Assembly: GCF_000311785.1 (NCBI RefSeq)
Contig: NZ_HE978535.1
Span: 228,776-292,775, forward strand
DNA: 64,000 nt
Direction: 5' to 3'
Origin: Brevibacillus massiliensis
GTDB lineage: Bacteria; Bacillota; Bacilli; Brevibacillales; Brevibacillaceae
The translations under genes and the position numbers were made by a program. The notes below the pieces were generated by a model. It did no database searches. It saw nothing but the letters and a program-made list of their open reading frames with translations, and was not told the DNA's origin. Shown here piece by piece: positions 1-64,000 of the stretch (its first letter is position 1; each line of letters begins with the position of its first letter).

Positions 1-5
1 TTTTT

Positions 6-35
6 TTGACCATTCATGAAACGAAATGCTACACT
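6..35 (+). promoter_or_regulatory. Candidate sigma-A promoter of the YebC-family gene
   Basis: A TTGACC -35 element at 6-11 is followed after 18 bases by TACACT at 30-35. The alternative -10 is TATAAC at 35-40. It lies about 40 bases before the chosen start codon. This is a motif match only. Confidence 0.4.
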
Positions 36-73
36 ATAACGTGTATTCCTGTCATGTGAGGAGAGTTTTTACC

Positions 74-799
74 ATGCCAAAGTTCAAGCTGTTTGCCAAC
101 AGAAAAGGCGTCGCCGATCAGAAGCGGAACAACCAGTACGTCAAATTTGCCAGGCAAATTTACGTGGAAGCGAAAAAAGGCGGCCCTGATCCCAATGCAA
201 ACTTGAAATTAAAGGCAATTATTGCCAATGCGCGGGCGATCAATATGCCGTTGGAGAATATCGAGCGGGCGATCAAGCGGGCGACTGATACCGGGCAAGC
301 GGACAACTACGATGAAATCCGCTATGAAGGGTACGGTCCGGGTGGCGTCGCCGTGATCGTCGAGTGTTTGACGGACAACCGGAACCGGACAGCAGCCGAT
401 GTCCGTGCGATCTTCAACAAGCGCGGAGGCAACCTCGGCGAGACGGGTTCGGTCAGCTTTATGTTCGATCACAAGGGCGTGATCGTGATCGATCGGGAAG
501 AGTTTGACGTCGACGAGGATACGATGCTCATGCAGGCGTTGGAAGCCGGGGCGGAGGACGTCGAAATTTCTCCGGATACATTTGAGGTGATTACCCACCC
601 GCACGAACTGGACCAGGTCAAATCCGGACTGGAAGCGGAAGGGTATTCATTTGTCAATGCCCAGGTACAGTGGGTGCCGCAAAACACGGTGAAGATCTCA
701 GGCGAAAATGCGGAAAAAATGCTGAAAATGATGGAAGCCTTCGAGGAAAACGATGACGTCCAAAACGTTTACGCCAACTTTGAGATTGAAGACGAGTAG
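74..799 (+). CDS. YebC/PmpR-family (YeeN-type) protein
   Basis: This 241-residue protein belongs to the YebC/PmpR family of cytoplasmic proteins, described as transcriptional regulators or as factors that help ribosomes through difficult sequences. The N-terminus has the conserved block FANRKGVADQKR, and the middle carries the family hallmarks NARAINMP, YEGYGPGG and DNRNRTAADVR. The start MPKFKLF is typical of the YeeN subgroup rather than the MAGHSKW type. An upstream in-frame ATG at 26 exists. I chose the ATG at 74 because GAGGAGA lies just before it and the protein then begins as in the family. It is monocistronic, closed by the terminator at 805-842. Exact physiological role is not evident. 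Confidence 0.9.
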   Translation: MPKFKLFANRKGVADQKRNNQYVKFARQIYVEAKKGGPDPNANLKLKAIIANARAINMPLENIERAIKRATDTGQADNYDEIRYEGYGPGGVAVIVECLTDNRNRTAADVRAIFNKRGGNLGETGSVSFMFDHKGVIVIDREEFDVDEDTMLMQALEAGAEDVEISPDTFEVITHPHELDQVKSGLEAEGYSFVNAQVQWVPQNTVKISGENAEKMLKMMEAFEENDDVQNVYANFEIEDE

Positions 800-804
800 A
801 CCAT

Positions 805-842
805 GTAGCCATCTTGCCCAGGCAGGATGGCTGCTTTTTTCG
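805..842 (+). terminator. Rho-independent terminator after the YebC-family gene
   Basis: A 14-bp stem (805-818 with 821-834, two G-U pairs) is followed by a run of T. The nominal loop is only two bases, so the top pairs must open. It separates the YebC gene from parE. Confidence 0.8.
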
Positions 843-929
843 CAGGGCTGTTTTTTCTTTTGAAAAAATGGTATAAAATAGCGATTAAGTGTTCGCCATT
901 ATTCCACACCACGTGTACAGAGGGGAGAA

Positions 930-2888
930 ATGATGACGGAAGTGCAGCATTTAACCTATACAGAAGACGATATTCAGGTACTCGAAGGGCTGATCGCCGT
1001 TCGCAGACGGCCTGGCATGTACATCGGATCAACCGGCAGCCGCGGCTTGCACCATTTGTTGTGGGAGATTGTCGATAATGCCAAAGACGAGACGCTGGCC
1101 GGTTTTAACGATAAAATCATTGTGACATTATACAAGGATGGCAGTGTCAGTGTGGAAGACCACGGACGGGGTATCCCTACCGGCATGCACAAGTCGGGGC
1201 GGCCGGTGCCGGAAGTGATCTTTACCACCCTGCACGCCGGCGGCAAATTCGGCGGCGGCGGATACAAGAAGAGCGGCGGCTTGCACGGAGTCGGCTCCAG
1301 TGTTGTCGTGGCCCTGTCCAAGTGGCTGGAAGTGGAAATCCATCGCGAAGGCCTCATACATAAGCAGCGGTTTGAATATGTGGTAGACGAGGACGGCAGC
1401 GAACACGTCGGCATGCCGGTGACCGAGCTCACAGTCGTCGGCAAGACCAAGCGAACCGGGACGACCGTAACGTTCCTGCCGGATGAACGCGTCTTTACCA
1501 CCACCCGGTTCGATTACGAGCTGATCCGCGACCGCTTTCGGGAAACCGCCTTCCTGCTGAAGGGCCTTCGGCTGGTGCTGATCGACCAGCGCGGCGCGGA
1601 AGAGAGGCGGGAGGAATTTTATTACGAGGACGGTCTGAAGTCATACGTGGCCTACCTGAACGAGGGGAAGCAGACGCTTCATCCGATCGTCTACTTTGAC
1701 GGCGAAAAAGAGAACATCTACGTCGAACTGGCCTTCCAGTACAACGACGGCTATGCGGAGACGCTCGTCTCGTACGTCAACTCCGTCCCGACGAACGACG
1801 GCGGCACCCATGTGACCGGCTTTCGCAACGGGACGACCCGCGTCTTCAACGAATTTGCCCGGCGCAAAGGGTTCCTGAAAGACAAGGACGCCAATCTGAC
1901 CGGCAACGATCTGCGCGAAGGGTTCCTCGGCGTGCTCTCGCTGCAGATGGCCGACGTCCAGTTTGAATCGCAAACCAAGGACAAGCTGGGAAATGAGGAG
2001 GCGCGCACGCTCGTCGAGCAGATCGTCTCGGAAAAGCTCGGCTTCTTCCTGGAGGAAAATCCGGAGATCGGCAAGCTGCTTATCGAAAAAGCGATTCGCT
2101 CCGCAGAAATTCGCGAAGAGCTGCGCAAGCAAAGGGAAGCGCTGCGCGGCGATAAAAAGGGAAAAGGGGCCAAAAAGCGGAAGTCGATCTCGGAAAAGTT
2201 CGCTCCGCCCCAGTACAAAGACCCGAAGCGAAACGAACTGTTCCTCGTCGAGGGGGATTCAGCTGGCGGTTCCGCCAAGCAGGCGCGCAACTCGGAGTTT
2301 CAGGCCATCTTCGGGCTGAAGGGGAAACCACTCAACACCGAGAAAGCGAAGCTGTCGGACATCCTGGCCAACGAGGAATTCCGGACGATCCTGGAAGTGC
2401 TGGAGACGGATATCGGCGACGAATCTTCATTCGAGAACTGCGCGTTTGACAAGATCATCATCATGTCCGACGCCGATGTGGACGGGTCTCACATTCAGGC
2501 CCTGCTGCTGACCTTTTTCTTTCGCTATACCCAGCCGTTGATCTCTGCAGGCAAGCTGTACATCGCCCAGCCGCCGCTCTATCAGGTAAAAAAGGGCGGC
2601 AAAAAGCCGGAGTCCGTCTACTGCTGGGACGACAGCGAGTTGGAACAAGCGCTCAAAAAGCTTGGCCGGGGAGCAGAAGTCGTACGCTATAAGGGTCTTG
2701 GCGAAATGAACCCGGATCAACTGTGGGAGACGACGATGAACCCGGAAACCCGCAAGCTGATCCAGGTCAGGCTGGAAGACTTGGCCCATTCGGAAAAACT
2801 GGTTACCGTACTGATGGGAGACAAGGTGCCTCCCCGCCGTGAATGGATTGAGAGCCACGTCACATTCGAAGTGGGGGAGGATGAATAG
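930..2888 (+). CDS. parE: DNA topoisomerase IV subunit B (ParE)
   Basis: This is the 652-residue ATPase subunit of topoisomerase IV, which decatenates daughter chromosomes. It works as a heterotetramer with ParC, encoded immediately downstream. The GHKL ATPase domain shows RRRPGMYIG and EIVDNAKDE (about residues 28-56) and the GLHGVG lid motif. The TOPRIM domain shows LVEGDSAGG near residue 438 and DADVDGSH near residue 513. GyrB is the alternative, but the pairing with an adjacent ParC-type subunit and the overall Bacillales ParE look favour ParE. The start ATG at 930 follows GAGGGGAGAA; the ATG at 933 is equally possible. The stop is two bases before parC. Confidence 0.95.
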   Translation: MMTEVQHLTYTEDDIQVLEGLIAVRRRPGMYIGSTGSRGLHHLLWEIVDNAKDETLAGFNDKIIVTLYKDGSVSVEDHGRGIPTGMHKSGRPVPEVIFTTLHAGGKFGGGGYKKSGGLHGVGSSVVVALSKWLEVEIHREGLIHKQRFEYVVDEDGSEHVGMPVTELTVVGKTKRTGTTVTFLPDERVFTTTRFDYELIRDRFRETAFLLKGLRLVLIDQRGAEERREEFYYEDGLKSYVAYLNEGKQTLHPIVYFDGEKENIYVELAFQYNDGYAETLVSYVNSVPTNDGGTHVTGFRNGTTRVFNEFARRKGFLKDKDANLTGNDLREGFLGVLSLQMADVQFESQTKDKLGNEEARTLVEQIVSEKLGFFLEENPEIGKLLIEKAIRSAEIREELRKQREALRGDKKGKGAKKRKSISEKFAPPQYKDPKRNELFLVEGDSAGGSAKQARNSEFQAIFGLKGKPLNTEKAKLSDILANEEFRTILEVLETDIGDESSFENCAFDKIIIMSDADVDGSHIQALLLTFFFRYTQPLISAGKLYIAQPPLYQVKKGGKKPESVYCWDDSELEQALKKLGRGAEVVRYKGLGEMNPDQLWETTMNPETRKLIQVRLEDLAHSEKLVTVLMGDKVPPRREWIESHVTFEVGEDE

Positions 2889-2890
2889 GC

Positions 2891-5452
2891 ATGTTATCGA
2901 CGAGAGTGATCGAGCGGAGTTTTGCCGAGCTGATGGGAAAGCGGTTTGGCGACTACGCCAATCTGGTCATCCTGTCGCGGGCGATCCCTGATGCCCGCGA
3001 CGGCCTGAAGCCGGTGCAGCGGCGGATTTTATACTCGATGTACCAGGATGGCAACACGCATGACAAAACGTACCGCAAATCGGCCAAGACGGTCGGGGCC
3101 GTGATGGGAACCTACCATCCGCACGGAGATGCGGCGATCTACGAGACGATGGTCCGCATGGCCCAGTGGTGGAAGATGCGCCAGACGATGATCGACGGAC
3201 AGGGCAACTTCGGGAGCCTGGACGCCGATCCGCCGGCCGCCATGCGTTATACGGAGGCGCGGCTGTCCGCCCTGGCCGAACAGATGCTGCGCGACATCGA
3301 AAAGGACACGGTGCCGTTTATTCCCAACTACGACAACACGACGGTTCAGCCAGCGGTGCTTCCCGCCCGTTTTCCCAACCTGCTGGTCAACGGAGCGGCC
3401 GGGATTGCCGTCGGGTTTGCCACCGACATTCCGACCCATAACCTGGGAGAAGTGATCGATGCGACGATCGCCCAGATGAAAAAGCCCGACATCACCTTGG
3501 ACGAGCTGATGGAGCACATCAAGGGACCGGACTTCTCTACAGGCGGGATCGTTCAAGGGCTCTCCGGGATTCGCAAGGCGTTTGAGACTGGGCGCGGACA
3601 GTTCGTCATCCGCGGCCGCTGCCATGTGGAAGAGGCGAAGGGCAGCAAAGGCAAGCGGATCGTCATCAGCGAACTCCCCTACGATGTCGTCAAATCAAAG
3701 CTGGTTGCCCAGATCGACGACTTGGTGCTGGACCGCAAGATCGAGGGAGCGCTGGCTGTCCGCGACGAAACCGGGCGCAAGGAAGCAGAACTGCGCCAGG
3801 TGCGTATCGTCATCGACATCAAAAAAGAGGCCGACCCGGAAGCGATCCTCAACTACCTGTATAAAAACACCGACCTGCAGATTTTCTACAACTACAACAT
3901 GAACGCGATTCACGAAGGCACGATTCGGCAAATGGGGTTAAAACAGCTTCTTGACGCCTATATAAGCCATCAAAAAGAAGTCGTGACCCGCCGTTCCAAG
4001 TACGACTTGGAGCGGAAGCGAAATCGCGAACACGTCGTGCAGGGATTGATCCGGGCCAAGTCGATTTTGCGGGAAATCGTCGATACGATCATGGCTTCGG
4101 AGGATCGTGCCGACGCCAAGAAAAACATCATGGAACAGTACGGTTTCACCGACGTCCAGGCGGACGCGATTTTAAGCATCCAACTGGCCTCCTTGACCCG
4201 TATCGACATTGTCAAGCTGGAAAAAGAGCTGGCGGCATTGGCCAAAGAGATCGCCCTGCTGGAGGCGATTCTCGGCAGCGAGAAAAAACTGATCAACGTA
4301 ATCGTGCAGGAGCTGTTGGAGATCAAAAAACAGTACAGCGAACCGCGGCGGACGGAGATTCAGGGAGAAATTGAAGAAGTGAAGGTCGACATCGCCATGC
4401 AGATCAATGCCGAGGATTGCATCGTCACGTTGACCAACGACGGTTACATCAAGCGGACGAGCCCCCGTTCCTTCAAGTCGATGGGCGGGACGATCGAATC
4501 TTGCGGCGTCAAAGAAGGCGACCGCGTCCGCAGATTCATCGAGGCGAACACATCGCATACCGCACTCTTCTTTACCCAGGACGGAAAGTACTTTGCGATG
4601 TTGGTCAACGATATTCCCGACGCCAAATGGAAGGACATCGGGACCGCACTGGTCAACGTCATCCCGCTGGAAAAACATCAGCGCGTCGTAGCCATGCATA
4701 TCGTCGACAGCTTCTCGCTGCCGCTGTACGTCTGCCACGTCAGCCGCCAGGGGCTGATCAAGAAGAGCGCGCTCGCTGATTACGAGACGAATCGCTCCAG
4801 CGCGATTGTAGCCGCCAAGTTGAAAAAAGAGGATGACGAGTACATCAACGTACTGCTTGCTGGTGAGTCCGGGACCTTCTTCGCCTTTACGCGGGAGGGA
4901 ATGGCGATTCGCTTTCTCCAGAGCGAGGTGGCTCCTACCGGCCGCGCATCCAGCGGTGTCAAGGCGATCAACCTGGCCAAAGGGGACGAGGTGGTTACCG
5001 TGCTTGCGGCAGAAGAAGACGACCCGCGGAGCGTTCGCGTGTTGACGTCAGAAGGCGTGGTCAAGCGCACCTGGATCAGCGGATTCCCGATTCAGGCGCG
5101 GGCGGGCAAAGGGCTTGTCGTCATCCGCAAACGCAAGACCCATCCGCACGTCGTCGTCACCGCCCAAATCGAAGATGAGGCGATGGACAAGCTGTACGCA
5201 TTAAGTGAAAGCGGGGGTTGGACGGAAGTAGATTCGTCACACGTGCCAATCAACGAGCAGGGGGGAATCGGCAGGGTCGTCGTCGAAGGCGGAGCAAAAG
5301 AGATCGCCTATGAAGCGACAGTCCCGGCAGAAGAGATGAAGGAGCCGGGGAGCGTACCGCCATCCGGCAAATCGGCTCCTGTCTCACCCCATGACGAGCC
5401 GCCCGCCGAACAGGTAAGTCTATTTGACAACCCATCAGAGCCGAAGGATTGA
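2891..5452 (+). CDS. parC: DNA topoisomerase IV subunit A (ParC)
   Basis: This is the 853-residue DNA-cleaving subunit of topoisomerase IV. The N-terminal winged-helix region has DGLKPVQRRILYSMY and the quinolone-resistance-determining stretch KTVGAVMGTYHPHGD. The catalytic tyrosine is Tyr120 in MRYTEARLS. The tower and coiled-coil region is followed by a beta-pinwheel C-terminal domain. The GyrA-box characteristic of gyrase was not seen, which supports ParC. It starts two bases after parE, so the two are cotranscribed and probably translationally coupled. The last 40 or so residues are proline- and acid-rich and look disordered. Confidence 0.95.
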   Translation: MLSTRVIERSFAELMGKRFGDYANLVILSRAIPDARDGLKPVQRRILYSMYQDGNTHDKTYRKSAKTVGAVMGTYHPHGDAAIYETMVRMAQWWKMRQTMIDGQGNFGSLDADPPAAMRYTEARLSALAEQMLRDIEKDTVPFIPNYDNTTVQPAVLPARFPNLLVNGAAGIAVGFATDIPTHNLGEVIDATIAQMKKPDITLDELMEHIKGPDFSTGGIVQGLSGIRKAFETGRGQFVIRGRCHVEEAKGSKGKRIVISELPYDVVKSKLVAQIDDLVLDRKIEGALAVRDETGRKEAELRQVRIVIDIKKEADPEAILNYLYKNTDLQIFYNYNMNAIHEGTIRQMGLKQLLDAYISHQKEVVTRRSKYDLERKRNREHVVQGLIRAKSILREIVDTIMASEDRADAKKNIMEQYGFTDVQADAILSIQLASLTRIDIVKLEKELAALAKEIALLEAILGSEKKLINVIVQELLEIKKQYSEPRRTEIQGEIEEVKVDIAMQINAEDCIVTLTNDGYIKRTSPRSFKSMGGTIESCGVKEGDRVRRFIEANTSHTALFFTQDGKYFAMLVNDIPDAKWKDIGTALVNVIPLEKHQRVVAMHIVDSFSLPLYVCHVSRQGLIKKSALADYETNRSSAIVAAKLKKEDDEYINVLLAGESGTFFAFTREGMAIRFLQSEVAPTGRASSGVKAINLAKGDEVVTVLAAEEDDPRSVRVLTSEGVVKRTWISGFPIQARAGKGLVVIRKRKTHPHVVVTAQIEDEAMDKLYALSESGGWTEVDSSHVPINEQGGIGRVVVEGGAKEIAYEATVPAEEMKEPGSVPPSGKSAPVSPHDEPPAEQVSLFDNPSEPKD

Positions 5453-5458
5453 TCGCAC

Positions 5459-5788
5459 ATGGAAAAACCGTTTGAACGCTTTACCGCGGAGCTGTCCTGG
5501 CAGCAGGCGGCGCTGCTGCTGGATACGGTGCTCTACTTTGAAGAGACGCCAAAGTACTTGTCCCTGCCCGATCAGGAGGGCGGACGGATCGCCGTTCCGC
5601 TCCTGTCCGATTCGCTGCGGGACATGTTGGCCCAGCTGGACGAAGCGGAACCCCACGCCAAGCAGCCGTTTACCTTTGATTTTGACTGGACCGATGCGGA
5701 AAAGGGCGAAGGTGTCGTAACGATCCTTTTGCCGTCCGGGGAAATGCTGTCCCAGCCGACACAGCTGGACGCTTTTTCGGCGGTGTAG
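5459..5788 (+). CDS. Hypothetical protein in the parE-parC operon
   Basis: A 109-residue acidic soluble protein that I do not recognise. It starts six bases after the parC stop, with GAAGGA upstream inside the parC end, so it is probably the third gene of the parE-parC transcript. It has no signal peptide, membrane segment or cysteine motif. Alternating hydrophobic residues and the short phrase VVTILLPSGE suggest a small alpha/beta fold. The tight linkage suggests co-expression with topoisomerase IV, but no function can be read from the sequence. Confidence 0.7.
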   Translation: MEKPFERFTAELSWQQAALLLDTVLYFEETPKYLSLPDQEGGRIAVPLLSDSLRDMLAQLDEAEPHAKQPFTFDFDWTDAEKGEGVVTILLPSGEMLSQPTQLDAFSAV

Positions 5789-5890
5789 GTAATTTCGGAA
5801 AGCAACTTTGAACAATAGCAGTCCAAAATCGACAAGAGACTGATTTGTTTGCTGTACCGGTATACAAGCAAAATCATTTGTGGCGAGGGG

Positions 5891-5927
5891 GGCTGCCCAT
5901 AGTCATGGAGCATGACTATGGGCAGCC
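5891..5927. repeat. Perfect 17-bp inverted repeat with 3-base loop
   Basis: The arms 5891-5907 and 5911-5927 are exact reverse complements around the loop GAG. No T-run follows; the next bases are CTATTGTT. It lies 100 bases past the parE-parC operon and may act as an end-of-transcript stem-loop or be a remnant of a lost element. It is the most perfect dyad noticed in the window. Confidence 0.8.
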
Positions 5928-5969
5928 CTATTGTTATGAATGAGTTTCTACATATATATGCTCTAAACA

Positions 5970-6400
5970 TTGATTCAAGCATTTGTAGCAGCAGGCAAGC
6001 TGGATGGTGGGGATGAAAAAATATTGAGCCATCATTCGAGTGGTTTCAAAAATGAGCGCCAAATCTGCTGACAATTTCGGCATCAACAGCACAGTTAACC
6101 GACATGTTTACACGCGGAGAAGTGTGTATTGCTCCCTGGTGGGATGTACCCGCGCTCAATCCAATAATCAAGACATGGCACTCAATCCGGAAGCTCAGGT
6201 TGGATTTACCAAAGATAGGTACTGCGGCCCAACCAATAAAAACGCAAGCCTCTCTGACGATTTGGCCAACAAGGTCATCTATGGCGAAGAAAAAGTAAAG
6301 GCGCTCCCACTTGTTGACCGGGAACGTATTTCAACAGTGCGAAATGTGTGGATTGACCGCTGGAACAAAGAGATCGTCCCGCTGTTAAAAAAGCAATCGG
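5970..6400 (+). pseudogene. Decayed ABC transporter solute-binding protein (spermidine/putrescine type), C-terminal remnant
   Basis: Conceptual translation across frames recovers a PotD-type periplasmic-binding lipoprotein. One frame near 5985 reads AAGKLDGGDEK. The next frame reads NIEPSFEWFQK, then an in-frame TGA at 6053-6055, then PNLLTISASTAQLTDMF and TRGEVCIAPWWD. A third frame from about 6178 reads ALNPEAQVGF, YCGPTNK, NKVIYGEEKVKALP and DRWNKEIVPLL, the usual family C-terminus. About 40 residues between the WWD and NPEAQ segments are missing. Frameshifts, a stop and an internal deletion together make it non-functional. The N-terminal half and the permease and ATPase partners are not nearby. 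The apparent 214-residue reading frame at 6040-6684 partly reflects this remnant and is not a real gene. Confidence 0.75.
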
Positions 6401-6513
6401 CTCATTCTCTTGAATCAGGTAGAGATAAGATAGGGGGGCCCCCTTATTTGTTTTTAGGGGCGAGTAGTTTGCAAAAAGAGGAATCCCCCGTCACGCCTTG
6501 CGAACTGCCTTGC

Positions 6514-6717
6514 TCAAATATCCACGTTCCCCATCTGGATGTCCGACTTTACGTGCGCCAATGCCGCTTCAAAGACATCTTCTTCCCGATCGGCGGCAAT
6601 TTTAAAACGGGTGACGACTTTTTCTCCGCTGCGAACCTGTACATCGTACTGCGAATCTCCGTCATACGTCGTCGCAAAGGTTAATTCCCGTCCGTTGACC
6701 TTCATGTTTCTTTCCAT
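6514..6717 (-). CDS. Small hypothetical protein
   Basis: A 67-residue protein of unknown function. The reading frame is open to 6855, but I chose the ATG at 6717 because AAGGAGGTGAAC sits at ideal distance before it. It begins MERNMKVNGRELTF and is rich in charged beta-forming segments (TTYDGDSQYDVQVRSGE) followed by a helix. It looks like a small conserved cytoplasmic protein rather than a membrane or DNA-binding protein. It is transcribed away from the AAA+ gene, with the start codons about 130 bases apart. Confidence 0.7.
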   Translation of the reverse strand: MERNMKVNGRELTFATTYDGDSQYDVQVRSGEKVVTRFKIAADREEDVFEAALAHVKSDIQMGNVDI

Positions 6718-6849
6718 GCGGTTCACCTCCTTGCATAGTTTGCCCATTTCAGCTGAATCTACCAGAGATTGCATGTCCGGCCCCCTTTTCTTCTCGGCCG
6801 AAACATGGTACAACAAGGTGGAATCACGCTTGGAGAGGAACGGATAAAC

Positions 6850-9243
6850 ATGCACATGACTGAGGGGACAGACAGGCTCGCCGCTTTGTTGGACGGCGAG
6901 ATATCACCGGTAGAGGTGTCCGAGCGGGACGCGATCGGGCTGCTGAGCCAGGTGGCTGTAGAGAGACAGCACGGGGAGACAGAGAAAGCGAAATTGGATC
7001 GGGCGGAAGCGTTTTTGCTCACTTGTCTGGCGCAATCCCGCTGGCAAAAAGCAGACGGTTTGCAGCAGGCGATGGAGTGGGTAGACAAGGCGATGCAGCT
7101 TGACCCCGGGTCGAAGCCGGCCGCGCAGCTGGCGGCCCGGCTTGCGATAGCCAGTCTGGCCCGGTTGGATGTCGTCAGCGGACTGCCTGCCATTCGCGAG
7201 ACGGACAATGCCGCGACGAGGAAACAACATATTCGCACTTTGTTGGAAAAAATCAGTGAACATTTGCAGGGTTTCACCCGCTGGAATGAGCTGCTGGACC
7301 GCGGCCAGGCAGCTGTCTTCGTTGCCGAAGACGAAGCTGCAGGAGAGACTTTGCGCCGGCTTGCACCGCTGCTGGCAAAGCTGAAGGAGGCGATGCAGGA
7401 TCTCGTCGTCCATGCGATCGCCTACGCCGAATCCTTGCAGGGGGTGTTTTACTCCTCGGAATTGCTGAAAAACGTGCAGACAGCCATCCAAAAACTGTCG
7501 GGGCTGCAGGGCGAGTGGAACGTGGCGCTGCGTAGCCAGTTGGATGCGGAAGAGCCGGCGGCGCCGGTAAAGGTGCGTTCCGCACTGGCCGAGTTGGATG
7601 AATTGATCGGGATGACAGAAATAAAGGCAAGGGTAAAGCAATGGGCCGGATACCTCCGCTACCAGCGCCTGCGCCGGGAAAAAGGCTGGATGATGCAGGA
7701 TGAACCAGAACTGCACGCCGTGCTGATGGGCAATCCGGGAACGGGCAAAACGACGCTGGCCCGGCTGCTTGCCCGCCTCTACCACGAATTGGGGCTGCTC
7801 AGCAGGGATGATGTGGTAGAGGTGGATCGCTCCCACCTGGTCGGCTCGTACCTTGGCCAGACGGAGCAGCGGACGATGGACGCCGTTAAGCGAGCGGTCG
7901 GCGGGGTGCTGTTCATCGATGAAGCATACAGCCTCAAACGCCCGGACAGCCACGGCGGCGATTACGGACAGGTGGCGATCGACACCCTGGTAGCGGCGAT
8001 GACGAGCGGTGAATACGCGGGCAAGTTCGTCGTCATCCTCGCCGGTTACCCGGAGGAAATGCGCCACTTTCTCGAGGCCAATCCCGGGCTCCGCAGCCGT
8101 TTTCCGGAAACGGGCCACTTTGTTTTGCCAGACTACAACGACGAAGAACTGCTGGCGATCGCTGAACACGTAGCAGCCCGCAACGATTTTTTCTTTTCCG
8201 AAGCGGCCAAGCAGGCGATGCTTCAAAGGCTGGAGAGGGAACGGGTCGACGAGACGTTCGGCAATGCCCGTACGGCCCGGAATATCGTACTCGACGCCAT
8301 CTTTTCCAAAGGAAAGAGAATGGAAACAGGCGGGGAGCTGCATGTGAACGATTTTACCATGTTGTACCCGGAGGACGTCGATCCCCGGAGCGAAAAGGAA
8401 GGGCGGCGATCGAGCGAAACACCGAGACGGTACGCCACTGCCAGCGAGCAGCTGCAAGAGCTGATCGGGCTGGGGGAAGTGAAGGCCGAAATGGAAAAGC
8501 TGGCCGCGTATCTGCGCATTCAACAGATGCGCCAACAAAAAGGGCTGCCTGCTGTCCCGCTGCACCTGAATGCCGTCTTTACCGGCAACCCTGGCACCGG
8601 CAAAACCACCGTTGCAAGGTTGTACGCCTTGTTGTTAAAAGAGACCGGGTATCTGAAGCGGGGACATCTCGTTTCGGTAGGCCGTTCCGATTTGGTGGCG
8701 GGCTTCGTCGGGCAAACCGCGCTAAAGACACGGCGCAAAGTCCGGGAAGCGCTGGGCGGAGTGCTGTTTATCGACGAAGCTTACGCACTGCAGACAGGGA
8801 GCGAAAATGACTTTGGGCAGGAAGCGATCAATACGCTGGTGGAAGAGATGACAAAGCACGAAGACAACCTGGTTGTCGTATTGGCCGGGTACCAGCAGGA
8901 GATGGAGCAGCTGCTTGCCAGCAACCCCGGTTTGGCTTCCCGGTTTGCCAAATTCTTTTGCTTCCCGGACTATACTCCCGCAGAACTGCAGCAGATGATG
9001 CTCGGGCTGCTGCGGGCGCGGGGCTATCGGTTGGAGCAGCAGGCGGCTGACCGGCTGTTGGATCGCCTGGTTGACATGGAGCGACATGGCAGGCTGCAAG
9101 GCAATGGCCGACTGGTCCGCAACCTTAGCGAAGCGGCGCTGCAGCAGCAGGCCCTCCGTCTGGGCCTCCTCGCTGCGGACGAACTGACATCGGATGCCCT
9201 CAGCCAGTTGGTCTGGGAAGACTTCGCGCCAGTGCTGGAATAA
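6850..9243 (+). CDS. Tandem AAA+ ATPase, SpoVK/CbbX-like
   Basis: A 797-residue protein with an alpha-helical N-terminal region of about 240 residues and two complete AAA+ modules of the CbbX/SpoVK type. Module 1 has Walker A GNPGTGKTTLARL near residue 294 and Walker B GVLFIDEAYSL. Module 2 has GNPGTGKTTVARLY near residue 577 and GVLFIDEAYAL. Both keep the family lead-in ELIGM/L...VK. Bacillus SpoVK has a single such module, so this is a tandem version. The helical N-terminus may be a TPR-like partner-binding region. The start ATG at 6850 (M-H-M) follows GAGAGG; ATGs at 6769 and 6805 are alternatives. The role is probably remodelling of a protein complex, with sporulation suggested by the neighbours. 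It is monocistronic. Confidence 0.8.
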   Translation: MHMTEGTDRLAALLDGEISPVEVSERDAIGLLSQVAVERQHGETEKAKLDRAEAFLLTCLAQSRWQKADGLQQAMEWVDKAMQLDPGSKPAAQLAARLAIASLARLDVVSGLPAIRETDNAATRKQHIRTLLEKISEHLQGFTRWNELLDRGQAAVFVAEDEAAGETLRRLAPLLAKLKEAMQDLVVHAIAYAESLQGVFYSSELLKNVQTAIQKLSGLQGEWNVALRSQLDAEEPAAPVKVRSALAELDELIGMTEIKARVKQWAGYLRYQRLRREKGWMMQDEPELHAVLMGNPGTGKTTLARLLARLYHELGLLSRDDVVEVDRSHLVGSYLGQTEQRTMDAVKRAVGGVLFIDEAYSLKRPDSHGGDYGQVAIDTLVAAMTSGEYAGKFVVILAGYPEEMRHFLEANPGLRSRFPETGHFVLPDYNDEELLAIAEHVAARNDFFFSEAAKQAMLQRLERERVDETFGNARTARNIVLDAIFSKGKRMETGGELHVNDFTMLYPEDVDPRSEKEGRRSSETPRRYATASEQLQELIGLGEVKAEMEKLAAYLRIQQMRQQKGLPAVPLHLNAVFTGNPGTGKTTVARLYALLLKETGYLKRGHLVSVGRSDLVAGFVGQTALKTRRKVREALGGVLFIDEAYALQTGSENDFGQEAINTLVEEMTKHEDNLVVVLAGYQQEMEQLLASNPGLASRFAKFFCFPDYTPAELQQMMLGLLRARGYRLEQQAADRLLDRLVDMERHGRLQGNGRLVRNLSEAALQQQALRLGLLAADELTSDALSQLVWEDFAPVLE

Positions 9244-9247
9244 TGGC

Positions 9248-9274
9248 ATGCCTGGATGATCCAGGCATTTTTTT
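9248..9274 (+). terminator. Rho-independent terminator after the AAA+ gene
   Basis: A perfect 9-bp stem (9248-9256 with 9260-9268, loop TGA) followed by a run of T. Confidence 0.9.
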
Positions 9275-9342
9275 GTACGTAAAAATGGGAATTAGGGCGG
9301 CTTTCGCATGTGCAGCTGTACATGCGGGCTGCGGCAAAACGC

Positions 9343-9350
9343 CATACACT
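9343..9350 (+). promoter_or_regulatory. Candidate mother-cell sigma (sigma-E/sigma-K) -10 element
   Basis: The octamer CATACACT matches the sigma-E -10 consensus CATACANT, and with the next base it also fits sigma-K CATANNNTA. It lies 33 bases before the YjcZ-like start. No convincing -35 was found, so this is tentative. Confidence 0.35.
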
Positions 9351-9382
9351 ATGACCGGAACCAATGAAGGGAGGGTAATCCA

Positions 9383-9466
9383 ATGTCTGGTGGGGGCTTT
9401 TTCTTTTTTCCGGTCATCCTGGTGCTGTTCATTCTCCTTGTAATTGTGGCCGAATTTGACGATTGA
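9383..9466 (+). CDS. YjcZ-family small membrane protein (sporulation associated)
   Basis: A 27-residue protein: a Met-Ser-Gly-Gly-Gly start, aromatic residues, then a single hydrophobic helix (PVILVLFILLVIV) and an acidic end. This matches the YjcZ family of tiny sporulation-associated membrane proteins in Bacillales. GAAGGGAGGG precedes the ATG at good distance. A SpoVIF-like gene follows, as yjcZ and spoVIF are neighbours in Bacillus subtilis. It ends at its own terminator. Confidence 0.8.
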   Translation: MSGGGFFFFPVILVLFILLVIVAEFDD

Positions 9467-9485
9467 GAAGGGCGAGATCTTGTCG

Positions 9486-9515
9486 GGATGTCCGCAGCGG
9501 GCATCCTGTTTTTTT
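9486..9515 (+). terminator. Rho-independent terminator after the YjcZ-like gene
   Basis: An 8-bp stem (GGATGTCC with GGGCATCC, one G-U pair) around GCAGC, followed by TG and seven T. Confidence 0.8.
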
Positions 9516-9617
9516 GCAAGTAAATTTGGTTGTCTGACATGTGACATGCGACCAAGCCATCCCGTTAAGTCCGGCATATCGTGAAGGGAGAAGCCAATAC
9601 AGACAGGAGGAGACAAT

Positions 9618-9878
9618 GTGGACTACAGCAAGTGGATCAACTACGCCAAATCGATTCCGAAAGAGAAGCTGAAATCGGAAACCGGATTGCGGGATGTCAT
9701 TCGCGATATCGGCAAGCGGGTCGGCAAAAATTTGTCCGAAGATCAAGTGAAGAAACTCGCCGCGCAATTCCGGCAAATGTCTAAAACCGAGAACACCAAA
9801 AGCGTTCTCGATAAATTATCCAGACGGGGGATGAACAAGACCGATCTCGATTCGATTAAACGCCAGATTAAAAAATAA
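9618..9878 (+). CDS. SpoVIF-like protein (stage VI sporulation protein F family)
   Basis: An 86-residue basic helical protein with a GTG start after AGGAGGAGACAAT. The central segment GLRDVIRDIGKRVGKNLSEDQ resembles the conserved SpoVIF block of the form TVRNLIHQVAKIANKNV. SpoVIF is made in the mother cell and influences coat assembly through GerE in Bacillus. Position directly after a YjcZ-family gene copies the B. subtilis order and raises confidence. The C-terminal DSIKRQIKK extension is short and basic. Identity is by resemblance and context. Confidence 0.6.
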   Translation: MDYSKWINYAKSIPKEKLKSETGLRDVIRDIGKRVGKNLSEDQVKKLAAQFRQMSKTENTKSVLDKLSRRGMNKTDLDSIKRQIKK

Positions 9879-9887
9879 ACCTGTAAG

Positions 9888-9932
9888 AAAAGGATCCGCC
9901 CAATCCGGGAAGAGGATGGGCGGATCCTTTTT
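9888..9932. terminator. Bidirectional terminator between the SpoVIF-like gene and pucR
   Basis: A perfect 15-bp stem (9888-9902 with 9917-9931) has A residues on its left edge and T on its right. It can therefore terminate both the plus-strand gene and the convergent pucR transcript. Confidence 0.85.
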
Positions 9933-9942
9933 ATGCCAGAGC

Positions 9943-11583
9943 CTAGGCTTGGACTCGCTGCTGCCACGCGTGGGCCCGGAGAGCCAATTCCAGGCAGAGC
10001 CGATGCTCGGGTTCAAGATACGTATCTCCAATCAGCTCGGCAATTTTTTCGAGGCGGTTGTACAGGGTCTGCCGCCTGATGTACAGCTGGTCGGCAGTCT
10101 CTTGTTTGGAGCCGTTATGGTCGAGCAGCGTGCGAAGGGTGAGCACGAGCCTGCTGCCGTGATGTTCGTCGTACTGAAGCAGCGGTCCGAGGTAATCGGA
10201 GATAAAAGCGTCGATGGCATGTTCGTCTGTGATTTGCAGCAGCAGCCGGTAGACGCCGAGGTCATCGTAAAACGGGCTGGAAGAGGCAGTCTTTGGCTGC
10301 AGCGTGAGCACTTGTTCCGCTTCGCGAAAGTGGCTGTCTGCTTCAACGTAACGCACGGATCGCCTGCTGATCCCGAATCGGACTTGGGCAGCGTGACCCA
10401 GGGCGCTGCGGCAGGTTCGGGTCAGTTCGTTTACTGCTTTTTGCAACTGCATTCGCGGTCCGGTGAGCGTCCCGGTCTCGACGAACAGCATGTACAGCCG
10501 CTCTCCTTTGGCGCGTTGATACAGGCGGAATCCGCAGCAGGAAACGATGGAGCGGAAGACGCTGAGCAGATCGTAGTACGAGCCTTCTTCCTCGTTAAAC
10601 TGGGGCGTCTCGGCCTGGATTTCCATCACGACGGCAAAATAGCCGGGCGGCGCCGCTTGCGGCTGAATTCCCAGCAGCGTCTGAAGCTGCCGTTCGTGGC
10701 GCATGCGGCCTTGCAGGATGTCGTCCAGCAAGCGATTTTGGCTGTCGCGGGCCTGCTCTTCGGCGAACATGCTTCGCAGCAAGAGTTGGGCGACCGCTGT
10801 AGCTGTGCGATCCAGCGTAAGCAGCAGGATTTCATTCGGCTCTTGTTCGTAGAGGATCACCCCGAGGTAGGCAAGTACGTGGCCCATGGCATTGATGGGC
10901 TGGTAGAGAATCCGCTTTTGCTCCGATAAGGACAGGATTCCGTTGGCCTGCCCGGACAGTTCCCCCGCTTGCTGCGACTTCTGGAAGAGCGCCACCAATT
11001 CATTTTGCACGGAATGGGCCATCGCCGGGACGAACAGCGGGGAACGCTCTTGCCGAATGAGGAATACCTGGGTTTGGACAGCGGCTTGAAAGTGAGTCAA
11101 CAGCCGCGGCAGACCCGTCGTTTGCAGGGTCAGCTGCTGGAGTTCGCGCGAGTAGGCTTCCAAATGGCGCAGCGCCTCTGTTTGCCGGGTCACGATGCTC
11201 TCGTGCAGATCCAGTGTAATATCGACGAAGCGGACAGGCCTGCGAAAGGCGATCAGGGGAAACTGGTGGTGCTCGGACAATTCCCGCATCGACTCCGGGA
11301 TCTCCGGGATGTAAGGACCCAATTCCACACATAAACCGGCTGCCCCCCGCTCAATCAGTCCCTGCAAAAAAGCGAGCCGCTTCCCGTCATCCTCACCAAA
11401 GCCCACTCCGGTCGAGAGAACCAACTCTCCGCCATTGAGGAAAGCTGCGTTTGAGGCCGCCTCCAGGATATGCACCCATCTGATCGAACGGGCTAACCCG
11501 CGGCTCCCGGCAATGACGTCAGCGTGTTCGAACAAAGGGCGCCTGAGTACATCGGCAACGGTTAATCTCCACTCGGTTTGCAT
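9943..11583 (-). CDS. pucR: PucR-family transcriptional regulator
   Basis: A 546-residue regulator with the PucR N-terminal purine-catabolism domain (LTVADVLRRPLFEHADVIAG, residues about 7-130), a central GGDEF-like or linker region, and a C-terminal PucR HTH (HNGSKQETADQLYIRRQTLYNRLEKI in two halves, near residues 485-515). B. subtilis PucR controls purine degradation. Here the gene diverges from mmsA and sits at the head of a pyrimidine degradation cluster, so pyrimidine control is inferred. The start ATG at 11583 follows GAGGAGG on the minus strand. Its promoter overlaps the mmsA promoter within a 10-bp dyad (11605-11648). Confidence 0.9.
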   Translation of the reverse strand: MQTEWRLTVADVLRRPLFEHADVIAGSRGLARSIRWVHILEAASNAAFLNGGELVLSTGVGFGEDDGKRLAFLQGLIERGAAGLCVELGPYIPEIPESMRELSEHHQFPLIAFRRPVRFVDITLDLHESIVTRQTEALRHLEAYSRELQQLTLQTTGLPRLLTHFQAAVQTQVFLIRQERSPLFVPAMAHSVQNELVALFQKSQQAGELSGQANGILSLSEQKRILYQPINAMGHVLAYLGVILYEQEPNEILLLTLDRTATAVAQLLLRSMFAEEQARDSQNRLLDDILQGRMRHERQLQTLLGIQPQAAPPGYFAVVMEIQAETPQFNEEEGSYYDLLSVFRSIVSCCGFRLYQRAKGERLYMLFVETGTLTGPRMQLQKAVNELTRTCRSALGHAAQVRFGISRRSVRYVEADSHFREAEQVLTLQPKTASSSPFYDDLGVYRLLLQITDEHAIDAFISDYLGPLLQYDEHHGSRLVLTLRTLLDHNGSKQETADQLYIRRQTLYNRLEKIAELIGDTYLEPEHRLCLELALRAHAWQQRVQA

Positions 11584-11602
11584 GGGTTCCTCCTCATCCG
11601 AA

Positions 11603-11648
11603 TTGACATCTTGTTAATAAAATGGTTGTAAAAAGGTGACAAGATGTC
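11603..11648. promoter_or_regulatory. Divergent overlapping promoters and dyad operator between pucR and mmsA
   Basis: Arms GACATCTTGT (11605-11614) and ACAAGATGTC (11639-11648) are exact reverse complements, 24 bases apart. On the plus strand TTGACA at 11603-11608 has TTGTAA 17 bases later (11626-11631). On the minus strand TTGTCA has TATTAA 17 bases later. Each dyad arm therefore overlaps one -35 element, the layout expected for a shared operator controlling both genes. PucR binding is inferred. Confidence 0.55.
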
Positions 11649-11720
11649 TCATGATTTGTGAAAAAATTTTCTGATAAAATAAGGCGAAGACAGATGTTAG
11701 CAAAAGGAGTTGACAATTTG

Positions 11721-13217
11721 ATGACGACAAAGAAACTGGCCAACTACATCAACGGCGAATGGGCGACACCTCAGACGGAACGGTACGAGGATGTGCCCAA
11801 CCCGGCAACCGGAGAGATTTTGTCACAGGTACCGCTCTCCACGAGAGCGGATGTAGACGCTGCGGTCGAGGCAGCCAAAAAGGCATTCCCTGCCTGGAGC
11901 GACACGCCCGTGGTCGACCGCGCCCGCATCATGTTCAAGTTTCAGCAGCTGCTGTGGCAGCACGCTGACGAGCTTGCCCGGATGATCACCATGGAAAACG
12001 GCAAAAACCTGCCGGAAGCCCACGGGGAATTGCTCCGCGGCATCGAAATGGTAGAGTTTGCCGCCGGGATGCCTACGCTCCTGATGGGGGATACGCTGCC
12101 CAACATCGCCCGCAGCATCGACAGCCAGACGATTCGCTTCCCGCTTGGCGTAGTGGGCGGGATTACGCCGTTCAACTTCCCGCTGATGGTTCCAATGTGG
12201 ATGTTCCCGATTGCGATCACGGCCGGAAATACCTTTGTCTTGAAGCCTTCCGAACGGACTCCCAACTCCTCCGCCCGCGTCGCCGAGCTGTTGAAGGAAG
12301 CAGGGCTTCCCGACGGCGTGTTCAACATCGTCAACGGCGGGCACGACGTCGTCAATGGCTTGATGGAGCACCCTGACGTAAAGGCGATTTCATTCGTCGG
12401 TTCCCAGCCTGTCGCCGAGTACGTGTACAAAACCTCGGCGGCCCACGGCAAGCGCGTCCAGGCGCTGGCAGGCGCCAAAAACCACCATCTGGTCATGCCG
12501 GACACGGACCTGCGGCGGGCAGCCAAAACGATTGCCAGCGCGGCATTCGGCTGTGCCGGCGAGCGCTGCATGGCTGCCAGCGTGGTGGTCGCGGTAGAGA
12601 GCATCGCCGACGAGCTGGTGCAGTACCTGATCGAAGAATCCGACGCGCTGATCATGGGCAACGGATTGGAGAACGGCGTCGACCTGGGGCCGGTTATCCG
12701 GGCGAACCACCTGGAACGCGTGCACAGCTACATTGAGCGCGGCAAAGAGGAGGGGGCACAGCTCGTCCGCGACGGACGCAAAGACGCGGCCGCCCATGAT
12801 AAGGGCTACTTCCTCGGACCTACCCTGCTGGATAAAGCCACGGCCGAAATGGTGATCGTCCGCGACGAGATCTTCGCTCCGGTACTTAGCATCGTCCGGG
12901 TAAAGGACTTTGAAGACGGACTTGAGACGATCAGCAAGTCCCGCTACGGCAACGGTGCCTGCATCTACACGAACAGCGGCCGCCTGGGGCGCGAATTCGT
13001 CCAGCGCGTAGAGGCGGGAATGGTCGGCGTAAACGTAGGCGTGCCCGCACCGATGTCCTTCTTCCCGTTCTCCGGCTGGAAACAGTCCTTCTACGGCGAT
13101 CTGCACGCCAACGGCAAGGACGGCGTCGAGTTTTACACCAAGAAAAAGACGGTCACATCCCGCTGGTTCGAAGACGGCGAGACGAATATCGGTTCGCAAA
13201 AAGTGTTTGTGAAGTAA
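11721..13217 (+). CDS. mmsA: Methylmalonate/malonate-semialdehyde dehydrogenase (CoA-acylating)
   Basis: A 498-residue ALDH-superfamily enzyme of the MmsA/IolA type. It oxidises malonate semialdehyde or methylmalonate semialdehyde with CoA and NAD+ to acetyl-CoA or propionyl-CoA plus CO2. Family marks are TPFNFPLMVPMWMFP, the catalytic cysteine in FGCAGERCMA, and the C-terminal PFSGWKQSFYGDLH. Here it would finish uracil catabolism by turning the malonate semialdehyde from beta-alanine transamination into acetyl-CoA. The ATG at 11721 follows AAAGGAG; an upstream in-frame start at 11658 lacks a site. It is cotranscribed with the aminotransferase 43 bases downstream and divergent from pucR. Confidence 0.93.
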   Translation: MTTKKLANYINGEWATPQTERYEDVPNPATGEILSQVPLSTRADVDAAVEAAKKAFPAWSDTPVVDRARIMFKFQQLLWQHADELARMITMENGKNLPEAHGELLRGIEMVEFAAGMPTLLMGDTLPNIARSIDSQTIRFPLGVVGGITPFNFPLMVPMWMFPIAITAGNTFVLKPSERTPNSSARVAELLKEAGLPDGVFNIVNGGHDVVNGLMEHPDVKAISFVGSQPVAEYVYKTSAAHGKRVQALAGAKNHHLVMPDTDLRRAAKTIASAAFGCAGERCMAASVVVAVESIADELVQYLIEESDALIMGNGLENGVDLGPVIRANHLERVHSYIERGKEEGAQLVRDGRKDAAAHDKGYFLGPTLLDKATAEMVIVRDEIFAPVLSIVRVKDFEDGLETISKSRYGNGACIYTNSGRLGREFVQRVEAGMVGVNVGVPAPMSFFPFSGWKQSFYGDLHANGKDGVEFYTKKKTVTSRWFEDGETNIGSQKVFVK

Positions 13218-13260
13218 CAGGATTCCCACAATTTTATCATAGGTGAGGAGGACGGGCACT

Positions 13261-14625
13261 ATGCAAAAAGAGCAAACCGTTGCGAAGGACAAAGAGGAGC
13301 TGTTGGAAAAAGACCGGACGCACATGTGGCATCACATGTCCCCCTACAATCCCAACCCGATGATCGCGACCGAGGCAAAGGGGTCGTGGGTGACGGATAT
13401 CGACGGAAACCGCTACCTGGACGGGATGGCCGGACTGTGGTGCGTAAACATCGGGTACGGCCGCCAGGAGTTGGCGGATGCGGCGTATGAACAGCTGAAG
13501 GCGCTGGCCTATTTCCCGCTGTCGAACAGCCACGTTCCGGCGATTGAACTGTCCGAAAAGGTAAGTGAATGGCTCGGTGGCGAATACCGCGTATTCTTCT
13601 CCAACAGCGGCTCGGAGGCGAATGAGACGGCTTTTAAAATCGCCCGCCAGTACCATCAGCACAAGGGACAGCCGCGACGCTACAAGTTCATCTCCCGCCA
13701 TCGCGCTTACCACGGCAATACGATGGGCTCGCTGGCGGCGACGGGACAGTCCATCCGCAAACAGCAGTACGAGCCGCTCGCTCCCGGCTTCCTGCACGTA
13801 TCCCCGCCGTACTGCTACCGCTGTCCATTCGGCAAGACGTACGGCAGCTGCAACCTGGAGTGCGCGCAGGTGTTTGACGAAGTGATCAATTGGGAAGGAG
13901 CGGAATCCGTCGCAGCAGTGATCATGGAACCGACGATCACGGGCGGGGGCGTGATCGTTCCGCCACCCGAGTACCTGCCCAAAGTGCGGGAAATCTGCGA
14001 CAAGTACGGCGTCCTGCTGATCGTAGACGAAGTCATCTGCGGATTTGGCCGTTCCGGCCGCAAGTTTGGACATCAGAACTTCGGCGTCAAGCCGGATATT
14101 GTCACGATGGCAAAAGGGATTACCAGCGCCTATCTCCCGCTGTCGGCGACTGCCGTCCGCGCAGAGATTGCCGATCTGTTCAACGAACCGGGCGGCAATC
14201 AGCACTTCCGCCACGTCAATACGTTTGGCGGCAGCCCGGCGGCTTGTGCGCTCGCTCTGAAGAATATGGAGATTATGGAAAAAGAAGGACTGATCGAGCG
14301 GTCAGCGGAACTTGGCGTCCTGCTTCGTCAGAAACTCTCGATTATCGAAGATCACCCCAACGTCGGGGACATCCGCAGCTTTGGCTTTATGGCCGGAATC
14401 GAAATGGTGGAAAATCGCGATACAAAAGAACCGGCGGCTCCGGACAAACTGACCAAGGTAATCGGCGAGTGCAAAAAACGCGGGCTGATCATCGGCCGGA
14501 ACGGGGAGACCGTACCGGGCTTCAACAATATCTTGACCCTGAGCCCGCCGTTTTCCACGACTGCGGAAGAGGTCGATTTTATCGTCAACATGCTGAAAGA
14601 AGCTTTGGATACGCTGACGGAGTGA
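13261..14625 (+). CDS. Class III aminotransferase, probable beta-alanine:pyruvate (omega-amino acid) transaminase
   Basis: A 454-residue PLP-dependent fold-type I transaminase. Visible motifs are the SNSGSEANE phosphate-binding turn, the HRAYHGNTMGS loop, the IVDEVICGFGRSG aspartate motif and the PLP lysine in MAKGITSAYLP. It probably transfers the amino group of beta-alanine to pyruvate, giving malonate semialdehyde for MmsA next door. A cysteine-rich insert (CYRCPFGKTYGSCNLEC) near residues 187-203 is notable and recurs in this subfamily. The ATG at 13261 follows GTGAGGAGG; a GTG at 13243 is less likely. It ends at a bidirectional terminator. Confidence 0.85.
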   Translation: MQKEQTVAKDKEELLEKDRTHMWHHMSPYNPNPMIATEAKGSWVTDIDGNRYLDGMAGLWCVNIGYGRQELADAAYEQLKALAYFPLSNSHVPAIELSEKVSEWLGGEYRVFFSNSGSEANETAFKIARQYHQHKGQPRRYKFISRHRAYHGNTMGSLAATGQSIRKQQYEPLAPGFLHVSPPYCYRCPFGKTYGSCNLECAQVFDEVINWEGAESVAAVIMEPTITGGGVIVPPPEYLPKVREICDKYGVLLIVDEVICGFGRSGRKFGHQNFGVKPDIVTMAKGITSAYLPLSATAVRAEIADLFNEPGGNQHFRHVNTFGGSPAACALALKNMEIMEKEGLIERSAELGVLLRQKLSIIEDHPNVGDIRSFGFMAGIEMVENRDTKEPAAPDKLTKVIGECKKRGLIIGRNGETVPGFNNILTLSPPFSTTAEEVDFIVNMLKEALDTLTE

Positions 14626-14642
14626 CAGCAAAAATCGCAGAC

Positions 14643-14681
14643 AAAACGGGTTGAGGGCACGACGCTCTCAACCCGTTTTTT
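14643..14681. terminator. Bidirectional terminator between converging transcripts
   Basis: A perfect 13-bp outer stem (14643-14655 with 14667-14679), A-rich on the left and T-rich on the right. It closes mmsA-aminotransferase on the plus strand and the 14689 gene on the minus strand. Confidence 0.9.
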
Positions 14682-14688
14682 GCTGTTT

Positions 14689-15099
14689 TCAGGGCTTCTT
14701 CCCCTCTTCCGGGTGCTCCTGCTGAAAGGAGCGCAGGCCGCGGACGAACATCTCCAGGATGACCTCGTGTTGGGTTTTGCGGGCGACGTGCCTGCGGATT
14801 TGTTCCAATTCGGCCACCAGCTCCGAGTCGAGGTGCAGGTTAATCGTCTTGCCTTTTTCCTGCGGATGAATTTCATGACGGTTGTCTACCTGCTTGACAG
14901 TCCCGACGATCTTGGCCTCTTTTGGCAGGGGCGGGTGCATCGGGAGCAGGATGACCGGCCCTTCCAACACAATATGGGTGGCCTGCTCGCTAAAGCGGAT
15001 CGCAAGCGGCTGTTCCCGCTCCCTGTGGCAGTCGCGAATGGCCCGGCAAAAGGCCTGAAGTTCTGTCGTGTTGGGCAGCGTCAGCGAGACGTGTGACAT
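14689..15099 (-). CDS. Hypothetical protein with ribbon-helix-helix-like C-terminal region
   Basis: A 136-residue protein. The C-terminal half (GKTINLHLDSELVAELEQIRR then TQHEVILEMFVRGLRSF) has the strand-helix-helix pattern of a ribbon-helix-helix DNA-binding domain. The N-terminal half looks like a small alpha/beta domain ending in a proline-rich linker. It overlaps the upstream minus-strand gene by 19 bases, implying translational coupling. I do not recognise a named family. The context suggests a two-gene regulatory unit inserted in the pyrimidine cluster. Confidence 0.65.
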   Translation of the reverse strand: MSHVSLTLPNTTELQAFCRAIRDCHREREQPLAIRFSEQATHIVLEGPVILLPMHPPLPKEAKIVGTVKQVDNRHEIHPQEKGKTINLHLDSELVAELEQIRRHVARKTQHEVILEMFVRGLRSFQQEHPEEGKKP

Positions 15100-15644
15100 A
15101 CCTCTTCCTCCAGCGCGGATAGATGTTCTTCAGGTACGTCCTGCCAAAGTTCCATAGACTCCTCGGTCTGCAGTTGGTAGAGGATGCGCTGCCCGCAAAG
15201 CCGCGAAGAGAGCACGACGGCACGGCCGGCTTGCCGGACGCCGTCAGTGCCGCTCATTCGGATACGGACGACATCCAATACGTCGTACTTTGGCCGCAGC
15301 AGGTTTTTTTCCCAGAGAAAGGGATATACGGACGACTTGTGATAGAGGCTTCGCTTCCGCCCCTGTTTGCGCGTCAGGAGGGGAAACTGTTCGCGTTCGT
15401 CCAGCACTTTCCCCAAATGCCCCAGGTCCGCCCAGCGTTTGATCGTCGTCATGCTCAGCCGTCTGCCGCTGTACCGGGCGATCAGCTCAGAGAGCTCCCG
15501 TGACGAAAGGTACTGGGAGCGCCTCTCCCTCTCATCCAGGAAGGCGGCAAGGGATTGTTCCATCGCTTCCAACCGCCTCGTATCGGCGGCGATTTTTTCT
15601 CTTAACCGCTGAATGCTTTCCGCGAATTTATCCAGCTCACACAT
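15081..15644 (-). CDS. Hypothetical protein, coiled coil plus helix-turn-helix-like domain
   Basis: A 187-residue protein. Residues about 1-45 form a heptad-rich coiled coil. Residues about 45-110 look like a MerR-type or excisionase-like HTH (LSSRELSELIARYSG, SMTTIKRWADLG). The C-terminal 70 residues look like a small beta-barrel (VVRIRMSG...VVLSSRLCGQRILYQL). I chose the ATG at 15644 because AGAGGG lies eight bases upstream; the longer open frame to 15725 lacks a site. It is coupled to the 14689 gene. A 9-bp inverted repeat lies just upstream and could be its operator. Function unknown. Confidence 0.65.
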   Translation of the reverse strand: MCELDKFAESIQRLREKIAADTRRLEAMEQSLAAFLDERERRSQYLSSRELSELIARYSGRRLSMTTIKRWADLGHLGKVLDEREQFPLLTRKQGRKRSLYHKSSVYPFLWEKNLLRPKYDVLDVVRIRMSGTDGVRQAGRAVVLSSRLCGQRILYQLQTEESMELWQDVPEEHLSALEEEVCHTSR

Positions 15645-15678
15645 GTATGGGTCCCTCTTCATCACATGGTTTTTGTTA

Positions 15679-15722
15679 CAGGATAAGAAAGTACAACTTC
15701 CTGAGACGGCTTCCTTATCCTG
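15679..15722. promoter_or_regulatory. Inverted repeat upstream of the minus-strand regulator pair
   Basis: CAGGATAAG (15679-15687) and CTTATCCTG (15714-15722) are exact reverse complements 26 bases apart. They lie 35-80 bases upstream of the 15644 start, a position suited to autoregulation. Binding protein unknown. Confidence 0.4.
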
Positions 15723-15725
15723 CAT

Positions 15726-15784
15726 GAAAAGCTTCCGCTAAAGAAGAATCAGCTTCTTTGAAAGGGCTTCTTTAGAAGCTTTTC
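15726..15784. repeat. Long imperfect stem-loop upstream of preT
   Basis: GAAAAGCTTC(CGC)TAAAGAAG at 15726-15746 pairs with CTTCTTTAGAAGCTTTTC at 15767-15784, with one three-base bulge. An internal GCTTCTTT copy (15752-15759) offers an alternative pairing. It sits in the gap between the minus-strand pair and preT and could be an attenuator or an end-of-transcript structure. The 15645-15941 gap otherwise holds only regulatory-looking repeats. Confidence 0.5.
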
Positions 15785-15887
15785 TTACAAGATATGAACA
15801 CCCGGCATCATTCATGAGCAGAAAAAAGGATTGATACCGTTTGCGGCTACGGGAATGCGGTACGAAAAATTCATAAAAGCGCGGATC

Positions 15888-15899
15888 TTGACATCTTTT
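15888..15899 (+). promoter_or_regulatory. Copy of the pucR-mmsA operator half-site upstream of preT
   Basis: TTGACATCTTTT repeats the TTGACATCTT of the pucR-mmsA region and is likewise followed by TTAATA and then AAATGG a few bases later. It lies 43 bases before the preT start. It may be a -35 element with an overlapping regulator half-site; no good -10 was found. Confidence 0.35.
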
Positions 15900-15941
15900 A
15901 ATAGTAAATGGCTTTGCCAATACGCACAAAGGAGGATCGCT

Positions 15942-17309
15942 ATGAACCCTGACCACGAAATGTCCGTTTCGGTGTCGGATTTGGAGAAGAATTTTTCGGA
16001 AGTCACCGCGGCGCTTAAACCGAAGGAGGCGATCGACGAAGCGAGCAGATGTCTCTTCTGCTACGATGCACCGTGTGTGAAAGCATGTCCCACCGGAATC
16101 GATATTCCCATGTTTATCAAGCGAATCGCAACCGGCAATCTGCTGGGTTCGGCCAAGACGATCATGGAAGCCAATCCGGTGGGGGCGAGCTGTGCCCGGG
16201 TTTGCCCCACATCAGAGCTGTGTGAGGGGGCTTGTGTCTTGAATGGCGCCTCCCGGCCGATCATGATCGGTCTCTTGCAGCGGCACGCGACAGATTGGGC
16301 GATCCGAAACAAGCGGGTCTTGTTCTCCCCGGGGGAGAGCAACGGCAAGAGCGTTGCGATTGTCGGGGGCGGACCGGCCGGGCTTTCTGCAGCGCGGGAA
16401 TTGGCCCGGTTGGGGTACTACGTGACTGTCTACGAAGCGAGGGAGAAGGCAGGCGGGCTCAATACCTACGGGATCGTCTCCTTTCGACTGCCGCAGGAGA
16501 TCGCGCTCTGGGAGACGGAGCAGGTGGAGGCGCTTGGCGTCCGGTTCAAGTACGGCGTGCGCGTTGGTGAGGACATCTCTCCGGAGGAGCTTTCCGACAG
16601 TCACGATGCCGTGCTGCTGGCAGTCGGGATGGCTTCCGTTCCCCGTCTCGGCATCGAAGGCGAAGAACTGGCCGGGGTATACGACGCCCTGCCGCTGATC
16701 GAAGCGACGAAGACCAAGCCGCTGACCGGGGAATTCATCGGCAAAAAGGTGGCGGTGATCGGCGCCGGCAACACGGCCATCGACGCTGCCACCTGCGCCA
16801 AGCGGCTGGGTGCCGAGCAGGTGCAGATGCTCTACCGCCGGACCGAAAAAGAGATGACCGCGTACGATTTTGAGTACGAATTCGCCAAACAGGACGGTGT
16901 GGAGTTCCGCTGGCTGGTGGCCCCCAAACGGATTCTCGGCCAGGGCGGGAGAGTGACCGGTCTCGTACTGCAGCGGATGAGGCTGGGAGAACCGGACAAG
17001 CGGGGAAGGCGCAAACCGCTGCCGATCGACGGCAGTGAGTTTGCGCTGGAGACCGACTTCGTCATTAAGGCCATCGGGCAAGAGCGGCACCTGCCGCTAA
17101 TCGAGTCTTTTGGCCTGGAGCATCAGGGCGGTGTGGTCAAAGTCGATCCCAGCACCTACCAAACCTCGCGGGCCAACATCTTCGCCGCCGGCGACATCAT
17201 CTTCGGCGGAGGAAAAACCGATGCGATGGTTGTCGATGCTGCCCAGCAAGGAAAGCGGGCGGCTCAGTCCATACACGAATCGCTGCAGGGACTTGTTTCA
17301 ACGGCATGA
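15942..17309 (+). CDS. preT: NAD-dependent dihydropyrimidine dehydrogenase subunit PreT
   Basis: A 455-residue flavoprotein subunit that passes electrons from NAD(P)H through FAD and iron-sulfur clusters to PreA for uracil or thymine reduction. Like the GltD/PreT family it has an N-terminal cysteine-rich domain (CLFCYDAPCVKACP near residue 37 and CARVCP/CEGAC), then an FAD-binding GGGPAGLSAAREL near residue 141, an NAD(P)-binding GAGNTAIDAA and a C-terminal FAD motif ending FAAGDI. The ATG at 15942 follows AAAGGAGG. preA follows after 36 bases, and the order preT-preA-hydA-ureidopropionase matches the pathway. Confidence 0.92.
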   Translation: MNPDHEMSVSVSDLEKNFSEVTAALKPKEAIDEASRCLFCYDAPCVKACPTGIDIPMFIKRIATGNLLGSAKTIMEANPVGASCARVCPTSELCEGACVLNGASRPIMIGLLQRHATDWAIRNKRVLFSPGESNGKSVAIVGGGPAGLSAARELARLGYYVTVYEAREKAGGLNTYGIVSFRLPQEIALWETEQVEALGVRFKYGVRVGEDISPEELSDSHDAVLLAVGMASVPRLGIEGEELAGVYDALPLIEATKTKPLTGEFIGKKVAVIGAGNTAIDAATCAKRLGAEQVQMLYRRTEKEMTAYDFEYEFAKQDGVEFRWLVAPKRILGQGGRVTGLVLQRMRLGEPDKRGRRKPLPIDGSEFALETDFVIKAIGQERHLPLIESFGLEHQGGVVKVDPSTYQTSRANIFAAGDIIFGGGKTDAMVVDAAQQGKRAAQSIHESLQGLVSTA

Positions 17310-17345
17310 CCCTCATGGAACAAAAAACAAGAAGGAGGAGTTCCC

Positions 17346-18623
17346 ATGGCAGATTTGCGGATCAATATCGCCGGCATCGAATCGCCAAATCCGTTTTGGC
17401 TGGCGTCCGCCCCGCCGACGAATTCCGGCTATCAGGTACAGCGGGCGTTTGAAGCGGGCTGGGGCGGAGCTGTCTGGAAGACATTGGGCGATCCGATCGT
17501 CAACGTCACCTCGCGCTTTGCCGCCCTTCACTACGGCGGGCAGCGGGTCCTCGGTTTCAACAATATCGAGTTGATCACGGACCGTCCGCTGGAAGACAAC
17601 CTGAAAGAAATCGCTGAGACCAAAAAGAAATACCCCAAACACACCCTGATCGCCTCCTTGATGATGGAGCCCAACCGGGACAGGTGGCACGAGTTGGTCA
17701 AGGCGGTGGAAGCGGTGGGTGTGGATGGATTGGAGCTCAATTTCGGCTGTCCGCACGGCATGGCGGAGCGGGGCATGGGCTCGGCGGTGGGACAGCATCC
17801 CGACCTGGTCAGACAGCAGACGGAATGGGTGAAGGAGGTGGCGCAAACCCCGGTGATCGTAAAATTGACTCCCAACATCACCGACATTCGCCACACCGCC
17901 CGGGCAGCCAGCCAAGGAGGTGCGGATGCGGTCAGCATGATCAATACGATCAACAGCCTGATGGGTGTCGATCTGGATACCTGGCTGCCCATTCCGCACG
18001 TAGATGGAAAGGGAGCGCACGGCGGCTACTGCGGCCCGGCCGTGAAGCCGATCGCCCTCAACATGGTGGCCGAGTGTGCCCGCGACCCGCTCGTGGGAAT
18101 CCCCATCTCCGGGATCGGCGGGATCAGTACATGGCGCGACGCCGTCGAATTTCTGTTGATGGGCTCATCCTGCGTTCAGGTGTGCACAGCGGCGATGCAC
18201 CACGGATTCCGGATCGTCGAAGACATGATTGACGGATTGAACAACTACCTCGATGAAAAAGGGATTGCCTCCGTGATGGGCATCGTGGGCAGGTCAGTCT
18301 CTACGTACCAGGATTGGGGCAACCTCAACCTCAACTACAAAATTGTCGCAAGAATCCACGAGGAGACGTGCATCCATTGCAACAAGTGCCATATCGCCTG
18401 TGAAGATACTTCCCACCAGTGCATTGATATCGTCTGGGACGATCCAACCGGGAAGGAACGTCTGGTCGTCCGCGAAGATGACTGTGTCGGCTGCAATCTC
18501 TGCGCGATCGTCTGCCCCGTCGAAGGGACGATTGAGATGGTGGAGATCGACACCGGCCAGCCGCCGCTCACATGGAATCAGCGGCAGGCAGCTTTGGCGG
18601 CAGGCGGAAGCTGCGAGGCATGA
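17346..18623 (+). CDS. preA: NAD-dependent dihydropyrimidine dehydrogenase subunit PreA
   Basis: A 425-residue catalytic subunit that reduces uracil and thymine to their 5,6-dihydro forms. The FMN-binding TIM barrel resembles class 1 dihydroorotate dehydrogenase (NPFWLASAPPTNSGYQ, ELNFGCPHGM, KLTPNITDI, GIGGIS). The C-terminus carries two [4Fe-4S] motifs, CIHCNKCHIAC near residue 341 and CVGCNLCAIVCP near residue 382. AAGGAGG precedes the ATG. It pairs with PreT as the bacterial version of mammalian DPYD, split into two genes. Confidence 0.93.
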   Translation: MADLRINIAGIESPNPFWLASAPPTNSGYQVQRAFEAGWGGAVWKTLGDPIVNVTSRFAALHYGGQRVLGFNNIELITDRPLEDNLKEIAETKKKYPKHTLIASLMMEPNRDRWHELVKAVEAVGVDGLELNFGCPHGMAERGMGSAVGQHPDLVRQQTEWVKEVAQTPVIVKLTPNITDIRHTARAASQGGADAVSMINTINSLMGVDLDTWLPIPHVDGKGAHGGYCGPAVKPIALNMVAECARDPLVGIPISGIGGISTWRDAVEFLLMGSSCVQVCTAAMHHGFRIVEDMIDGLNNYLDEKGIASVMGIVGRSVSTYQDWGNLNLNYKIVARIHEETCIHCNKCHIACEDTSHQCIDIVWDDPTGKERLVVREDDCVGCNLCAIVCPVEGTIEMVEIDTGQPPLTWNQRQAALAAGGSCEA

Positions 18624-18731
18624 TCAAAGAAACCGGCGCATACGTTGTACGAGGAAGGGCTCTTTGCGAGCGTTTGGCAGCCAAACTAGCCCGGCCTCGA
18701 TATCTTGGGACAAACAGAGGGGGATAGACCC

Positions 18732-20117
18732 ATGAAAAAAGTGATACAGGGCGGCACTGTCGTCACCGCCGCCGATACTTTCCAGGCCGATGTGCTGATC
18801 CAGGGGGAGAAGGTAGCCGCCATCGGAGAGCGGCTGGACACGTCCGGGGCGGAGGTGATCGATGCTGCTGGCTGCTATGTCTTCCCCGGCGGAGTTGACC
18901 CGCATACACACTTCGACATGCCCTTTGGCGGCACCGTTACCGCGGACAACTTCGAGACGGGCACGCGGGCAGCGGCGTTTGGCGGCACGACGACGGTGAT
19001 CGATTTTTGCCTGACGGAAAAAGGGCGGCCGCTGAAAGAAGCGATCGCCACCTGGCATGAAAAAGCGGCCGGCAAGGCGGTGATTGATTACGGATTTCAC
19101 CTGATGGTGGCAGAGACAAACGACCGCGTACTGGAAGAGCTGCGCGACGTAGTCGAGGAAGAGGGGATTTCATCGCTCAAAGTGTTTATGGCCTACAAGA
19201 ACGTCTTCCAGGCTGATGACGAGACCCTGTTCAAAACGCTGATCCGCGCCAGGGAGCTGGGGGCACTGGTTCAGGTTCACGCAGAGAACGGCGACGTCAT
19301 TGACTTTCTGACCAAGGAAGCCTTGGCCAAGGGCAATACCGGTCCGTATTATCACGCCCTGACTCGTCCCGCCGAAGCGGAGGGAGAAGCGACCGGCCGG
19401 GCGATTGCGCTTGCCGCTTTGGCTGATTCGCAGCTTTACGTGGTACACGTCACCTGCGCGGCCGCCGTGCAGCGTATCGCGGAGGCCCGGGAGCGGGGCT
19501 GGAATGTGTACGGCGAGACCTGTCCGCAATACCTTGTGCTTGACATCAGCGTGATGGATCAGCCCGGCTTCGAAGGGGCCAAGTACGTCTGGTCGCCGCC
19601 GCTTCGGGAGAAGTGGAATCAAGAGGTGCTCTGGAACGCGCTGAAGAGCGGCATCCTGCAAACCGTCGGCTCTGACATGTGTTCCTTCAACTACAAGGGG
19701 CAAAAGGAGCTGGGAGTAGGCGATTTCTCCAAAATCCCCAACGGCGGGCCGGTTGTCGAGGACCGCTTCAGCCTGATCTACTCGGAAGGGGTGCACAAGG
19801 GCCGGATCAGCCTCAACCAGTTTGTCGACGTCATCGCGACCAAATCGGCCAAATTGTTCGGACTTTTCCCCCAGAAAGGGACCGTCGCAGTAGGCTCCGA
19901 TGCCGACATCGTCATCTTCGACCCGCGCTCCAAGCGGACCATCTCTGCCGAGACCCATCACATGAATGTCGATTACAACCCCTTTGAAGGCATGGAAGTG
20001 CAAGGGGAGGTAGTGACGGTGCTGTCGAGGGGGGATTTCGTCATCCGCGACAAAGCGTTTGTCGGCCGGGCGGGAGCTGGCCGATTCCTCAAGCGCTCGT
20101 CTTTTGCTCGTCCATAA
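18732..20117 (+). CDS. hydA: Dihydropyrimidinase (D-hydantoinase family)
   Basis: A 461-residue cyclic amidohydrolase that opens dihydrouracil to N-carbamoyl-beta-alanine. Metal ligands are visible in GVDPHTHFD near residue 55. The lysine expected to be carbamylated lies in KVFMAYKN at about residue 156. VQVHAENG, VVHVTC and TVGSDMCSFN are further family motifs. The ATG at 18732 follows AGAGGGGGA; a TTG at 18705 is unlikely. It sits between preA and the ureidopropionase in one operon. Enzymes of this family also hydrolyse hydantoins, but the neighbours make pyrimidine breakdown the natural role. Confidence 0.93.
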   Translation: MKKVIQGGTVVTAADTFQADVLIQGEKVAAIGERLDTSGAEVIDAAGCYVFPGGVDPHTHFDMPFGGTVTADNFETGTRAAAFGGTTTVIDFCLTEKGRPLKEAIATWHEKAAGKAVIDYGFHLMVAETNDRVLEELRDVVEEEGISSLKVFMAYKNVFQADDETLFKTLIRARELGALVQVHAENGDVIDFLTKEALAKGNTGPYYHALTRPAEAEGEATGRAIALAALADSQLYVVHVTCAAAVQRIAEARERGWNVYGETCPQYLVLDISVMDQPGFEGAKYVWSPPLREKWNQEVLWNALKSGILQTVGSDMCSFNYKGQKELGVGDFSKIPNGGPVVEDRFSLIYSEGVHKGRISLNQFVDVIATKSAKLFGLFPQKGTVAVGSDADIVIFDPRSKRTISAETHHMNVDYNPFEGMEVQGEVVTVLSRGDFVIRDKAFVGRAGAGRFLKRSSFARP

Positions 20118-20140
20118 ATTCGCAGGAGGGAGGGGCAGCA

Positions 20141-21031
20141 ATGCCAAGCAAGGTAAAAATCGGCTTGATTCAGGCAAAGCATGATGTACATGGGGATGAG
20201 CCGGTTCACGTTCACAAAGAGAAGGCGATTGAAAAGCACATCAGATTGGTGCATGAGGCAGCGGAAAAAGGGGCCCTGATCATTTGCCTGCAGGAGATTT
20301 TTTACGGACCCTACTTCTGCGCCGAACAGTCGACCAAGTGGTACGAGTCGGCAGAAGAGGTGCCGGAGGGACCGACTACCCAGTTGTTTCAGCAGATTGC
20401 CAAAGACACGGGGACGGTGCTCATCTTGCCGGTGTACGAGAAAGCCGCTGTCGGCATCTACTACAACACGGCCGCCGTGATCGATGCCGACGGTTCCTAC
20501 CTGGGCAAGTACCGCAAGCACCACATCCCGCACGTGGCCGTCGGAGGCCGGGGCTGCGGCTTTTGGGAGAAATACTACTTCAAGCCGGGCAATCTAGGCT
20601 ACAAGGTATTTGATACCGCGTATGCCAAGGTGGGTGTCTACATTTGCTACGATCGCCATTTTCCCGAGGGGGCCCGACTGCTCGGGTTGAACGGCGCAGA
20701 GATCATCTTCAATCCATCCGCTACAGTGGCCGGCCTGTCGGAATATTTGTGGAAACTGGAGCAGCCTGCACATGCGGTAGCGAACGGTTATTACGTCGCC
20801 GCAATCAACCGGGTTGGAGTGGAAGCGCCCTGGAACATGGGCGAGTTTTACGGGCAGTCCTACTTGGTGGATCCGCGCGGGCGGTTTGTAGCCATCGCCA
20901 GTCGCGACCGGGATGAGGTGCTCGTGGCGGAAATGGACAAAAGCCTGATCCAGGAAGTGCGCGATCAGTGGCAGTTTTTCCGGGATCGCCGTCCTGAGAC
21001 GTACGAAGACATGGCCCGTCTGCTGCCGTAG
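20141..21031 (+). CDS. Beta-ureidopropionase (nitrilase superfamily)
   Basis: A 296-residue carbon-nitrogen hydrolase that converts N-carbamoyl-beta-alanine to beta-alanine, CO2 and ammonia. The catalytic triad is recognisable: Glu in CLQEIFYGPY, Lys in YRKHHIPH and Cys169 in VYICYDRHFPE. N-carbamoylputrescine amidase and N-carbamoyl-amino-acid hydrolase are close relatives, but the position directly after dihydropyrimidinase supports ureidopropionase. CAGGAGGGAGG precedes the ATG. It is the last gene before a stem-loop at 21050. Confidence 0.9.
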   Translation: MPSKVKIGLIQAKHDVHGDEPVHVHKEKAIEKHIRLVHEAAEKGALIICLQEIFYGPYFCAEQSTKWYESAEEVPEGPTTQLFQQIAKDTGTVLILPVYEKAAVGIYYNTAAVIDADGSYLGKYRKHHIPHVAVGGRGCGFWEKYYFKPGNLGYKVFDTAYAKVGVYICYDRHFPEGARLLGLNGAEIIFNPSATVAGLSEYLWKLEQPAHAVANGYYVAAINRVGVEAPWNMGEFYGQSYLVDPRGRFVAIASRDRDEVLVAEMDKSLIQEVRDQWQFFRDRRPETYEDMARLLP

Positions 21032-21049
21032 CCATTAGCCGATTGCATC

Positions 21050-21085
21050 AGGCAGCTTCCTCGGATCAGGAGGCTGCCTTGCTGC
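21050..21085 (+). terminator. Stem-loop at the end of the pyrimidine operon
   Basis: A 12-bp stem (21050-21061 with 21068-21079, one G-U pair) around CGGATC. The tail has only a few T, so it may be a weak terminator. Confidence 0.55.
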
Positions 21086-21120
21086 TTGCCGCCGGGGCGG
21101 CAGGGGAGGAAAACGGGGGG

Positions 21121-21669
21121 ATGCGAATGATGTTGACTGCCTACCGCGGGGTGGAGTACACAGAGGCAGCCGTCGTTGTCGAACGGCAATCGTATCTGCG
21201 GGGGGAGCGGAGGGATTTTTGTTCCGGCGTTGCCGCAAAAGCAGTATTTGGTTCAGGCGTCTATCTGGTCAGCAGCCCCGAGGTAGCTGCCCAGTACGCA
21301 TACTGCCACGCGGAGGTGTCGGCTGATCAAGCGGCAGTGCTGTGCCAGTCGATCAGGTTCACCCGGCCGATGTACCTGAATGAAGCGTACGGCGAAAATG
21401 AATTGCGCAGGGAAGCGCTGGTTTCAACGTTTTCTCCAAAACAGGTTGAAAGCTTTTCCGGGTCCATGAGCGAGACGGATTGGCTGGTCTGGACAGGTGA
21501 ACAAATTCGCAAATTTCTCGTGGAGCGCGGTTATGACGGGATACTCTACCGATTGAGTGATGAGTTGACCTATTACGTTTGCTACGATCCTGACCGGCAA
21601 ATCACCGACATCTCCCTGTCCCTTGTCTTCACCCTTGGCTGTGCGGCGCAAGCGATGCCGAAATCTTGA
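21121..21669 (+). CDS. Putative ADP-ribosyltransferase-fold protein
   Basis: A 182-residue soluble protein with the layout of small ART-fold domains found in polyvalent phage and toxin proteins. It has an N-terminal YRGVEY, then FGSGVYLVSSPEVAAQYA, and near the end FLVERGYDGILYR followed by YYVCYDPDRQI. Those three blocks match the usual first strand, nicotinamide-loop strand and closing strand. No secretion signal or partner immunity gene is evident. The ATG at 21121 follows GGGGAGGAAAACG; an earlier TTG at 21043 would lie in the stem-loop. Activity is not provable from sequence, and a clear catalytic Glu was not assigned. Confidence 0.5.
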   Translation: MRMMLTAYRGVEYTEAAVVVERQSYLRGERRDFCSGVAAKAVFGSGVYLVSSPEVAAQYAYCHAEVSADQAAVLCQSIRFTRPMYLNEAYGENELRREALVSTFSPKQVESFSGSMSETDWLVWTGEQIRKFLVERGYDGILYRLSDELTYYVCYDPDRQITDISLSLVFTLGCAAQAMPKS

Positions 21670-21687
21670 CGTGCCCCCTCAGCAGAA

Positions 21688-21722
21688 GAAAAGATCCGAG
21701 GCAAGAGGCCCCAGATCTTTTC
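21688..21722. terminator. Bidirectional terminator between the ART-like gene and the permease gene
   Basis: A 9-bp stem GAAAAGATC (21688-21696) with GATCTTTTC (21714-21722), placed between two converging genes. Its A and T edges suit termination in both directions. Confidence 0.75.
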
Positions 21723-21735
21723 GTTTCGGGAAGAA

Positions 21736-23223
21736 CTATGCGTTGCGGACAAAACCCGTTGCCGTAATTTTCCTGTACTCCTCGATGCCGAGGCGGCTGC
21801 TGTCATCCCGCATCAGCCAGGTGTAGAGGAATGCCGAGACGAACAGCCCGACCGTCCAGGCATTGTCCCAGACGAATTGCAGTCCCGGGATCAGCCTGCA
21901 GATAAAGGGGACGAGAATGCCCGCGATCAACGCCCAGATGGCCTTCTGATTAAAGCCGGAGTTGTAATGATAGCGTCCGTTTGTCTGGTACAGCTCGATC
22001 AGGTGTATGCGCCGCTTGCGTACCAGCCAGTAATCGGCAATGGCGATCCCGTCGATCGGACCCAGCAGGGCAGCGTACGTTCCCAGCCAACCGAAAATGT
22101 AATTCCCGAAATTCTCCAGTATATACCAAGGCTGAAACAAAAGCGAGACGACTCCGGCGATAATCGCACCTTTGGCAAATGTCATTTTGCGCGGCCACAG
22201 GTTTTCGATGGCCCGGGCGGGTGCGACGATGTTGGCCGCTACGTTTGTCGTCAGCGTAGCGAGGACGATTCCGATTGTGCCGAAGAAAATGGCGAGCGGT
22301 GAAAATTTGGCCAGCACGGCAGCGGGATCCCAAATCGCTTCACCGAAGATGAGCACCGTAGCTGAGGTAACCGCTATGCCGATAAACGAGAAGAACCCCA
22401 TCGTGGTGGGAAGCGCAATGGACTGGCCGACGATCTGTGCCTTTTGGCTTTTGGCGTACCGGCAAAAATCGGGGATATTGAGGGCCATTGTCGCCCAGAA
22501 GGCAATCGCGCCGGTCAGGGAAGGGAAAAATATTTTTAGAAATTCTCCGGTCGAGGTAAGTTTGGACGGCGCCGACAGCATGGGTCCCCATCCGCCTGCG
22601 GATGTGACGGCCCAGATCAACAGCGCGATTGACAGTACGATCAGTGTGGGTGCGGCCCAAAACTCCATCCGGCGAATCGCTTCAGGACCGCGGTAGGCTA
22701 CCCAGACGTTGAGTCCCCAAAAGAGAATAAAGGAAATGCCCAGGTGGCCTGGGATGCTGCTCCAGCCGGACATCGAGGAGAGCAGGGTGTCAATTGCCGC
22801 TCCTCCAAACCAACAGTTGATCCCAAACCAGCCTGCGCCGATCAGGCCGCGGGCAAGGGACGGGATATGGGTGCCCTTGGAACCGAACCAGATGCGGGCG
22901 AAGACGGGATAGGGGATGCCAAATTTTGTCCCGGCGTGGGAATTGAGAAGAATGGGAATGAGCACGATAAGATTTCCTAAAATAATCGTGATGATAGCCT
23001 GCACCCAGTTCATCCCCAAGGAGATCAGACCGGCGGCAAGCGAGTAAGCCGGCAAACAGATACACATCCCGATCCACAAACTGGCGAAGTTGTAGGCACT
23101 CCAGTGGTGTTCTTCCTTGGAAGTCGGGCGCAGGCCTTCGTTGAACAGCGGGCTGTCTTTGATCTGGGTTATCCCTTCCTCTGTCAGCGTGACGATGCCG
23201 CCCTCTTCCCTTTGTACTTTCAT
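21736..23223 (-). CDS. NCS1-family nucleobase permease (probable uracil/allantoin/hydantoin transporter)
   Basis: A 495-residue membrane protein with about 12 hydrophobic segments of the NCS1 (nucleobase:cation symporter-1) family, related to PucI and Mhp1. It starts LFNEGLRPTSKEEHHWSAYNFASLW, typical of the family, and contains GAGWFGINCW and NIPDFCRYAKS. The location next to the reductive pathway indicates uptake of uracil or a related ring compound. The ATG at 23223 follows AAAAGGGGGGAG; the longer frame to 23310 is unsupported. It is transcribed toward the pyrimidine operon. Confidence 0.88.
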   Translation of the reverse strand: MKVQREEGGIVTLTEEGITQIKDSPLFNEGLRPTSKEEHHWSAYNFASLWIGMCICLPAYSLAAGLISLGMNWVQAIITIILGNLIVLIPILLNSHAGTKFGIPYPVFARIWFGSKGTHIPSLARGLIGAGWFGINCWFGGAAIDTLLSSMSGWSSIPGHLGISFILFWGLNVWVAYRGPEAIRRMEFWAAPTLIVLSIALLIWAVTSAGGWGPMLSAPSKLTSTGEFLKIFFPSLTGAIAFWATMALNIPDFCRYAKSQKAQIVGQSIALPTTMGFFSFIGIAVTSATVLIFGEAIWDPAAVLAKFSPLAIFFGTIGIVLATLTTNVAANIVAPARAIENLWPRKMTFAKGAIIAGVVSLLFQPWYILENFGNYIFGWLGTYAALLGPIDGIAIADYWLVRKRRIHLIELYQTNGRYHYNSGFNQKAIWALIAGILVPFICRLIPGLQFVWDNAWTVGLFVSAFLYTWLMRDDSSRLGIEEYRKITATGFVRNA

Positions 23224-23247
23224 ATACACTCCCCCCTTTTTTGGGCA

Positions 23248-23308
23248 AGACAGGCGGGTTGACCTGTCTCGCCTAAATGCTACAGTATATTGGGACCAGG
23301 GACATCTC
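23248..23308. promoter_or_regulatory. Regulatory region upstream of the NCS1 permease
   Basis: AGACAGG (23248-23254) and CCTGTCT (23263-23269) form an exact 7-bp dyad in the leader. Farther upstream GACATCTC at 23301-23308 repeats the first seven bases of the pucR-mmsA operator arm. A TATACT element on the minus strand lies between them. Control by the same regulator as mmsA and preT is an inference. Confidence 0.3.
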
Positions 23309-23403
23309 ATACCTGCATTTTAAAGGGACAGGGCCGGTGAATGTTTCCGCAGGCAATAGGGGAAACTCCGAAGGTGAATGATATCTTCCGGGGTGATCAC
23401 GAC

Positions 23404-24537
23404 GTGACGACCTGTAGACGCATTGTCTTGTCCTTCATTTGTATGGTGCTTGCATTTGCCGGCAGTGCCGCTGCCAATTCCGCGAATGCAGAAGATCCCG
23501 CTCAATTTTTGGAGCGGTTGTTCCGTCTGCGGACAGAGAACCTTGTCAAAGAGTCGACAGACGTACTGACGAAGCTGTATTTGCCGCGGGAGAGAGTCAG
23601 CAGGTACGCTTTGGAACATGAACTGCGCAGGGGTCAGTACCTGAAGGCCTGGGCGGCCAAACGGGGCATTGAAATCATCGGTGCCGAAAGCAAAATTCGC
23701 GTTGTCCGCTTGCGGACGGAGGGGAATTACGCCAAGGCGGGGCTGATTCAGACGCTGAAGATTACCTATGCTTACAAGGAAAAAGAGCTGTCTCCGCAGG
23801 CTTTCGGGATTGGGACCAGGCACGCCGTGACCTTGAGACAGGAGAATGGGAAGTGGCATGTGCTGAGAGAATGGTATACGGATCCGATAGATGAAGATTC
23901 CAGTTTTATCCCGGCAGCGTCTGCCCAGACAGATGAGTCGGCCATAGAGGGAGCTCTGCCTGAAGCATGGGTCGCGAATCAAAAGAAAGCGAAGCGCCCG
24001 AGGTACAACCGGAAGGCTGCCGTCGAGTATGCAGACAAGTACGCTGGAGCGGCATGGGGAGCGGGAAACAACAACCGGTACAACAAGAAGTACCTCGACT
24101 ACACTTACTTGGGCGGGGATTGCACCAATTACGCTTCACAGGTCATCGGCGATAAGGCGGAAGGGGGAGGACTGCCGATGAGGGGAGGCTGGTACTACCG
24201 TTATAAACAGGGGGGCAGCACCTCATGGGTCCGAACTGATGCGTTTAAAAATTTCCTGTTGTACAGCGGGTACGCTCGTCTGATCGCCCGCGGGTCGTAT
24301 GATGAGGTAGCCAAACCGACATCCCGCTTCCCGGAAGGGGCCCTGGCCAAGCTTCAGCCAGGAGATCTGATCGCCTATGAATTGGGCGGAGACATCGATC
24401 ATTTTTCTGTGGTCACTGCCCGGGATGTCAAGGGCTACGTCCTGGTCAATTCCCATACGGGTGACCGCTATCACGTCCCCTGGGATCTGGGCTGGGACAA
24501 GTCGACCAGGTTCTGGTTGATCCATCTGAACGACTAA
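23404..24537 (+). CDS. Secreted amidase-domain (Amidase_6) protein
   Basis: A 377-residue exported protein. A short basic n-region and a hydrophobic stretch (RRIVLSFICMVLAFAGSA) form a signal peptide. The middle (residues about 30-185) is a stalk or NTF2-like region. The C-terminal 170 residues match the cysteine-containing putative amidase domain: YNRKAAVEYADKYA, the catalytic-looking GGDCTNYASQ, and DIDHFSVVTA. Such proteins are thought to act on the cell wall. I chose the GTG at 23404 because GGGGTGATC lies upstream and it gives a compact signal peptide; the ATG at 23341 is an alternative that adds 21 residues. Confidence 0.75.
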   Translation: MTTCRRIVLSFICMVLAFAGSAAANSANAEDPAQFLERLFRLRTENLVKESTDVLTKLYLPRERVSRYALEHELRRGQYLKAWAAKRGIEIIGAESKIRVVRLRTEGNYAKAGLIQTLKITYAYKEKELSPQAFGIGTRHAVTLRQENGKWHVLREWYTDPIDEDSSFIPAASAQTDESAIEGALPEAWVANQKKAKRPRYNRKAAVEYADKYAGAAWGAGNNNRYNKKYLDYTYLGGDCTNYASQVIGDKAEGGGLPMRGGWYYRYKQGGSTSWVRTDAFKNFLLYSGYARLIARGSYDEVAKPTSRFPEGALAKLQPGDLIAYELGGDIDHFSVVTARDVKGYVLVNSHTGDRYHVPWDLGWDKSTRFWLIHLND

Positions 24538-24559
24538 ATCACTTTTTACGCTGTGGTGG

Positions 24560-24585
24560 ACGGCACTGGTAAGGTGCCGTTTTTT
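24560..24585 (+). terminator. Rho-independent terminator after the amidase-domain gene
   Basis: A perfect 7-bp stem ACGGCAC/GTGCCGT followed by six T. Confidence 0.85.
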
Positions 24586-24715
24586 CGTGCGGCTTGGGAT
24601 TGGCAACATTTTTGCAATGAACTTCGGGGCTGATCCTGGTAGAATACAGAAGTGGACACATCCCGGGTTGGCGCGATGTGTTTTTTTCATCAAAAAAACG
24701 GAAGGAGGGATACCT

Positions 24716-25261
24716 GTGCGAAAGAAGATGTCGATGATTGGCGGCGCTTTGCTGGCTCTGTCGCTGCTGGCTTCTCCGCTGACAGTGGAAAAAGCGTCAG
24801 CTGCCGCGGCTGTTCCGGCATGGCAGCAGACGGCTGACAGCATTATCCAATTGGGCGAAAGTTATATGGGTACCCCTTACGTATACGGCGCTGAGCGCTT
24901 TCAAGATAAAACCTTTGACTGCTCATCCTTTGTGCAGTTTCTGTTTGACAAATACGGCATCAAACTGGGGTGGAACGCCAGAGAACAAGCCGTTCAGGGG
25001 GAATGGGTTCCTTTTGATCAACTCCGCAAAGGGGATGTCATGTTTTTCTCGGATGAGGATTTTCCGAATGAGACAGGTCTAAACAAGGTGCGTCACGTGG
25101 GAATTTACATTGGTGACGGCAAGATCCTGCACACGTACGAACCCGGCATTGGCGTTACGATCAGCAAGATCCACAACGATCCAAGAGATGGAGAATACTG
25201 GTACGAACACTATTTGTTTGCAAAAAGAATGATTCCGGCGGAACAAACCGCCTCGGAGTAA
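24716..25261 (+). CDS. Secreted NlpC/P60 peptidase
   Basis: A 181-residue secreted cysteine peptidase of the NlpC/P60 family, which cuts peptide bonds in peptidoglycan stems. A signal peptide (RKKMSMIGGALLALSLLASP, then a cleavage region ending ASAAA) precedes a single catalytic domain. The catalytic Cys is in FDCSSFVQF and the His in RHVGIYIGDG. No LysM, SH3 or S-layer domain is attached. The GTG at 24716 follows GGAAGGAGG. It is separated from the amidase gene by a terminator, so regulation is independent. Confidence 0.9.
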   Translation: MRKKMSMIGGALLALSLLASPLTVEKASAAAAVPAWQQTADSIIQLGESYMGTPYVYGAERFQDKTFDCSSFVQFLFDKYGIKLGWNAREQAVQGEWVPFDQLRKGDVMFFSDEDFPNETGLNKVRHVGIYIGDGKILHTYEPGIGVTISKIHNDPRDGEYWYEHYLFAKRMIPAEQTASE

Positions 25262-25267
25262 TAGCGG

Positions 25268-25306
25268 AACAGCCCAGGAGCTCATCTGTCTCCCGGGCTG
25301 TTTTTT
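25268..25306. terminator. Terminator between the NlpC/P60 gene and the ubiD-type gene
   Basis: A 13-bp stem with one mismatch (25268-25280 with 25290-25302) followed by T on the plus strand; it lies between converging genes. Confidence 0.85.
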
Positions 25307-25308
25307 CC

Positions 25309-27066
25309 TTATCTGGGGAAATACTCCGACCAGCGTTTCGTCACCAATTCGGCGATGTCGGGCCGGGTCTCCACCTCATCAGGGTAGAATGGCTTCATGC
25401 GCGAGTCGATGATCAGCGGGCCTTCATATCGGATTTTGTTGCGGACGATTTTGGATTCGGCATACAAGTCATGGGCCGGATCGAAGCGGGTGAACACTGT
25501 CCAGAGGAAGCTGCTCTCGCGCTCTGCGATCCTGGCGTCGTCCACCAGGCAGATGAGCGGCCAATTCTGCAGATGCCGGTTGGCAAAAGAGACCAACTGT
25601 GCGGCAAAGTCGGGATTTTGCTCAAAGCTGGGGCCGGACAGGACGAGACAACCGGGACAAAACGATACGATCCGGTCGATCTCCGGGATGCCCTCCCCCC
25701 GATATTCGCGCGGCAGGTCCCGGACGGGATCGCCAATGCCAAGCAGCACGCCCTTGCTGCCGTGATTGAACTTGCGCCCCGTGTAATCCAGGGTGTCGCT
25801 TGACGTGTCATTGACGATCAACAGATCGCGTTCAGGCTGGAACCGTTCCAAGACAATCGTCAGGAAGCGGCGGAAGTCGGCCAGGTCACAGGCGACATCT
25901 GTCACCAGCAAAAACTTGGTCAGTGTAAGCTGGCCTTCTCCGAGGATGCGAAACGCATGAGCCATCGCTTCTTTATAATAGCTCTCTCTGACGACGGCCC
26001 CGGCCAGTGCGTGGAAGCCCGTCTCGCCGTAAGTCCATAGTGCTTTTACGCCGGGCATGACCACGGGAAACAGCGGTGAGAGCAGCCGCTGTAAGTATTC
26101 CCCGATAAAAAAGTCCTCCTGCCGCGGCTTCCCGACGACAGTAGCCGGGTAGATCGCGTCTTTTCGCCGCCACATGTGCTTGACTTGAAATACGGGAAAT
26201 TCATGCTCCAGCGAATAATAGCCAAAATGGTCGCCAAACGGTCCTTCCATGCGGCGCAAATGCGGAGGCACAATGCCGCCAAAGACAAATTCGGCCTCGG
26301 CTGCTATCGCGTGCGGATGATCGGGCACATCGACCAGATTCAGCTTTTCGCCGGTGAGAAGCGAGGCGAAGATCAACTCAGGCACCATCTCGGGCAGCGG
26401 CGCGATCGCCGAAATGATCAAGGCCGGCGGACCGCCGATGGTCAAAGTGACCGGCAGCGGTTGGCCCAGCCGCTCTGCCTCATGGTAGTGGAAGCCGCCT
26501 CCTTTGTGGATCTGCCAATGCATGCCGGTCGTCTGCCGGTCGAAGATCTGGATGCGGTACATCCCAAGATTGTGCTCCTTGGTTTGCGGATGCTCCGTGT
26601 AGACGAGCGGCAGGGTGACGAAGGGGCCGCCGTCCAGATGCCAGCTGGTGATGGCGGGCAGCGATGTCATGTCCGGCTCGCCGCTTACTTCCAGTACGGG
26701 GGCCTTTGCGGCTGAGACCCGCCGTGTTCCCGTCGCCAGCACGCTAAGCAGCGGCTGCCGCATTTTCCAGAGCGAACCCAGCTTTGGCGGCATCAGCTTG
26801 TCCAGGCCGTCGACCAATTGCTTGACGGTGTTTTCCGGTTTCGGCCCAAAGGCCATATCGACCCGGCCCGATGTCCCGAACAGGTTGGTGACGACAGGGA
26901 ACGACTTTCCCTTCACGTTGGTAAACAAAAGCGCCGGTCCTTGTTCGGCAATGACGCGGCGGTGTATCTCAGCCAGTTCCAAATACGGATCAACAGGGGC
27001 GTCAATCTCCGCAAGCTGACCTTCTCGTCTCAGTTGATCGAGAAAAGAGCGTAGGTTGCGATGCAT
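25309..27066 (-). CDS. UbiD-family decarboxylase (prenylated-FMN dependent)
   Basis: A 585-residue enzyme of the UbiD/Fdc family, which decarboxylates aromatic or alpha,beta-unsaturated acids using prenylated FMN made by UbiX. The N-terminus LRSFLDQLRREGQLAEID, the middle MYRIQIFDRQTTGMHWQ, and MEGPFGDHFGYYS followed by VVGKPRQEDFFIGE are family signatures. No UbiX homolog is nearby, so the cofactor enzyme must be elsewhere. The length is larger than the 480-500 usual for UbiD itself and fits the longer clostridial/Bacillales and menaquinone-related branch. Substrate unknown. The ATG at 27066 is the only reasonable start. Confidence 0.9.
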   Translation of the reverse strand: MHRNLRSFLDQLRREGQLAEIDAPVDPYLELAEIHRRVIAEQGPALLFTNVKGKSFPVVTNLFGTSGRVDMAFGPKPENTVKQLVDGLDKLMPPKLGSLWKMRQPLLSVLATGTRRVSAAKAPVLEVSGEPDMTSLPAITSWHLDGGPFVTLPLVYTEHPQTKEHNLGMYRIQIFDRQTTGMHWQIHKGGGFHYHEAERLGQPLPVTLTIGGPPALIISAIAPLPEMVPELIFASLLTGEKLNLVDVPDHPHAIAAEAEFVFGGIVPPHLRRMEGPFGDHFGYYSLEHEFPVFQVKHMWRRKDAIYPATVVGKPRQEDFFIGEYLQRLLSPLFPVVMPGVKALWTYGETGFHALAGAVVRESYYKEAMAHAFRILGEGQLTLTKFLLVTDVACDLADFRRFLTIVLERFQPERDLLIVNDTSSDTLDYTGRKFNHGSKGVLLGIGDPVRDLPREYRGEGIPEIDRIVSFCPGCLVLSGPSFEQNPDFAAQLVSFANRHLQNWPLICLVDDARIAERESSFLWTVFTRFDPAHDLYAESKIVRNKIRYEGPLIIDSRMKPFYPDEVETRPDIAELVTKRWSEYFPR

Positions 27067-27145
27067 GTAAGAGTCACCTCATTGAAAGCGATAAAACGTT
27101 CCCCTCTAACTCTACACGAATAACAGCCCCAGGACCAGCCCCATA

Positions 27146-27748
27146 TTAGACGCAGCGCTCCGGTCGGCCGAGGATTTTCCGCAGCTTTTGGTCCACTTCG
27201 GGCCATTCCCGATCGAGGATGCTGAACATGACGGTGTCGCGGATATAGCCGTCTCGAACCACCATGTGGCTGCGCAGCACACCCTCGCGCACCCCGCCGA
27301 TGCGTGCAATCGCCCGCTGGGAGTTGAGGTTGCGCAGGTCGGTTTTCAGCTGCACCCGGATGCAGCCGAGCTGCTCAAAACAGTGCCTCAGCAGCAGCCA
27401 CTTGCATTCCGTGTTGACTCGGGTTTTCCAGACGTCGGGGGCAAGCCAGGTCCAGCCGATCTCCAGGCCGCGGTCTTTTTTGGATATGTTGAGAAACCGG
27501 GTGCTGCCGATGACTCGTCCCGTCGCCTGCTCGATGATCACAAAGGGCAGCTCGACTCCCGCTGCCTGGGCCTTGAGGGCTGTATCGATAAACCGAACGG
27601 CATCTTCACGCGTGTGGATGACTGTGGACATGTACGTCCAGATGCGCTCATCCTGACCTGCCTCATGCAGGTCGGCAGCATACGAATGTGTCAGTGGTTT
27701 GAGGCGAACTGTGTCGCCGCTCAAGGTAACCGGGGCAATTTGCAGCAT
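27146..27748 (-). CDS. GNAT-family N-acetyltransferase (RimJ/RimL type)
   Basis: A 200-residue acetyltransferase. It starts with VTLSGDTVRLKPLT, contains the strand-turn VIGSTRFLNIS, EIGWTWLAPDVWKT and the acetyl-CoA-binding region LNSQRAIARIGGVREGVLR, as in RimJ/RimL and YjaJ-type proteins that acetylate protein or small-molecule amines. I chose the ATG at 27748 because AAGGAGAAACG precedes it. The open frame extends to 28369, but that part is antisense to the DUF3054 gene. Substrate not deducible. Confidence 0.88.
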   Translation of the reverse strand: MLQIAPVTLSGDTVRLKPLTHSYAADLHEAGQDERIWTYMSTVIHTREDAVRFIDTALKAQAAGVELPFVIIEQATGRVIGSTRFLNISKKDRGLEIGWTWLAPDVWKTRVNTECKWLLLRHCFEQLGCIRVQLKTDLRNLNSQRAIARIGGVREGVLRSHMVVRDGYIRDTVMFSILDREWPEVDQKLRKILGRPERCV

Positions 27749-27898
27749 GGTATCGTTTCTCCTTATTGATGAATCAAGCAAAATAGAAATGTAGCGATTC
27801 CGTGAACACCTGTTCATCTGTCCGTCTCTTGAGTTAGAATAGACGAAGTGCAGCGCTTCACCAGCCTGCTTATGCCTAATGGGGTATGGAGGGAAGAC

Positions 27899-28306
27899 AT
27901 GAAACAGTCCACAATGAATCGTTCGACGACATCGACGGTTATCCTGCTGCTTGGGGACCTCGTGATGATTTTGTTGTTTACCTTGATCGGCATGAAAGAG
28001 CACGACCGGATGATTGGCATAACCGGCTTGTTCTATACGGCAGCCCCTTTTCTGATCGGCTGGGTGATTACAGCACCGCTCTTGGGGGCGTATCGACCGG
28101 CGGCTGTCAGCAGCGTAAAAACAGCGGCATGGCGGGCCTTCCTTGTCTGGGTTGCAGTGGAGATCGTCAGCATGGTCATCCGCGCCTTGTTTTTTGGAAA
28201 ACCGTTCATCCTGAGCTTCGCGATCGTCACCTTGATCGCCAATACGATTCTTCTGGCGGCCTGGAGAATGGCGTACAGCTGGTTTATCAGGCGCGGGAAG
28301 ATGTGA
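27899..28306 (+). CDS. DUF3054-family membrane protein
   Basis: A 135-residue integral membrane protein with four hydrophobic segments (VILLLGDLVMILLF, FLIGWVITAPLLG, FLVWVAVEIVSMVI, IVTLIANTILLAAW). The arrangement and the PFLIGW motif fit DUF3054, a family of four-helix membrane proteins of unknown function. GGAGGGAAGAC precedes the ATG. It is divergent from the GNAT gene with about 150 bases between starts. Confidence 0.8.
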   Translation: MKQSTMNRSTTSTVILLLGDLVMILLFTLIGMKEHDRMIGITGLFYTAAPFLIGWVITAPLLGAYRPAAVSSVKTAAWRAFLVWVAVEIVSMVIRALFFGKPFILSFAIVTLIANTILLAAWRMAYSWFIRRGKM

Positions 28307-28383
28307 GACCTCGCTTGGGCCCGGGATAATCGTATAGTTTGCCGCACCCATGGAGACGCTACCAACCACAGGGAGGTGGCAGC

Positions 28384-28485
28384 GTGTCCAGCAAAAACAA
28401 TAAAAGCAAAAATCTCGGCAAAAACAGGGGCAAAACCTTGGATAAGAACGACAAAAACCGCAACATCCGGGATAATGGCAGTTAG
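28384..28485 (+). CDS. Small very basic, Asn/Lys-rich protein
   Basis: A 33-residue reading frame with a GTG start after AGGGAGGTGGCAGC. It is made mostly of Lys, Asn, Gly, Asp and Arg and has no hydrophobic segment. The composition recalls small acid-soluble or other minor spore proteins, but no specific family is recognised. The strong ribosome binding site is the main reason to call it a gene. It ends before the terminator at 28508. Confidence 0.45.
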   Translation: MSSKNNKSKNLGKNRGKTLDKNDKNRNIRDNGS

Positions 28486-28507
28486 CCTGTCCGAGGCCGA
28501 TGACTAG

Positions 28508-28536
28508 CCGCTGAACTTGATGGTCAGCGGTTTTTT
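28508..28536 (+). terminator. Rho-independent terminator
   Basis: Stem CCGCTGA/TCAGCGG (28508-28514 with 28524-28530) followed by six T. Confidence 0.85.
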
Positions 28537-28586
28537 CGCGGATAACGGCGTCATTTTCATTATGCTATAATAGGGGGAACGAACAG

Positions 28587-28928
28587 ATGGAGGTTCCCAG
28601 GATCAATCAACCAAGACGTATTGCCATTCCTACACAGCCGTTTCTCGTTCTCTGCCAGCTCTTCGACAGTTGTTATGATGAATGGAGACAACAAGCACAG
28701 CCGGTTGAGCTGGTGGAATCCATCGCAGGTTCGCTGCTCACTGGCGTCGCTTTTTTGCATGAGCAGCCCAGCCCTCCCTCGGAGGTGAACGTAGAGCTGG
28801 ATTTCCAGCAAAGGTTTTACCTGCGAAAACTCATCGAGGAGGCTGTGCGGAAGCTGGATCCAAGTGACCCGCGGCAGGCGAAGATGGATGCCTGGCTGAA
28901 AGAATCCTTGTCCGTCCTATCGCAGTAA
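28587..28928 (+). CDS. Hypothetical protein
   Basis: A 113-residue protein of unknown function, helical at the C-terminus (FYLRKLIEEAVRKLD). It has no signal peptide or metal-binding motif. A TATAAT element 23 bases before the ATG (28565-28570) is a possible -10. The ribosome binding site GGGGGAACGAACAG is moderate. It precedes another unknown gene by 46 bases, so the two may be cotranscribed. Confidence 0.6.
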   Translation: MEVPRINQPRRIAIPTQPFLVLCQLFDSCYDEWRQQAQPVELVESIAGSLLTGVAFLHEQPSPPSEVNVELDFQQRFYLRKLIEEAVRKLDPSDPRQAKMDAWLKESLSVLSQ

Positions 28929-28974
28929 ACCGATCCGTTCCTAATGAATACATACAGCAGAGGAGGCGGACTGA

Positions 28975-29880
28975 ATGAAACAGACCTATCGGATTGGCTA
29001 CGAACTCGTCGGGAAACGCGAACTTTTGGCACGGCTGGGGCTAAGCGAATGCGTTCTGGTGGAACATCGCCCGCTGTCCCCCGATTCGTCCGTCCTGCCG
29101 GAAGAGATACCGCCGGAAGAGGAGAGGCACGCCATTCTCGTCCGGTTTCAACACCGGCCAGGGGAGTGGATTACCTTTACCGGTTTGTATGAGATCGTCG
29201 ATCGGGAGCCGATTCCCTGGATCAATTCGCCACTGGAATACCACTTGTACGGAACGGAGCTGCTGCCGGCCAATATCCGCCGGGAGAAGGCTCCGCAAGC
29301 ACGGATACCGGCACGGACCAAACTGCAGGTAGCCGCGATCAGGGCGGAGACAGTGTTTGTCACCGTTCCCGGACACCCCTCCCGCCGGTATGAAATGTCG
29401 CTCGCGCACGCCCGCTTTGCCAAGGATTTTCCCACCGAGCTGGAACTGAAGCTGCAGGTGTATGCGTTCCCGCCCCGGCAGGACGTACTCGTCGGGTGGC
29501 TCTTGGACGAAGGGCGCAAGAGCGGTTTTATCACCGGCATGAGCGGAGAGCGCCTGGAGAGGTCCGCGTTTGAAGTATGGGACAGCCTGCGCAAGGAGTA
29601 CGGCATCAGCGTGAGCGCCGCCCTGATCGCCATCAAACAGGCGCTGCTCGTGCTGGACCGCGCCGGCCTGCAGCTGGAATTTCCCCAGCCGTCCCAAGGC
29701 CTGTCCGACTTGTCGCTGACGACTGAAGCCGAGCGCGACGCGTTTTACTCGTATCACGCCGTCCGTTCCGCCATTGCGGCCGTCGCCGCACTGCTGACGA
29801 CAGATCCGCGCGACCCGCTGCAGGACCTGCTGCTCTTGGACGTAATGCTGGAACAGCAGGTAAACAGGAAAAGAGACTGA
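28975..29880 (+). CDS. Hypothetical protein
   Basis: A 301-residue soluble protein that I do not recognise. The first half is beta-rich with phrases such as HRPGEWITFTGLYEIVDREP; the second half has a helical bundle (AALIAIKQALLVLDRAGLQL and AVRSAIAAVAALLTTD). AGAGGAGGCGGACTGA precedes the ATG, so expression is likely. A GC-rich stem-loop follows at 29886. Confidence 0.65.
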   Translation: MKQTYRIGYELVGKRELLARLGLSECVLVEHRPLSPDSSVLPEEIPPEEERHAILVRFQHRPGEWITFTGLYEIVDREPIPWINSPLEYHLYGTELLPANIRREKAPQARIPARTKLQVAAIRAETVFVTVPGHPSRRYEMSLAHARFAKDFPTELELKLQVYAFPPRQDVLVGWLLDEGRKSGFITGMSGERLERSAFEVWDSLRKEYGISVSAALIAIKQALLVLDRAGLQLEFPQPSQGLSDLSLTTEAERDAFYSYHAVRSAIAAVAALLTTDPRDPLQDLLLLDVMLEQQVNRKRD

Positions 29881-30103
29881 CTGCCGGGCCCGGGCTGGAT
29901 GCCCGGGCGCAGGCGCCTGTTTCCGCCGGTGAACGGTTCCCCCGGACAAGCGGGAATACATGATGGATGCCATTTCGTATTCGGATGCATTTCTGGCGGC
30001 GACCGCCATGTATTGATCGCATTGGCGGCAGCATTTGGACTGCAAAATGTCAAGCAGCGCGAAACGGTTCGTCTGACGATGCTAAGCGATGAACGTACAA
30101 GAA

Positions 30104-30161
30104 AAGCAGCGGCAGTGCAGGACTTTGTATTCAAGTTCCGGCACGCCGCTGCTTCTTTTTT
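30104..30161 (+). terminator. Terminator upstream of the aromatic hydroxylase gene
   Basis: Stem AAGCAGCGGC (30104-30113) with GCCGCTGCTT (30145-30154), extended by GTGC/GCAC, then CTTTTTT. The 29881-30338 gap holds this terminator, a GC-rich stem-loop near 29886-29908 and the promoter region of the next gene; nothing else is supported. Confidence 0.75.
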
Positions 30162-30275
30162 GAGGCAGTCCTCCACTTTATGGATAATGCCCCCTTTGTC
30201 GTAAAAAAAGGGCTTGGCACAGCCGCTGAAAACACCCCGCTGCATTATTTTTTTAAACATTCCAACAGCGATTTG

Positions 30276-30308
30276 TGGTATGATGAAAGCGGTTGGAAAG
30301 CGCTTACA
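30276..30308 (+). promoter_or_regulatory. Extended -10 promoter and candidate cre (CcpA) site before phhA
   Basis: TGGTATGAT at 30276-30284 is an extended -10. Downstream, GGAAAGCGCTTACA (30295-30308) matches the catabolite-responsive element consensus TGWAARCGYTWNCW except at the first T. A cre just after the transcription start would repress the gene in the presence of glucose. Inferred from motif. Confidence 0.45.
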
Positions 30309-30338
30309 AACGTTTGCTGCAAGGGGGCAAATAGCAGT

Positions 30339-32105
30339 ATGAACCACGTTGATTCTGAGGTTTGCGCCGTACGTGTTCCGCTCCATCTCAAACAATTTGT
30401 GGTCGAACAGGATTACGACCGCTACACCCCGATCGATCAAGCGGTCTGGCGCTATGTCATGCGCCAAAACAGCCATTACCTCGGCAGCCGGGCCCATCAG
30501 GTGTACCTGGACGGCCTGCGGCAATCGGGAATTGACGTCGAGCGAATTCCCAAAATCGATGAGATGAACGCATGTCTGTCGGAAATAGGTTGGGGAGCGG
30601 TGACGATTGACGGATTTATCCCCGCTGTTGCCTTTTTTGATTTTCAGGCACACAATATTTTGCCGATTGCCTGCGACATCAGACAATACGATCATATCGC
30701 CTACACGCCGGCTCCGGACATCATTCACGAAGCGGCAGGACACGCGCCGATCATAAAAGATGAGAAGTACCGGACATACCTGAAGATCTTTGGCGAAATC
30801 GGCTCCAAGGCCATCTTTTCCCATGAGGATTACGAAGTGTACGAAGCGACGCGCCTGCTTTCCATCGTGAAGGAAGATCCGCTGGCGACAGAGGAACAAA
30901 TCGCCCGCGCCGAGCAGAATCTGCAAGAAAAAACGGCCGCAGTCACAGAGGTATCCGAAGCGGCTAAGCTGGCTCGCCTCTATTGGTGGACGGTTGAATA
31001 CGGCTTGATTGGAGATCTCAAGCAGCCGCAGATTTACGGTGCCGGCCTGCTCTCGTCGGTAGGGGAGAGCATCAGCTGCATGCGGGATGATGTCAAAAAG
31101 CTGCCGTTTTCCTTGCAGGCATGCATTGAGACCGACTTCGATATCACCAAGCCGCAGCCGCAGCTGTTTGTCTGCAGGAGCTTTGATGAATTGATTGAAG
31201 CGGTGAAGGAGTTTGCCCGGACGATGGCTGTCTCCGTCGGCGGGACGGAGAGCCTGGTCAAGGCAATGAAGATGAAGCAGCCCGCAACCGCAGTCTTCAG
31301 TTCGGGCCTGCAGGTGAGCGGGATCATCTCGGAGCTTGTGTACGATCATGACGGAGAGGCGGTTTATCTCAAGACGGACGGAGCCACCGCCCTGGCTGTC
31401 AAAGGGCGTCAGCTGCCCGGCCACGGCAAGGAGTACCACAGTGAGGGGTTCGGTTCGCCGATCGGACGGCTTGCCGGCGAGTCGACGCCGCTGGAGCAGA
31501 TGACTGATGCACAGCTGGCAGGTCACGGCATCGTCACCGGGGAACAGGTGACGCTGAGCTTCGCTTCGGGCGTAAAGGTCAGCGGAGAGGTAACCTACCT
31601 TCTGCGGGAAGACAGCCTGCTGGTTTTGATCGGTTTCGACAACTGTACCGTTACCTATGGCGGCGACGTGCTGTTCCGGTCGGAGTGGGGAACGTATGAC
31701 ATGGCAGTAGGGGAGATGATCGTCTCCGTATTTGCCGGGGCTGCCGATCGGGAGCAGTATGAGACAGGAGTGCAACAGCCGTCCCAGGTGAAAACACGGC
31801 GGCCGGTCTACACAGCCGGGGCAAAACGGCTGCACAAACTGTACCAGGGCGTGCGTGATCTGCGCGAGCAGCCGCCGGAGTCGGAAGTACTGGCGCTTGA
31901 ACTGCAGCGAATCCTGGAAGTCCTGGATCAGAACGATCCGGATGACTGGCTGCTGCGGCTCGAGCTGTTGGAGCTGCTCACTGCCCATGGGCTGCTGCCT
32001 GATCAGCGGCGTCAGCTTCGGCAGCGTTTGACAGAAATCGGGAATCGGCAGCCGGAATTAAACCCGCTGATCCAGGGCGGTCTGGCGCTCGTAGAGGTTG
32101 AATGA
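30339..32105 (+). CDS. phhA: Aromatic amino acid hydroxylase (phenylalanine 4-monooxygenase family), long form
   Basis: A 588-residue member of the pterin-dependent aromatic amino acid hydroxylase family, which hydroxylates phenylalanine to tyrosine. The iron ligands are visible: His130 and His135 in IIHEAAGHAP and Glu220 in WWTVEYGLI. The His-Glu distance is longer than in proteobacterial enzymes because of a helical insert. Residues beyond about 330 form a C-terminal extension, with beta-rich segments and a final helical part, as in other Bacillales long forms. No pterin recycling gene (phhB) is adjacent. The ATG at 30339 follows AAGGGGGCAAAT; the longer frame from 30180 would begin upstream of the promoter. 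Confidence 0.88.
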   Translation: MNHVDSEVCAVRVPLHLKQFVVEQDYDRYTPIDQAVWRYVMRQNSHYLGSRAHQVYLDGLRQSGIDVERIPKIDEMNACLSEIGWGAVTIDGFIPAVAFFDFQAHNILPIACDIRQYDHIAYTPAPDIIHEAAGHAPIIKDEKYRTYLKIFGEIGSKAIFSHEDYEVYEATRLLSIVKEDPLATEEQIARAEQNLQEKTAAVTEVSEAAKLARLYWWTVEYGLIGDLKQPQIYGAGLLSSVGESISCMRDDVKKLPFSLQACIETDFDITKPQPQLFVCRSFDELIEAVKEFARTMAVSVGGTESLVKAMKMKQPATAVFSSGLQVSGIISELVYDHDGEAVYLKTDGATALAVKGRQLPGHGKEYHSEGFGSPIGRLAGESTPLEQMTDAQLAGHGIVTGEQVTLSFASGVKVSGEVTYLLREDSLLVLIGFDNCTVTYGGDVLFRSEWGTYDMAVGEMIVSVFAGAADREQYETGVQQPSQVKTRRPVYTAGAKRLHKLYQGVRDLREQPPESEVLALELQRILEVLDQNDPDDWLLRLELLELLTAHGLLPDQRRQLRQRLTEIGNRQPELNPLIQGGLALVEVE

Positions 32106-32124
32106 GAATACTGGCGGCAACTCG

Positions 32125-32160
32125 GGCGTACCTTTTGTACAAAGAGGTACGCCTTGAAAT
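32125..32160 (+). terminator. Stem-loop after phhA
   Basis: Stem GGCGTACCT (32125-32133) with AGGTACGCC (32145-32153), followed by TTGAAATT. The tail is weak. Confidence 0.5.
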
Positions 32161-32252
32161 TGTAACAGGTTTCCCGCAAACGGGATTCCGTTCGCTTCGT
32201 TGTTGCTCTACAATGGAAAAAGACAAGACTGTTACAAGTAACAGGAGGGGCT

Positions 32253-32957
32253 ATGGCTGCGAATCTAACTCTTTTCCTCTCATTCAGTGCCGGGTTCTTA
32301 TCTTTTATTTCTCCCTGTTGCCTGCCTTTGTATCCGTCCTTTCTATCGTATATTACCGGGGTTACAATGGATGAAATCAAGCAGGGGAGAACGATATTCC
32401 GCCGGGAGGCACTGCTGCATACGCTGTTCTTTATCCTTGGATTTTCGATTGTATTCTTGGCGCTGGGACTTTCTACTTCCTGGCTGGGCAGCTTTTTTTC
32501 CAACCAGAGGGACCTGATTCGCATGCTTGGCGGCATTCTGCTGGTCGTCATGGGGTTGGTCATGCTGGACGTGTTTAAGCTGAGCTGGATGATGCGCACG
32601 TGGAAGGTGGACATAAAGAATCGGCCGCTGGGGTATACTGGGTCTGTACTGGTCGGGATTACCTATGCAGCCGGTTGGTCCCCCTGTGTCGGACCGATTT
32701 TGACCGGGATCATTGCGCTTGGAATGAGTGACCCTGCCCGGGCGCTAAACTACACGCTCGCTTATACGCTGGGTTTTGCGATTCCGTTTTTTCTGATGAC
32801 GTTCTTCATCAGCCGCGTCCGCTGGATCGCCAAGTACTCGGAGCGGTTGATGAAAGTGGGCGGCGCTTTGATGGTGCTGTTTGGTATCCTGCTCTACACG
32901 GACCAGTTGACGGTGATCACGATCTATTTGCAAAAATTGTGGGTGCCCGCACTGTAG
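32253..32957 (+). CDS. ccdA: Cytochrome c biogenesis protein CcdA
   Basis: A 234-residue membrane protein with six hydrophobic segments. It carries reducing equivalents from cytoplasmic thioredoxin across the membrane to ResA-type proteins for cytochrome c maturation. Its redox cysteines lie in SPCCLP near residue 21 and WSPCVGP near residue 145. ACAGGAGGGG precedes the ATG. A ResA-like gene follows after 15 bases, and the caa3 oxidase with a covalent heme lies a few kilobases downstream. Confidence 0.93.
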   Translation: MAANLTLFLSFSAGFLSFISPCCLPLYPSFLSYITGVTMDEIKQGRTIFRREALLHTLFFILGFSIVFLALGLSTSWLGSFFSNQRDLIRMLGGILLVVMGLVMLDVFKLSWMMRTWKVDIKNRPLGYTGSVLVGITYAAGWSPCVGPILTGIIALGMSDPARALNYTLAYTLGFAIPFFLMTFFISRVRWIAKYSERLMKVGGALMVLFGILLYTDQLTVITIYLQKLWVPAL

Positions 32958-32972
32958 AAGTGGAGGAGTGTC

Positions 32973-33494
32973 ATGAAACGATTTTTGTTGATCCTGGTGA
33001 TTTTTGGTCTGGCGGGTTTCGCCATCTACAACAACATTCAGGCACAGAGCAGCGCAGCGATGCAAAAACCGCAAGTCGGCTACAACGCGCCCCACTTTAC
33101 GCTCAAGGGCTTGGATGACCAGACATACCAGGTAACCGGGCCGCGAGACAAGCCTTTGGTGATCAATTTTTGGGCATCGTGGTGCGGTCCCTGCAAGATG
33201 GAGGCCCCTGACCTCGAGAAGCTTTACGGGACGTACAAGGATCAGGTGGATTTTTACGCGATCAATATTACGAAGAGCGACAAGCTTGATTCTGCCAAGC
33301 AGTTCGTCAGCCAGTTTAAGCTGACGATGCCGATCCTGTTGGATACCGATGCAAAGGTGTCTGATACGTACCAGGTCAAAGCGATTCCCACCACCTTTCT
33401 CGTCGACAAACAGGGAGTCATCCGCAGGTCGATCATCGGGATGGTCGATGCGGGAAGTTTTGAGCAAGAACTGAAGAAAATCGTGACGAAATAG
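32973..33494 (+). CDS. ResA/TlpA-like membrane-anchored thioredoxin
   Basis: A 173-residue thiol-disulfide oxidoreductase with one N-terminal membrane anchor (LLILVIFGLAGFAIY) and an extracytoplasmic thioredoxin fold. The active site is WASWCGPCKME, and the cis-proline loop reads AIPTTFLVD. In ResA-type proteins it reduces the apocytochrome CXXCH cysteines before heme attachment. TGGAGGAG precedes the ATG. It is cotranscribed with ccdA, its likely electron donor. A generic redoxin is the alternative. Confidence 0.88.
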   Translation: MKRFLLILVIFGLAGFAIYNNIQAQSSAAMQKPQVGYNAPHFTLKGLDDQTYQVTGPRDKPLVINFWASWCGPCKMEAPDLEKLYGTYKDQVDFYAINITKSDKLDSAKQFVSQFKLTMPILLDTDAKVSDTYQVKAIPTTFLVDKQGVIRRSIIGMVDAGSFEQELKKIVTK

Positions 33495-33498
33495 GATG

Positions 33499-33530
33499 AA
33501 CGGTCCATGATGAACGGACCGTTTTTCTTT
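33499..33530 (+). terminator. Rho-independent terminator after the ccdA-resA pair
   Basis: Stem AACGGTCC/GGACCGTT (33499-33506 with 33516-33523) followed by TTTTCTTTTT. Confidence 0.85.
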
Positions 33531-33634
33531 TTGCCTGCAGGAATCTCCTGTTTCTTGACAAAATATCCAAGAAACATTCATTGAAATTGATATCCGACTC
33601 TTTTTGAATAGTAGCTAGGGAGGGAGAAGACTCG

Positions 33635-34990
33635 ATGAATATTTTGCATACGAAACAAAAATGGGTGTTTTTACTGCTCTCCGCCAGCATCACGTTGACG
33701 GCCGGGTTCGCCTGGGCTGCTTCGGATGACCGCACGGATCCATCCGAGAGGGCACTGGCAGCAGAGGCGGCTCAGTCTTCCGGGCAGGCCCAGGCGGCGA
33801 ACACGGCCGATTCAGCCAAGCAGGGCGCTGAAGCGGCGGACACGGCCGATCCAGCCAAGCAGAGCGCTGAAGCGGCGGATGCAGCCGGAACCGGGAATCA
33901 GAACCAGAAGACAGAAACGACCGGTTCGACTGGCCAAGGATCGCAGACAGCTTCCAACGGAGCCTCTTCCAACCAGTCGGCTGCGCCCTCCGGCACCATA
34001 ACGGTAGACGATGCGATCAAACAGGCGCTGGAAAACAACAGCGACTTGAAAGCGATGCGGATTGACGTCGATACGGCAGACACCAACGCCCGGTTGGTCA
34101 ATGCCAAGGTACGCGATATTCCTGCCGATTTTGTCACTACGCTGGACGCGGCACAGCAGAAATACGTGAACAATGCCAAGGCCCAAAGCGCGAAGGAAGT
34201 AAACAAATACGCGCTCAAGGCAGCCGAAAGCAAGACGAAGCTGGGCGCGCAAAAAGCGTACTACGACCTGCTGAGCGCCCAGGCTGACGTCGAATTGAAG
34301 CAGAAAAGTCTGGACCGTGCCAAAGAACAGGTCAGAATGGCCCAGGCGGCATTCCAGGTGGGAACGAAAGCCAAAACAGACGTGCTGCAGGCGGAAGCGG
34401 CACAAGCCACTGCTGAAGCGGCTTTGGCTGGCGCGAAGAGCACGTTGGAACAAAACCGACTGAAGTTCAATCAGTTCATCGGCGCCGATCTGGATAAACA
34501 GTGGAACCTGAAAGAAGACGCCCTCAATCAGGCGGACATTACACCTCTGAACAAGGCTATAGAGCTTGCCCTGCAGCAGCGGGCGGAGATCATGCAGAGC
34601 CAAGAGGAAATCAAAGTGGCGGAATTGAACATCGACCTGATTCGCAAATACTCGTCGATCGCTACCTATCAAGGCGAGATGAGCCAAAACGATCTGGAGA
34701 AAGCCAAGCTGAACCTGGAACAGACCAAGAAGCAGATAACAGTAGACGTTTCAGTGGCTTACAACAATCTCAATGCGGCCAAATCAGCTGTTGAGGCCTA
34801 CAAAAAAGCGCTGGACGCCTCTACGGAAAATTACCGTCTCGTGAAGCTGCGCTTTCAAAATGGCTTGTCGACCATCGTGGACGTGATCCAAGCCGAGGAA
34901 ACGCTGAGAAACAGTGAAAATCAGTACCAGGCGGGTATCCATAACTACAACATTGCCCTTGCCAACTACAACAACGTCATGGGCAACTAA
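33635..34990 (+). CDS. TolC-family (outer membrane efflux-like) protein
   Basis: A 451-residue secreted protein with a signal peptide (WVFLLLSASITLTAGFAWA) and two TolC/OEP-type helical repeats. The first follows TVDDAIKQALENNSDL and the second ends with NYRLVKLRFQNGLSTIVDVIQAE and YNIALANYNNVMG, the family ending. Between signal and domain is an Ala/Ser/Gln-rich linker of about 80 residues with a 13-residue tandem duplication. TolC proteins are outer-membrane channels of diderms, so in a monoderm its role is unclear; a cell-wall-spanning or membrane-surface role is possible. No ABC or adaptor partner lies next to it. AGGGAGGGAG precedes the ATG. Confidence 0.82.
   Translation: MNILHTKQKWVFLLLSASITLTAGFAWAASDDRTDPSERALAAEAAQSSGQAQAANTADSAKQGAEAADTADPAKQSAEAADAAGTGNQNQKTETTGSTGQGSQTASNGASSNQSAAPSGTITVDDAIKQALENNSDLKAMRIDVDTADTNARLVNAKVRDIPADFVTTLDAAQQKYVNNAKAQSAKEVNKYALKAAESKTKLGAQKAYYDLLSAQADVELKQKSLDRAKEQVRMAQAAFQVGTKAKTDVLQAEAAQATAEAALAGAKSTLEQNRLKFNQFIGADLDKQWNLKEDALNQADITPLNKAIELALQQRAEIMQSQEEIKVAELNIDLIRKYSSIATYQGEMSQNDLEKAKLNLEQTKKQITVDVSVAYNNLNAAKSAVEAYKKALDASTENYRLVKLRFQNGLSTIVDVIQAEETLRNSENQYQAGIHNYNIALANYNNVMGN
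33794..33871 (+). repeat. Two tandem 39-bp repeats in the TolC-like gene
   Basis: Unit 1 (33794-33832) and unit 2 (33833-33871) differ at only three positions and encode AANTADSAKQGAE and AADTADPAKQSAE. A third partial copy (AADAAG) follows. This is a low-complexity linker expansion, possibly variable between strains. Confidence 0.8.
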
Positions 34991-35001
34991 CGTCATCCAA
35001 G

Positions 35002-35030
35002 GCTCTTCCCAACGGGGGAAGGGCTTTTTT
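35002..35030 (+). terminator. Rho-independent terminator after the TolC-like gene
   Basis: Stem GCTCTTCCC/GGGAAGGGC (one G-U pair) followed by six T. Confidence 0.85.
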
Positions 35031-35306
35031 CGTTATTTTTGTCATACTTTCTCCACATATGATGAGGAAAGTATGCCCAGGTTCTATTACAATAGTAACC
35101 GTAGAGGGCAGCGGAACGGGTTGTAAGGATTGACGGGAAATACGCACAAGCAGGCGACTGCGCATCTCAAATGATCAGGCGCGTATCAGGCAATACTACA
35201 ACTACATAAGCAAGATCTGGGGGTGAGGGCGAATCTTAGTGATGAAGTATAATTTTTGAACAAAATGTGAAATTTACAGGAAAAGCAAGATGTCAGGCTG
35301 TAAACA

Positions 35307-35417
35307 TTGACAAACTTATACTGAATCACAATAATAAATAAAGCGGCTGGCTCACGCTTTGTCGTGTAAAGTTGTGGAAGAAATTGTTTTTGCGCAAAAC
35401 TATTTCTGCTTTATAAT
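35307..35417 (+). promoter_or_regulatory. Two sigma-A promoters upstream of ctaC
   Basis: Promoter 1: TTGACA at 35307-35312, 17 bases, AATAAT at 35330-35335. Promoter 2: TTGCGC at 35390-35395, 16 bases, TATAAT at 35412-35417. The 34991-35544 gap is A+T-rich compared with flanking DNA and holds no coding frame that I can support. Confidence 0.6.
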
Positions 35418-35544
35418 GGTTAACGTGTGAAAAAACGGAAAGACTTGGTAACTTTATTATCTACTAACCTCTTTCAGAGGGAGAGATAAAGAAGTTGTAG
35501 CCATCCATGTTGAGAAGAAAAGCAGAGAAAGTGGGGTAAGTTTT

Positions 35545-36576
35545 ATGTCCAATCGTCGATGGCAACATGTATGGCGTCTACTACCTCTTCTTGTGGTATT
35601 GACGCTCTTACTCACGGGGTGTGGTGATCCCTATCTGTCCGCGTTAACTCCTTCAGGACCAGTGGCAGATCAACAATTATCACTGATGAAAATCAGTATT
35701 GGAGTCATGGTTTTTGTCTTTGTTGTTGTCATGATTATCTTTACTTACGTCTTGGTTCGCTACCGCAAACGCCCGGGCCAAGAAGGGATTCCGAAACAGG
35801 TGGAAGGAAGTCACACGCTGGAAATCATTTGGACTACAATTCCGATTATCTTGCTGATTGTCATTGCAATACCTACTGTTTCCACCACCTTCGCTCTGGC
35901 AAAGAATTACTGGGACGATCCGGATGCGATAAAAGTGAAGGTAACAGCACATCAGTTCTGGTGGGAGTTTGAGTATCCGGATTTGGGAGTCGCTACCGCC
36001 CAAGATCTGCACATTCCGGTTGGGAAGAAAATCGCTCTTCAAATTTCGTCTAAAGACGTTATTCACTCGTTCTGGGTTCCAGCGCTTGCCGGCAAGATGG
36101 ATGCCAACCCGGGCAACATAAACCAATTTTGGCTGCAAGCCGACAAACCGGGCGTGTTTAAAGGGAAGTGCGCAGAGCTCTGCGGTTATTCTCACGCTTT
36201 GATGGACTTTAAAGTCATTGCTGAAGATCAAGCTGCTTTTGACAAGTGGATCGCAGGGATGAAGGCTGCTGAAAGCGCTCAAGCGCCAACTTCAAATCAG
36301 TTGGGGCAGCAAGTGTACGCTCAAAACTGCTTGGCGTGCCACGCTATCGGCAACCAAGGAGGAAAAGTTGGTCCAAACCTGACTGATTTTGGCAATCGTC
36401 AAACAATCGCTGGTTACTTAGACCATAATGCAGATGAACTGAAACGCTGGATTTCCAATCCGGATGAGATCAAGGCAGGAGCGAAGGTAAAAATGCCTGC
36501 ATTTGGCGACAAGCTGAAGCCGGAAGAAATGGACGCACTAGTCGATTACTTGATGGGCTTAAAGGTAGCCCAATAA
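35545..36576 (+). CDS. ctaC: caa3-type cytochrome c oxidase subunit II (CtaC)
   Basis: A 343-residue subunit II fused to cytochrome c. It is a lipoprotein with lipobox LLTGC (Cys26), followed by two membrane helices and an extracellular CuA domain. CuA ligands are Cys209 and Cys213 in KCAELCGYSH, plus His217 and Met220. The C-terminal heme c site is CLACH at 262-266, with a likely axial Met in VKMPAF. It accepts electrons directly from cytochrome c or menaquinol complexes. It is the first gene of ctaCDEF. Covalent heme explains the ccdA-resA genes upstream. Confidence 0.95.
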   Translation: MSNRRWQHVWRLLPLLVVLTLLLTGCGDPYLSALTPSGPVADQQLSLMKISIGVMVFVFVVVMIIFTYVLVRYRKRPGQEGIPKQVEGSHTLEIIWTTIPIILLIVIAIPTVSTTFALAKNYWDDPDAIKVKVTAHQFWWEFEYPDLGVATAQDLHIPVGKKIALQISSKDVIHSFWVPALAGKMDANPGNINQFWLQADKPGVFKGKCAELCGYSHALMDFKVIAEDQAAFDKWIAGMKAAESAQAPTSNQLGQQVYAQNCLACHAIGNQGGKVGPNLTDFGNRQTIAGYLDHNADELKRWISNPDEIKAGAKVKMPAFGDKLKPEEMDALVDYLMGLKVAQ

Positions 36577-36623
36577 ACGCAGCTGGCGTTTCTATAGCAT
36601 TCATTTTATAAGGAGGTAAGACC

Positions 36624-38456
36624 GTGGGACATTCTCATGCGCCTAAGAAAAAAGGCTTATTGATGGATTACCTGACAACCGTCGACCACAAGAAAATCGG
36701 GATTTTGTACTTTGTTGCCGGTGGTATTTTCTTCCTGCTCGGCGGTCTCGAAGCGCTTTTATTACGGATTCAGTTAATCGTTCCCAATAATACTTTTCTC
36801 AACGGGGCAACTTTTAACGAAATCATGACAATGCACGGAACTACGATGATCTTTCTGGCCGCAATGCCACTCTTATTTGGGTTGATGAATGCGGTACTTC
36901 CGCTCCAAATCGGCGCGCGTGACGTTGCCTTCCCGTTCTTAAACTCGCTTGGTTTCTGGATGTTCTTCTTCGGGGGAGTGCTGGTAAACTGTAGTTGGTT
37001 TTTAGGCGGCTCGCCTGACGCAGGTTGGACTGCTTATCCTCCGCTATCCGTCTCTTTCAGTGGATTTAGCCTTGACTTTTACGCTCTTGGTTTACAGATT
37101 GCCGGTATAGGTACACTGATCGGGGGTATCAACTTCCTGGCGACGATTGTTAACATGCGCGCACCGGGAATGACGTTTATGCGCATGCCGCTGTTCACCT
37201 GGACATCGTTCGTTACGTCGGCGTTGATTCTGTTTGCTTTCCCGGCAGTTACCGTCGGGTTGGTTCTGTTGTCATTCGACCGTTTGTTCTCTGCCAACTT
37301 CTTTAACGTTGCAAACGGCGGTAACGAAATCATATGGCAGCACTTATTCTGGATCTTTGGTCATCCTGAAGTATACATCTTGATTCTGCCTGCTTTCGGG
37401 GTTATCTCCGACGTAATCAGCACCTTCTCCAAAAAGCGTTTATTCGGATACAGCTCGATGGTCTTTGCAACCGTCTTGATCGGTTTCCTCGGTTTTATGG
37501 TGTGGGCTCACCACATGTTCACCGTAGGGATGGGGCCTGTGGCTAATGCCCTGTTCGGGATTTCCACCATGTTGATCGCCATTCCAACCGGTATCAAGAT
37601 CTTTAACTGGCTGTTTACCATGTGGGGCGGACAAATTCGCTTTACTACGGCGAACCTGTGGGCTGTCGGCTTTATCCCCACCTTCGTGATCGGCGGGATG
37701 ACCGGTGTCATGCTTGCAGCGCCGGCAGCTGACTATCAGTACCATGATACTTACTTCGTCGTTGCTCACTTCCACTACGTAATCGTCGGTGGGATGGTGT
37801 TTGGAATTTTTTCGGGTCTGTACTACTGGTGGCCGAAAATGTTTGGCCGCATGCTGAACGAGACCTTGGGTAAATGGAATTTCTGGTTCTTCTTTATCGG
37901 GTTCCACCTGACGTTCTTCCCGCAGCACTTCTTGGGCCTGATGGGGATGCAGCGCCGGATCTTTACCTTCTTTCCAAACCAAGGATTGGATTTCGGCAAC
38001 CTGATCAGTACGATCGGTGCTTTCGGAATGACCATCGGAACGATTATCTTCTTGATTAACATTGCCGTTACCAATTCGAAGCCGAAAAATGCTCCTGCGG
38101 ATCCATGGGACGGACGTACACTGGAATGGGCTGTACCATCTCCGCCGCCTGAATACAACTTTAAGCAGACGCCGCAAGTTCGTGGCTACGATGCATTATG
38201 GGTAGAAAAGATGGCGGGTAACAAGGGAATGATACCGGCAGAACCGCTTGGCCATATCCACATGCCTTCCGGTTCGATCCTGCCGTTCATCATGAGTGTC
38301 GGTCTGTTTATCGCTTCGTTCGGCCTGATGTATGAAAAAGTTCCGGTTGCGATCATTGGGGCTTTAATAACGTTGTTCTGTATGCTGTTACGCTCCTTGA
38401 TCGACGATCCCGGATACCATATCGACCCGACTGAAGAAAAGGGGGTTGAGGCATAA
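36624..38456 (+). CDS. ctaD: caa3-type cytochrome c oxidase subunit I (CtaD)
   Basis: A 610-residue catalytic subunit with 12 or more membrane helices, holding heme a and the heme a3-CuB centre. Typical motifs are TTVDHKKIGILY at the start, MTMHGTTMIF, the CuB region WIFGHPEVYILILP (His and cross-linked Tyr) and HDTYFVVAHFHYV. GTG start after AAGGAGGTAAGACC. The stop codon overlaps the ctaE start by one base (TAATG), giving translational coupling. The quinol-oxidase QoxB is excluded by the CtaC partner with CuA and heme c. Confidence 0.96.
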   Translation: MGHSHAPKKKGLLMDYLTTVDHKKIGILYFVAGGIFFLLGGLEALLLRIQLIVPNNTFLNGATFNEIMTMHGTTMIFLAAMPLLFGLMNAVLPLQIGARDVAFPFLNSLGFWMFFFGGVLVNCSWFLGGSPDAGWTAYPPLSVSFSGFSLDFYALGLQIAGIGTLIGGINFLATIVNMRAPGMTFMRMPLFTWTSFVTSALILFAFPAVTVGLVLLSFDRLFSANFFNVANGGNEIIWQHLFWIFGHPEVYILILPAFGVISDVISTFSKKRLFGYSSMVFATVLIGFLGFMVWAHHMFTVGMGPVANALFGISTMLIAIPTGIKIFNWLFTMWGGQIRFTTANLWAVGFIPTFVIGGMTGVMLAAPAADYQYHDTYFVVAHFHYVIVGGMVFGIFSGLYYWWPKMFGRMLNETLGKWNFWFFFIGFHLTFFPQHFLGLMGMQRRIFTFFPNQGLDFGNLISTIGAFGMTIGTIIFLINIAVTNSKPKNAPADPWDGRTLEWAVPSPPPEYNFKQTPQVRGYDALWVEKMAGNKGMIPAEPLGHIHMPSGSILPFIMSVGLFIASFGLMYEKVPVAIIGALITLFCMLLRSLIDDPGYHIDPTEEKGVEA

Positions 38457-39076
38457 TGAGTGCAAACCATGCCTTGCATACTGAACTTCCAGCCGAACCG
38501 GAAAAAGCGACCCTTGAAGGCAGAAACAAGATTCTTGCGTTCTGGTTCTTTCTCGGCGGAGAATCTGTACTGTTCGGTTCCTTGTTTGCTACGTTTATTG
38601 CTTTGCGCGATAAGGCAAACGGCGGTCCTACCGGAGTGGAATTATTTTCCTTGCCGCTTGTTGCAGCGGCAACCATGCTCTTGTTAACAAGCAGCTTGAC
38701 CAGCGTTATGTCCATTTTGGCCATGCACAAGAAGAACGTATCGCAAATGGTCTTTTGGCTTGTTATTACTGCCTTGTTGGGTCTCGGGTTCTTGGGCTTG
38801 GAAATGTATGAGTTCTACGAGTATGTTCATGAAGGGCATACCTTAAGGAGCAGCGCATTTGGTTCTGCTTTCTACACGCTGGTAGGCTTCCACGGCGCAC
38901 ACGTGGCCTTTGGATTGTTATGGCTGTTTGCGCTGTTGGCAATGACCGGGAAAAAAGGCCTGACCGTCGTTACAGCACCCAAGTATTTTGTCTTTAGCTT
39001 GTACTGGCACTTCGTTGACTTGGTGTGGGTGTTCATTTTCACCGTTGTTTATCTGATGGGGAAGGTGGGAGTATAA
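38456..39076 (+). CDS. ctaE: Cytochrome c oxidase subunit III (CtaE)
   Basis: A 206-residue membrane subunit with five hydrophobic helices. The motifs FWFFLGGESVLFGSLFATF, GFHGAHVAFGLLW and YWHFVDLVWVFIF are diagnostic of subunit III. It stabilises proton pumping by the oxidase. It overlaps ctaD by one base and touches ctaF. Confidence 0.95.
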   Translation: MSANHALHTELPAEPEKATLEGRNKILAFWFFLGGESVLFGSLFATFIALRDKANGGPTGVELFSLPLVAAATMLLLTSSLTSVMSILAMHKKNVSQMVFWLVITALLGLGFLGLEMYEFYEYVHEGHTLRSSAFGSAFYTLVGFHGAHVAFGLLWLFALLAMTGKKGLTVVTAPKYFVFSLYWHFVDLVWVFIFTVVYLMGKVGV

Positions 39077-39400
39077 ATGACCGACACGCATTCCGGCGCA
39101 AATCGGAAGGAAGAAAAACACGTGCCTTCGCAACACAGTTCTCGTAACCACCTGATTACTTTTGGACTTTCAATCATTTTGACGGCGATCGCCTTTGCTG
39201 CCGTTGCAATGGAGCAAGTGGATGTTAAATCAGTGGTACCATTCATCTTTCTCCTGGCATTGATTCAAGCAGGCTTCCAACTCTTTGTTTGGATGCACTT
39301 GGATCAAAAAGGACATCAGTTCCAAAGAATCTTTATGGCTGCTGGTGCTTTTGTTGCGCTTCTCACTATCGTAACGTTTGTGTTCTGGATTTGGTGGTAA
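39077..39400 (+). CDS. ctaF: Cytochrome c oxidase subunit IVB (CtaF)
   Basis: A 107-residue small subunit with a hydrophilic N-terminus and three hydrophobic segments (ITFGLSIILTAIAFAAVA, FIFLLALIQAGFQLFVWMHL, FVALLTIVTFVFWIW). This is the usual CtaF/subunit IV pattern. It starts directly after the ctaE stop, and its ribosome binding site lies within the end of ctaE. A stem-loop follows, separating it from ctaG. Confidence 0.9.
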   Translation: MTDTHSGANRKEEKHVPSQHSSRNHLITFGLSIILTAIAFAAVAMEQVDVKSVVPFIFLLALIQAGFQLFVWMHLDQKGHQFQRIFMAAGAFVALLTIVTFVFWIWW

Positions 39401-39407
39401 GGTTTCG

Positions 39408-39439
39408 CAGGCGGCTTGTAACAAAGCCGCCTGTCTTTT
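39408..39439 (+). terminator. Terminator or attenuator between ctaF and ctaG
   Basis: A perfect 10-bp stem (39408-39417 with 39424-39433) followed by TCTTTTC. It probably lowers ctaG expression relative to the structural subunits. Confidence 0.65.
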
Positions 39440-39463
39440 CTCCATTGATGGGAGGTACTCATC

Positions 39464-40294
39464 GTGATGAACAGTCTTCTCAGTCCAGCGGTGCTGCTGT
39501 TGACTGTGCTATTGGCCGTCTTGTACTTTGCAGCAGTGGGGCCGTTTGGCAGACGAACTGCCGGAGCTGAACCGACAAGCCTCAAGAAACAGACACTTTT
39601 CGTCATCGGCTTGCTGCTTTTATACCTGGGATATGGGCCTGGAAACCACTACGCACAGACGTTTTTCAGCGTGTACGTAACCCAGCAGGCGATCGTGAAC
39701 ATCGTCACGCCGATCTTCTTTTTGCTGGGACTTCCGACCTGGCTGGTTCGTTCGGTGTTTCGTACGAAATCGTCCCGTCTGCTACTGAGAGTGGTTACCT
39801 TTCCGCCTATTGCAATGGTACTGTTTGACTCGCTCTTTTCGCTTTTCCACTTACCGTCAGTATTTGACAGTTTGGCGGAAAATGGGCATCTTTACGAAAT
39901 TTCCCGTATATTTTTGTTACTTGCCGCATGTTGCATGTGGTGGCCTATTTTCACACCCGTGAAAGAATGGCGGCTTACCGACATACAGAAAATTGGCTAT
40001 CTGGTTGTCAGCGGCCTGCTGCTGTTCCCGATCAGTATGTTTCTCTTATTTGCTGATGCACCGCTGTTTACGGCGTACCAGACCATTCCAGAACTCTATC
40101 CCGGATACACAGCACTTGATGACCAGCAACTGGGTGCGATCATTTTGAAAGTATGTCAAATTGCAACCTACGCAGCTGTGTTTTTTTCGGTATTCACTAG
40201 CTGGTACCGGAAAGAGGACAGCTTGAAAGCCACGGACGCTGTCGATCCTGCTGCGTCCAAAGCGGCAGCCTCGATGCCGCAGCATCGCCCATAA
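39464..40294 (+). CDS. ctaG: Cytochrome c oxidase assembly factor CtaG (caa3 type)
   Basis: A 276-residue membrane protein of the CtaG/caa3_CtaG family with about seven hydrophobic segments. In Bacillus it is needed for caa3 oxidase assembly, probably for CuB insertion. Family-type phrases are YLGYGPGNHYAQTFFSVYVTQQ and a WWPIFTPVKEW loop. GTG at 39464 or ATG at 39467 follows GGGAGG; the GTG has better spacing. It ends with an Ala/Ser-rich cytoplasmic tail. Confidence 0.9.
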   Translation: MMNSLLSPAVLLLTVLLAVLYFAAVGPFGRRTAGAEPTSLKKQTLFVIGLLLLYLGYGPGNHYAQTFFSVYVTQQAIVNIVTPIFFLLGLPTWLVRSVFRTKSSRLLLRVVTFPPIAMVLFDSLFSLFHLPSVFDSLAENGHLYEISRIFLLLAACCMWWPIFTPVKEWRLTDIQKIGYLVVSGLLLFPISMFLLFADAPLFTAYQTIPELYPGYTALDDQQLGAIILKVCQIATYAAVFFSVFTSWYRKEDSLKATDAVDPAASKAAASMPQHRP

Positions 40295-40400
40295 TGTAAG
40301 AAAACGATGATCAAGGCGAGCCCATAAGGATGCGGACAAGCCTTGATCTGTCCATACATAGAAGCAGCTTCCTTGCAGATGAAAACGGAGGAGGGCCAAG

Positions 40401-40865
40401 ATGAATCTAGCAGAACTAATGCCGTTAATGAGTACGTCTTGTATCGTCATCAGCGCTTGCCTTGTCGCGATCGGATGGTATTTGATCCGCCGAGGGAAAC
40501 GAGATCAACATAAAACCGTCATGATTTGGGCTTCCATTTTTGCCGTATTGTTTTTCATCATTTACGTCTCCAAGACGATTTTTGTCGGGACGGCTCTGTT
40601 CGGCGGGCCGCCCAGTTTGAAGCCGGCCTATACTGTCTTTTTGCTGTTTCATACTACACTTGCCACCGTTGCGGCCGTTATGGGTCTGTACACCCTCTAC
40701 CTCGGCTTTAAAGGACGGTATCAACGCCATAAAAAAATGGGTCCCTGGACCGCCGTTATCTGGTTTTTCACCGCGATAACCGGGGCTGCGGTCTACTCCC
40801 TGCTGTACGTCATCTACCCGCATACGGACAAGGCTGGCTTGATTGAAGGGCTGTTCGGCTGGTAG
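40401..40865 (+). CDS. DUF420-family membrane protein
   Basis: A 154-residue protein with four hydrophobic segments of the DUF420 (YozB-like) family, often found beside heme-copper oxidase genes. Conserved elements include RRGKRDQHKTVMIWA, LLFHTTLATVAAVMGLYTL, HKKMGPWTAVIW and SLLYVIYP, with several histidines at membrane edges. GGAGGAGGGCC precedes the ATG. Its function is unknown; the neighbours suggest oxidase assembly or haem/copper handling. Confidence 0.85.
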   Translation: MNLAELMPLMSTSCIVISACLVAIGWYLIRRGKRDQHKTVMIWASIFAVLFFIIYVSKTIFVGTALFGGPPSLKPAYTVFLLFHTTLATVAAVMGLYTLYLGFKGRYQRHKKMGPWTAVIWFFTAITGAAVYSLLYVIYPHTDKAGLIEGLFGW

Positions 40866-40928
40866 GCAGTGGGGTCCGAGATATTCGGGCGTTTCTTGGA
40901 GCTTTTTATTTTTAATTTCATTCTTTTG

Positions 40929-41076
40929 TGGTAATATTAGATGAGAGCGTAAAAAAAGCCGCAGGTGTTCCAGCACCTGCGGTTTATACAATAGACGTTC
41001 CCACTAGGGGCGGCTCATAGTTCATCGATGAAGTAGATCACTGAGTTTGGGGCTCAAGGGTGATCTACTTCTTTTT
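40929..41076 (+). ncRNA. Predicted antisense antitoxin RNA of a type I toxin module
   Basis: An extended -10 (TGGTAATAT, 40929-40937) predicts a start near 40944. A terminator follows: AAGTAGATCAC (41031-41041) pairs perfectly with GTGATCTACTT (41060-41070), then CTTTTT. The RNA would be about 130 bases and complementary to the 3' end of the toxin mRNA, including its last codons. This convergent-overlap layout matches txpA/RatA and bsrG/SR4. Inferred; the -35 is poor. Confidence 0.5.
40951..40982 (-). terminator. Terminator of the toxin mRNA (minus strand)
   Basis: Read on the minus strand, CCGCAGGTG pairs with CACCTGCGG (40974-40982 with 40959-40967), followed by C and seven T. Confidence 0.75.
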
Positions 41077-41148
41077 ATGGAACGACAGTATAGCTACGAT
41101 CAACAGACCGAACGTGAGCATCAAAGTTAATGCCTCGAATACTGTCAT
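41065..41148 (-). CDS. Holin-like type I toxin (small hydrophobic peptide)
   Basis: A 27-residue peptide: MTVFEALTLML, then FGLLIVAILSF and a HKKK tail. The MTVFE start, single membrane helix and basic C-terminus match the putative holin-like toxin family of Bacillales, which depolarise or damage the membrane when unrepressed. GAAAGGGGGTGAGCC precedes the ATG. The ribosome binding site is locked in a stem-loop (41150-41179), and the stop codon lies in the terminator of a predicted antisense RNA. Repression by that RNA is inferred from the family and layout. Confidence 0.75.
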   Translation of the reverse strand: MTVFEALTLMLTFGLLIVAILSFHKKK

Positions 41149-41149
41149 T

Positions 41150-41179
41150 GGCTCACCCCCTTTCTATCGGGGATGAGCC
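41150..41179 (-). promoter_or_regulatory. Stem-loop sequestering the toxin ribosome binding site
   Basis: On the minus strand GGCTCATCCCC (41179-41169) pairs with GGGGGTGAGCC (41160-41150), one G-U pair, loop of eight. The right arm is the Shine-Dalgarno sequence directly before the toxin ATG. Such leader structures limit toxin translation in type I systems. Confidence 0.65.
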
Positions 41180-41424
41180 GACCACCCTTGAGGAGCCATT
41201 CTATTGTACAAGCTATATTATACTTTAAACATTCTCATTTGAGGGTGTTTTTTTCCTTTTCATGATCTTGAATCCGGCGGCTTGGACAGATGCATAAGTG
41301 AAAGTGACCAAATTTTCTGTATCGTTTTCCCTTATTTTTATTCAATCTACCCATGTGTGCTTTGATTGTTTCCATTATACAATAAATTCAAATAATAACT
41401 CATGGCAGAAGAGGAGGAAACCGT

Positions 41425-42522
41425 TTGGCACACTCGGATGTGAGAGTCAGTCAGAAGTTAAGTGAGGCGCACACATTGCCTGCATGGCTGTATACGGATC
41501 CAGAGGTCTTGGAAATAGAGAAACGGGAGTTATTCAGTAAAACCTGGCAGTACGCCGGGCACATCAGCCAAGTCCAACGACCGGGGGATTACTTTACGAT
41601 TGAAGTGGCGAATAAGCCCATCCTTATTACGCGTGCGAATGACGGCGAAATCAGGGCTTTCTACAATGTCTGCACGCATCGGGCTTCCAAGCTGGTAGAG
41701 GGGGAAGGCAACAAGAGTCTGTTCTCCTGCCCGTATCACGCTTGGACATTCCGCTTGGACGGTTCCCTCCACAAGGCGTCCAACATGAAAGGGGTCGAGA
41801 ATTTTGACGAGAAGGATTTTTGCCTGAAATCGGTTCGCCTGGAAGTGCAGGAATCATTTATTTTTGTCAATTTGGATCCGAATGCCCGTCCGATGTCGGA
41901 AGTGTTTGGCGGCCTGTTTGAGGGGTTGAAGAAGTTCAAGCTTGAACAGTTCAAAAAAGCCAGGGTGGTTGAGACGATCTGCCATTCAAACTGGAAGATC
42001 GGGATCGACAACTACCTGGAGTGTGATCATTGTCCGATCATTCATAAGGCATTCGTGCAGAAGCTGGAAATGGAAGATTACGAGATCAGCATTTTCGACC
42101 ATTACTGCTATCAAGGGGCGCCGCTTAAACATCTGAAGGGAGACTCGTTTGATTTGGGTCAGGGAGGACGTTATTACTGGCTGTTCCCCAATATGTGGTT
42201 TTCCTCCGACCCGGGACCCGCCAACCTTTCGATCCACCAATCGATCCCGCTTGACCATAAGACGACCAAATACGTGTATACCACCTTTCTGCGGGATGAG
42301 GTGATTGGGAAAGAAGCGGAGGAACTGTTTGCCTACGACGATGTCCTGCGCAAGGAAGACCGGGATATTTGCGAATTGGTGCAAAAAGGGATCGAAACCG
42401 GGGCATACACCCAGGGCAGGTTTTCGCTAACCGAGAGATGTGTGCACCATTTCCATCTGCTTCTCCAGGATGCATTGCAGGATGTTCTGCCACTGCCACA
42501 GGCGGCAGCTTCCCCTAAATAA
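41425..42522 (+). CDS. Rieske non-heme iron aromatic-ring-hydroxylating-type oxygenase, alpha subunit
   Basis: A 365-residue Rieske oxygenase. The [2Fe-2S] ligands are in CTHRASKLVEG and CPYHAW (Cys-X-His...Cys-X2-His). The mononuclear iron region reads NYLECDHCPIIH. The overall form fits the group that includes choline, carnitine and betaine demethylating monooxygenases as well as ring hydroxylases. No reductase or beta subunit is adjacent, so electrons must come from elsewhere. TTG start after GAGGAGGAAACCG. The 41149-41424 gap upstream holds the toxin leader and no other gene. Confidence 0.87.
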   Translation: MAHSDVRVSQKLSEAHTLPAWLYTDPEVLEIEKRELFSKTWQYAGHISQVQRPGDYFTIEVANKPILITRANDGEIRAFYNVCTHRASKLVEGEGNKSLFSCPYHAWTFRLDGSLHKASNMKGVENFDEKDFCLKSVRLEVQESFIFVNLDPNARPMSEVFGGLFEGLKKFKLEQFKKARVVETICHSNWKIGIDNYLECDHCPIIHKAFVQKLEMEDYEISIFDHYCYQGAPLKHLKGDSFDLGQGGRYYWLFPNMWFSSDPGPANLSIHQSIPLDHKTTKYVYTTFLRDEVIGKEAEELFAYDDVLRKEDRDICELVQKGIETGAYTQGRFSLTERCVHHFHLLLQDALQDVLPLPQAAASPK

Positions 42523-42714
42523 TGAATGTGCCCGCATTTTGAGTTGTATTCCGCGGGGCATTCCTGTACCATTTTCCTAAAAGAGCCATGTTGGCTGTCG
42601 TGGCCCTGAGCCATGAACACAGCCAAAGTTCGGGCTCTTTTTCCATGCCGTTGTTTCCGCCAAAGCCCCGATACAGTGGGCCGTACGAGCGGAAGCGAGA
42701 GGAGAGTCATTCGC

Positions 42715-43658
42715 ATGAAATTAGACCGGCTGTTGGCCATCGTCCTGCTGCTTCTCTCGAAAAGAAAATGCAGGCGAAAGAGCTTGCCGAGATTTTCGGT
42801 GTATCCGTCAGAACGATCTACCGCGATATAGAGACGATCAGCCTGGCCGGCATACCGGTGATCACGACTCAGGGAACCAATGGCGGTATCGCTGTCATGG
42901 ACGGGTACCGCCTCGAAAAAAACTGGCTGTCGGACGATGAACTGGCAACGGTGGCGACGGCCCTGAAGAGCCTATCCACATCGATCCAGGACGAGCATAT
43001 CAGTGCGGCGCTGCAAAAAATAGTCCGCTTGGTGCCGAAGCATGAAGAAGAGAAGTTCCGCGCCAGAGCAGAGAAGATCTTTATCGACTTTTCTCCCTGG
43101 GGAAATGATCCGGCGCTGAAGGAAAAGTTTGATCGGATCATGGCGGCGATTGATTGCAGCCAGCACGTTTCATTTGCCTATGTAAACGCAGCCGGTGAGC
43201 ATTCCCGGCGCACGGTAGAACCGCACGCGTTGGTGCAAAAACAGCAAAAGTGGTACCTGTACGCTTTTTGCACGGAGAAGAACCAGTTTCGCTTCTTCAA
43301 AATCTCCCGAATGAAGCAGCTCGAGTGCCGTCCGTCTGCCTTTCAGCGGCGAGAAATCGCTTTGGAACAACGTCCCTGGGTTCAGGAATGGCATCGACCC
43401 GAAAACCTGGTCGACCTGGTGTTGAAGATTGACCCCAAAGTAAAGAGCTTGGCAGAAGAGTGGTTTGGCCCGGAGAAGATCCAATCGGACGGTCCAGATA
43501 GCTGTCTGGCGGAGATCACGCTTCCGCTGGATGATTGGCTGTGCGGTTTTCTGCTCAGTTTTGGTCCCTTTATCGAGGTATTGGAGCCCGCCCACGTGCG
43601 GGAAAGGGTAAAAGAGCAGGCGAGAAAAGTGTACCAACTTTATGAACCCGGCTCGTAA
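42715..43658 (+). CDS. YafY-type HTH/WYL-domain transcriptional regulator with an apparent frameshift near the start
   Basis: The family N-terminus MKLDRLLAIVLLLLSKRK begins at the ATG at 42715, preceded by GAGAGGAGAG. The continuation MQAKELAEIFGVSVRTIYRD lies in the -1 frame from 42768. The junction is an A-rich run (42760-42768), and a single missing A would restore a 314-residue protein. The rest is intact: an HTH_11 domain, a WYL ligand-sensing domain (FAYVNAAGEHSRRTVEPHALV) and a C-terminal WYL extension. It may be a recent pseudogene, a sequencing error or a slippage-expressed gene. Starting at 42768 instead would lose the first HTH helix and has no ribosome binding site. Possible target is the upstream Rieske gene. 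Confidence 0.8.
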
Positions 43659-43729
43659 ACTTTTTTTAACCTGACAAACTGTTGTCAAGTTGCTTCCTTT
43701 ACCATAGATGGCAAAGGAGGGATTGACGT

Positions 43730-43981
43730 ATGAGTGAAAAACTGTGCCAAAGCTGCGCGATGCCGCTGACGGAAGAACTGTCAGGGACGGAGCAGAACGG
43801 AGCCAAAAGCGAAGAGTACTGCCTGTATTGTTATGAACAGGGGGCGTTTAAACAGCCCGAGCTTACCATGGAGCAGATGATAGAGATATGTATTCCATTT
43901 ATGCAACAGAGCGGGATGGAAGCAAAACAGGCCAGGCACCTTCTGCAAGAATTTTTGCCAAAGCTGAAGAGGTGGCAGTAA
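43730..43981 (+). CDS. Putative zinc-ribbon protein
   Basis: An 83-residue protein with the treble-cysteine pattern of the putative zinc-ribbon family: CQSCAMPL near residue 6 and YCLYCYEQGAF near residue 30. The rest is helical (MEQMIEICIPFM, LLQEFLPKLKRW). These proteins often sit beside effector-binding or transcription factors. AAAGGAGG precedes the ATG. It is probably cotranscribed with the GyrI-like gene 16 bases downstream. Confidence 0.85.
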   Translation: MSEKLCQSCAMPLTEELSGTEQNGAKSEEYCLYCYEQGAFKQPELTMEQMIEICIPFMQQSGMEAKQARHLLQEFLPKLKRWQ

Positions 43982-43997
43982 TCCAAGGGGGAGCTGC

Positions 43998-44501
43998 ATG
44001 GACAAGCCAAGAATCGTCACACTGGGGGAGCGGAGATTTGCCGGAATATCGGTTGTGACAGACAATGAGCATGAGTTGTCGGGGCGAGGAAAGATCGCTG
44101 CGCTGTGGGAACGATATAGGCAGGGCCGCGTTCAGCAGCAGATCTGCAACCGGACGGAGGAAAACCTTACGATCGCCCTTTATTCGCAGTACGAGTCAGA
44201 TGAGACAGGACTTTACACCTACTCGATCGGGTCATTTGTGGACTCGTCGGAAGGCCAAGGGGGCCAATTGGCGGGGATCGTCATTCCGCCCGCGACATAT
44301 GCGGTGTTTACGTCCAGAAAGGGGCCGCTGGCTGAGGTAGTAGTGGAGACCTGGCAGGCCATCTGGGAGTGGTCAAAAGGCGGCGGGCGGGCCTTTACGG
44401 CAGATTTTGAAGTATACGACGAACGGGCTGCCGATCCGTCATGGTCGCAAGTCGACATTTACATCGCGATCAAGGAGAGAAACACTTCGCCAATCGGTTG
44501 A
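43998..44501 (+). CDS. GyrI-like/AraC effector-binding domain protein
   Basis: A 167-residue stand-alone ligand-binding domain of the GyrI-like (SOUL/BmrR C-terminal) fold. Features are GERRFAGISVVTDN at the start, ALYSQYESDETGLYTYSIG, the IPPATYAVFTSRKG strand and EVVVETWQAIWEW helix, and VDIYIAIK at the end. Such proteins bind cationic or hydrophobic small molecules, and some hydrolyse them. No DNA-binding domain is attached. It pairs with the zinc-ribbon gene upstream. Confidence 0.8.
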   Translation: MDKPRIVTLGERRFAGISVVTDNEHELSGRGKIAALWERYRQGRVQQQICNRTEENLTIALYSQYESDETGLYTYSIGSFVDSSEGQGGQLAGIVIPPATYAVFTSRKGPLAEVVVETWQAIWEWSKGGGRAFTADFEVYDERAADPSWSQVDIYIAIKERNTSPIG

Positions 44502-44514
44502 TGGAAATAAAAGC

Positions 44515-44552
44515 TGACGGGACTCGCTAATGGTTCGCGTCAGTTTTTTTGC
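44515..44552 (+). terminator. Terminator after the GyrI-like gene
   Basis: Stem CTGACG (44516-44521) with CGTCAG (44540-44545), then seven T. A short stem with a partly paired interior. Confidence 0.6.
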
Positions 44553-44629
44553 GCTGAATTTGCGTAATATTCCGAATACGGGCAGGAGATCACGGTTTCC
44601 CTACCTAATCTAACTATTGGTGAGAGAAA

Positions 44630-45949
44630 ATGGCTGTAAATTTGAACCAATCCTTTGTGCAAGCAATCGTTGACGCTTCCCATGACGGGATCATCGCCGT
44701 CGACCGCGAAGGAAACATCATTCTGGTCAACAAGAACGCGACGGAGATTCTCGGCCTGCCGGAGGGGATTGTCGGAGAACGCATCACCGATTACATTCCC
44801 AATTCGGATATGCTGCGCATTCTGACGACGGGCAAACGAGAGTGGGGCGACATTGCCACGGTGCTGAACCGGCAGATCCTGATCAATCGCCTGCCCATCA
44901 TCATCGACGGCGAGACTGTCGGCGCCGTTTCGACCTTCAAGGAAATCACGGATATCCAAAAAATGGAGATGCGGATTCGCAAACAGTTTACAGAGCACGG
45001 ACTGGAAGCCAAGTACCGGCTGCAGGCCATCGCTGGCAGGTCGCCGGCCATCGCGGAAGCAAAGCTGCTAGCCGAAGAGTTTGCCAGGACTGATGCCACC
45101 GTCCTGATTCTGGGTGAATCAGGGACGGGCAAGGAACTGTTTGCCCAGGGGATCCACCTGGCGAGTTTGCGCGCGACAGGCCCGTTCGTCGCCATCAACT
45201 GTGCGGCACTGCCGGGCAATCTGCTGGAGAGCGAGCTGTTCGGGTATGACGAGGGGGCTTTTACGGGGGCCAGAAAAGGAGGGAAGCCGGGCCTGTTTGA
45301 ACTGGCTCACGGCGGGACGCTGTTTCTCGACGAGATTGGCGAAATGTCCCTGCCGATTCAGGCGATGCTGCTGCGGGTTCTGCAAGAGAGAACGGTACGC
45401 CGCATCGGGGGCGAGAAATTCGTCCCGGTCGACGTGCGGATCGTGGCCGCGACCAACCGCGATCTGGAAGAACTTTTGCACACCAAGCAGTTTCGCTCCG
45501 ATCTGTATTACCGCTTGAACGTCTTGACGCTGGAATTGCCGCCCTTGCGCGAGCGGCTGGCGGACATTCCCGACCTGGTGGAATCGATAATTGGCGAACT
45601 GAGCGAAAAAATCGGCAAGCCGATCCAAGGGGTGGATGCTTCCGTTTACCAGCTGTTCCGGCAGTACGCATGGCCCGGCAACGTCAGGGAACTGCGCAAC
45701 GTAGTGGAGCGGATGGTGCTGCTCGGCAAAGGGACGAGGCTCGGGGAGGAGGATATCGCCTTTTTCGCCAAGCGGCTGGAAGCGCGGGGAGGCAAGCAGC
45801 GGCCCGGGCAGAGGGGGGAAGAGGAGGAGCGGCTGCTCATCAGCTCCACCTTGCAGCTGACACGGGGCAACAAGCAAGAGACGGCCAAGCGGTTGGGGAT
45901 GGATCGGACGACACTTTGGCGCAAAATGAAAAAATACCGGTTGCGTTAA
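44630..45949 (+). CDS. Sigma-54-dependent activator with PAS domain
   Basis: A 439-residue bacterial enhancer-binding protein. A PAS domain (residues about 8-115) begins [19 protein letters not shown]. The AAA+ domain has Walker A GESGTGKE near residue 162, the sigma-54-contacting GAFTGA at residue 209 and Walker [13 protein letters not shown]. The C-terminal Fis-type HTH reads [21 protein letters not shown]. It probably senses a small molecule through PAS and activates the -24/-12 promoter that begins just after its own stop codon, and possibly the one at 55529. B. subtilis relatives include RocR and AcoR. Confidence 0.93.
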
Positions 45950-45967
45950 TGTTGCAGATGCAACATT
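45948..45967. promoter_or_regulatory. Palindromic upstream activator site
   Basis: AATGTTGCA-GA-TGCAACATT is a perfect 20-bp palindrome starting in the stop codon of the activator gene and centred about 97 bases before the -12 element. A further half-site TTTTGCAACG follows at 45978. Position and symmetry suit an enhancer for the Fis-type HTH of the activator. Confidence 0.65.
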
Positions 45968-46040
45968 ATCCTGTCTGTTTTGCAACGCTTTTGTCCGGAA
46001 AAAGAGGATCTGCACCCAGTGTATTCGCAATAGTCAGACG

Positions 46041-46056
46041 TGGCACGGTTATTGCT
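46041..46056 (+). promoter_or_regulatory. Sigma-54 (-24/-12) promoter
   Basis: TGGCACGGTTATTGCT matches the consensus TGGCACG-N4-TTGCW exactly, with the required GG-N10-GC spacing. The expected transcription start is near 46067, which supports the downstream ATG at 46100 and excludes the ATG at 46040. Confidence 0.85.
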
Positions 46057-46099
46057 ATCCTCATGGTTGATCACACTTTTTGTCAAAGGGGCAGCAGAG

Positions 46100-47173
46100 A
46101 TGAACCGTTATTCTGTAGCAGTGATTGCTGGGGACGGGATTGGTCCCGAAGTGATGGCGGAAGGATTGAAAGTGTTGCAGGCGGTAGAGCGCATTCACGG
46201 CGGGCTGCTGTTTGAGCGGCGGGCGTTTGACTGGAACTGCCGCCGCTATCTGCAGTGCGGCAGGATGATGCCGGAGAACGGGCTGGAGATTCTGCGCGAG
46301 TTTGACGCCATTTTGCTCGGGGCGATCGGCTCCCCGATGGTCCCCGATCACATCTCAGTCTGGGAGCTGATCCTGCCGATCCGTCGGCAGTTCCAGCAGT
46401 ATGTGAACCTCCGTCCGATCAAGCTGCTCCGGGGATTGGAGAGTCCGCTCCGCTACAAGCAGCACGCCGAACTGGACTTCGTGGTCGTGCGGGAGAACAC
46501 CGAGGGGGAGTACTCCAATATGGGCGGACGGCTGCATGTGAACACGCCCTATGAGTTGGCGGTGCAAAATAACGTCTTTACCCGGTTCGGCTGCGAACGC
46601 GTCATCCGTTACGCCTTTTCCCTCGCCGAACAGCGGGGAGCGGGATGCGTGACGGCCGCGACGAAATCCAATGGCATCAACCATTCCATGCCGTTCTGGG
46701 ATGAGGTCGTCAGGGAAGTGGGCCGTGGGTACCCCGGGCTGCAGGTACAGCTGACCCACATCGATGCACTGGTCTCGTACTTCATCAGCAGGCCGGAGAG
46801 CATGGGGGTCGTAGTGGCCAGCAATTTATTCGGCGATATCCTGACCGACCTGGGGGCGGCGATTGTCGGCGGTCTCGGATTGTCTCCTTCCGGCAACATC
46901 AATCCGGAAAAAACCTTTCCGTCCATGTTTGAACCGATCCACGGGTCGGCACCCGATATCGCCGGGCAGGGGATTGCCAATCCGATCGCCCAGATCTGGA
47001 GCATCAGCATGATGCTGGATCATCTGGGTTATCCGGAACTGGGCAAGCTCGTTCTGGACAGCATAGAAGCGGTGCTGCAAGAGGGGCTCATCCGCACCCC
47101 GGACATCGGCGGAACGGCGACGACGGCTGAGCTCGGAGCAGCGATTGTCGACAAATTGATGCAGTTGGAGTAA
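46100..47173 (+). CDS. Tartrate/D-malate dehydrogenase-type beta-decarboxylating dehydrogenase
   Basis: A 357-residue member of the isocitrate/isopropylmalate dehydrogenase superfamily. The subgroup marks FDWNCRRYLQCGRMMP, LGAIGSPMVPDHISVWE and YVNLRPIKLL resemble tartrate dehydrogenase/D-malate dehydrogenase (TtuC, DmlA, YeaU). The NAD-binding region ends EPIHGSAPDIAGQGIANPIA. It would oxidise and decarboxylate D-malate, tartrate or a similar 2-hydroxyacid. AAAGGGGCAGCAG precedes the ATG at 46100. First gene of the sigma-54 operon. LeuB is unlikely because no leu genes are present. Confidence 0.88.
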   Translation: MNRYSVAVIAGDGIGPEVMAEGLKVLQAVERIHGGLLFERRAFDWNCRRYLQCGRMMPENGLEILREFDAILLGAIGSPMVPDHISVWELILPIRRQFQQYVNLRPIKLLRGLESPLRYKQHAELDFVVVRENTEGEYSNMGGRLHVNTPYELAVQNNVFTRFGCERVIRYAFSLAEQRGAGCVTAATKSNGINHSMPFWDEVVREVGRGYPGLQVQLTHIDALVSYFISRPESMGVVVASNLFGDILTDLGAAIVGGLGLSPSGNINPEKTFPSMFEPIHGSAPDIAGQGIANPIAQIWSISMMLDHLGYPELGKLVLDSIEAVLQEGLIRTPDIGGTATTAELGAAIVDKLMQLE

Positions 47174-47189
47174 AAAGGAGGCGAGAAAG

Positions 47190-47948
47190 ATGCTGCTGCA
47201 GGAGAAAGTGGCGATCATCACAGGCGGTGGCTCCGGGATGGGGCGGGCGATGGCCCGGCTTTTCGACTCACAGGGGGCAAAAGTCGTCGTTGCGGACGTG
47301 AATGGAGCTGCCGCCCGGCAGACGGCGGAAGCGCTGACCGGCGATTCCGTCGCGGCGGTCACGGATGTAACGGCGGAAGCGCAGGTGAAAGAACTGACAG
47401 AGCAGGTGATCGGGCGGTACGGCAAGGTGGATATCCTGGTGAACAACGCTGGCATGCCGATGTCGTTTACGCCGATTGAAGAGGTATCCGGCGAACAGTG
47501 GAACAGGATCATGGATGTGAATGTGAAATCGGTCTACCTGACTGCCAAGTATGTCGTGCCGCATATGAAGCGGCAGGGCTTCGGCGTCATCGTCAATACC
47601 GCTTCGATCGCCGGGGTGCGGGCCCGTCCCGGACTAAACGCCTACTGCGCCTCGAAAGGGGCCGTTATCATGCTGACAAAGGCGCTTGCGATCGAGCTGG
47701 CTCCCTACAAAATCCGGGTCAACGGCATCAATCCCGGCCCGGCGGATACGCCTATGCTGCCGAGGTTTATGAACGGCGATCAGGAACAGATCGAACGGGA
47801 GACAAAAGAGATATTCTTAAGCAGCGTCCCGCTCGGCTCGCTGATTCAGCCGGAAGACGTCGCACAGGCGGCCCTGTACCTTTGCAGCGACATGGCGAAG
47901 CTGGTGACAGGGGAAATCCTTCATGTGGACGGAGGACGAGGCATATAG
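47190..47948 (+). CDS. Short-chain dehydrogenase/reductase
   Basis: A 252-residue classical SDR. The cofactor motif is TGGGSGMGRA, with Asp in VVADVN suggesting NAD(H) preference. NNAG is followed by the catalytic Ser in NTASIAG and YxxxK in YCASK. The C-terminus ends ILHVDGGRGI. It is FabG-like in form, but the location 16 bases after the dehydrogenase indicates a catabolic oxidation of a hydroxy compound. AAAAGGAGGCG precedes the ATG. Confidence 0.88.
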   Translation: MLLQEKVAIITGGGSGMGRAMARLFDSQGAKVVVADVNGAAARQTAEALTGDSVAAVTDVTAEAQVKELTEQVIGRYGKVDILVNNAGMPMSFTPIEEVSGEQWNRIMDVNVKSVYLTAKYVVPHMKRQGFGVIVNTASIAGVRARPGLNAYCASKGAVIMLTKALAIELAPYKIRVNGINPGPADTPMLPRFMNGDQEQIERETKEIFLSSVPLGSLIQPEDVAQAALYLCSDMAKLVTGEILHVDGGRGI

Positions 47949-48074
47949 CAGGATTTGTGCAAATATTCTGGTACTGATTGGATCAATCGGCCTGTTGGCA
48001 TGTCCCGCTATCGCCAAGATCTGACTTGCCATTGTAGAACGGCTGAAACAATTGGCCAAGAAAGGGGAGAGGTC

Positions 48075-48944
48075 ATGAAGAAGGAAGCGCTCATCCGGGT
48101 GGAAGGCGTCTCATTCGCCTACACCATCAACCAAACAAACATCATACCCGTCCTGCGCGACGTGTCTTTTCAGGTTTATCCGGGGGAGTACCTTGCCATG
48201 ATCGGCCACAACGGTTCGGGTAAGTCGACCCTCGCCAAAATGTTAAACGGCATTCTCACTCCCGATGCAGGCGATGTCTGGGTGGAGGGCCTGAATACAA
48301 AAGAAAAGTCGCTGCACCGGGAGATTCGCCGGCGCGTGGGGATGGTTTTTCAGCACCCGGACAACCAGCTCGTCGCGACCATTGTCGAGGACGATGTGGC
48401 CTTTGGTTTGGAGAATATCGGGGTTCCTGCCGATGAGATGAAGCAGCGGGTCGATGAGGCGCTGGAAGCGGTCGGGATGAGCGCATTTCGCCAGCGTCCG
48501 CCGCATCATCTGTCCGGAGGGCAGAAGCAGCGGATCGCCATCGCCGGCATCCTGGCGATGAAGCCGGACTGTATCGTGCTCGACGAGGCGACCAGCATGC
48601 TGGATTCCCACGGCCGCAGGGAAATCCTCGGCGTGATCGGAAAACTGAACAAGGCCGGGATGACGATTGTGTCGGTCACTCACCACATGTCGGAAGCGGC
48701 CGATGCCGACCGGGTGCTGGTGATGGAGGAGGGGCAAATCGTGCTGGAGGGCACGCCCCGCGAAGTGTTTCGGCAAGCGGAGCGGCTGCATGCCCTGCAC
48801 CTTGACGTCCCGCAGGCAAGCCAGCTTGCGGCGGCGGTCAACCGGCAGTACCAGAGGTTTCGGCCCGATCTGATTCACAAGGACGAGATCGTCGATGAAG
48901 TAGAACGGCTGCAGCCGCCAATAGCGGAGGTGAGCGGTTCGTGA
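48075..48944 (+). CDS. ecfA1: ECF transporter ATPase subunit EcfA1
   Basis: A 289-residue ABC ATPase of an energy-coupling-factor vitamin/metal transporter. Walker A GHNGSGKST, Q-loop VFQHPDNQLVATIVEDDVAFG (typical Ecf form), signature LSGGQKQR and Walker B CIVLDEATSMLD are present. GGGGAGAGGTC precedes the ATG at 48075. It overlaps ecfA2 by four bases. There is a 126-base gap from the SDR gene with no obvious promoter. Confidence 0.93.
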   Translation: MKKEALIRVEGVSFAYTINQTNIIPVLRDVSFQVYPGEYLAMIGHNGSGKSTLAKMLNGILTPDAGDVWVEGLNTKEKSLHREIRRRVGMVFQHPDNQLVATIVEDDVAFGLENIGVPADEMKQRVDEALEAVGMSAFRQRPPHHLSGGQKQRIAIAGILAMKPDCIVLDEATSMLDSHGRREILGVIGKLNKAGMTIVSVTHHMSEAADADRVLVMEEGQIVLEGTPREVFRQAERLHALHLDVPQASQLAAAVNRQYQRFRPDLIHKDEIVDEVERLQPPIAEVSGS

Positions 48945-49810
48945 GCCAGCCGCTGCTGCAGGTCAAAGGCCTGCGACACACCTATATGAGAGGAACGCCG
49001 CTTGAGCACACGGCCCTGCACGGCGTCGACATGTACGCAAACAAAGGCGAGTGCGTCGCCATCATCGGCCACACCGGGTCAGGCAAATCGACGTTAATCC
49101 AGCATTTTAACGGACTGCAGCTGCCGGAGTCCGGCCAGGTCGTGATCGATGGCGTCGACCTGTCGCAGCCAAAGCTGAACGTGAAAGAACTGCGGAAAAA
49201 GGTAGGGCTGGTCTTTCAAAACCCGGAAGACCAGTTGTTTGAAAAACTGGTGGGCGACGATGTCGCCTACGGACCATTCAAGCAGGGACTGCCGCTCGAG
49301 CAGGTAGTCGAACAGGTCAAATGGGCGATGGAGCTGGTCGGCCTGTCCTTCGAGGAGATGAAAGACCGGGCCACCTATGCCCTCAGCGGCGGCCAGAAGC
49401 GCAAGGTGGCGCTGGCGGGCGTGCTGGCGCTCCGGCCGAAAATCCTCGTGCTCGATGAGCCGACGGCAGGCCTTGACCCGAAGTCACGCAAGGAATTGTT
49501 GGAGCGGATCAGGTATCTGAACCGGCAGGAGCAGCTGACCGTCATCTTTGTCTCCCACAACATGGAGGAAGTCGCCTACCTCGCCGACCGCGTCTACGTG
49601 ATGGCAGGGGGATGTGTAGTCTGCTCCGGTACTCCGCGCGAGATCTTTGGCAACCGGTCAGTCCTCGAGGAGCATCAGGCGGGAGCGCCGGAGACAGTCG
49701 AGATCCTGTACCGCCTGTACGATCGCGGTTTTGACGTAAAACCAGACGCCTTTTTGGTCGAGGAAGCCGCGCAGGAGATCCTCTCAGTCCTGCCCGGCAT
49801 CAGGAGGTGA
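48941..49810 (+). CDS. ecfA2: ECF transporter ATPase subunit EcfA2
   Basis: A 289-residue second ABC ATPase, with Walker A GHTGSGKST, Q-loop VFQNPEDQLFEKLVGDDVAYG, signature LSGGQKRK and Walker B ILVLDEPTAGLD. It forms a heterodimer with EcfA1. GTG start overlapping the ecfA1 stop (GTGA), with GCGGAGGTGAG upstream. Gene order A1-A2-T follows the standard EcfAA'T module, but here a dedicated S gene is attached. Confidence 0.93.
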   Translation: MSQPLLQVKGLRHTYMRGTPLEHTALHGVDMYANKGECVAIIGHTGSGKSTLIQHFNGLQLPESGQVVIDGVDLSQPKLNVKELRKKVGLVFQNPEDQLFEKLVGDDVAYGPFKQGLPLEQVVEQVKWAMELVGLSFEEMKDRATYALSGGQKRKVALAGVLALRPKILVLDEPTAGLDPKSRKELLERIRYLNRQEQLTVIFVSHNMEEVAYLADRVYVMAGGCVVCSGTPREIFGNRSVLEEHQAGAPETVEILYRLYDRGFDVKPDAFLVEEAAQEILSVLPGIRR

Positions 49811-49816
49811 AGGAAA

Positions 49817-50659
49817 GTGGCGGGCGAATTCGAATTGACGAGAAACATCACCATCGGGCAGTACTTGCCGACCGGCTCCGTCATCCATCGGCTGGATCCG
49901 CGGTATAAACTGGCGGCTTATGTGATCATCGTCATCGCCATCGCGATGTGCAGTTCCTATCTCGGCAACCTGGTTGCGCTGGCGTTCTGTCTGTGGCTGT
50001 TTTGGCAATCCAGGATCCCGATTCACTACGGAATCTCCGGGATCAAGCCAGCCGTGCCTTTTATCATCATTTTAGGAGTGCTGCAGCTTTTGTTTTACGG
50101 GGGGATAGCGACAGGCGGAACCGTTTATTTTGAATACGCTTTCGTCAAAATCACCAGCGCGAGCATCAAACTGGTGATCGTCTCTGCGGTCCGTTTCGTG
50201 GAGATTATCTTCATCTCCAGCGTGCTGACGCTGAGCACGTCCACGACACAGCTGACCCACGGCATGGAGCGTCTGCTCTCCCCGCTGGAAAAAGTAAAGT
50301 TCCCCGTTCACACTTTCGCGGTGGTGATCACCATTGCCGTCCGCTTTGTCCCGACATTTGCGATGGAGATGGAAAAAATGATGAAAGCGCAGGCATCGCG
50401 AGGGGCGGAATTTGGAACAGGCGAATGGTGGCGGATCGTCAAGCGGACGAAGGACATGTTTCCCATCATCATCCCGTTGTTCAACGTAGCGATGACGCGC
50501 GCCGAGGATTTGATTCTCGCCATGGAAGCCCGCTGCTATACCCCCGGTGCGGCGCGAAGCGCATACAACCACTACCGGGCGGCCGCGCGTGATTACGCGG
50601 CTCTGGCCGTTGGCATCCTGGCTGCACTGATCCTGCTCATCGTGCCTGATCCGTTGTAA
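49817..50659 (+). CDS. ecfT: ECF transporter membrane subunit EcfT
   Basis: A 280-residue scaffold membrane protein with about six hydrophobic segments. The coupling-helix motifs are QASRGAEF and EARCYTPG, the positions where EcfT proteins carry Ala-Arg-Gly-type motifs that grip the ATPases. The start contains SVIHRLDPRYKL, a family hallmark. GTG start after AGGAGGTGAAGGAAA, six bases past ecfA2. Confidence 0.92.
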   Translation: MAGEFELTRNITIGQYLPTGSVIHRLDPRYKLAAYVIIVIAIAMCSSYLGNLVALAFCLWLFWQSRIPIHYGISGIKPAVPFIIILGVLQLLFYGGIATGGTVYFEYAFVKITSASIKLVIVSAVRFVEIIFISSVLTLSTSTTQLTHGMERLLSPLEKVKFPVHTFAVVITIAVRFVPTFAMEMEKMMKAQASRGAEFGTGEWWRIVKRTKDMFPIIIPLFNVAMTRAEDLILAMEARCYTPGAARSAYNHYRAAARDYAALAVGILAALILLIVPDPL

Positions 50660-50724
50660 GCCCCGTAACAGGGAGTTGCCCCCGGCAGGGGGATTCCACA
50701 TATCAGGCAAAAGGAGGAATAACG

Positions 50725-51276
50725 ATGGAAAAAGGCTTGACCGTACGCAAGATCGTGATCGCCGGCGTGCTGGGGGCGATCGCCATTCTGCTTGGCGTGA
50801 CCAGGCTCGGCTCGATTCCGGTGCCGACGGCGGCAGGGAACGCGACGATCATGCATATCCCCACCGTCATCGGGGGGATTATGGGAGGCTGGGGAGTCGG
50901 TCTGGTTATCGGTCTCATTTTTGGGGTATCTTCATTTCTCAACGCGACGATCCCGCTGTTCAAAGACCCCTTGGTCGCGATTTTGCCGCGGCTGTTTATC
51001 GGCATCACGGCCTACCTGACCTATGTCGGGCTGAAGAACGTCAACCAGTACCTGGCCATCGGAGCCGCCGGGTTTATCGGCTCGATCACCAACACGGTTC
51101 TCGTCCTGTTCATGGCCGTCGTTCGCGGCTATTTTGCGCCGGGAGTGGCCGTGACCGTCGCCATCGCCAACGGGATTCCCGAGGCGATCGTGTCGGTTAT
51201 CATCACCCTGGCGGTCGTAGCAGCGTGGATGAAGCTCGGTTCAGCCGGAAAGAAAAAATCAAGAATCTCCGGGTAG
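50725..51276 (+). CDS. ECF transporter substrate-binding (S) component, substrate unknown
   Basis: A 183-residue membrane protein with about six hydrophobic helices and the S-component look: small-residue-rich helix 1 (IVIAGVLGAIAILLGVT), IPTVIGGIMGGWGVGLVIG, and a loop with FKDPLVAILPRLFIG. It resembles the general S-component family rather than a named vitamin binder. AAAGGAGGAAT precedes the ATG. Because it lies in a catabolic operon, the ligand may be a growth substrate or a cofactor of the pathway rather than a vitamin scavenged in general. Confidence 0.85.
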   Translation: MEKGLTVRKIVIAGVLGAIAILLGVTRLGSIPVPTAAGNATIMHIPTVIGGIMGGWGVGLVIGLIFGVSSFLNATIPLFKDPLVAILPRLFIGITAYLTYVGLKNVNQYLAIGAAGFIGSITNTVLVLFMAVVRGYFAPGVAVTVAIANGIPEAIVSVIITLAVVAAWMKLGSAGKKKSRISG

Positions 51277-51292
51277 AGAGTATCGCAGCGGA

Positions 51293-51353
51293 GCTTACGC
51301 CCGAGGCATTGCTGCCTTGGGCATAAGCACTGACACAATACGGTCATGACCGT
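51293..51353 (+). repeat. Two stem-loops between the S-component and M20 genes
   Basis: A 16-bp stem with two G-U or similar pairs (51293-51308 with 51313-51328) is followed by the palindrome ACGGTCATGACCGT (51340-51353) and TTTT. A further AAAACGTC/GACGTTTT hairpin lies at about 51414-51431. These may attenuate transcription or define processing between the transporter and enzyme halves of the operon. Confidence 0.55.
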
Positions 51354-51458
51354 TTTCCCCTCTCATCGGAGGACAAAAGTGCCAGCCGCAAGCGGTCACA
51401 TCCATGTTTGATGAAAACGTCAAGACGTTTTTCACAGTAACAGAAAGGCGGGAGAGGA

Positions 51459-52670
51459 ATGTCGATCGATCGTGTTATCTCGTTTGTAGATGAGCGGGAA
51501 GTAGTGGAATTCACTCAAAAACTGGTGCAGATACCCAGTGTTTACCGCCCGGGAGAAGCGGACGGCAACGAACAGCGGGTGGCCCGGTTTGTCGAGGATG
51601 AGCTCAGGCAGATGGGGCTGACCGTTTTCTACGAAGAGGTAGTGCCGGGCAGACCCAATGTCATCGCTTTTTACGATTCGGGCAGGCCGGGCAAGACGCT
51701 CTTGTTCGAAGGGCATACCGATGTAGTCACCGAAGGCGATGCGCAGAAGTGGAGTTACGACCCGTTTGGCGCCGCGATTTCGGGGGGGCGGATTTACGGT
51801 CGCGGTTCCTGTGACACCAAGGGAAATCTGGCTGCGGCGGTCTGCGCGGTAAAGGCGATTCAACGCTCTGGAGAACCATTTTATGGAAAACTATTGCTCT
51901 GCATTCCCTGTGACGAAGAGGGAGAGATGCTGGGCATCCGGCATTTTATCCAGCGCGGTTGGGCCAATGGCGTAGACGGAGCGATTATCTGCGAACCGGA
52001 GGAGAACCAGATTTGCATTACGCAAAAAGGGGCGATTCGGGCTTGTCTGCGCACGTTCGGCAAAATGGCCCACGGCGCCATGCCGCTGACCGGGATCAAC
52101 CCCAATACCCGGATGGCACGTGCCATCGTCGCCTTGGACGAATTGGAGCGCAGGGAGAAAGAGCGGCTGGGTGAACACCCGATGTTGGGCTGGCCGAGCA
52201 TCACGCCGACGATCCTGCAAGCCCCGGTAAAAGGGGAGGCGCAGATCAACGTCGTTCCGGACCAGTGCATGACCACGCTTGATATCCGCACCGTGCCAGG
52301 TCAGGATCACGATGTGTTGAAAGGGCAAATCGAGGAGATTTTGGCCGTCTTGTCGCGGGAGGATGAGAACTTCAAGGCAGAACTGGAGATTATCGTGGAG
52401 CGGCCGTGGACCCAGACATCGAAAGAAGACACCGTCGTCCGGGCTGTTGCCGATTCTTACCGCGCGATTACCGGCAAGGAGCCGGTCTACAACGGGGTGC
52501 CCGGTTCGACGGATGGCACGTACCTGCACCTGGCCGGAGTGCCGATTATCACCACAGGCGCCGGTGACCGCCACATCCCGCATCACGCCGATGAATACGT
52601 CGACATCGACCAATTGGTCGAGACGACCCAGCTGTACGCTCGGTCGGCGCTAGCATTTCTTTCCGAGTGA
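51459..52670 (+). CDS. M20-family metallo-deacylase (ArgE/DapE type)
   Basis: A 403-residue zinc-dependent amidohydrolase. Metal and catalytic motifs: FEGHTDVV, YGRGSCDTKGN, and CDEEGE near residue 150. It then has an insert dimerisation domain and the C-terminal GVPGSTDGTYLH with a late HHADEYV histidine. Members remove acyl groups from N-acyl amino acids such as N-acetylornithine or N-succinyl-diaminopimelate. In this operon it probably releases an amino acid or amine from an amide substrate. GCGGGAGAGGA precedes the ATG. Confidence 0.87.
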   Translation: MSIDRVISFVDEREVVEFTQKLVQIPSVYRPGEADGNEQRVARFVEDELRQMGLTVFYEEVVPGRPNVIAFYDSGRPGKTLLFEGHTDVVTEGDAQKWSYDPFGAAISGGRIYGRGSCDTKGNLAAAVCAVKAIQRSGEPFYGKLLLCIPCDEEGEMLGIRHFIQRGWANGVDGAIICEPEENQICITQKGAIRACLRTFGKMAHGAMPLTGINPNTRMARAIVALDELERREKERLGEHPMLGWPSITPTILQAPVKGEAQINVVPDQCMTTLDIRTVPGQDHDVLKGQIEEILAVLSREDENFKAELEIIVERPWTQTSKEDTVVRAVADSYRAITGKEPVYNGVPGSTDGTYLHLAGVPIITTGAGDRHIPHHADEYVDIDQLVETTQLYARSALAFLSE

Positions 52671-52697
52671 GGAGACAAACCAGGGGGATTGAAAAAG

Positions 52698-54068
52698 ATG
52701 GAACTCTACACACAGCTCGCTTCGATACTGTCAGCAGATCAGGTGACGGCTAACCCGACTGTGCTCGAACAGCACAGCCGGGATGAATCGTACCATTCTC
52801 CGCATCGGCCGGATGTCGTTGTCTTTCCGCAAAATGCAGAAGAGGTAAGCCGCGTGCTGGCCTTTGCCCATGCACATCGGCTGCCGGTCGTGCCGTTTGG
52901 GCTTGGCACCAGCCTGGAAGGCCATGTGATCCCGTATCAGGGCGGCATTTCAATTGACATGCAGCGGATGAATCAGATCCTGGAGGTGCGTCCGGCAGAT
53001 TTTTTGGTCAAGGTGCAGCCGGGCGTAACCCGTTCACAATTGAACAAGGAGTTGAAAAAATACGGACTGTTCTTCTCGGTCGACCCCGGTGCGGATGCGA
53101 CCCTGGGCGGGATGGCGGCGACGAACGCCAGCGGCACCACGGCCGTTCGCTACGGCGTGATGAGAGATCAGGTCCGCGCTTTGACAGTCGTCTTGGCGGA
53201 CGGGCGGATCATCCGCACAGGGGGACTGGCGGCAAAATCCTCCGCAGGGTATCACCTGACCGGGCTGTTTGTCGGTTCGGAAGGGACGCTCGGAGTCTTT
53301 ACCGAACTGACTCTGCGGGTGCACGGCATACCGGAGTCCGTCATCGCTGCCCGAGTCGCTTTTCCCACTGTGAAACAAGCTGTCGATTCGGCTGTCGCAA
53401 TCCTTTCGGCCAGTATTCCCGTAGCGAGAATGGAACTGGTAGACGGAGGTTCGATGATGCAGTTGAACCGCCACAGCGGCACTTCGTACCCGGAGCAGCC
53501 GACGCTGTTTATGGAGTTCCACGGCAACGAGGCCGGTCTGCTCCATGATATCCGGTTCGCCGAGGAACTGGCAGCAGATCAGGGATGTCTGGGGTTTGTT
53601 CACGAGATCGATTCGAAGGAACGTACCCGCCTGTGGGAGGCCCGGCACAACCTCGCATACGCTTTTGGGCACGGGCATCCGGGAAAACGGATGATGACGA
53701 CCGATGTGTGTGTTCCGATCAGCCAATTGGCAGATGCCGTCGAGCACGCCCGGCTGCAGATCGATCGTTCCGGTTTGGCGGGCGGCGTGCTGGGCCATAT
53801 CGGCGACGGCAATTTCCATGCCCTGTTGATGATCGATCCGGACCGGCGTGAAGACCTGCAGCGGGCTGAAGCGGTCAATGCCGCGATTGTTCGGCATGCG
53901 CTTGACCGCGGCGGGACATGCACCGGAGAACACGGGGTCGGGGTCGGCAAAGCCAAATACCTGCGGCAGGAGCACGGCGAGGCAGTAGATGTGATGGCCC
54001 AGGTAAAACGGGCGATCGATCCTCACGGGATCTTGAACCCGGGTAAAATCTTTCCATCTCTAAAATAG
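52698..54068 (+). CDS. FAD-linked oxidase (GlcD/D-lactate dehydrogenase type)
   Basis: A 456-residue flavoprotein of the PCMH-type FAD-binding family with a C-terminal FAD-oxidase domain. It oxidises a D-2-hydroxyacid such as glycolate, D-lactate or D-2-hydroxyglutarate. Motifs include VVPFGLGTSLEGH, DPGADATLGGMAATNASG and a C-terminal HIGDGNFHALL and GTCTGEHGVG. Both are hallmark FAD and metal sites of GlcD and D-LDH. GGGGG precedes the ATG at 52698 (TTG at 52689 is too close). It follows the M20 gene by 27 bases. Confidence 0.9.
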   Translation: MELYTQLASILSADQVTANPTVLEQHSRDESYHSPHRPDVVVFPQNAEEVSRVLAFAHAHRLPVVPFGLGTSLEGHVIPYQGGISIDMQRMNQILEVRPADFLVKVQPGVTRSQLNKELKKYGLFFSVDPGADATLGGMAATNASGTTAVRYGVMRDQVRALTVVLADGRIIRTGGLAAKSSAGYHLTGLFVGSEGTLGVFTELTLRVHGIPESVIAARVAFPTVKQAVDSAVAILSASIPVARMELVDGGSMMQLNRHSGTSYPEQPTLFMEFHGNEAGLLHDIRFAEELAADQGCLGFVHEIDSKERTRLWEARHNLAYAFGHGHPGKRMMTTDVCVPISQLADAVEHARLQIDRSGLAGGVLGHIGDGNFHALLMIDPDRREDLQRAEAVNAAIVRHALDRGGTCTGEHGVGVGKAKYLRQEHGEAVDVMAQVKRAIDPHGILNPGKIFPSLK

Positions 54069-54079
54069 GAGGCAGAGCG

Positions 54080-55411
54080 ATGAATCAAACCGGAGCTGCA
54101 TTAGGCGAACAAACCATTCGCAAAGTGAAGTGGCGGATTCTTCCGTTTCTCTTTCTGCTCTACATCATTGCCTATCTGGATCGGGTCAACCTCGGATACG
54201 CGGCTCTTGACATGAACAAGGCGCTGGCCATTTCCAGCCAGACGTTTGGGCTGGTCTCGGGGATCTTCTTCATCGGCTATTTCCTGTTTGAAATCCCCAG
54301 CAACATGATCCTCCACCGGATCGGAGCGAGAATCTGGATTGCCCGGATCATGATTACCTGGGGGATTGTCGTCATTCTGACGGGCTGGGTGCAGAATGCC
54401 GCTCACCTGTACATCCTGCGGTTTTTGCTGGGTCTGGCCGAGGCGGGATTCTTTCCGGGAGTCATCTTGTACATCACGTATTGGTTCCGGGCCAAAGAAC
54501 AGGCCCGCGCCGTCGCCTTGCTGATGACGGCCCTCGCGGCTTCCAACATCATCGGGGCACCGCTGTCCACCTGGATCATGACCTATATCGATTGGGCGGG
54601 GATGGCTGGCTGGCGGTGGATGTTTGTCATCGAAGGCCTGCCGGCGATCATCTTCGGCGTGGTTGCATTTACCTACATGACGGATCGCCCCGAACAGGCA
54701 AAGTGGTTGACGGCGGAAGAGAAAGCGTGGCTGGTGGCGGAATTAAAGCGGGAACACGAAGAAAAAATCAGACGGAGGCAGTACACGACCAGAGAGGTGC
54801 TGACCAACGGGCCGGTCTGGCATCTGGCCTTTATTTACTTCGCATTGGTCATCGGGCTGTACGGCATCGGCTTCTGGATGCCATCGATCATCAAATCCTT
54901 TCCGGCAAACTACACCAACCTGCAGGTGGGCTTGCTCAGCATGATTCCCTACGTCGTCGCAGGACTAGCCATGGTGGGCTGGGCCCGGCGTTCAGACCGG
55001 ACGGGGGAAAGGAAATTTCACGCCGCTCTGCCTCCCATACTCGGCGGGCTTGCGCTGATCGTCTGCGGCATGTCTTCCCACCCGATTCTGTCCGTTGCCC
55101 TCATGGCTGTGGCAACGGCGGGCATTTACAGCTTTTTCGGACCGTTTTGGGCTTTGCCGGCGCTGTTTTTAAGTGAAGGAGCGGCGGCGATCGGAATTGC
55201 CCTGATCAACTCGATCGGGAATCTCGGCGGGTTTGTCGGTCCCTACGTCGTCGGCTCCCTGAAAGAGGCGACCGGGAAGACAGAGGCGGGTCTGTTCTTC
55301 CTTGCCTGCTGCGTCCTGGCTGCAGCGGTTTTGGTACTGCTGCTGCGAAAGAAAACGATTGAAGCGGGACGACAGAACAAGACCGATTTCAAGGGATCTT
55401 CTCATTTTTGA
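54080..55411 (+). CDS. MFS transporter, anion:cation symporter (ACS) family
   Basis: A 443-residue major facilitator with 12 hydrophobic segments. The ACS marks YLDRVNLGYAAL after helix 1, GIFFIGYFLFEIPSNMIL, and LGLAEAGFFPGVILYITYWF are clear. Family members carry tartrate, galactonate, phthalate and other organic acid anions. It is therefore a good match for uptake of the hydroxyacid used by the operon's dehydrogenases. TAGGAGGCAGAGCG precedes the ATG, 12 bases after the oxidase. Confidence 0.9.
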   Translation: MNQTGAALGEQTIRKVKWRILPFLFLLYIIAYLDRVNLGYAALDMNKALAISSQTFGLVSGIFFIGYFLFEIPSNMILHRIGARIWIARIMITWGIVVILTGWVQNAAHLYILRFLLGLAEAGFFPGVILYITYWFRAKEQARAVALLMTALAASNIIGAPLSTWIMTYIDWAGMAGWRWMFVIEGLPAIIFGVVAFTYMTDRPEQAKWLTAEEKAWLVAELKREHEEKIRRRQYTTREVLTNGPVWHLAFIYFALVIGLYGIGFWMPSIIKSFPANYTNLQVGLLSMIPYVVAGLAMVGWARRSDRTGERKFHAALPPILGGLALIVCGMSSHPILSVALMAVATAGIYSFFGPFWALPALFLSEGAAAIGIALINSIGNLGGFVGPYVVGSLKEATGKTEAGLFFLACCVLAAAVLVLLLRKKTIEAGRQNKTDFKGSSHF

Positions 55412-55424
55412 TAAACTTTTCTCA

Positions 55425-55448
55425 TTGCAAATAAGCTTTGGTTTGCAA
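55425..55448. promoter_or_regulatory. Candidate upstream site for the second sigma-54 promoter
   Basis: Two TTGCAA hexamers (55425-55430 and 55443-55448), 18 bases apart, centred about 105 bases before the -12 element. They share TTGCA/TGCAA with the 45948 palindrome. Binding by the 44630 activator is an inference. Confidence 0.35.
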
Positions 55449-55527
55449 AAACCTCTAATTTGGACTGTTTCTTTCTCATAATGTAGAATAAACCGGTTTT
55501 CCGGGCGATTCTCACCCCCTTTTTCAT

Positions 55528-55543
55528 TGGCATCATACTTGCT
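55528..55543 (+). promoter_or_regulatory. Second sigma-54 (-24/-12) promoter
   Basis: TGGCATCATACTTGCT fits TGGCA-N6-TTGCW with exact GG-N10-GC spacing. The expected start near 55554 lies just before the aminotransferase start codon. Confidence 0.7.
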
Positions 55544-55567
55544 AGCTTACTTGATGAAAAGTACAAA

Positions 55568-56950
55568 ATGAAAAGGGTGATGAGATTGGAACGGAAGACG
55601 ACAGCAGAAGCGTTACAATTGGCGTATGAGGTGTTGGGATTTATCCAGAGCGAGACGCTGACGGTAGAGCAGAAGAAGCAGATCGTCTCAGACTCGATTG
55701 AGAATTTCAGCAATTACGTCACGAAGGCGATCCTCGCCCATCGCAAGTCGGTTTCACACGACTTTTCCGTGGTGGAATGGGAAGACGAAGCGGCAGTCTT
55801 TCGCGACACGATGGGTGACGAGTACATCGATTGCCTGGGTGGTTACGGCGTCTACCTGCTCGGCCACCGCCACCCCAAGGTGGTGCAGGCTGTCTCCGCC
55901 CAGCTGAAGCGGTACGCCTTGCACAGCCAGGAGATGGTCGACCCCCTGCGCGGCTATCTGTCCAAGCTGGTAGCGTACATCACTCCGGGCGATTTGCAGC
56001 ACTCCTACCTGGTCAACTGCGGTACGGAGGCCAACGAAATGGCGTTGAAGCTGGCCCGGCTGGCAACCGGCAAAAAGTACTTTATATCGATGGAAAAGGG
56101 CTTCCACGGCAAGACGATGGGATCGCTGTCCGCTTCCAGCAAACCGGCCTTCCGCCAGCCGTACCTGCCGCTCGTCCCGGGGTTCCAGCACGTGCCGTTC
56201 GGCGATGCCGACGCGGTCGAACAGGCGATTCGCATGCTGATCAACACGGGCGAGACGGTCGCCGGCGTCATCGTGGAACCTATCCAGGGAGAAGGCGGAG
56301 TGAATATCCCGCCGGATGATTACCTGCCGCGACTGCGCCAAATCTGTGACAAGTACGAATGTCTATTGATCGTCGATGAGATTCAGACCGGAATGGGACG
56401 GACCGGAACGCTGTTCGGGGTCGACCATTGGGATGTCGTGCCGGACATCATGACGCTCGGCAAGGCTTTTGGCGGCGGTGTGATGCCGATCGCCGCGATG
56501 GTGGCGAAGCGCAAATGGTGGAGCAAGATGGAGGAAAATCCCTTCCTGCTGGGCTCCTCTACCTTTGGCGGCAACCCCCTCTGCTGTGCCGGTGCGATTG
56601 CCGGGATCCATGCGATTTTGGAGGAGAACATCCCGCAGATGGCGAAGGAGAAGGGGGATTACATCCTGAAACACCTGGAGGACATTCAGTCACGCCACCC
56701 CGACGTCCTCGTCGACGTCCGCGGCAAAGGGCTTTTAATCGGCATGGAGTTTGCCGACAACAGCCTTGGCTACACGCTGGCGAAACAGCTCTTCGGCAAG
56801 AAGATTCTCGTTGGCGGCACCCTGAACAACGCGACAGTGATTCGGATCGAACCGCCGGCCGTGATCTCCTACGAGCAGATCGATTACGTCCTGGCGTGCA
56901 TCGAGGAAGGCATCGCCCAGCTGTCCCGGGAAGGCAAGGTTGCGCGCTAA
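55568..56950 (+). CDS. Class III aminotransferase, putrescine-type
   Basis: A 460-residue PLP enzyme most like putrescine aminotransferase (YgjG/PatA) and ornithine aminotransferases. Motifs: a long N-terminal region, NCGTEANEMALKLAR, KGFHGKTMGS, LLIVDEIQTGMGRTG and the PLP lysine in TLGKAFGGGVMP. It would transfer an amino group from putrescine, ornithine or another omega-amine to 2-oxoglutarate. The start could be ATG 55568, ATG 55580 or TTG 55586; the AAAAGGGTGAT before the last is the best ribosome binding site. It has its own sigma-54 promoter, which links it to the same regulon as the upstream operon. Confidence 0.88.
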   Translation: MKRVMRLERKTTAEALQLAYEVLGFIQSETLTVEQKKQIVSDSIENFSNYVTKAILAHRKSVSHDFSVVEWEDEAAVFRDTMGDEYIDCLGGYGVYLLGHRHPKVVQAVSAQLKRYALHSQEMVDPLRGYLSKLVAYITPGDLQHSYLVNCGTEANEMALKLARLATGKKYFISMEKGFHGKTMGSLSASSKPAFRQPYLPLVPGFQHVPFGDADAVEQAIRMLINTGETVAGVIVEPIQGEGGVNIPPDDYLPRLRQICDKYECLLIVDEIQTGMGRTGTLFGVDHWDVVPDIMTLGKAFGGGVMPIAAMVAKRKWWSKMEENPFLLGSSTFGGNPLCCAGAIAGIHAILEENIPQMAKEKGDYILKHLEDIQSRHPDVLVDVRGKGLLIGMEFADNSLGYTLAKQLFGKKILVGGTLNNATVIRIEPPAVISYEQIDYVLACIEEGIAQLSREGKVAR

Positions 56951-56972
56951 AAAAGCGAAACGAACTTTCGGA

Positions 56973-57010
56973 GGAACCTTTCCCTTTTTTGTGGAAGGGT
57001 TCCGGTTTTT
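56973..57010 (+). terminator. Rho-independent terminator after the aminotransferase gene
   Basis: An 11-bp stem (56973-56983 with 56993-57003, one G-U pair) followed by GG and five T. Confidence 0.85.
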
Positions 57011-57113
57011 GTCAAAGCAGTGCTTGCCGCCAAAAATGTCGGAGCTGTCCGAAACGCCAACCGCTCCCGGGTCGTCATAATGGAGGAAATAACCAGTTGG
57101 AAGGTGAAGCGTT

Positions 57114-59570
57114 TTGAGACATCAGTACCGCAAGCTGGCTGTCTGGCTTGCTGCCGCCGTCATCCCCCTTGGCATTTGCGCTGATTCGGGACTGATCCGG
57201 GACAATGCCGCAAAGGCACAGAGCGTCTCTTCCCAGGATGAGGCAGAAGCTGTCTCTGTGATCAGCAGGGCACGGCTCGAATATCAGGACGAACAAACTT
57301 TTTCACAAGCGACCCTGACACTGCTCAAGAAACAGCAGGATCGCGTTCTGCCGCTCGCGCGGGAGGGGCTGTCGCTTACAAATCTGAGCGTGCCGGACGG
57401 GAATTCGCCGGACTATTGGAATCATTGGAACGAATGGGGCTTTTGGCTGAAAATCTCGCATGTCCTCCGCGATGACCGCCTGCTGGATGATCTCTTGGCC
57501 TGGATCAAAGAACCCCGCCCGATTCCTCAGCCCTTCGGCCTGGCAATCGCGATCGACGAGATACTGCCGGCCGGTCAGGAACAGAAGCTGGTCTCTTTGA
57601 TGGACCAGGCAGATGCGGAGGGCATGACCGTTATATTGGACGTGCTGGAGCGGCGCGGGAAGGTCACCGCCGATCAGCTTGCGGCCTGGACACAGCGGCT
57701 TCGCGGGCGCGCGCAGATGGCCGGGATTATCGATCATCTGGATGAAGAAAAGGATTGGAGCGTGCTGACTGGCATGTACGAGCATGCCGAGCTTCCGGTG
57801 GAGATGCAGCGCCGGATTGTAAGAAAACTGTCAGGCTTTCCTACCAGTGATAAAAAACAGAAGGAATGGCTGCGGAAGGTTGCCAAGACGACACGAGATC
57901 ATGTGATCCAGCAGCAGATCGATATGCTGCAGGTCCGCGAATCAGGGGATCGCGAGGCCGCCAAACGGCTCTATGAAAGCGGCCTGGCGCACGGCTTCGC
58001 GCTTCCTGTTCACGGTACGGTGGAAAAGTTTCTGCTGAAGCTCTATCCTGACGGCCGACTGGCGAAGGGAATCAAGCAGTACGAGGCGGTTCGGGGACGG
58101 GCCTACTTTTACGAAGACAATGAGGACAGATGGTACAACTCGGAAGGGAAGGACTTTGACGATCCCAAGCAAGGTGTCGAAGGCTGGCTCGCCTTTCTCA
58201 AAGCGTACCCGCTCCATCCCGCTGCTGACGACGCGGCGTATCGGTTGGCTCGCTGCTATCAACTGCTGGGCCAATACGATCAGGCGCTGTACTGGTTCGA
58301 CCAGGCGACCCGGATGGGCGATCACGACATCGGCTACGATGCCGAGGGACTGTTTCTGTACGTGCTCGACGTGGAGCTGACCAGCAAGGGGCTTGCCGGA
58401 CTTGACACAGGCAGTCTGCCCGCCTGGGCGAAGCCCTGGATCGAGTATACATATGCGGTAGAACTGCTGCGGGACGGTGAGTACGCCCGGGGAGCGGATG
58501 CTCTCAAACGGTTTATCGGCGACTACGACGGGAAAGATCTCTTCCGCGATGCGTTCCCGGGGGATGCAAATGGATGGGGGGATTACGATACCTCCATGAA
58601 GGGAGACAGGCAAAGCTACTATCCGTTTTGGCCGGCGCTCAAGCAACAGCTGGCTCAGGCCAAACAGCTGGCTGGACTGCAGCGCGAGGCGGCCCAAGCT
58701 TCAGGGCCGGACAAGGCAGCGAAGCAGTACGCGCTGGCCGCGGCGATCTACCATCAGCCCCTGACCTACTACAATCACCTGTGGCGGGGCGAGCGGCAGA
58801 GCTTCTTCTACATTGGCCAGATCAAGTACATGGGCTACGATCCGTCGCTTCGTGCGTACATCGCCCGGTTTAACCATCTCGTGCAGGCGCTCAAGCTGTT
58901 TGAACAGATCGACACCGCTTCCGCTGCCCCGGAAGTGGCGGCAAAGACGCTGTTTTCCCGGGCGCTTGGCTACAGCAAGCTGATTGATTACGGAGATGAA
59001 GTGTCATTCTACGAGACGCGCACCCACCTGGGGGAACAGGCGATCGAGGCAGCAAAAAAACTGCTGGACGAATACCCGCAGTCGTCCCTTGCCGATGAGG
59101 CGATGCTGATCATCTACACCTACACGGTTGAACCGTCCTGGTTGGAAGAACTGCTCAGGAGATATCCCGAGAGCGATCAGGCGGCGAAGGCAAAGCAGCT
59201 CTTGGCACAGCGAAAGCAGCAGCAGGCCGAGTCAAACGGCTACAGATACGATCCGCTGCTTGCATACCTCCCCCGCCAGCCATTGAACCCTGGCAGCGAT
59301 CAGCTGCCGGCAGCCGTGAAAGCGTGGATCCGGCAGCACGACGGGCAGGAGTACCATGGAACGATGGAGGAAGGGGATTGGCTGTACGTGCTGGTTGCGG
59401 CGGGGGCGGGCCAGAAGGTGACGGCGCTTTCGGCCTATACGGACGCTGACGGGACACACCTGGACTACACGATCGATTCGGCTTTGTCACAGATGGCGGG
59501 AAAACGCCAATGGCTGATTCGCATCCCGCTGCGCTTCATTCAAACCAATTCTATCGGGTGGAATGTATAA
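57114..59570 (+). CDS. Large secreted helical-repeat (TPR-like) protein
   Basis: An 818-residue protein with an N-terminal signal or anchor (LAVWLAAAVIPLGI). It is largely helical, with TPR-like repeats in the middle and C-terminal half, such as AADDAAYRLARCYQLLGQYDQALYWFD in two halves near residues 365-395 and SLADEAMLIIYTY later. It has no catalytic motif or wall-sorting signal that I recognise. TTG start after GGAAGGTGAAGCG. It stands alone between two terminators. A scaffold or surface protein role is possible. Not identified further. Confidence 0.65.
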   Translation: MRHQYRKLAVWLAAAVIPLGICADSGLIRDNAAKAQSVSSQDEAEAVSVISRARLEYQDEQTFSQATLTLLKKQQDRVLPLAREGLSLTNLSVPDGNSPDYWNHWNEWGFWLKISHVLRDDRLLDDLLAWIKEPRPIPQPFGLAIAIDEILPAGQEQKLVSLMDQADAEGMTVILDVLERRGKVTADQLAAWTQRLRGRAQMAGIIDHLDEEKDWSVLTGMYEHAELPVEMQRRIVRKLSGFPTSDKKQKEWLRKVAKTTRDHVIQQQIDMLQVRESGDREAAKRLYESGLAHGFALPVHGTVEKFLLKLYPDGRLAKGIKQYEAVRGRAYFYEDNEDRWYNSEGKDFDDPKQGVEGWLAFLKAYPLHPAADDAAYRLARCYQLLGQYDQALYWFDQATRMGDHDIGYDAEGLFLYVLDVELTSKGLAGLDTGSLPAWAKPWIEYTYAVELLRDGEYARGADALKRFIGDYDGKDLFRDAFPGDANGWGDYDTSMKGDRQSYYPFWPALKQQLAQAKQLAGLQREAAQASGPDKAAKQYALAAAIYHQPLTYYNHLWRGERQSFFYIGQIKYMGYDPSLRAYIARFNHLVQALKLFEQIDTASAAPEVAAKTLFSRALGYSKLIDYGDEVSFYETRTHLGEQAIEAAKKLLDEYPQSSLADEAMLIIYTYTVEPSWLEELLRRYPESDQAAKAKQLLAQRKQQQAESNGYRYDPLLAYLPRQPLNPGSDQLPAAVKAWIRQHDGQEYHGTMEEGDWLYVLVAAGAGQKVTALSAYTDADGTHLDYTIDSALSQMAGKRQWLIRIPLRFIQTNSIGWNV

Positions 59571-59720
59571 AGTTGATGGATGGCCCAGATCGTCCGGGTT
59601 ATGGCGGAGAGATACAGGGCGGACGTAGGACCTTGGAAAGCGTATTTGGGCATATTGAAACAGAAAGGATAACCGGCACAAGCTGCACTTTCCGAGGTCT
59701 GGCATTGCGAAAGGAAAACG

Positions 59721-59769
59721 AGGCTGTTCTCTCGTGCGGGCTGCACGAGCGGACAGCTTTGCTCTTTTC
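59721..59769 (+). terminator. Stem-loop after the helical-repeat protein gene
   Basis: Nested stems AGGCTGT/ACAGCTT and CTCGTGC/GCACGAG (59721-59759), followed by TGCTCTTTT. The 59571-59867 gap holds this and the next promoter; no gene is supported there. Confidence 0.5.
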
Positions 59770-59782
59770 AGGAAGCAAATAC

Positions 59783-59837
59783 TTGCCAAAACAAGGGAAA
59801 CAGGGTATAGTTAAGTACATTATTACATTGTATGTAC
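59783..59837 (+). promoter_or_regulatory. Promoter and dyad operator upstream of the SorC-family gene
   Basis: TTGCCA (59783-59788), 17 bases, TATAGT (59806-59811). Immediately downstream GTACAT (59815-59820) and ATGTAC (59832-59837) form an inverted repeat over the expected start of transcription. This suits autorepression by the SorC-family protein. Confidence 0.55.
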
Positions 59838-59867
59838 ATTTGTGCAAGGCGGGTGATCAAGGCTCGG

Positions 59868-60842
59868 ATGACGGACATGAAAACAGAAAAAAACAGGCTT
59901 CTTGTAAAAATATGCAAGCTCTATTACGAGGATGGATGTAATCAACAGGAGATTGCGGAGCGCATTGGCATCTCCCGCCCTCACGTCAGCCGAATGCTGG
60001 CGGCTGCCAAAGCAGAGGGAATCGTCCAGATATCGATTAAGAATCCGTATTCCGCCGAACAGCAAATGGAGCAATTGCTGGTTGATACCTTTGGCATTCA
60101 GGACGTCGTTGTGGTTGACACCCCCCCAGATGAACAGAAGCTGTATGTGCAGCTGGGGAGAACGACCGCGGTCCTGCTGGAATCGATCCTCAAGGACAAC
60201 GATATCGTAGGCGTTATGGCCGGTCGGACGATCGCCGCCATCGGTGACGAACTGGAGTTTTTCAGCAAAAACAACCTGCAATTTGTGCCGCTGGTGGGCG
60301 GCTGGGGTTCGGAGGGGGCGCCATGGCATGCCAACTCCAACACGATGGCGATCGCGGGCAAGTTGAAGTCCAAGTACTGGCTGCTGCATGCGCCAGCCGT
60401 TGTCTCCAATGAGGAAACCGGGGTGCTGCTGAGGAGCGAACCGGGAATCAGCAAGGTTCTCCATTTGGCCAAATCCTGTCAGGTTGCGGTGGTAGGCATC
60501 GGGGACGTCTCTGAGCGGTCGACGATCGCAGAGGCAGGTCATTTCAGCGGCGAAGATCTGGAGAGCGTGAAGGGGACAGGAGCTGCCGCCACCTTATGCG
60601 CCTCGTTCCTCGATGCCGACGGGAGGACGATTGACCACCCTGTAAAAAAGCGGATGATCGGGCTGACAGCCGAAGAACTGCGCGGCATCCCCAAGGTGAT
60701 TGCGGTGGCAGGTGGCCGCGATAAGGCAGCGGCGATTGCGGCGGTGCTCCGCGGCAAATGGGTCGACGTTCTCGTCACGGATTTGGCTACGGCACAGGCC
60801 GTATTCGCATTTCATCGAAATACCGCCGCAAAGAAAGGATGA
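59868..60842 (+). CDS. SorC/DeoR-type sugar-binding transcriptional regulator
   Basis: A 324-residue regulator with an N-terminal HTH (LYYEDGCNQQEIAERIGISRPHVSRML in two parts, residues about 15-45) and a large C-terminal SorC sugar-binding domain (VGVMAGRTIAAIGDEL, FVPLVGGWGSEG, VVGIGDVSERS, VIAVAGGRDKAAAI). Family members, such as CggR, GapR and DeoR of Bacillus, sense phosphorylated sugars. GGGTGATC precedes the ATG at 59868. It overlaps or abuts the trpB-like gene and probably controls it. Confidence 0.85.
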   Translation: MTDMKTEKNRLLVKICKLYYEDGCNQQEIAERIGISRPHVSRMLAAAKAEGIVQISIKNPYSAEQQMEQLLVDTFGIQDVVVVDTPPDEQKLYVQLGRTTAVLLESILKDNDIVGVMAGRTIAAIGDELEFFSKNNLQFVPLVGGWGSEGAPWHANSNTMAIAGKLKSKYWLLHAPAVVSNEETGVLLRSEPGISKVLHLAKSCQVAVVGIGDVSERSTIAEAGHFSGEDLESVKGTGAAATLCASFLDADGRTIDHPVKKRMIGLTAEELRGIPKVIAVAGGRDKAAAIAAVLRGKWVDVLVTDLATAQAVFAFHRNTAAKKG

Positions 60843-60847
60843 GAAGA

Positions 60848-62083
60848 GTGAGCACAAACGGATATTACGGCAATTACGGGGGCACGTACATCCCGGAAAT
60901 TTTGTACCCGGCCTTTCAGGAATTAAACCGCGAATTCGAAAAGATCAAAAACGACTCCGCATTTTGGAGTGAGTACTGCGACATCCTGGCCAATTTTTCC
61001 GGCCGGCCGACGCCGTTGACGTACGCCGACAGGCTGACAGAGCACTTTGGCCGGGCGAAGATCTACATCAAACGGGAAGATTTGAATCACTCCGGCGCCC
61101 ATAAACTCAACAACGCGCTGGGGCAGGGGCTGCTCGCCAAGCGGATGAACAAGACGCGGGTGATTGCGGAGACCGGCGCCGGGCAGCATGGCGTTGCCAC
61201 TGCAATCGTGGCGGCAAAATTGGGGCTTAAGGCGACGATTTACATGGGCCGCGAGGATGTGGAACGACAGTACGCCAACGTGTTCTGGATGAAGCGGTTC
61301 GGGGCCGAAGTCGTCCCGGTCGAGTACGGGACCCGCACGCTCAAAGACGCCATCAACGAGGCACTGCGAGACTGGGTGTCCAGCTTCGAAACGACCCACT
61401 ACCTCTTGGGAACAGCTTCGGGCGCCCATCCGTTCCCGGCGATCGTCGCGTTTTTCCAGTCGATCATCGGCATCGAGGCGAAGGAACAGATCCTGCGCCT
61501 GGAAGGCAGGCTGCCAAAGAGCGTATACGCCTGCGTCGGCGGCGGATCAAATGCCCTGGGCGTTTTCCAGGCGTTCCTGCCCGACACGGAGGTGGAACTG
61601 GTCGGAGTGGAAGCGGGCGGCAAAGGGCCGGACTCGGGAAAACATGCGGCCCGCATTGCGTACGGGACCGGAAAAGCGGGGGTCGCACAAGGTTACAAGA
61701 CGCTGTTTCTGCAGGATGAGGACGGACAGATGCGCGACACCTACAGCATTGCCGCCGGACTAGATTACACCGGCGTCTCGCCGATTTTGGCCGACTTGTC
61801 CGAACAGGGCCGGGTGCGGTTTGAAGCGGCGACCGACGATGAAGTGACCCAGGCTCTTGAGCTGGTGATGCGCAAGGAAGGCATGATACCGGCGCTGGAA
61901 TCCACCCATGCCTTTGCCGGGGCATTCAAGGATATGGGCGGTACCTCGAAATCCGACATCATCCTGATCAATATGTCTGGACGGGGAGATAAAGACATTT
62001 TTAACATAGCGGAGGGATTGAAAGATGACGAGTGGACAGCCTTTATCGAGCGCAAACAGAAACAGTATGAGCAGTCTCGCTGA
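60848..62083 (+). CDS. trpB: Tryptophan synthase beta-chain-like protein (TrpB)
   Basis: A 411-residue PLP enzyme of the TrpB1 class. The PLP lysine is Lys86 in HSGAHKLNN and the catalytic Glu108 is in AETGAGQHG, nearly the classical numbering. The phosphate loop is GGGSNALG. TrpB makes tryptophan from indole and serine. It differs from the usual setting in being paired with a SorC regulator rather than trpEGDCF. Start GTG 60848 has AAAGGATGAGAAGA upstream; ATG 60839 would overlap the regulator stop. Confidence 0.88.
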   Translation: MSTNGYYGNYGGTYIPEILYPAFQELNREFEKIKNDSAFWSEYCDILANFSGRPTPLTYADRLTEHFGRAKIYIKREDLNHSGAHKLNNALGQGLLAKRMNKTRVIAETGAGQHGVATAIVAAKLGLKATIYMGREDVERQYANVFWMKRFGAEVVPVEYGTRTLKDAINEALRDWVSSFETTHYLLGTASGAHPFPAIVAFFQSIIGIEAKEQILRLEGRLPKSVYACVGGGSNALGVFQAFLPDTEVELVGVEAGGKGPDSGKHAARIAYGTGKAGVAQGYKTLFLQDEDGQMRDTYSIAAGLDYTGVSPILADLSEQGRVRFEAATDDEVTQALELVMRKEGMIPALESTHAFAGAFKDMGGTSKSDIILINMSGRGDKDIFNIAEGLKDDEWTAFIERKQKQYEQSR

Positions 62084-62852
62084 CGAGATCGTCGCAAAGC
62101 GCGGGCAGAAACGAATTTTGCTGATGACCCACCAAATCCTGGGCTACCCAGACTTCGAGACGAATTACGAGATGATTCGCCTGTTTGCCGAATGCGGCGT
62201 CGATCTGGTGGAACTGCAGCTGCCTTTTTCCGAGCCGATTGCCGACGGCCCTGTGTTCCTGAAGGCCAACCAGGAAGCGTTGAATCGGGGAACGACTGTA
62301 GAACAGTGCCTGGACTTCGCCCGCCGGGTCACCGAGGAATTTCCGCTGTCTTTTATTTTCATGACCTACTACAACATCTTGTACCAGTACGGCGTCGAGC
62401 GTTTTGTTGAAACGGCTCGGTCGATTGGCATTCGCGGCTTGATCGTGCCGGACGCCTATCCGGAAGAAAGCCCGGAGTACCTGACTGCCTGCAAAAAGCA
62501 CGGGGTGGAGCCGATCCTGCTCGCCACGCCTTACACGCCGGAGGAGCGTTTGCAGTATCTGTCGAATGAGACGGGGGGACTTTTGTACTGCGTGGCGAGG
62601 AAGGGCGTCACTGGCGCCAAGACGGAATTTGACCAAGCGACGACTGACTTTTTGTCCCGCTGCCGCCGCCACGCTGCCACGCCGATCGGCGTAGGCTTCG
62701 GCATCCAGCACAGCGAGGACGTGGAGTACCTGGCGGGAAAAAGCGATGTCGCGATCATCGGCAGCCAGCTGCTCAAACTGCTGGAAGCGGAAGGGCTTGC
62801 CGGGGTGAGAAAGTTCTTGTTGGAGCTAAAGGCTGTAACAGAGGGAAGATAG
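62025..62852 (+). CDS. trpA: Tryptophan synthase alpha-chain-like protein (TrpA)
   Basis: A 275-residue TIM-barrel protein of the TrpA family, which cleaves indole-3-glycerol phosphate to indole. Counting from the internal ATG at 62067, the catalytic residues fall at Glu49 (VELQLPFSEP) and Asp60 (IADGP), the canonical positions. The phosphate-binding loops are present as KGVTGAKTEF and GVGFGI/IIGSQL. The N-terminal strand (ILLMTHQILGYP) is unusual. I list the ATG at 62025 because GGAGGGATTGAAAG precedes it; this overlaps trpB by 59 bases. ATG 62067 is the alternative by homology. It forms an operon with trpB and the regulator. Confidence 0.82.
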   Translation: MTSGQPLSSANRNSMSSLADEIVAKRGQKRILLMTHQILGYPDFETNYEMIRLFAECGVDLVELQLPFSEPIADGPVFLKANQEALNRGTTVEQCLDFARRVTEEFPLSFIFMTYYNILYQYGVERFVETARSIGIRGLIVPDAYPEESPEYLTACKKHGVEPILLATPYTPEERLQYLSNETGGLLYCVARKGVTGAKTEFDQATTDFLSRCRRHAATPIGVGFGIQHSEDVEYLAGKSDVAIIGSQLLKLLEAEGLAGVRKFLLELKAVTEGR

Positions 62853-62860
62853 GGATGAGG

Positions 62861-62892
62861 ACGCGGGAGTTTATGGCCCGCGTTTTCTTTTG
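62861..62892 (+). terminator. Rho-independent terminator after trpA
   Basis: Stem ACGCGGG/CCCGCGT (62861-62867 with 62877-62883) followed by TTTCTTTT. Confidence 0.8.
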
Positions 62893-62995
62893 CGTAAAGG
62901 TAACAGACTATTCCCTATTTTCAGTCCTGTAATGATATAATCATCCTGAGAAGTGCGCTTTGTCCAAAACGAGGCAAACAAAGGGGCGATTGAGG

Positions 62996-64000
62996 ATGGA
63001 TTTTGAAACAGCTTTTGCACAGGCCAAGCGGGACTATCTGCTTAGAACAAGCTCGTCTCAGAAGGTGTTTGAAAAGGCCGGACAGGTGATGCCCGGAGGT
63101 GATACGCGGACGACTGCCTTTTACAAACCCTACCCGCTATCGATCAGCCGGGCGGAAGGGCCGACCCTGTATGACGCTGACGGGAATGCGTACACGGATT
63201 TCCTGAACAACTATACATCGATGATACACGGGCACGCCCATCCCGCCATCGCAAAAAACGTGCAGGCGGCGCTCGCTCTTGGAACCGCTTACGCTGCGGT
63301 CATTCCCGAGCAGCTGCAGTTGGCCGGCATGATCTGCGAGCGGGTACCGGGAATCGAGATGCTCCGATTTTGCAACTCCGGAACGGAGGCAACGATGTTT
63401 GCCGTCCGGGCCGCCCGCGCTTTTACGGGCCGTTCGGCGATCATCAAAATGGAAGGGGGTTATCATGGAACACACGAGACGGTCGAGTTTTCCATCGCTC
63501 CGCCGCACCGGCCGGGACTCCCGCCAGCCCCTTTGGTGCCGGTGCCAGCTTCGCCCGGAATCTCCGTCAATGTGTCTCGGGATGTGTACATTGCTCCGTT
63601 CAACAATCTGGACGCGATCGAAAGCATTTTGCGAACGAAAGCGAACGAAATTGCCGCCATTCTCGTGGAACCGGTCATGGGAGTAGCCGGAGTAATCCCT
63701 CCGCAGCCGGGATATCTGGCCGGACTGCGCCAATTGGCAGACCGATATGGGGTGCTCTTGATCTTCGATGAGGTACAGACTTTGCGCCTTGGTCGGGGCG
63801 GAGCGCAAGGATTGTATCAGGTGACGCCCGACCTGACCGCCCTGGCCAAGATTATCGGCGGAGGCTTTCCCGTGGGGGCATTTGGCGGCCGCGCGGAGAT
63901 CATGGCGCTGTTCGACCCGTCCCAGCCGAGAGCCGTCTCACATGGCGGAACCTTTAACGGAAACCGGGTCACCATGGCTGCCGGGATTGCTGCCTTGGAA
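62996..64000 (+). CDS. Glutamate-1-semialdehyde 2,1-aminomutase-like class III aminotransferase, 3' end outside window
   Basis: A partial coding region of 335 codons that stays open to the window end. It has VMPGGDTRTTAFYKPYPL at the start, then FCNSGTEATMFAVRAAR, EGGYHGTHET, LLIFDEVQT and a PLP lysine in LAKIIGGGFPVG. This is the HemL-like (glutamate-1-semialdehyde aminomutase) branch. True HemL usually starts differently and sits with hem genes, so this is probably a catabolic or specialised homolog. AAGGGGCGATTGAGG precedes the ATG. It is probably a separate transcript from trpA. Confidence 0.85.
   Translation, partial: MDFETAFAQAKRDYLLRTSSSQKVFEKAGQVMPGGDTRTTAFYKPYPLSISRAEGPTLYDADGNAYTDFLNNYTSMIHGHAHPAIAKNVQAALALGTAYAAVIPEQLQLAGMICERVPGIEMLRFCNSGTEATMFAVRAARAFTGRSAIIKMEGGYHGTHETVEFSIAPPHRPGLPPAPLVPVPASPGISVNVSRDVYIAPFNNLDAIESILRTKANEIAAILVEPVMGVAGVIPPQPGYLAGLRQLADRYGVLLIFDEVQTLRLGRGGAQGLYQVTPDLTALAKIIGGGFPVGAFGGRAEIMALFDPSQPRAVSHGGTFNGNRVTMAAGIAALE

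Follow-up and report, generated by a model that had tools for sequence, protein, structure and literature searches.

The question raised by this locus of Brevibacillus massiliensis is what an operon of catabolic aspect takes up through an ECF transporter of its own, and what then becomes of it. An earlier note on the window (the whole 64,000-nucleotide stretch that was analysed) had described such an operon, complete with transporter, and every gene that it named was found intact and co-directional at 46100-55411. It is highly probable that the locus is an inducible operon through which pantothenate (vitamin B5) is imported and degraded, equipped with a dedicated ECF-PanT: the gene content, the PanT membership of the S component, the gene neighbourhoods that tie S to coaX and M20 to PanF, PanB and PanE, and the conserved sigma-54 site were all computed, and the transported substrate, the inducer and every enzymatic step are predicted from them.

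Gene content and sigma-54 control

The leading gene, like the rest of the operon and the activator gene on the forward strand, codes for a TtuC/DmlA-type decarboxylating dehydrogenase (46100-47173) that passes the curated NCBIfam cut-offs for tartrate dehydrogenase equivalogs (TIGR02089, 507.9 against 470.4; NF006048, 515.8 against 501), and for which the best PDB match is the tartrate dehydrogenase 3flk. It is followed by an SDR dehydrogenase (47190-47948; PF13561, 8e-69) of conserved synteny, and thereafter by the ATPases EcfA1 (48075-48944; TIGR04520 above cut-off) and EcfA2 (48941-49810; TIGR04521 above cut-off), the transmembrane coupling protein EcfT (49817-50659; PF02361, 7.5e-33) and the S component EcfS (50725-51276; PF12822). 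This contiguous encoding of A, A', T and S at 48075-51276 defines a Group I ECF transporter, i.e., one with a dedicated module. The remaining genes specify an M20 amidohydrolase with intact metal-site motifs (51459-52670; TIGR01910, ArgE/DapE, above cut-off), a GlcD-type FAD 2-hydroxyacid dehydrogenase (52689-54068; PF02913 and PF01565), and an ACS-family MFS anion carrier (54080-55411), the TIGR00893 score of which (335 bits) fell under the cut-off of 395.

A near-consensus sigma-54 promoter (TGGCACG-N4-TTGCT; TGGCACGgttaTTGCT) is located at 46041-46056, 43 bp upstream of TtuC, and is one of only two matches to the strict pattern in the whole 64 kb. Among the 16 relatives possessing both activator and ECF genes, a strict match lay immediately 5' of the first operon gene in 13, and in relatives the site precedes whichever gene leads the operon, be it EcfA1, TtuC or ALDH. 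The adjacent gene at 44630-45949, which falls just outside the interval 46100-55411 considered in the earlier note, codes for a sigma-54 activator with PAS, AAA+ and Fis-type domains (Pfam Sigma54_activat 2e-69, PAS, HTH_8); other Brevibacillus loci have the same operon headed by activators that are 71-76% identical. This protein is probably the inducer-responsive regulator that would turn the operon on.

Intergenic gaps across the operon range from -4 to 65 bp with two exceptions, of 126 bp (SDR-EcfA1) and 182 bp (EcfS-M20), neither of which contained a convincing sigma-70 promoter or terminator on the coding strand, thereby making one transcript for the operon plausible. The sigma-54 promoter postulated in the earlier note was thus confirmed as a site with a neighbouring activator, and no separate promoters were seen for the ECF genes; its service to all of the genes is, on the sequence, plausible.

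Family and linkage of the S component

The substrate of the transporter, regarded previously as unknown, can be approached through the S protein, which by sequence, fold and coaX linkage is a member of the pantothenate family PanT. Profile searches of the PDB returned 4RFS (5e-17) and 6ZG3 (2e-11), both ECF-PanT structures, as the sole significant matches, and the same two entries occupied ranks 1 and 2 with Foldseek, ThiT, RibU, FolT and BioY being placed lower. In 22 of the 40 genomes sampled, and at two further loci, S has as its neighbour coaX, which codes for pantothenate kinase; ~0.06 would be expected by chance. The identity of coaX was confirmed on three of these neighbouring genes. 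Of the three mutationally tested pocket residues of Levilactobacillus brevis PanT (W64, R95 and N131), R95 and N131, both needed for pantothenate binding (PMC7755397), align with R89 and N123 of the S protein and are identical and invariant, while W64 corresponds to F66, itself invariant in 21 sequences. Family and linkage accordingly point to pantothenate as the ligand that the S protein would bind and transport.

The earlier note had named as damaging to its case an S component that clustered with a known vitamin family and was not conserved with the operon enzymes: the first proved to be so, whereas the comparison of gene neighbourhoods revealed strong conservation with the enzymes. An M20 orthologue was present in 32 of 35 S-positive relatives as against 2 of 65 S-negative ones, and M20 is part of the operon in most ECF loci. 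Within 10 kb of S, the 63 loci surveyed included M20 or an amidase in 41 cases, an S58 hydrolase in 39, SDR in 23, ALDH in 21 and TtuC in 18; in about a dozen Neobacillus loci the ECF-S set is accompanied by none of these enzymes.

Predicted fate of pantothenate and competing readings

Pantothenate is pantoyl-beta-alanine. Following import by the dedicated ECF-PanT, its amide bond would be cleaved by M20 to give pantoate and beta-alanine, the SDR would oxidise the 4-hydroxyl of (R)-pantoate to yield aldopantoate, an aldehyde dehydrogenase would convert this to 3,3-dimethylmalate, and the TtuC-like enzyme would generate 2-ketoisovalerate by oxidative decarboxylation. The suggestion in the earlier note that the inducing nutrient was an amide-linked hydroxyacid split by M20 would thereby hold good in kind, with the cleavage itself a predicted step. 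M20 is proposed on genomic grounds as a candidate pantothenase (EC 3.5.1.22), a role suggested by its position adjacent or next but one to PanF in seven genomes, where the PanF calls scored 619-720 bits with TIGR02119 (cut-off 328). PanF is a pantothenate symporter unrelated to ECF-PanT. In two of the seven (L203 and L204) the gene order is PanF-M20-TtuC-SDR-ALDH, and in another two (L189 and L190) PanB and PanE, which are enzymes of pantoate metabolism, are located with PanF-M20-transaminase. Plasmid-borne M20 homologues of Thermus and Deinococcus (42-44%) occur in other contexts and were uninformative in this respect.

The SDR is similarly proposed as a pantoate 4-dehydrogenase (EC 1.1.1.106) and TtuC, which in relatives is conserved beside ALDH and SDR, as a 3,3-dimethylmalate dehydrogenase (EC 1.1.1.84). 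3,3-Dimethylmalate is itself an (R)-malate, dimethylated at C3, and genomic context argues for it, as the predicted substrate, rather than tartrate or D-malate. The operon in the window contains no ALDH gene, so that this step would be encoded outside the operon in the source strain, if at all; members of the B. brevis group have ALDH at second loci. The closest homologue in the source genome (57%) was rejected as a pathway member, its neighbours as read by eye (PdxA-like, a DUF1537-type kinase and TRAP) suggesting a four-carbon sugar-acid operon. Beta-alanine would in turn pass to two enzymes encoded in the pyrimidine-degradation cluster at 11658-14625 in the same window, a beta-alanine-type transaminase and a CoA-acylating semialdehyde dehydrogenase. 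The aminotransferase gene at 55568-56950 was rejected for the transaminase role: it codes for a class III putrescine aminotransferase (NF008570 above cut-off), is served by a separate sigma-54-like site at 55528, and is outside the unit.

The textbook account of pantothenate degradation has no step for GlcD or the ACS carrier. This mismatch counts against the pantothenate reading, as do the missing ALDH and S58 genes, the tartrate dehydrogenase scores of TtuC, the Phe in place of the pocket Trp and the Neobacillus loci devoid of the enzymes. GlcD orthologues (67-73%) occur in eight related catabolic clusters and the carrier recurs in four operons; auxiliary roles are envisaged, GlcD perhaps serving a C2-oxidation branch acting on pantoate or dimethylmalate, and the carrier being proposed as a pantoate or pantothenate permease. 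Many relatives also have in the operon, together with ALDH, an S58 (ThnT-type) hydrolase bearing the N|TTI autoprocessing motif; the solved structures closest to it are those of a nylon hydrolase and of an aminopeptidase/esterase, with ThnT next. The window operon has no S58 gene, nor any remnant of one in the 182-bp EcfS-M20 gap, and a copy elsewhere in the source genome (66%) had no linked genes that could be seen. S58 was less favoured as the pantothenase because several PanF-M20 and PanT-M20 clusters are without it; one locus has S58 with S and coaX but no M20, and a pantetheine or pantothenamide hydrolase is the better fit, a pantothenase role being possible.

The alternative that survives best is a variant of the above, unlikely but deserving of some weight, in which pantoate would in the source organism mainly follow a retro-biosynthetic route: oxidation by GlcD to ketopantoate, and thence by reverse PanB to 2-ketoisovalerate and methylene-THF. 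The recurrence of GlcD, its position next to a formate-THF ligase gene in Brevibacillus, the presence of PanB, PanE or formate-THF ligase in three PanF-M20 clusters and the missing ALDH are consistent with it; against this, the retained SDR and TtuC would be without a role, and the window has no panB, panE or formate-THF ligase.

It is improbable that two functions have been fused, with ECF-PanT (plus S58) and M20 serving pantothenate, and TtuC-(ALDH)-SDR-GlcD-ACS a different hydroxyacid imported via TRAP or ACS. The two halves do lie apart in the B. brevis group, where each is preceded by one or more activators of its own and the second is accompanied by a TRAP transporter and GlcD, but the halves are joined in varied arrangements in many lineages (five loci), and with PanF replacing PanT in L203 and L204. 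Moreover, the three oxidoreductases are exactly those that pantoate needs, and the TRAP version may therefore simply import pantoate.

Salvage of the vitamin for CoA synthesis, with the enzymes as passengers, is very improbable: PanT/coaX loci elsewhere are salvage systems and in several Neobacillus loci only the transporter is present, but the source genome is panC-positive, so that salvage alone is not needed, hydrolysis of the vitamin would be superfluous, the enzyme synteny is conserved and control by sigma-54 is typical of catabolism. Catabolism of tartrate, D-malate or some hydroxyacid amide, served by an ECF transporter whose specificity would be new, as the earlier note envisaged, is scarcely credible in spite of the TtuC equivalog scores and the hydroxyacid and sugar-acid substrates of the GlcD and ACS families, given an S protein that is PanT in sequence, in fold and in its linkage to coaX, the occurrence of M20, SDR and TtuC with PanF, and an amidohydrolase for which tartrate offers no explanation.

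Implications and comparison with known systems

Beyond the pantothenate operon of the window, it is likely that there exists a family of B5-consuming operons, not confined to Bacillota, in which one importer (ECF-PanT, PanF or another) can stand in for the next, as can the amidases (M20 or amidase-signature), and which would comprise two pantoate routes (oxidative via dimethylmalate, and retro-biosynthetic via PanE/PanB) and genes for enzymes known only as activities. M20 (or the amidase), SDR, ALDH and the TtuC-like enzyme are candidate genes for decades-old Pseudomonas activities, of which at least pantothenase is without a known gene in the open-access literature, its protein identity being still unknown according to a 2023 paper (PMC10393543). 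A vitamin ECF transporter would apparently be serving catabolism, and 'tartrate dehydrogenase' annotations on such TtuC genes are probably wrong. The relevance extends to vitamin B5 turnover in soil and to microbes that might destroy B5 instead of sharing it.

The degradation of pantothenate by Pseudomonas was established by biochemistry in the 1960s-70s as the successive action of pantothenase (3.5.1.22), pantoate 4-dehydrogenase (1.1.1.106), dehydropantoate dehydrogenase (1.2.1.33) and dimethylmalate dehydrogenase (1.1.1.84), taking pantoate via aldopantoate and 3,3-dimethylmalate to 2-ketoisovalerate. Each step is matched by an enzyme class in the window operon, except for the ALDH, which would lie outside it; the alcohol dehydrogenase (SDR) and beta-decarboxylating 2-hydroxyacid dehydrogenase (TtuC) that such a pathway needs are both present, with predicted substrates, and GlcD and the ACS carrier are extra. 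TtuC shares family and cofactor chemistry with the tartrate/D-malate dehydrogenase TtuC/DmlA (3FLK), but its genomic company points to 3,3-dimethylmalate. The pantetheine hydrolase ThnT (3S3U/3TM1) belongs to the S58 family represented in relatives' operons and absent from that of the window.

With respect to transport, the ECF-PanT systems of L. brevis (4RFS) and Lactobacillus delbrueckii (6ZG3) have the same S family, fold and pocket Arg and Asn, but deploy one ECF module shared among S components for vitamin salvage, whereas in the window operon A1-A2-T are encoded with S in a catabolic operon under sigma-54, and the pocket Trp is replaced by Phe. Likewise, PanU (YhfU) of Bacillus subtilis effects ECF pantothenate uptake through a general EcfA1-A2-T module and serves salvage (PMC11487621), in contrast to the dedicated module of the window operon.

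Layout and regulation of the locus

The earlier note's coordinates and gene calls for the operon at 46100-55411 proved to be correct, with all nine genes present and open. A PAS-AAA-Fis sigma-54 activator (44630-45949, + strand) was followed by a near-consensus sigma-54 promoter (TGGCACG-N4-TTGCT; 46041-46056, + strand), and thereafter by nine genes on the + strand, ending at 55411, that code for a TtuC/DmlA-like dehydrogenase, an SDR, EcfA1, EcfA2, EcfT, EcfS, an M20 amidohydrolase, a GlcD-type FAD oxidase and an ACS-type MFS carrier, all likely carried on a single transcript from this one promoter. A coding-strand scan of the intergenic gaps of 126 and 182 bp scored no other elements, and such elements could lie there. 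A strict sigma-54 pattern preceded the first operon gene in 13 of the 16 relatives with both activator and ECF genes, its position holding whether EcfA1, TtuC or ALDH led the operon. Because the activator has a PAS domain, it likely answers to a small-molecule inducer, for which pantothenate or pantoate would be the natural guess.

The next gene, a putrescine aminotransferase (55568-56950; NF008570 above cut-off) with a second sigma-54-like site directly 5' of it (55528-55543), is a unit separate from the operon. Elsewhere in the window, the - strand at 40960-41208 gave a full-length Rfam match (RF01412; 135 bits, gathering 55) to BsrG, familiar from Bacillus subtilis as a type I toxin-antitoxin RNA, with cytochrome oxidase genes on one side of it and a Rieske oxygenase on the other; at 59832-62852, a DeoR/LsrR-type regulator was followed by trpB and trpA frames with overlapping ends.

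Substrate of the S component

EcfS (50725-51276) matched only the general PF12822 in Pfam, and no model in NCBIfam. As a single sequence searched against all PDB chains it recovered 4RFS (E = 9e-6) and 6ZG3 (E = 0.002), both S subunits of pantothenate ECF transporters, and no other match below E = 10; a 21-sequence profile returned the same two (5e-17 and 2e-11) plus one further match judged due to chance. Foldseek comparison of its AlphaFold2 model (pLDDT 81.8) likewise placed 4RFS and 6ZG3 chains top, above the thiamin, riboflavin, folate and biotin S components. Mutations at R95, N131 and W64 of the L. brevis PanT affect pantothenate binding (PMC7755397): the pocket Arg and Asn are identical in EcfS and invariant across its family, whereas the Trp is replaced by an equally invariant Phe.

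Of 399 genomes sampled across the phylum, 135 contained the S family by profile search, and 40 of these, picked for about one per family, were fetched. The gene for the type III pantothenate kinase, coaX, adjoined the S gene in 22 of these, compared with about 0.06 cases per 40 expected by random placement, and did so also in an Atribacteria MAG and a Bacillota MAG; kinase identity was confirmed by NCBIfam on three loci (L085, L088, L139). Taken together, the coaX linkage and the structural matches identify pantothenate with high confidence as the substrate, transport itself being inferred. At one homologous locus (L161, 3302-5871), coaX, the S component and an S58 hydrolase were adjacent to one another, an arrangement suggesting that S58 enzymes serve salvage by freeing pantothenate from pantetheine or from amides.

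Conserved neighbours and the M20 hydrolase

Scanning 84,980 species genomes yielded 63 S loci, most of these loci being from related Bacillota, so that the counts do not represent independent events. Neighbourhood conservation across the loci was strong: S58 peptidase-family hydrolases occurred in 39, M20 in 36, SDR in 23, ALDH of either of two families in 21, TtuC in 18 and the sigma-54 activator in 17 (the match in L085 being a distant response regulator). In five Neobacillus-type loci, as confirmed by family checks, an amidase-signature enzyme replaced M20. A typical full operon, that of B. borstelensis (L037), runs activator, TtuC, ALDH, SDR, EcfA1A2T, EcfS, S58, M20. The operon in the window genome is without its own ALDH and S58 genes; ALDH homologues lie elsewhere in that genome, the closest in a different context.

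The B. brevis group divides these functions between two loci, the first comprising activator, ECF, S, S58 and M20, and the second, with its own activators, TtuC, ALDH, SDR, a TRAP transporter, GlcD and formate-THF ligase. This second Brevibacillus locus (L175, 7970-17338; also L176-L178 and L183), in which the TRAP transporter is DctPQM, is possibly a version of the pathway that imports pantoate. GlcD recurred in L175-L181 and L183, and the ACS carrier in L043, L044, L093 and L180; such repetition makes both recurrent members of the wider set, though odd in the textbook pathway.

Among 100 relatives, an M20 orthologue was present in 32 of 35 S-positive and 2 of 65 S-negative genomes, a contrast whose significance is inflated by kinship. 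An M20 alignment search with a reading of 20 further neighbourhoods, together with L181, revealed seven genomes (L181, L188-L191, L203, L204) in which the M20 gene accompanied a PanF-family symporter. The two genes were direct neighbours in all but L188, in which an OPT transporter and S58 separated them. All seven symporters passed the NCBIfam panF equivalog (619-720 bits; cut-off 328). Gene order in L203 and L204 was PanF, M20, TtuC, SDR, ALDH. The strongest case for cleavage of pantothenate by M20 is that the same hydrolase adjoins two unrelated pantothenate transporters, and pantoate enzymes besides.

In L189 and L190, PanF, M20 and a class III transaminase shared their cluster with PanB and PanE; L191 had formate-THF ligase and panB near PanF and M20. 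These arrangements suggest a route running pantoate biosynthesis in reverse. The clusters of L189 and L190 (L191 also) further contain aldehyde ferredoxin oxidoreductase and, in the case of L189, formate-THF ligase; they look like an anaerobic, retro-biosynthetic fermentation of pantothenate. On a Deinococcus aetherius plasmid (L173), an M20 enzyme 44% identical to that of the operon lies near preA and dihydropyrimidinase; M20 relatives may act on N-carbamoyl-beta-alanine, which fits an N-acyl-beta-alanine preference.

Proposed pathway and its precedents

ECF-PanT would import pantothenate (pantoyl-beta-alanine), which M20 would split into its pantoate and beta-alanine halves. Next, SDR and ALDH would oxidise the primary alcohol of (R)-pantoate to the carboxylate, giving 3,3-dimethylmalate, which the TtuC-like enzyme would convert to 2-ketoisovalerate. 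The TtuC family carries out oxidative decarboxylation of malate-type acids; the operon's member passes the tartrate dehydrogenase cut-off, and its sequence alone is compatible with tartrate, D-malate or dimethylmalate. GlcD may provide a C2-oxidation branch, since formate-THF ligase adjoins it in Brevibacillus. The relatives' S58 enzymes have kept the ThnT-like hydrolase motif N|TTI, and through them pantetheine or other pantothenamides could enter the pathway. Beta-alanine from pantothenate would also be consumed by a reductive pyrimidine degradation cluster in the window (11658-21031) comprising a CoA-acylating (methylmalonate-)semialdehyde dehydrogenase (11658-13217), a candidate beta-alanine-type transaminase (13243-14625), PreT-like and PreA proteins, dihydropyrimidinase and carbamoyl-amine amidase. 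The host is panC-positive and thus can probably make its own pantothenate, which fits pantothenate as food.

Within the open-access literature, the scope of the search, no gene was found for pantothenase or the later steps, and a 2023 paper (PMC10393543) states the pantothenase protein to be unknown. What appears to be new is the catabolic operon, together with its transporter swaps and the candidate genes; the degradation pathway itself is old, and transporters of the ECF-PanT kind are already known. The known order of pantothenate degradation, EC 3.5.1.22, 1.1.1.106, 1.2.1.33 and 1.1.1.84, comes originally from Pseudomonas, and the steps proposed for the operon would follow that same order.
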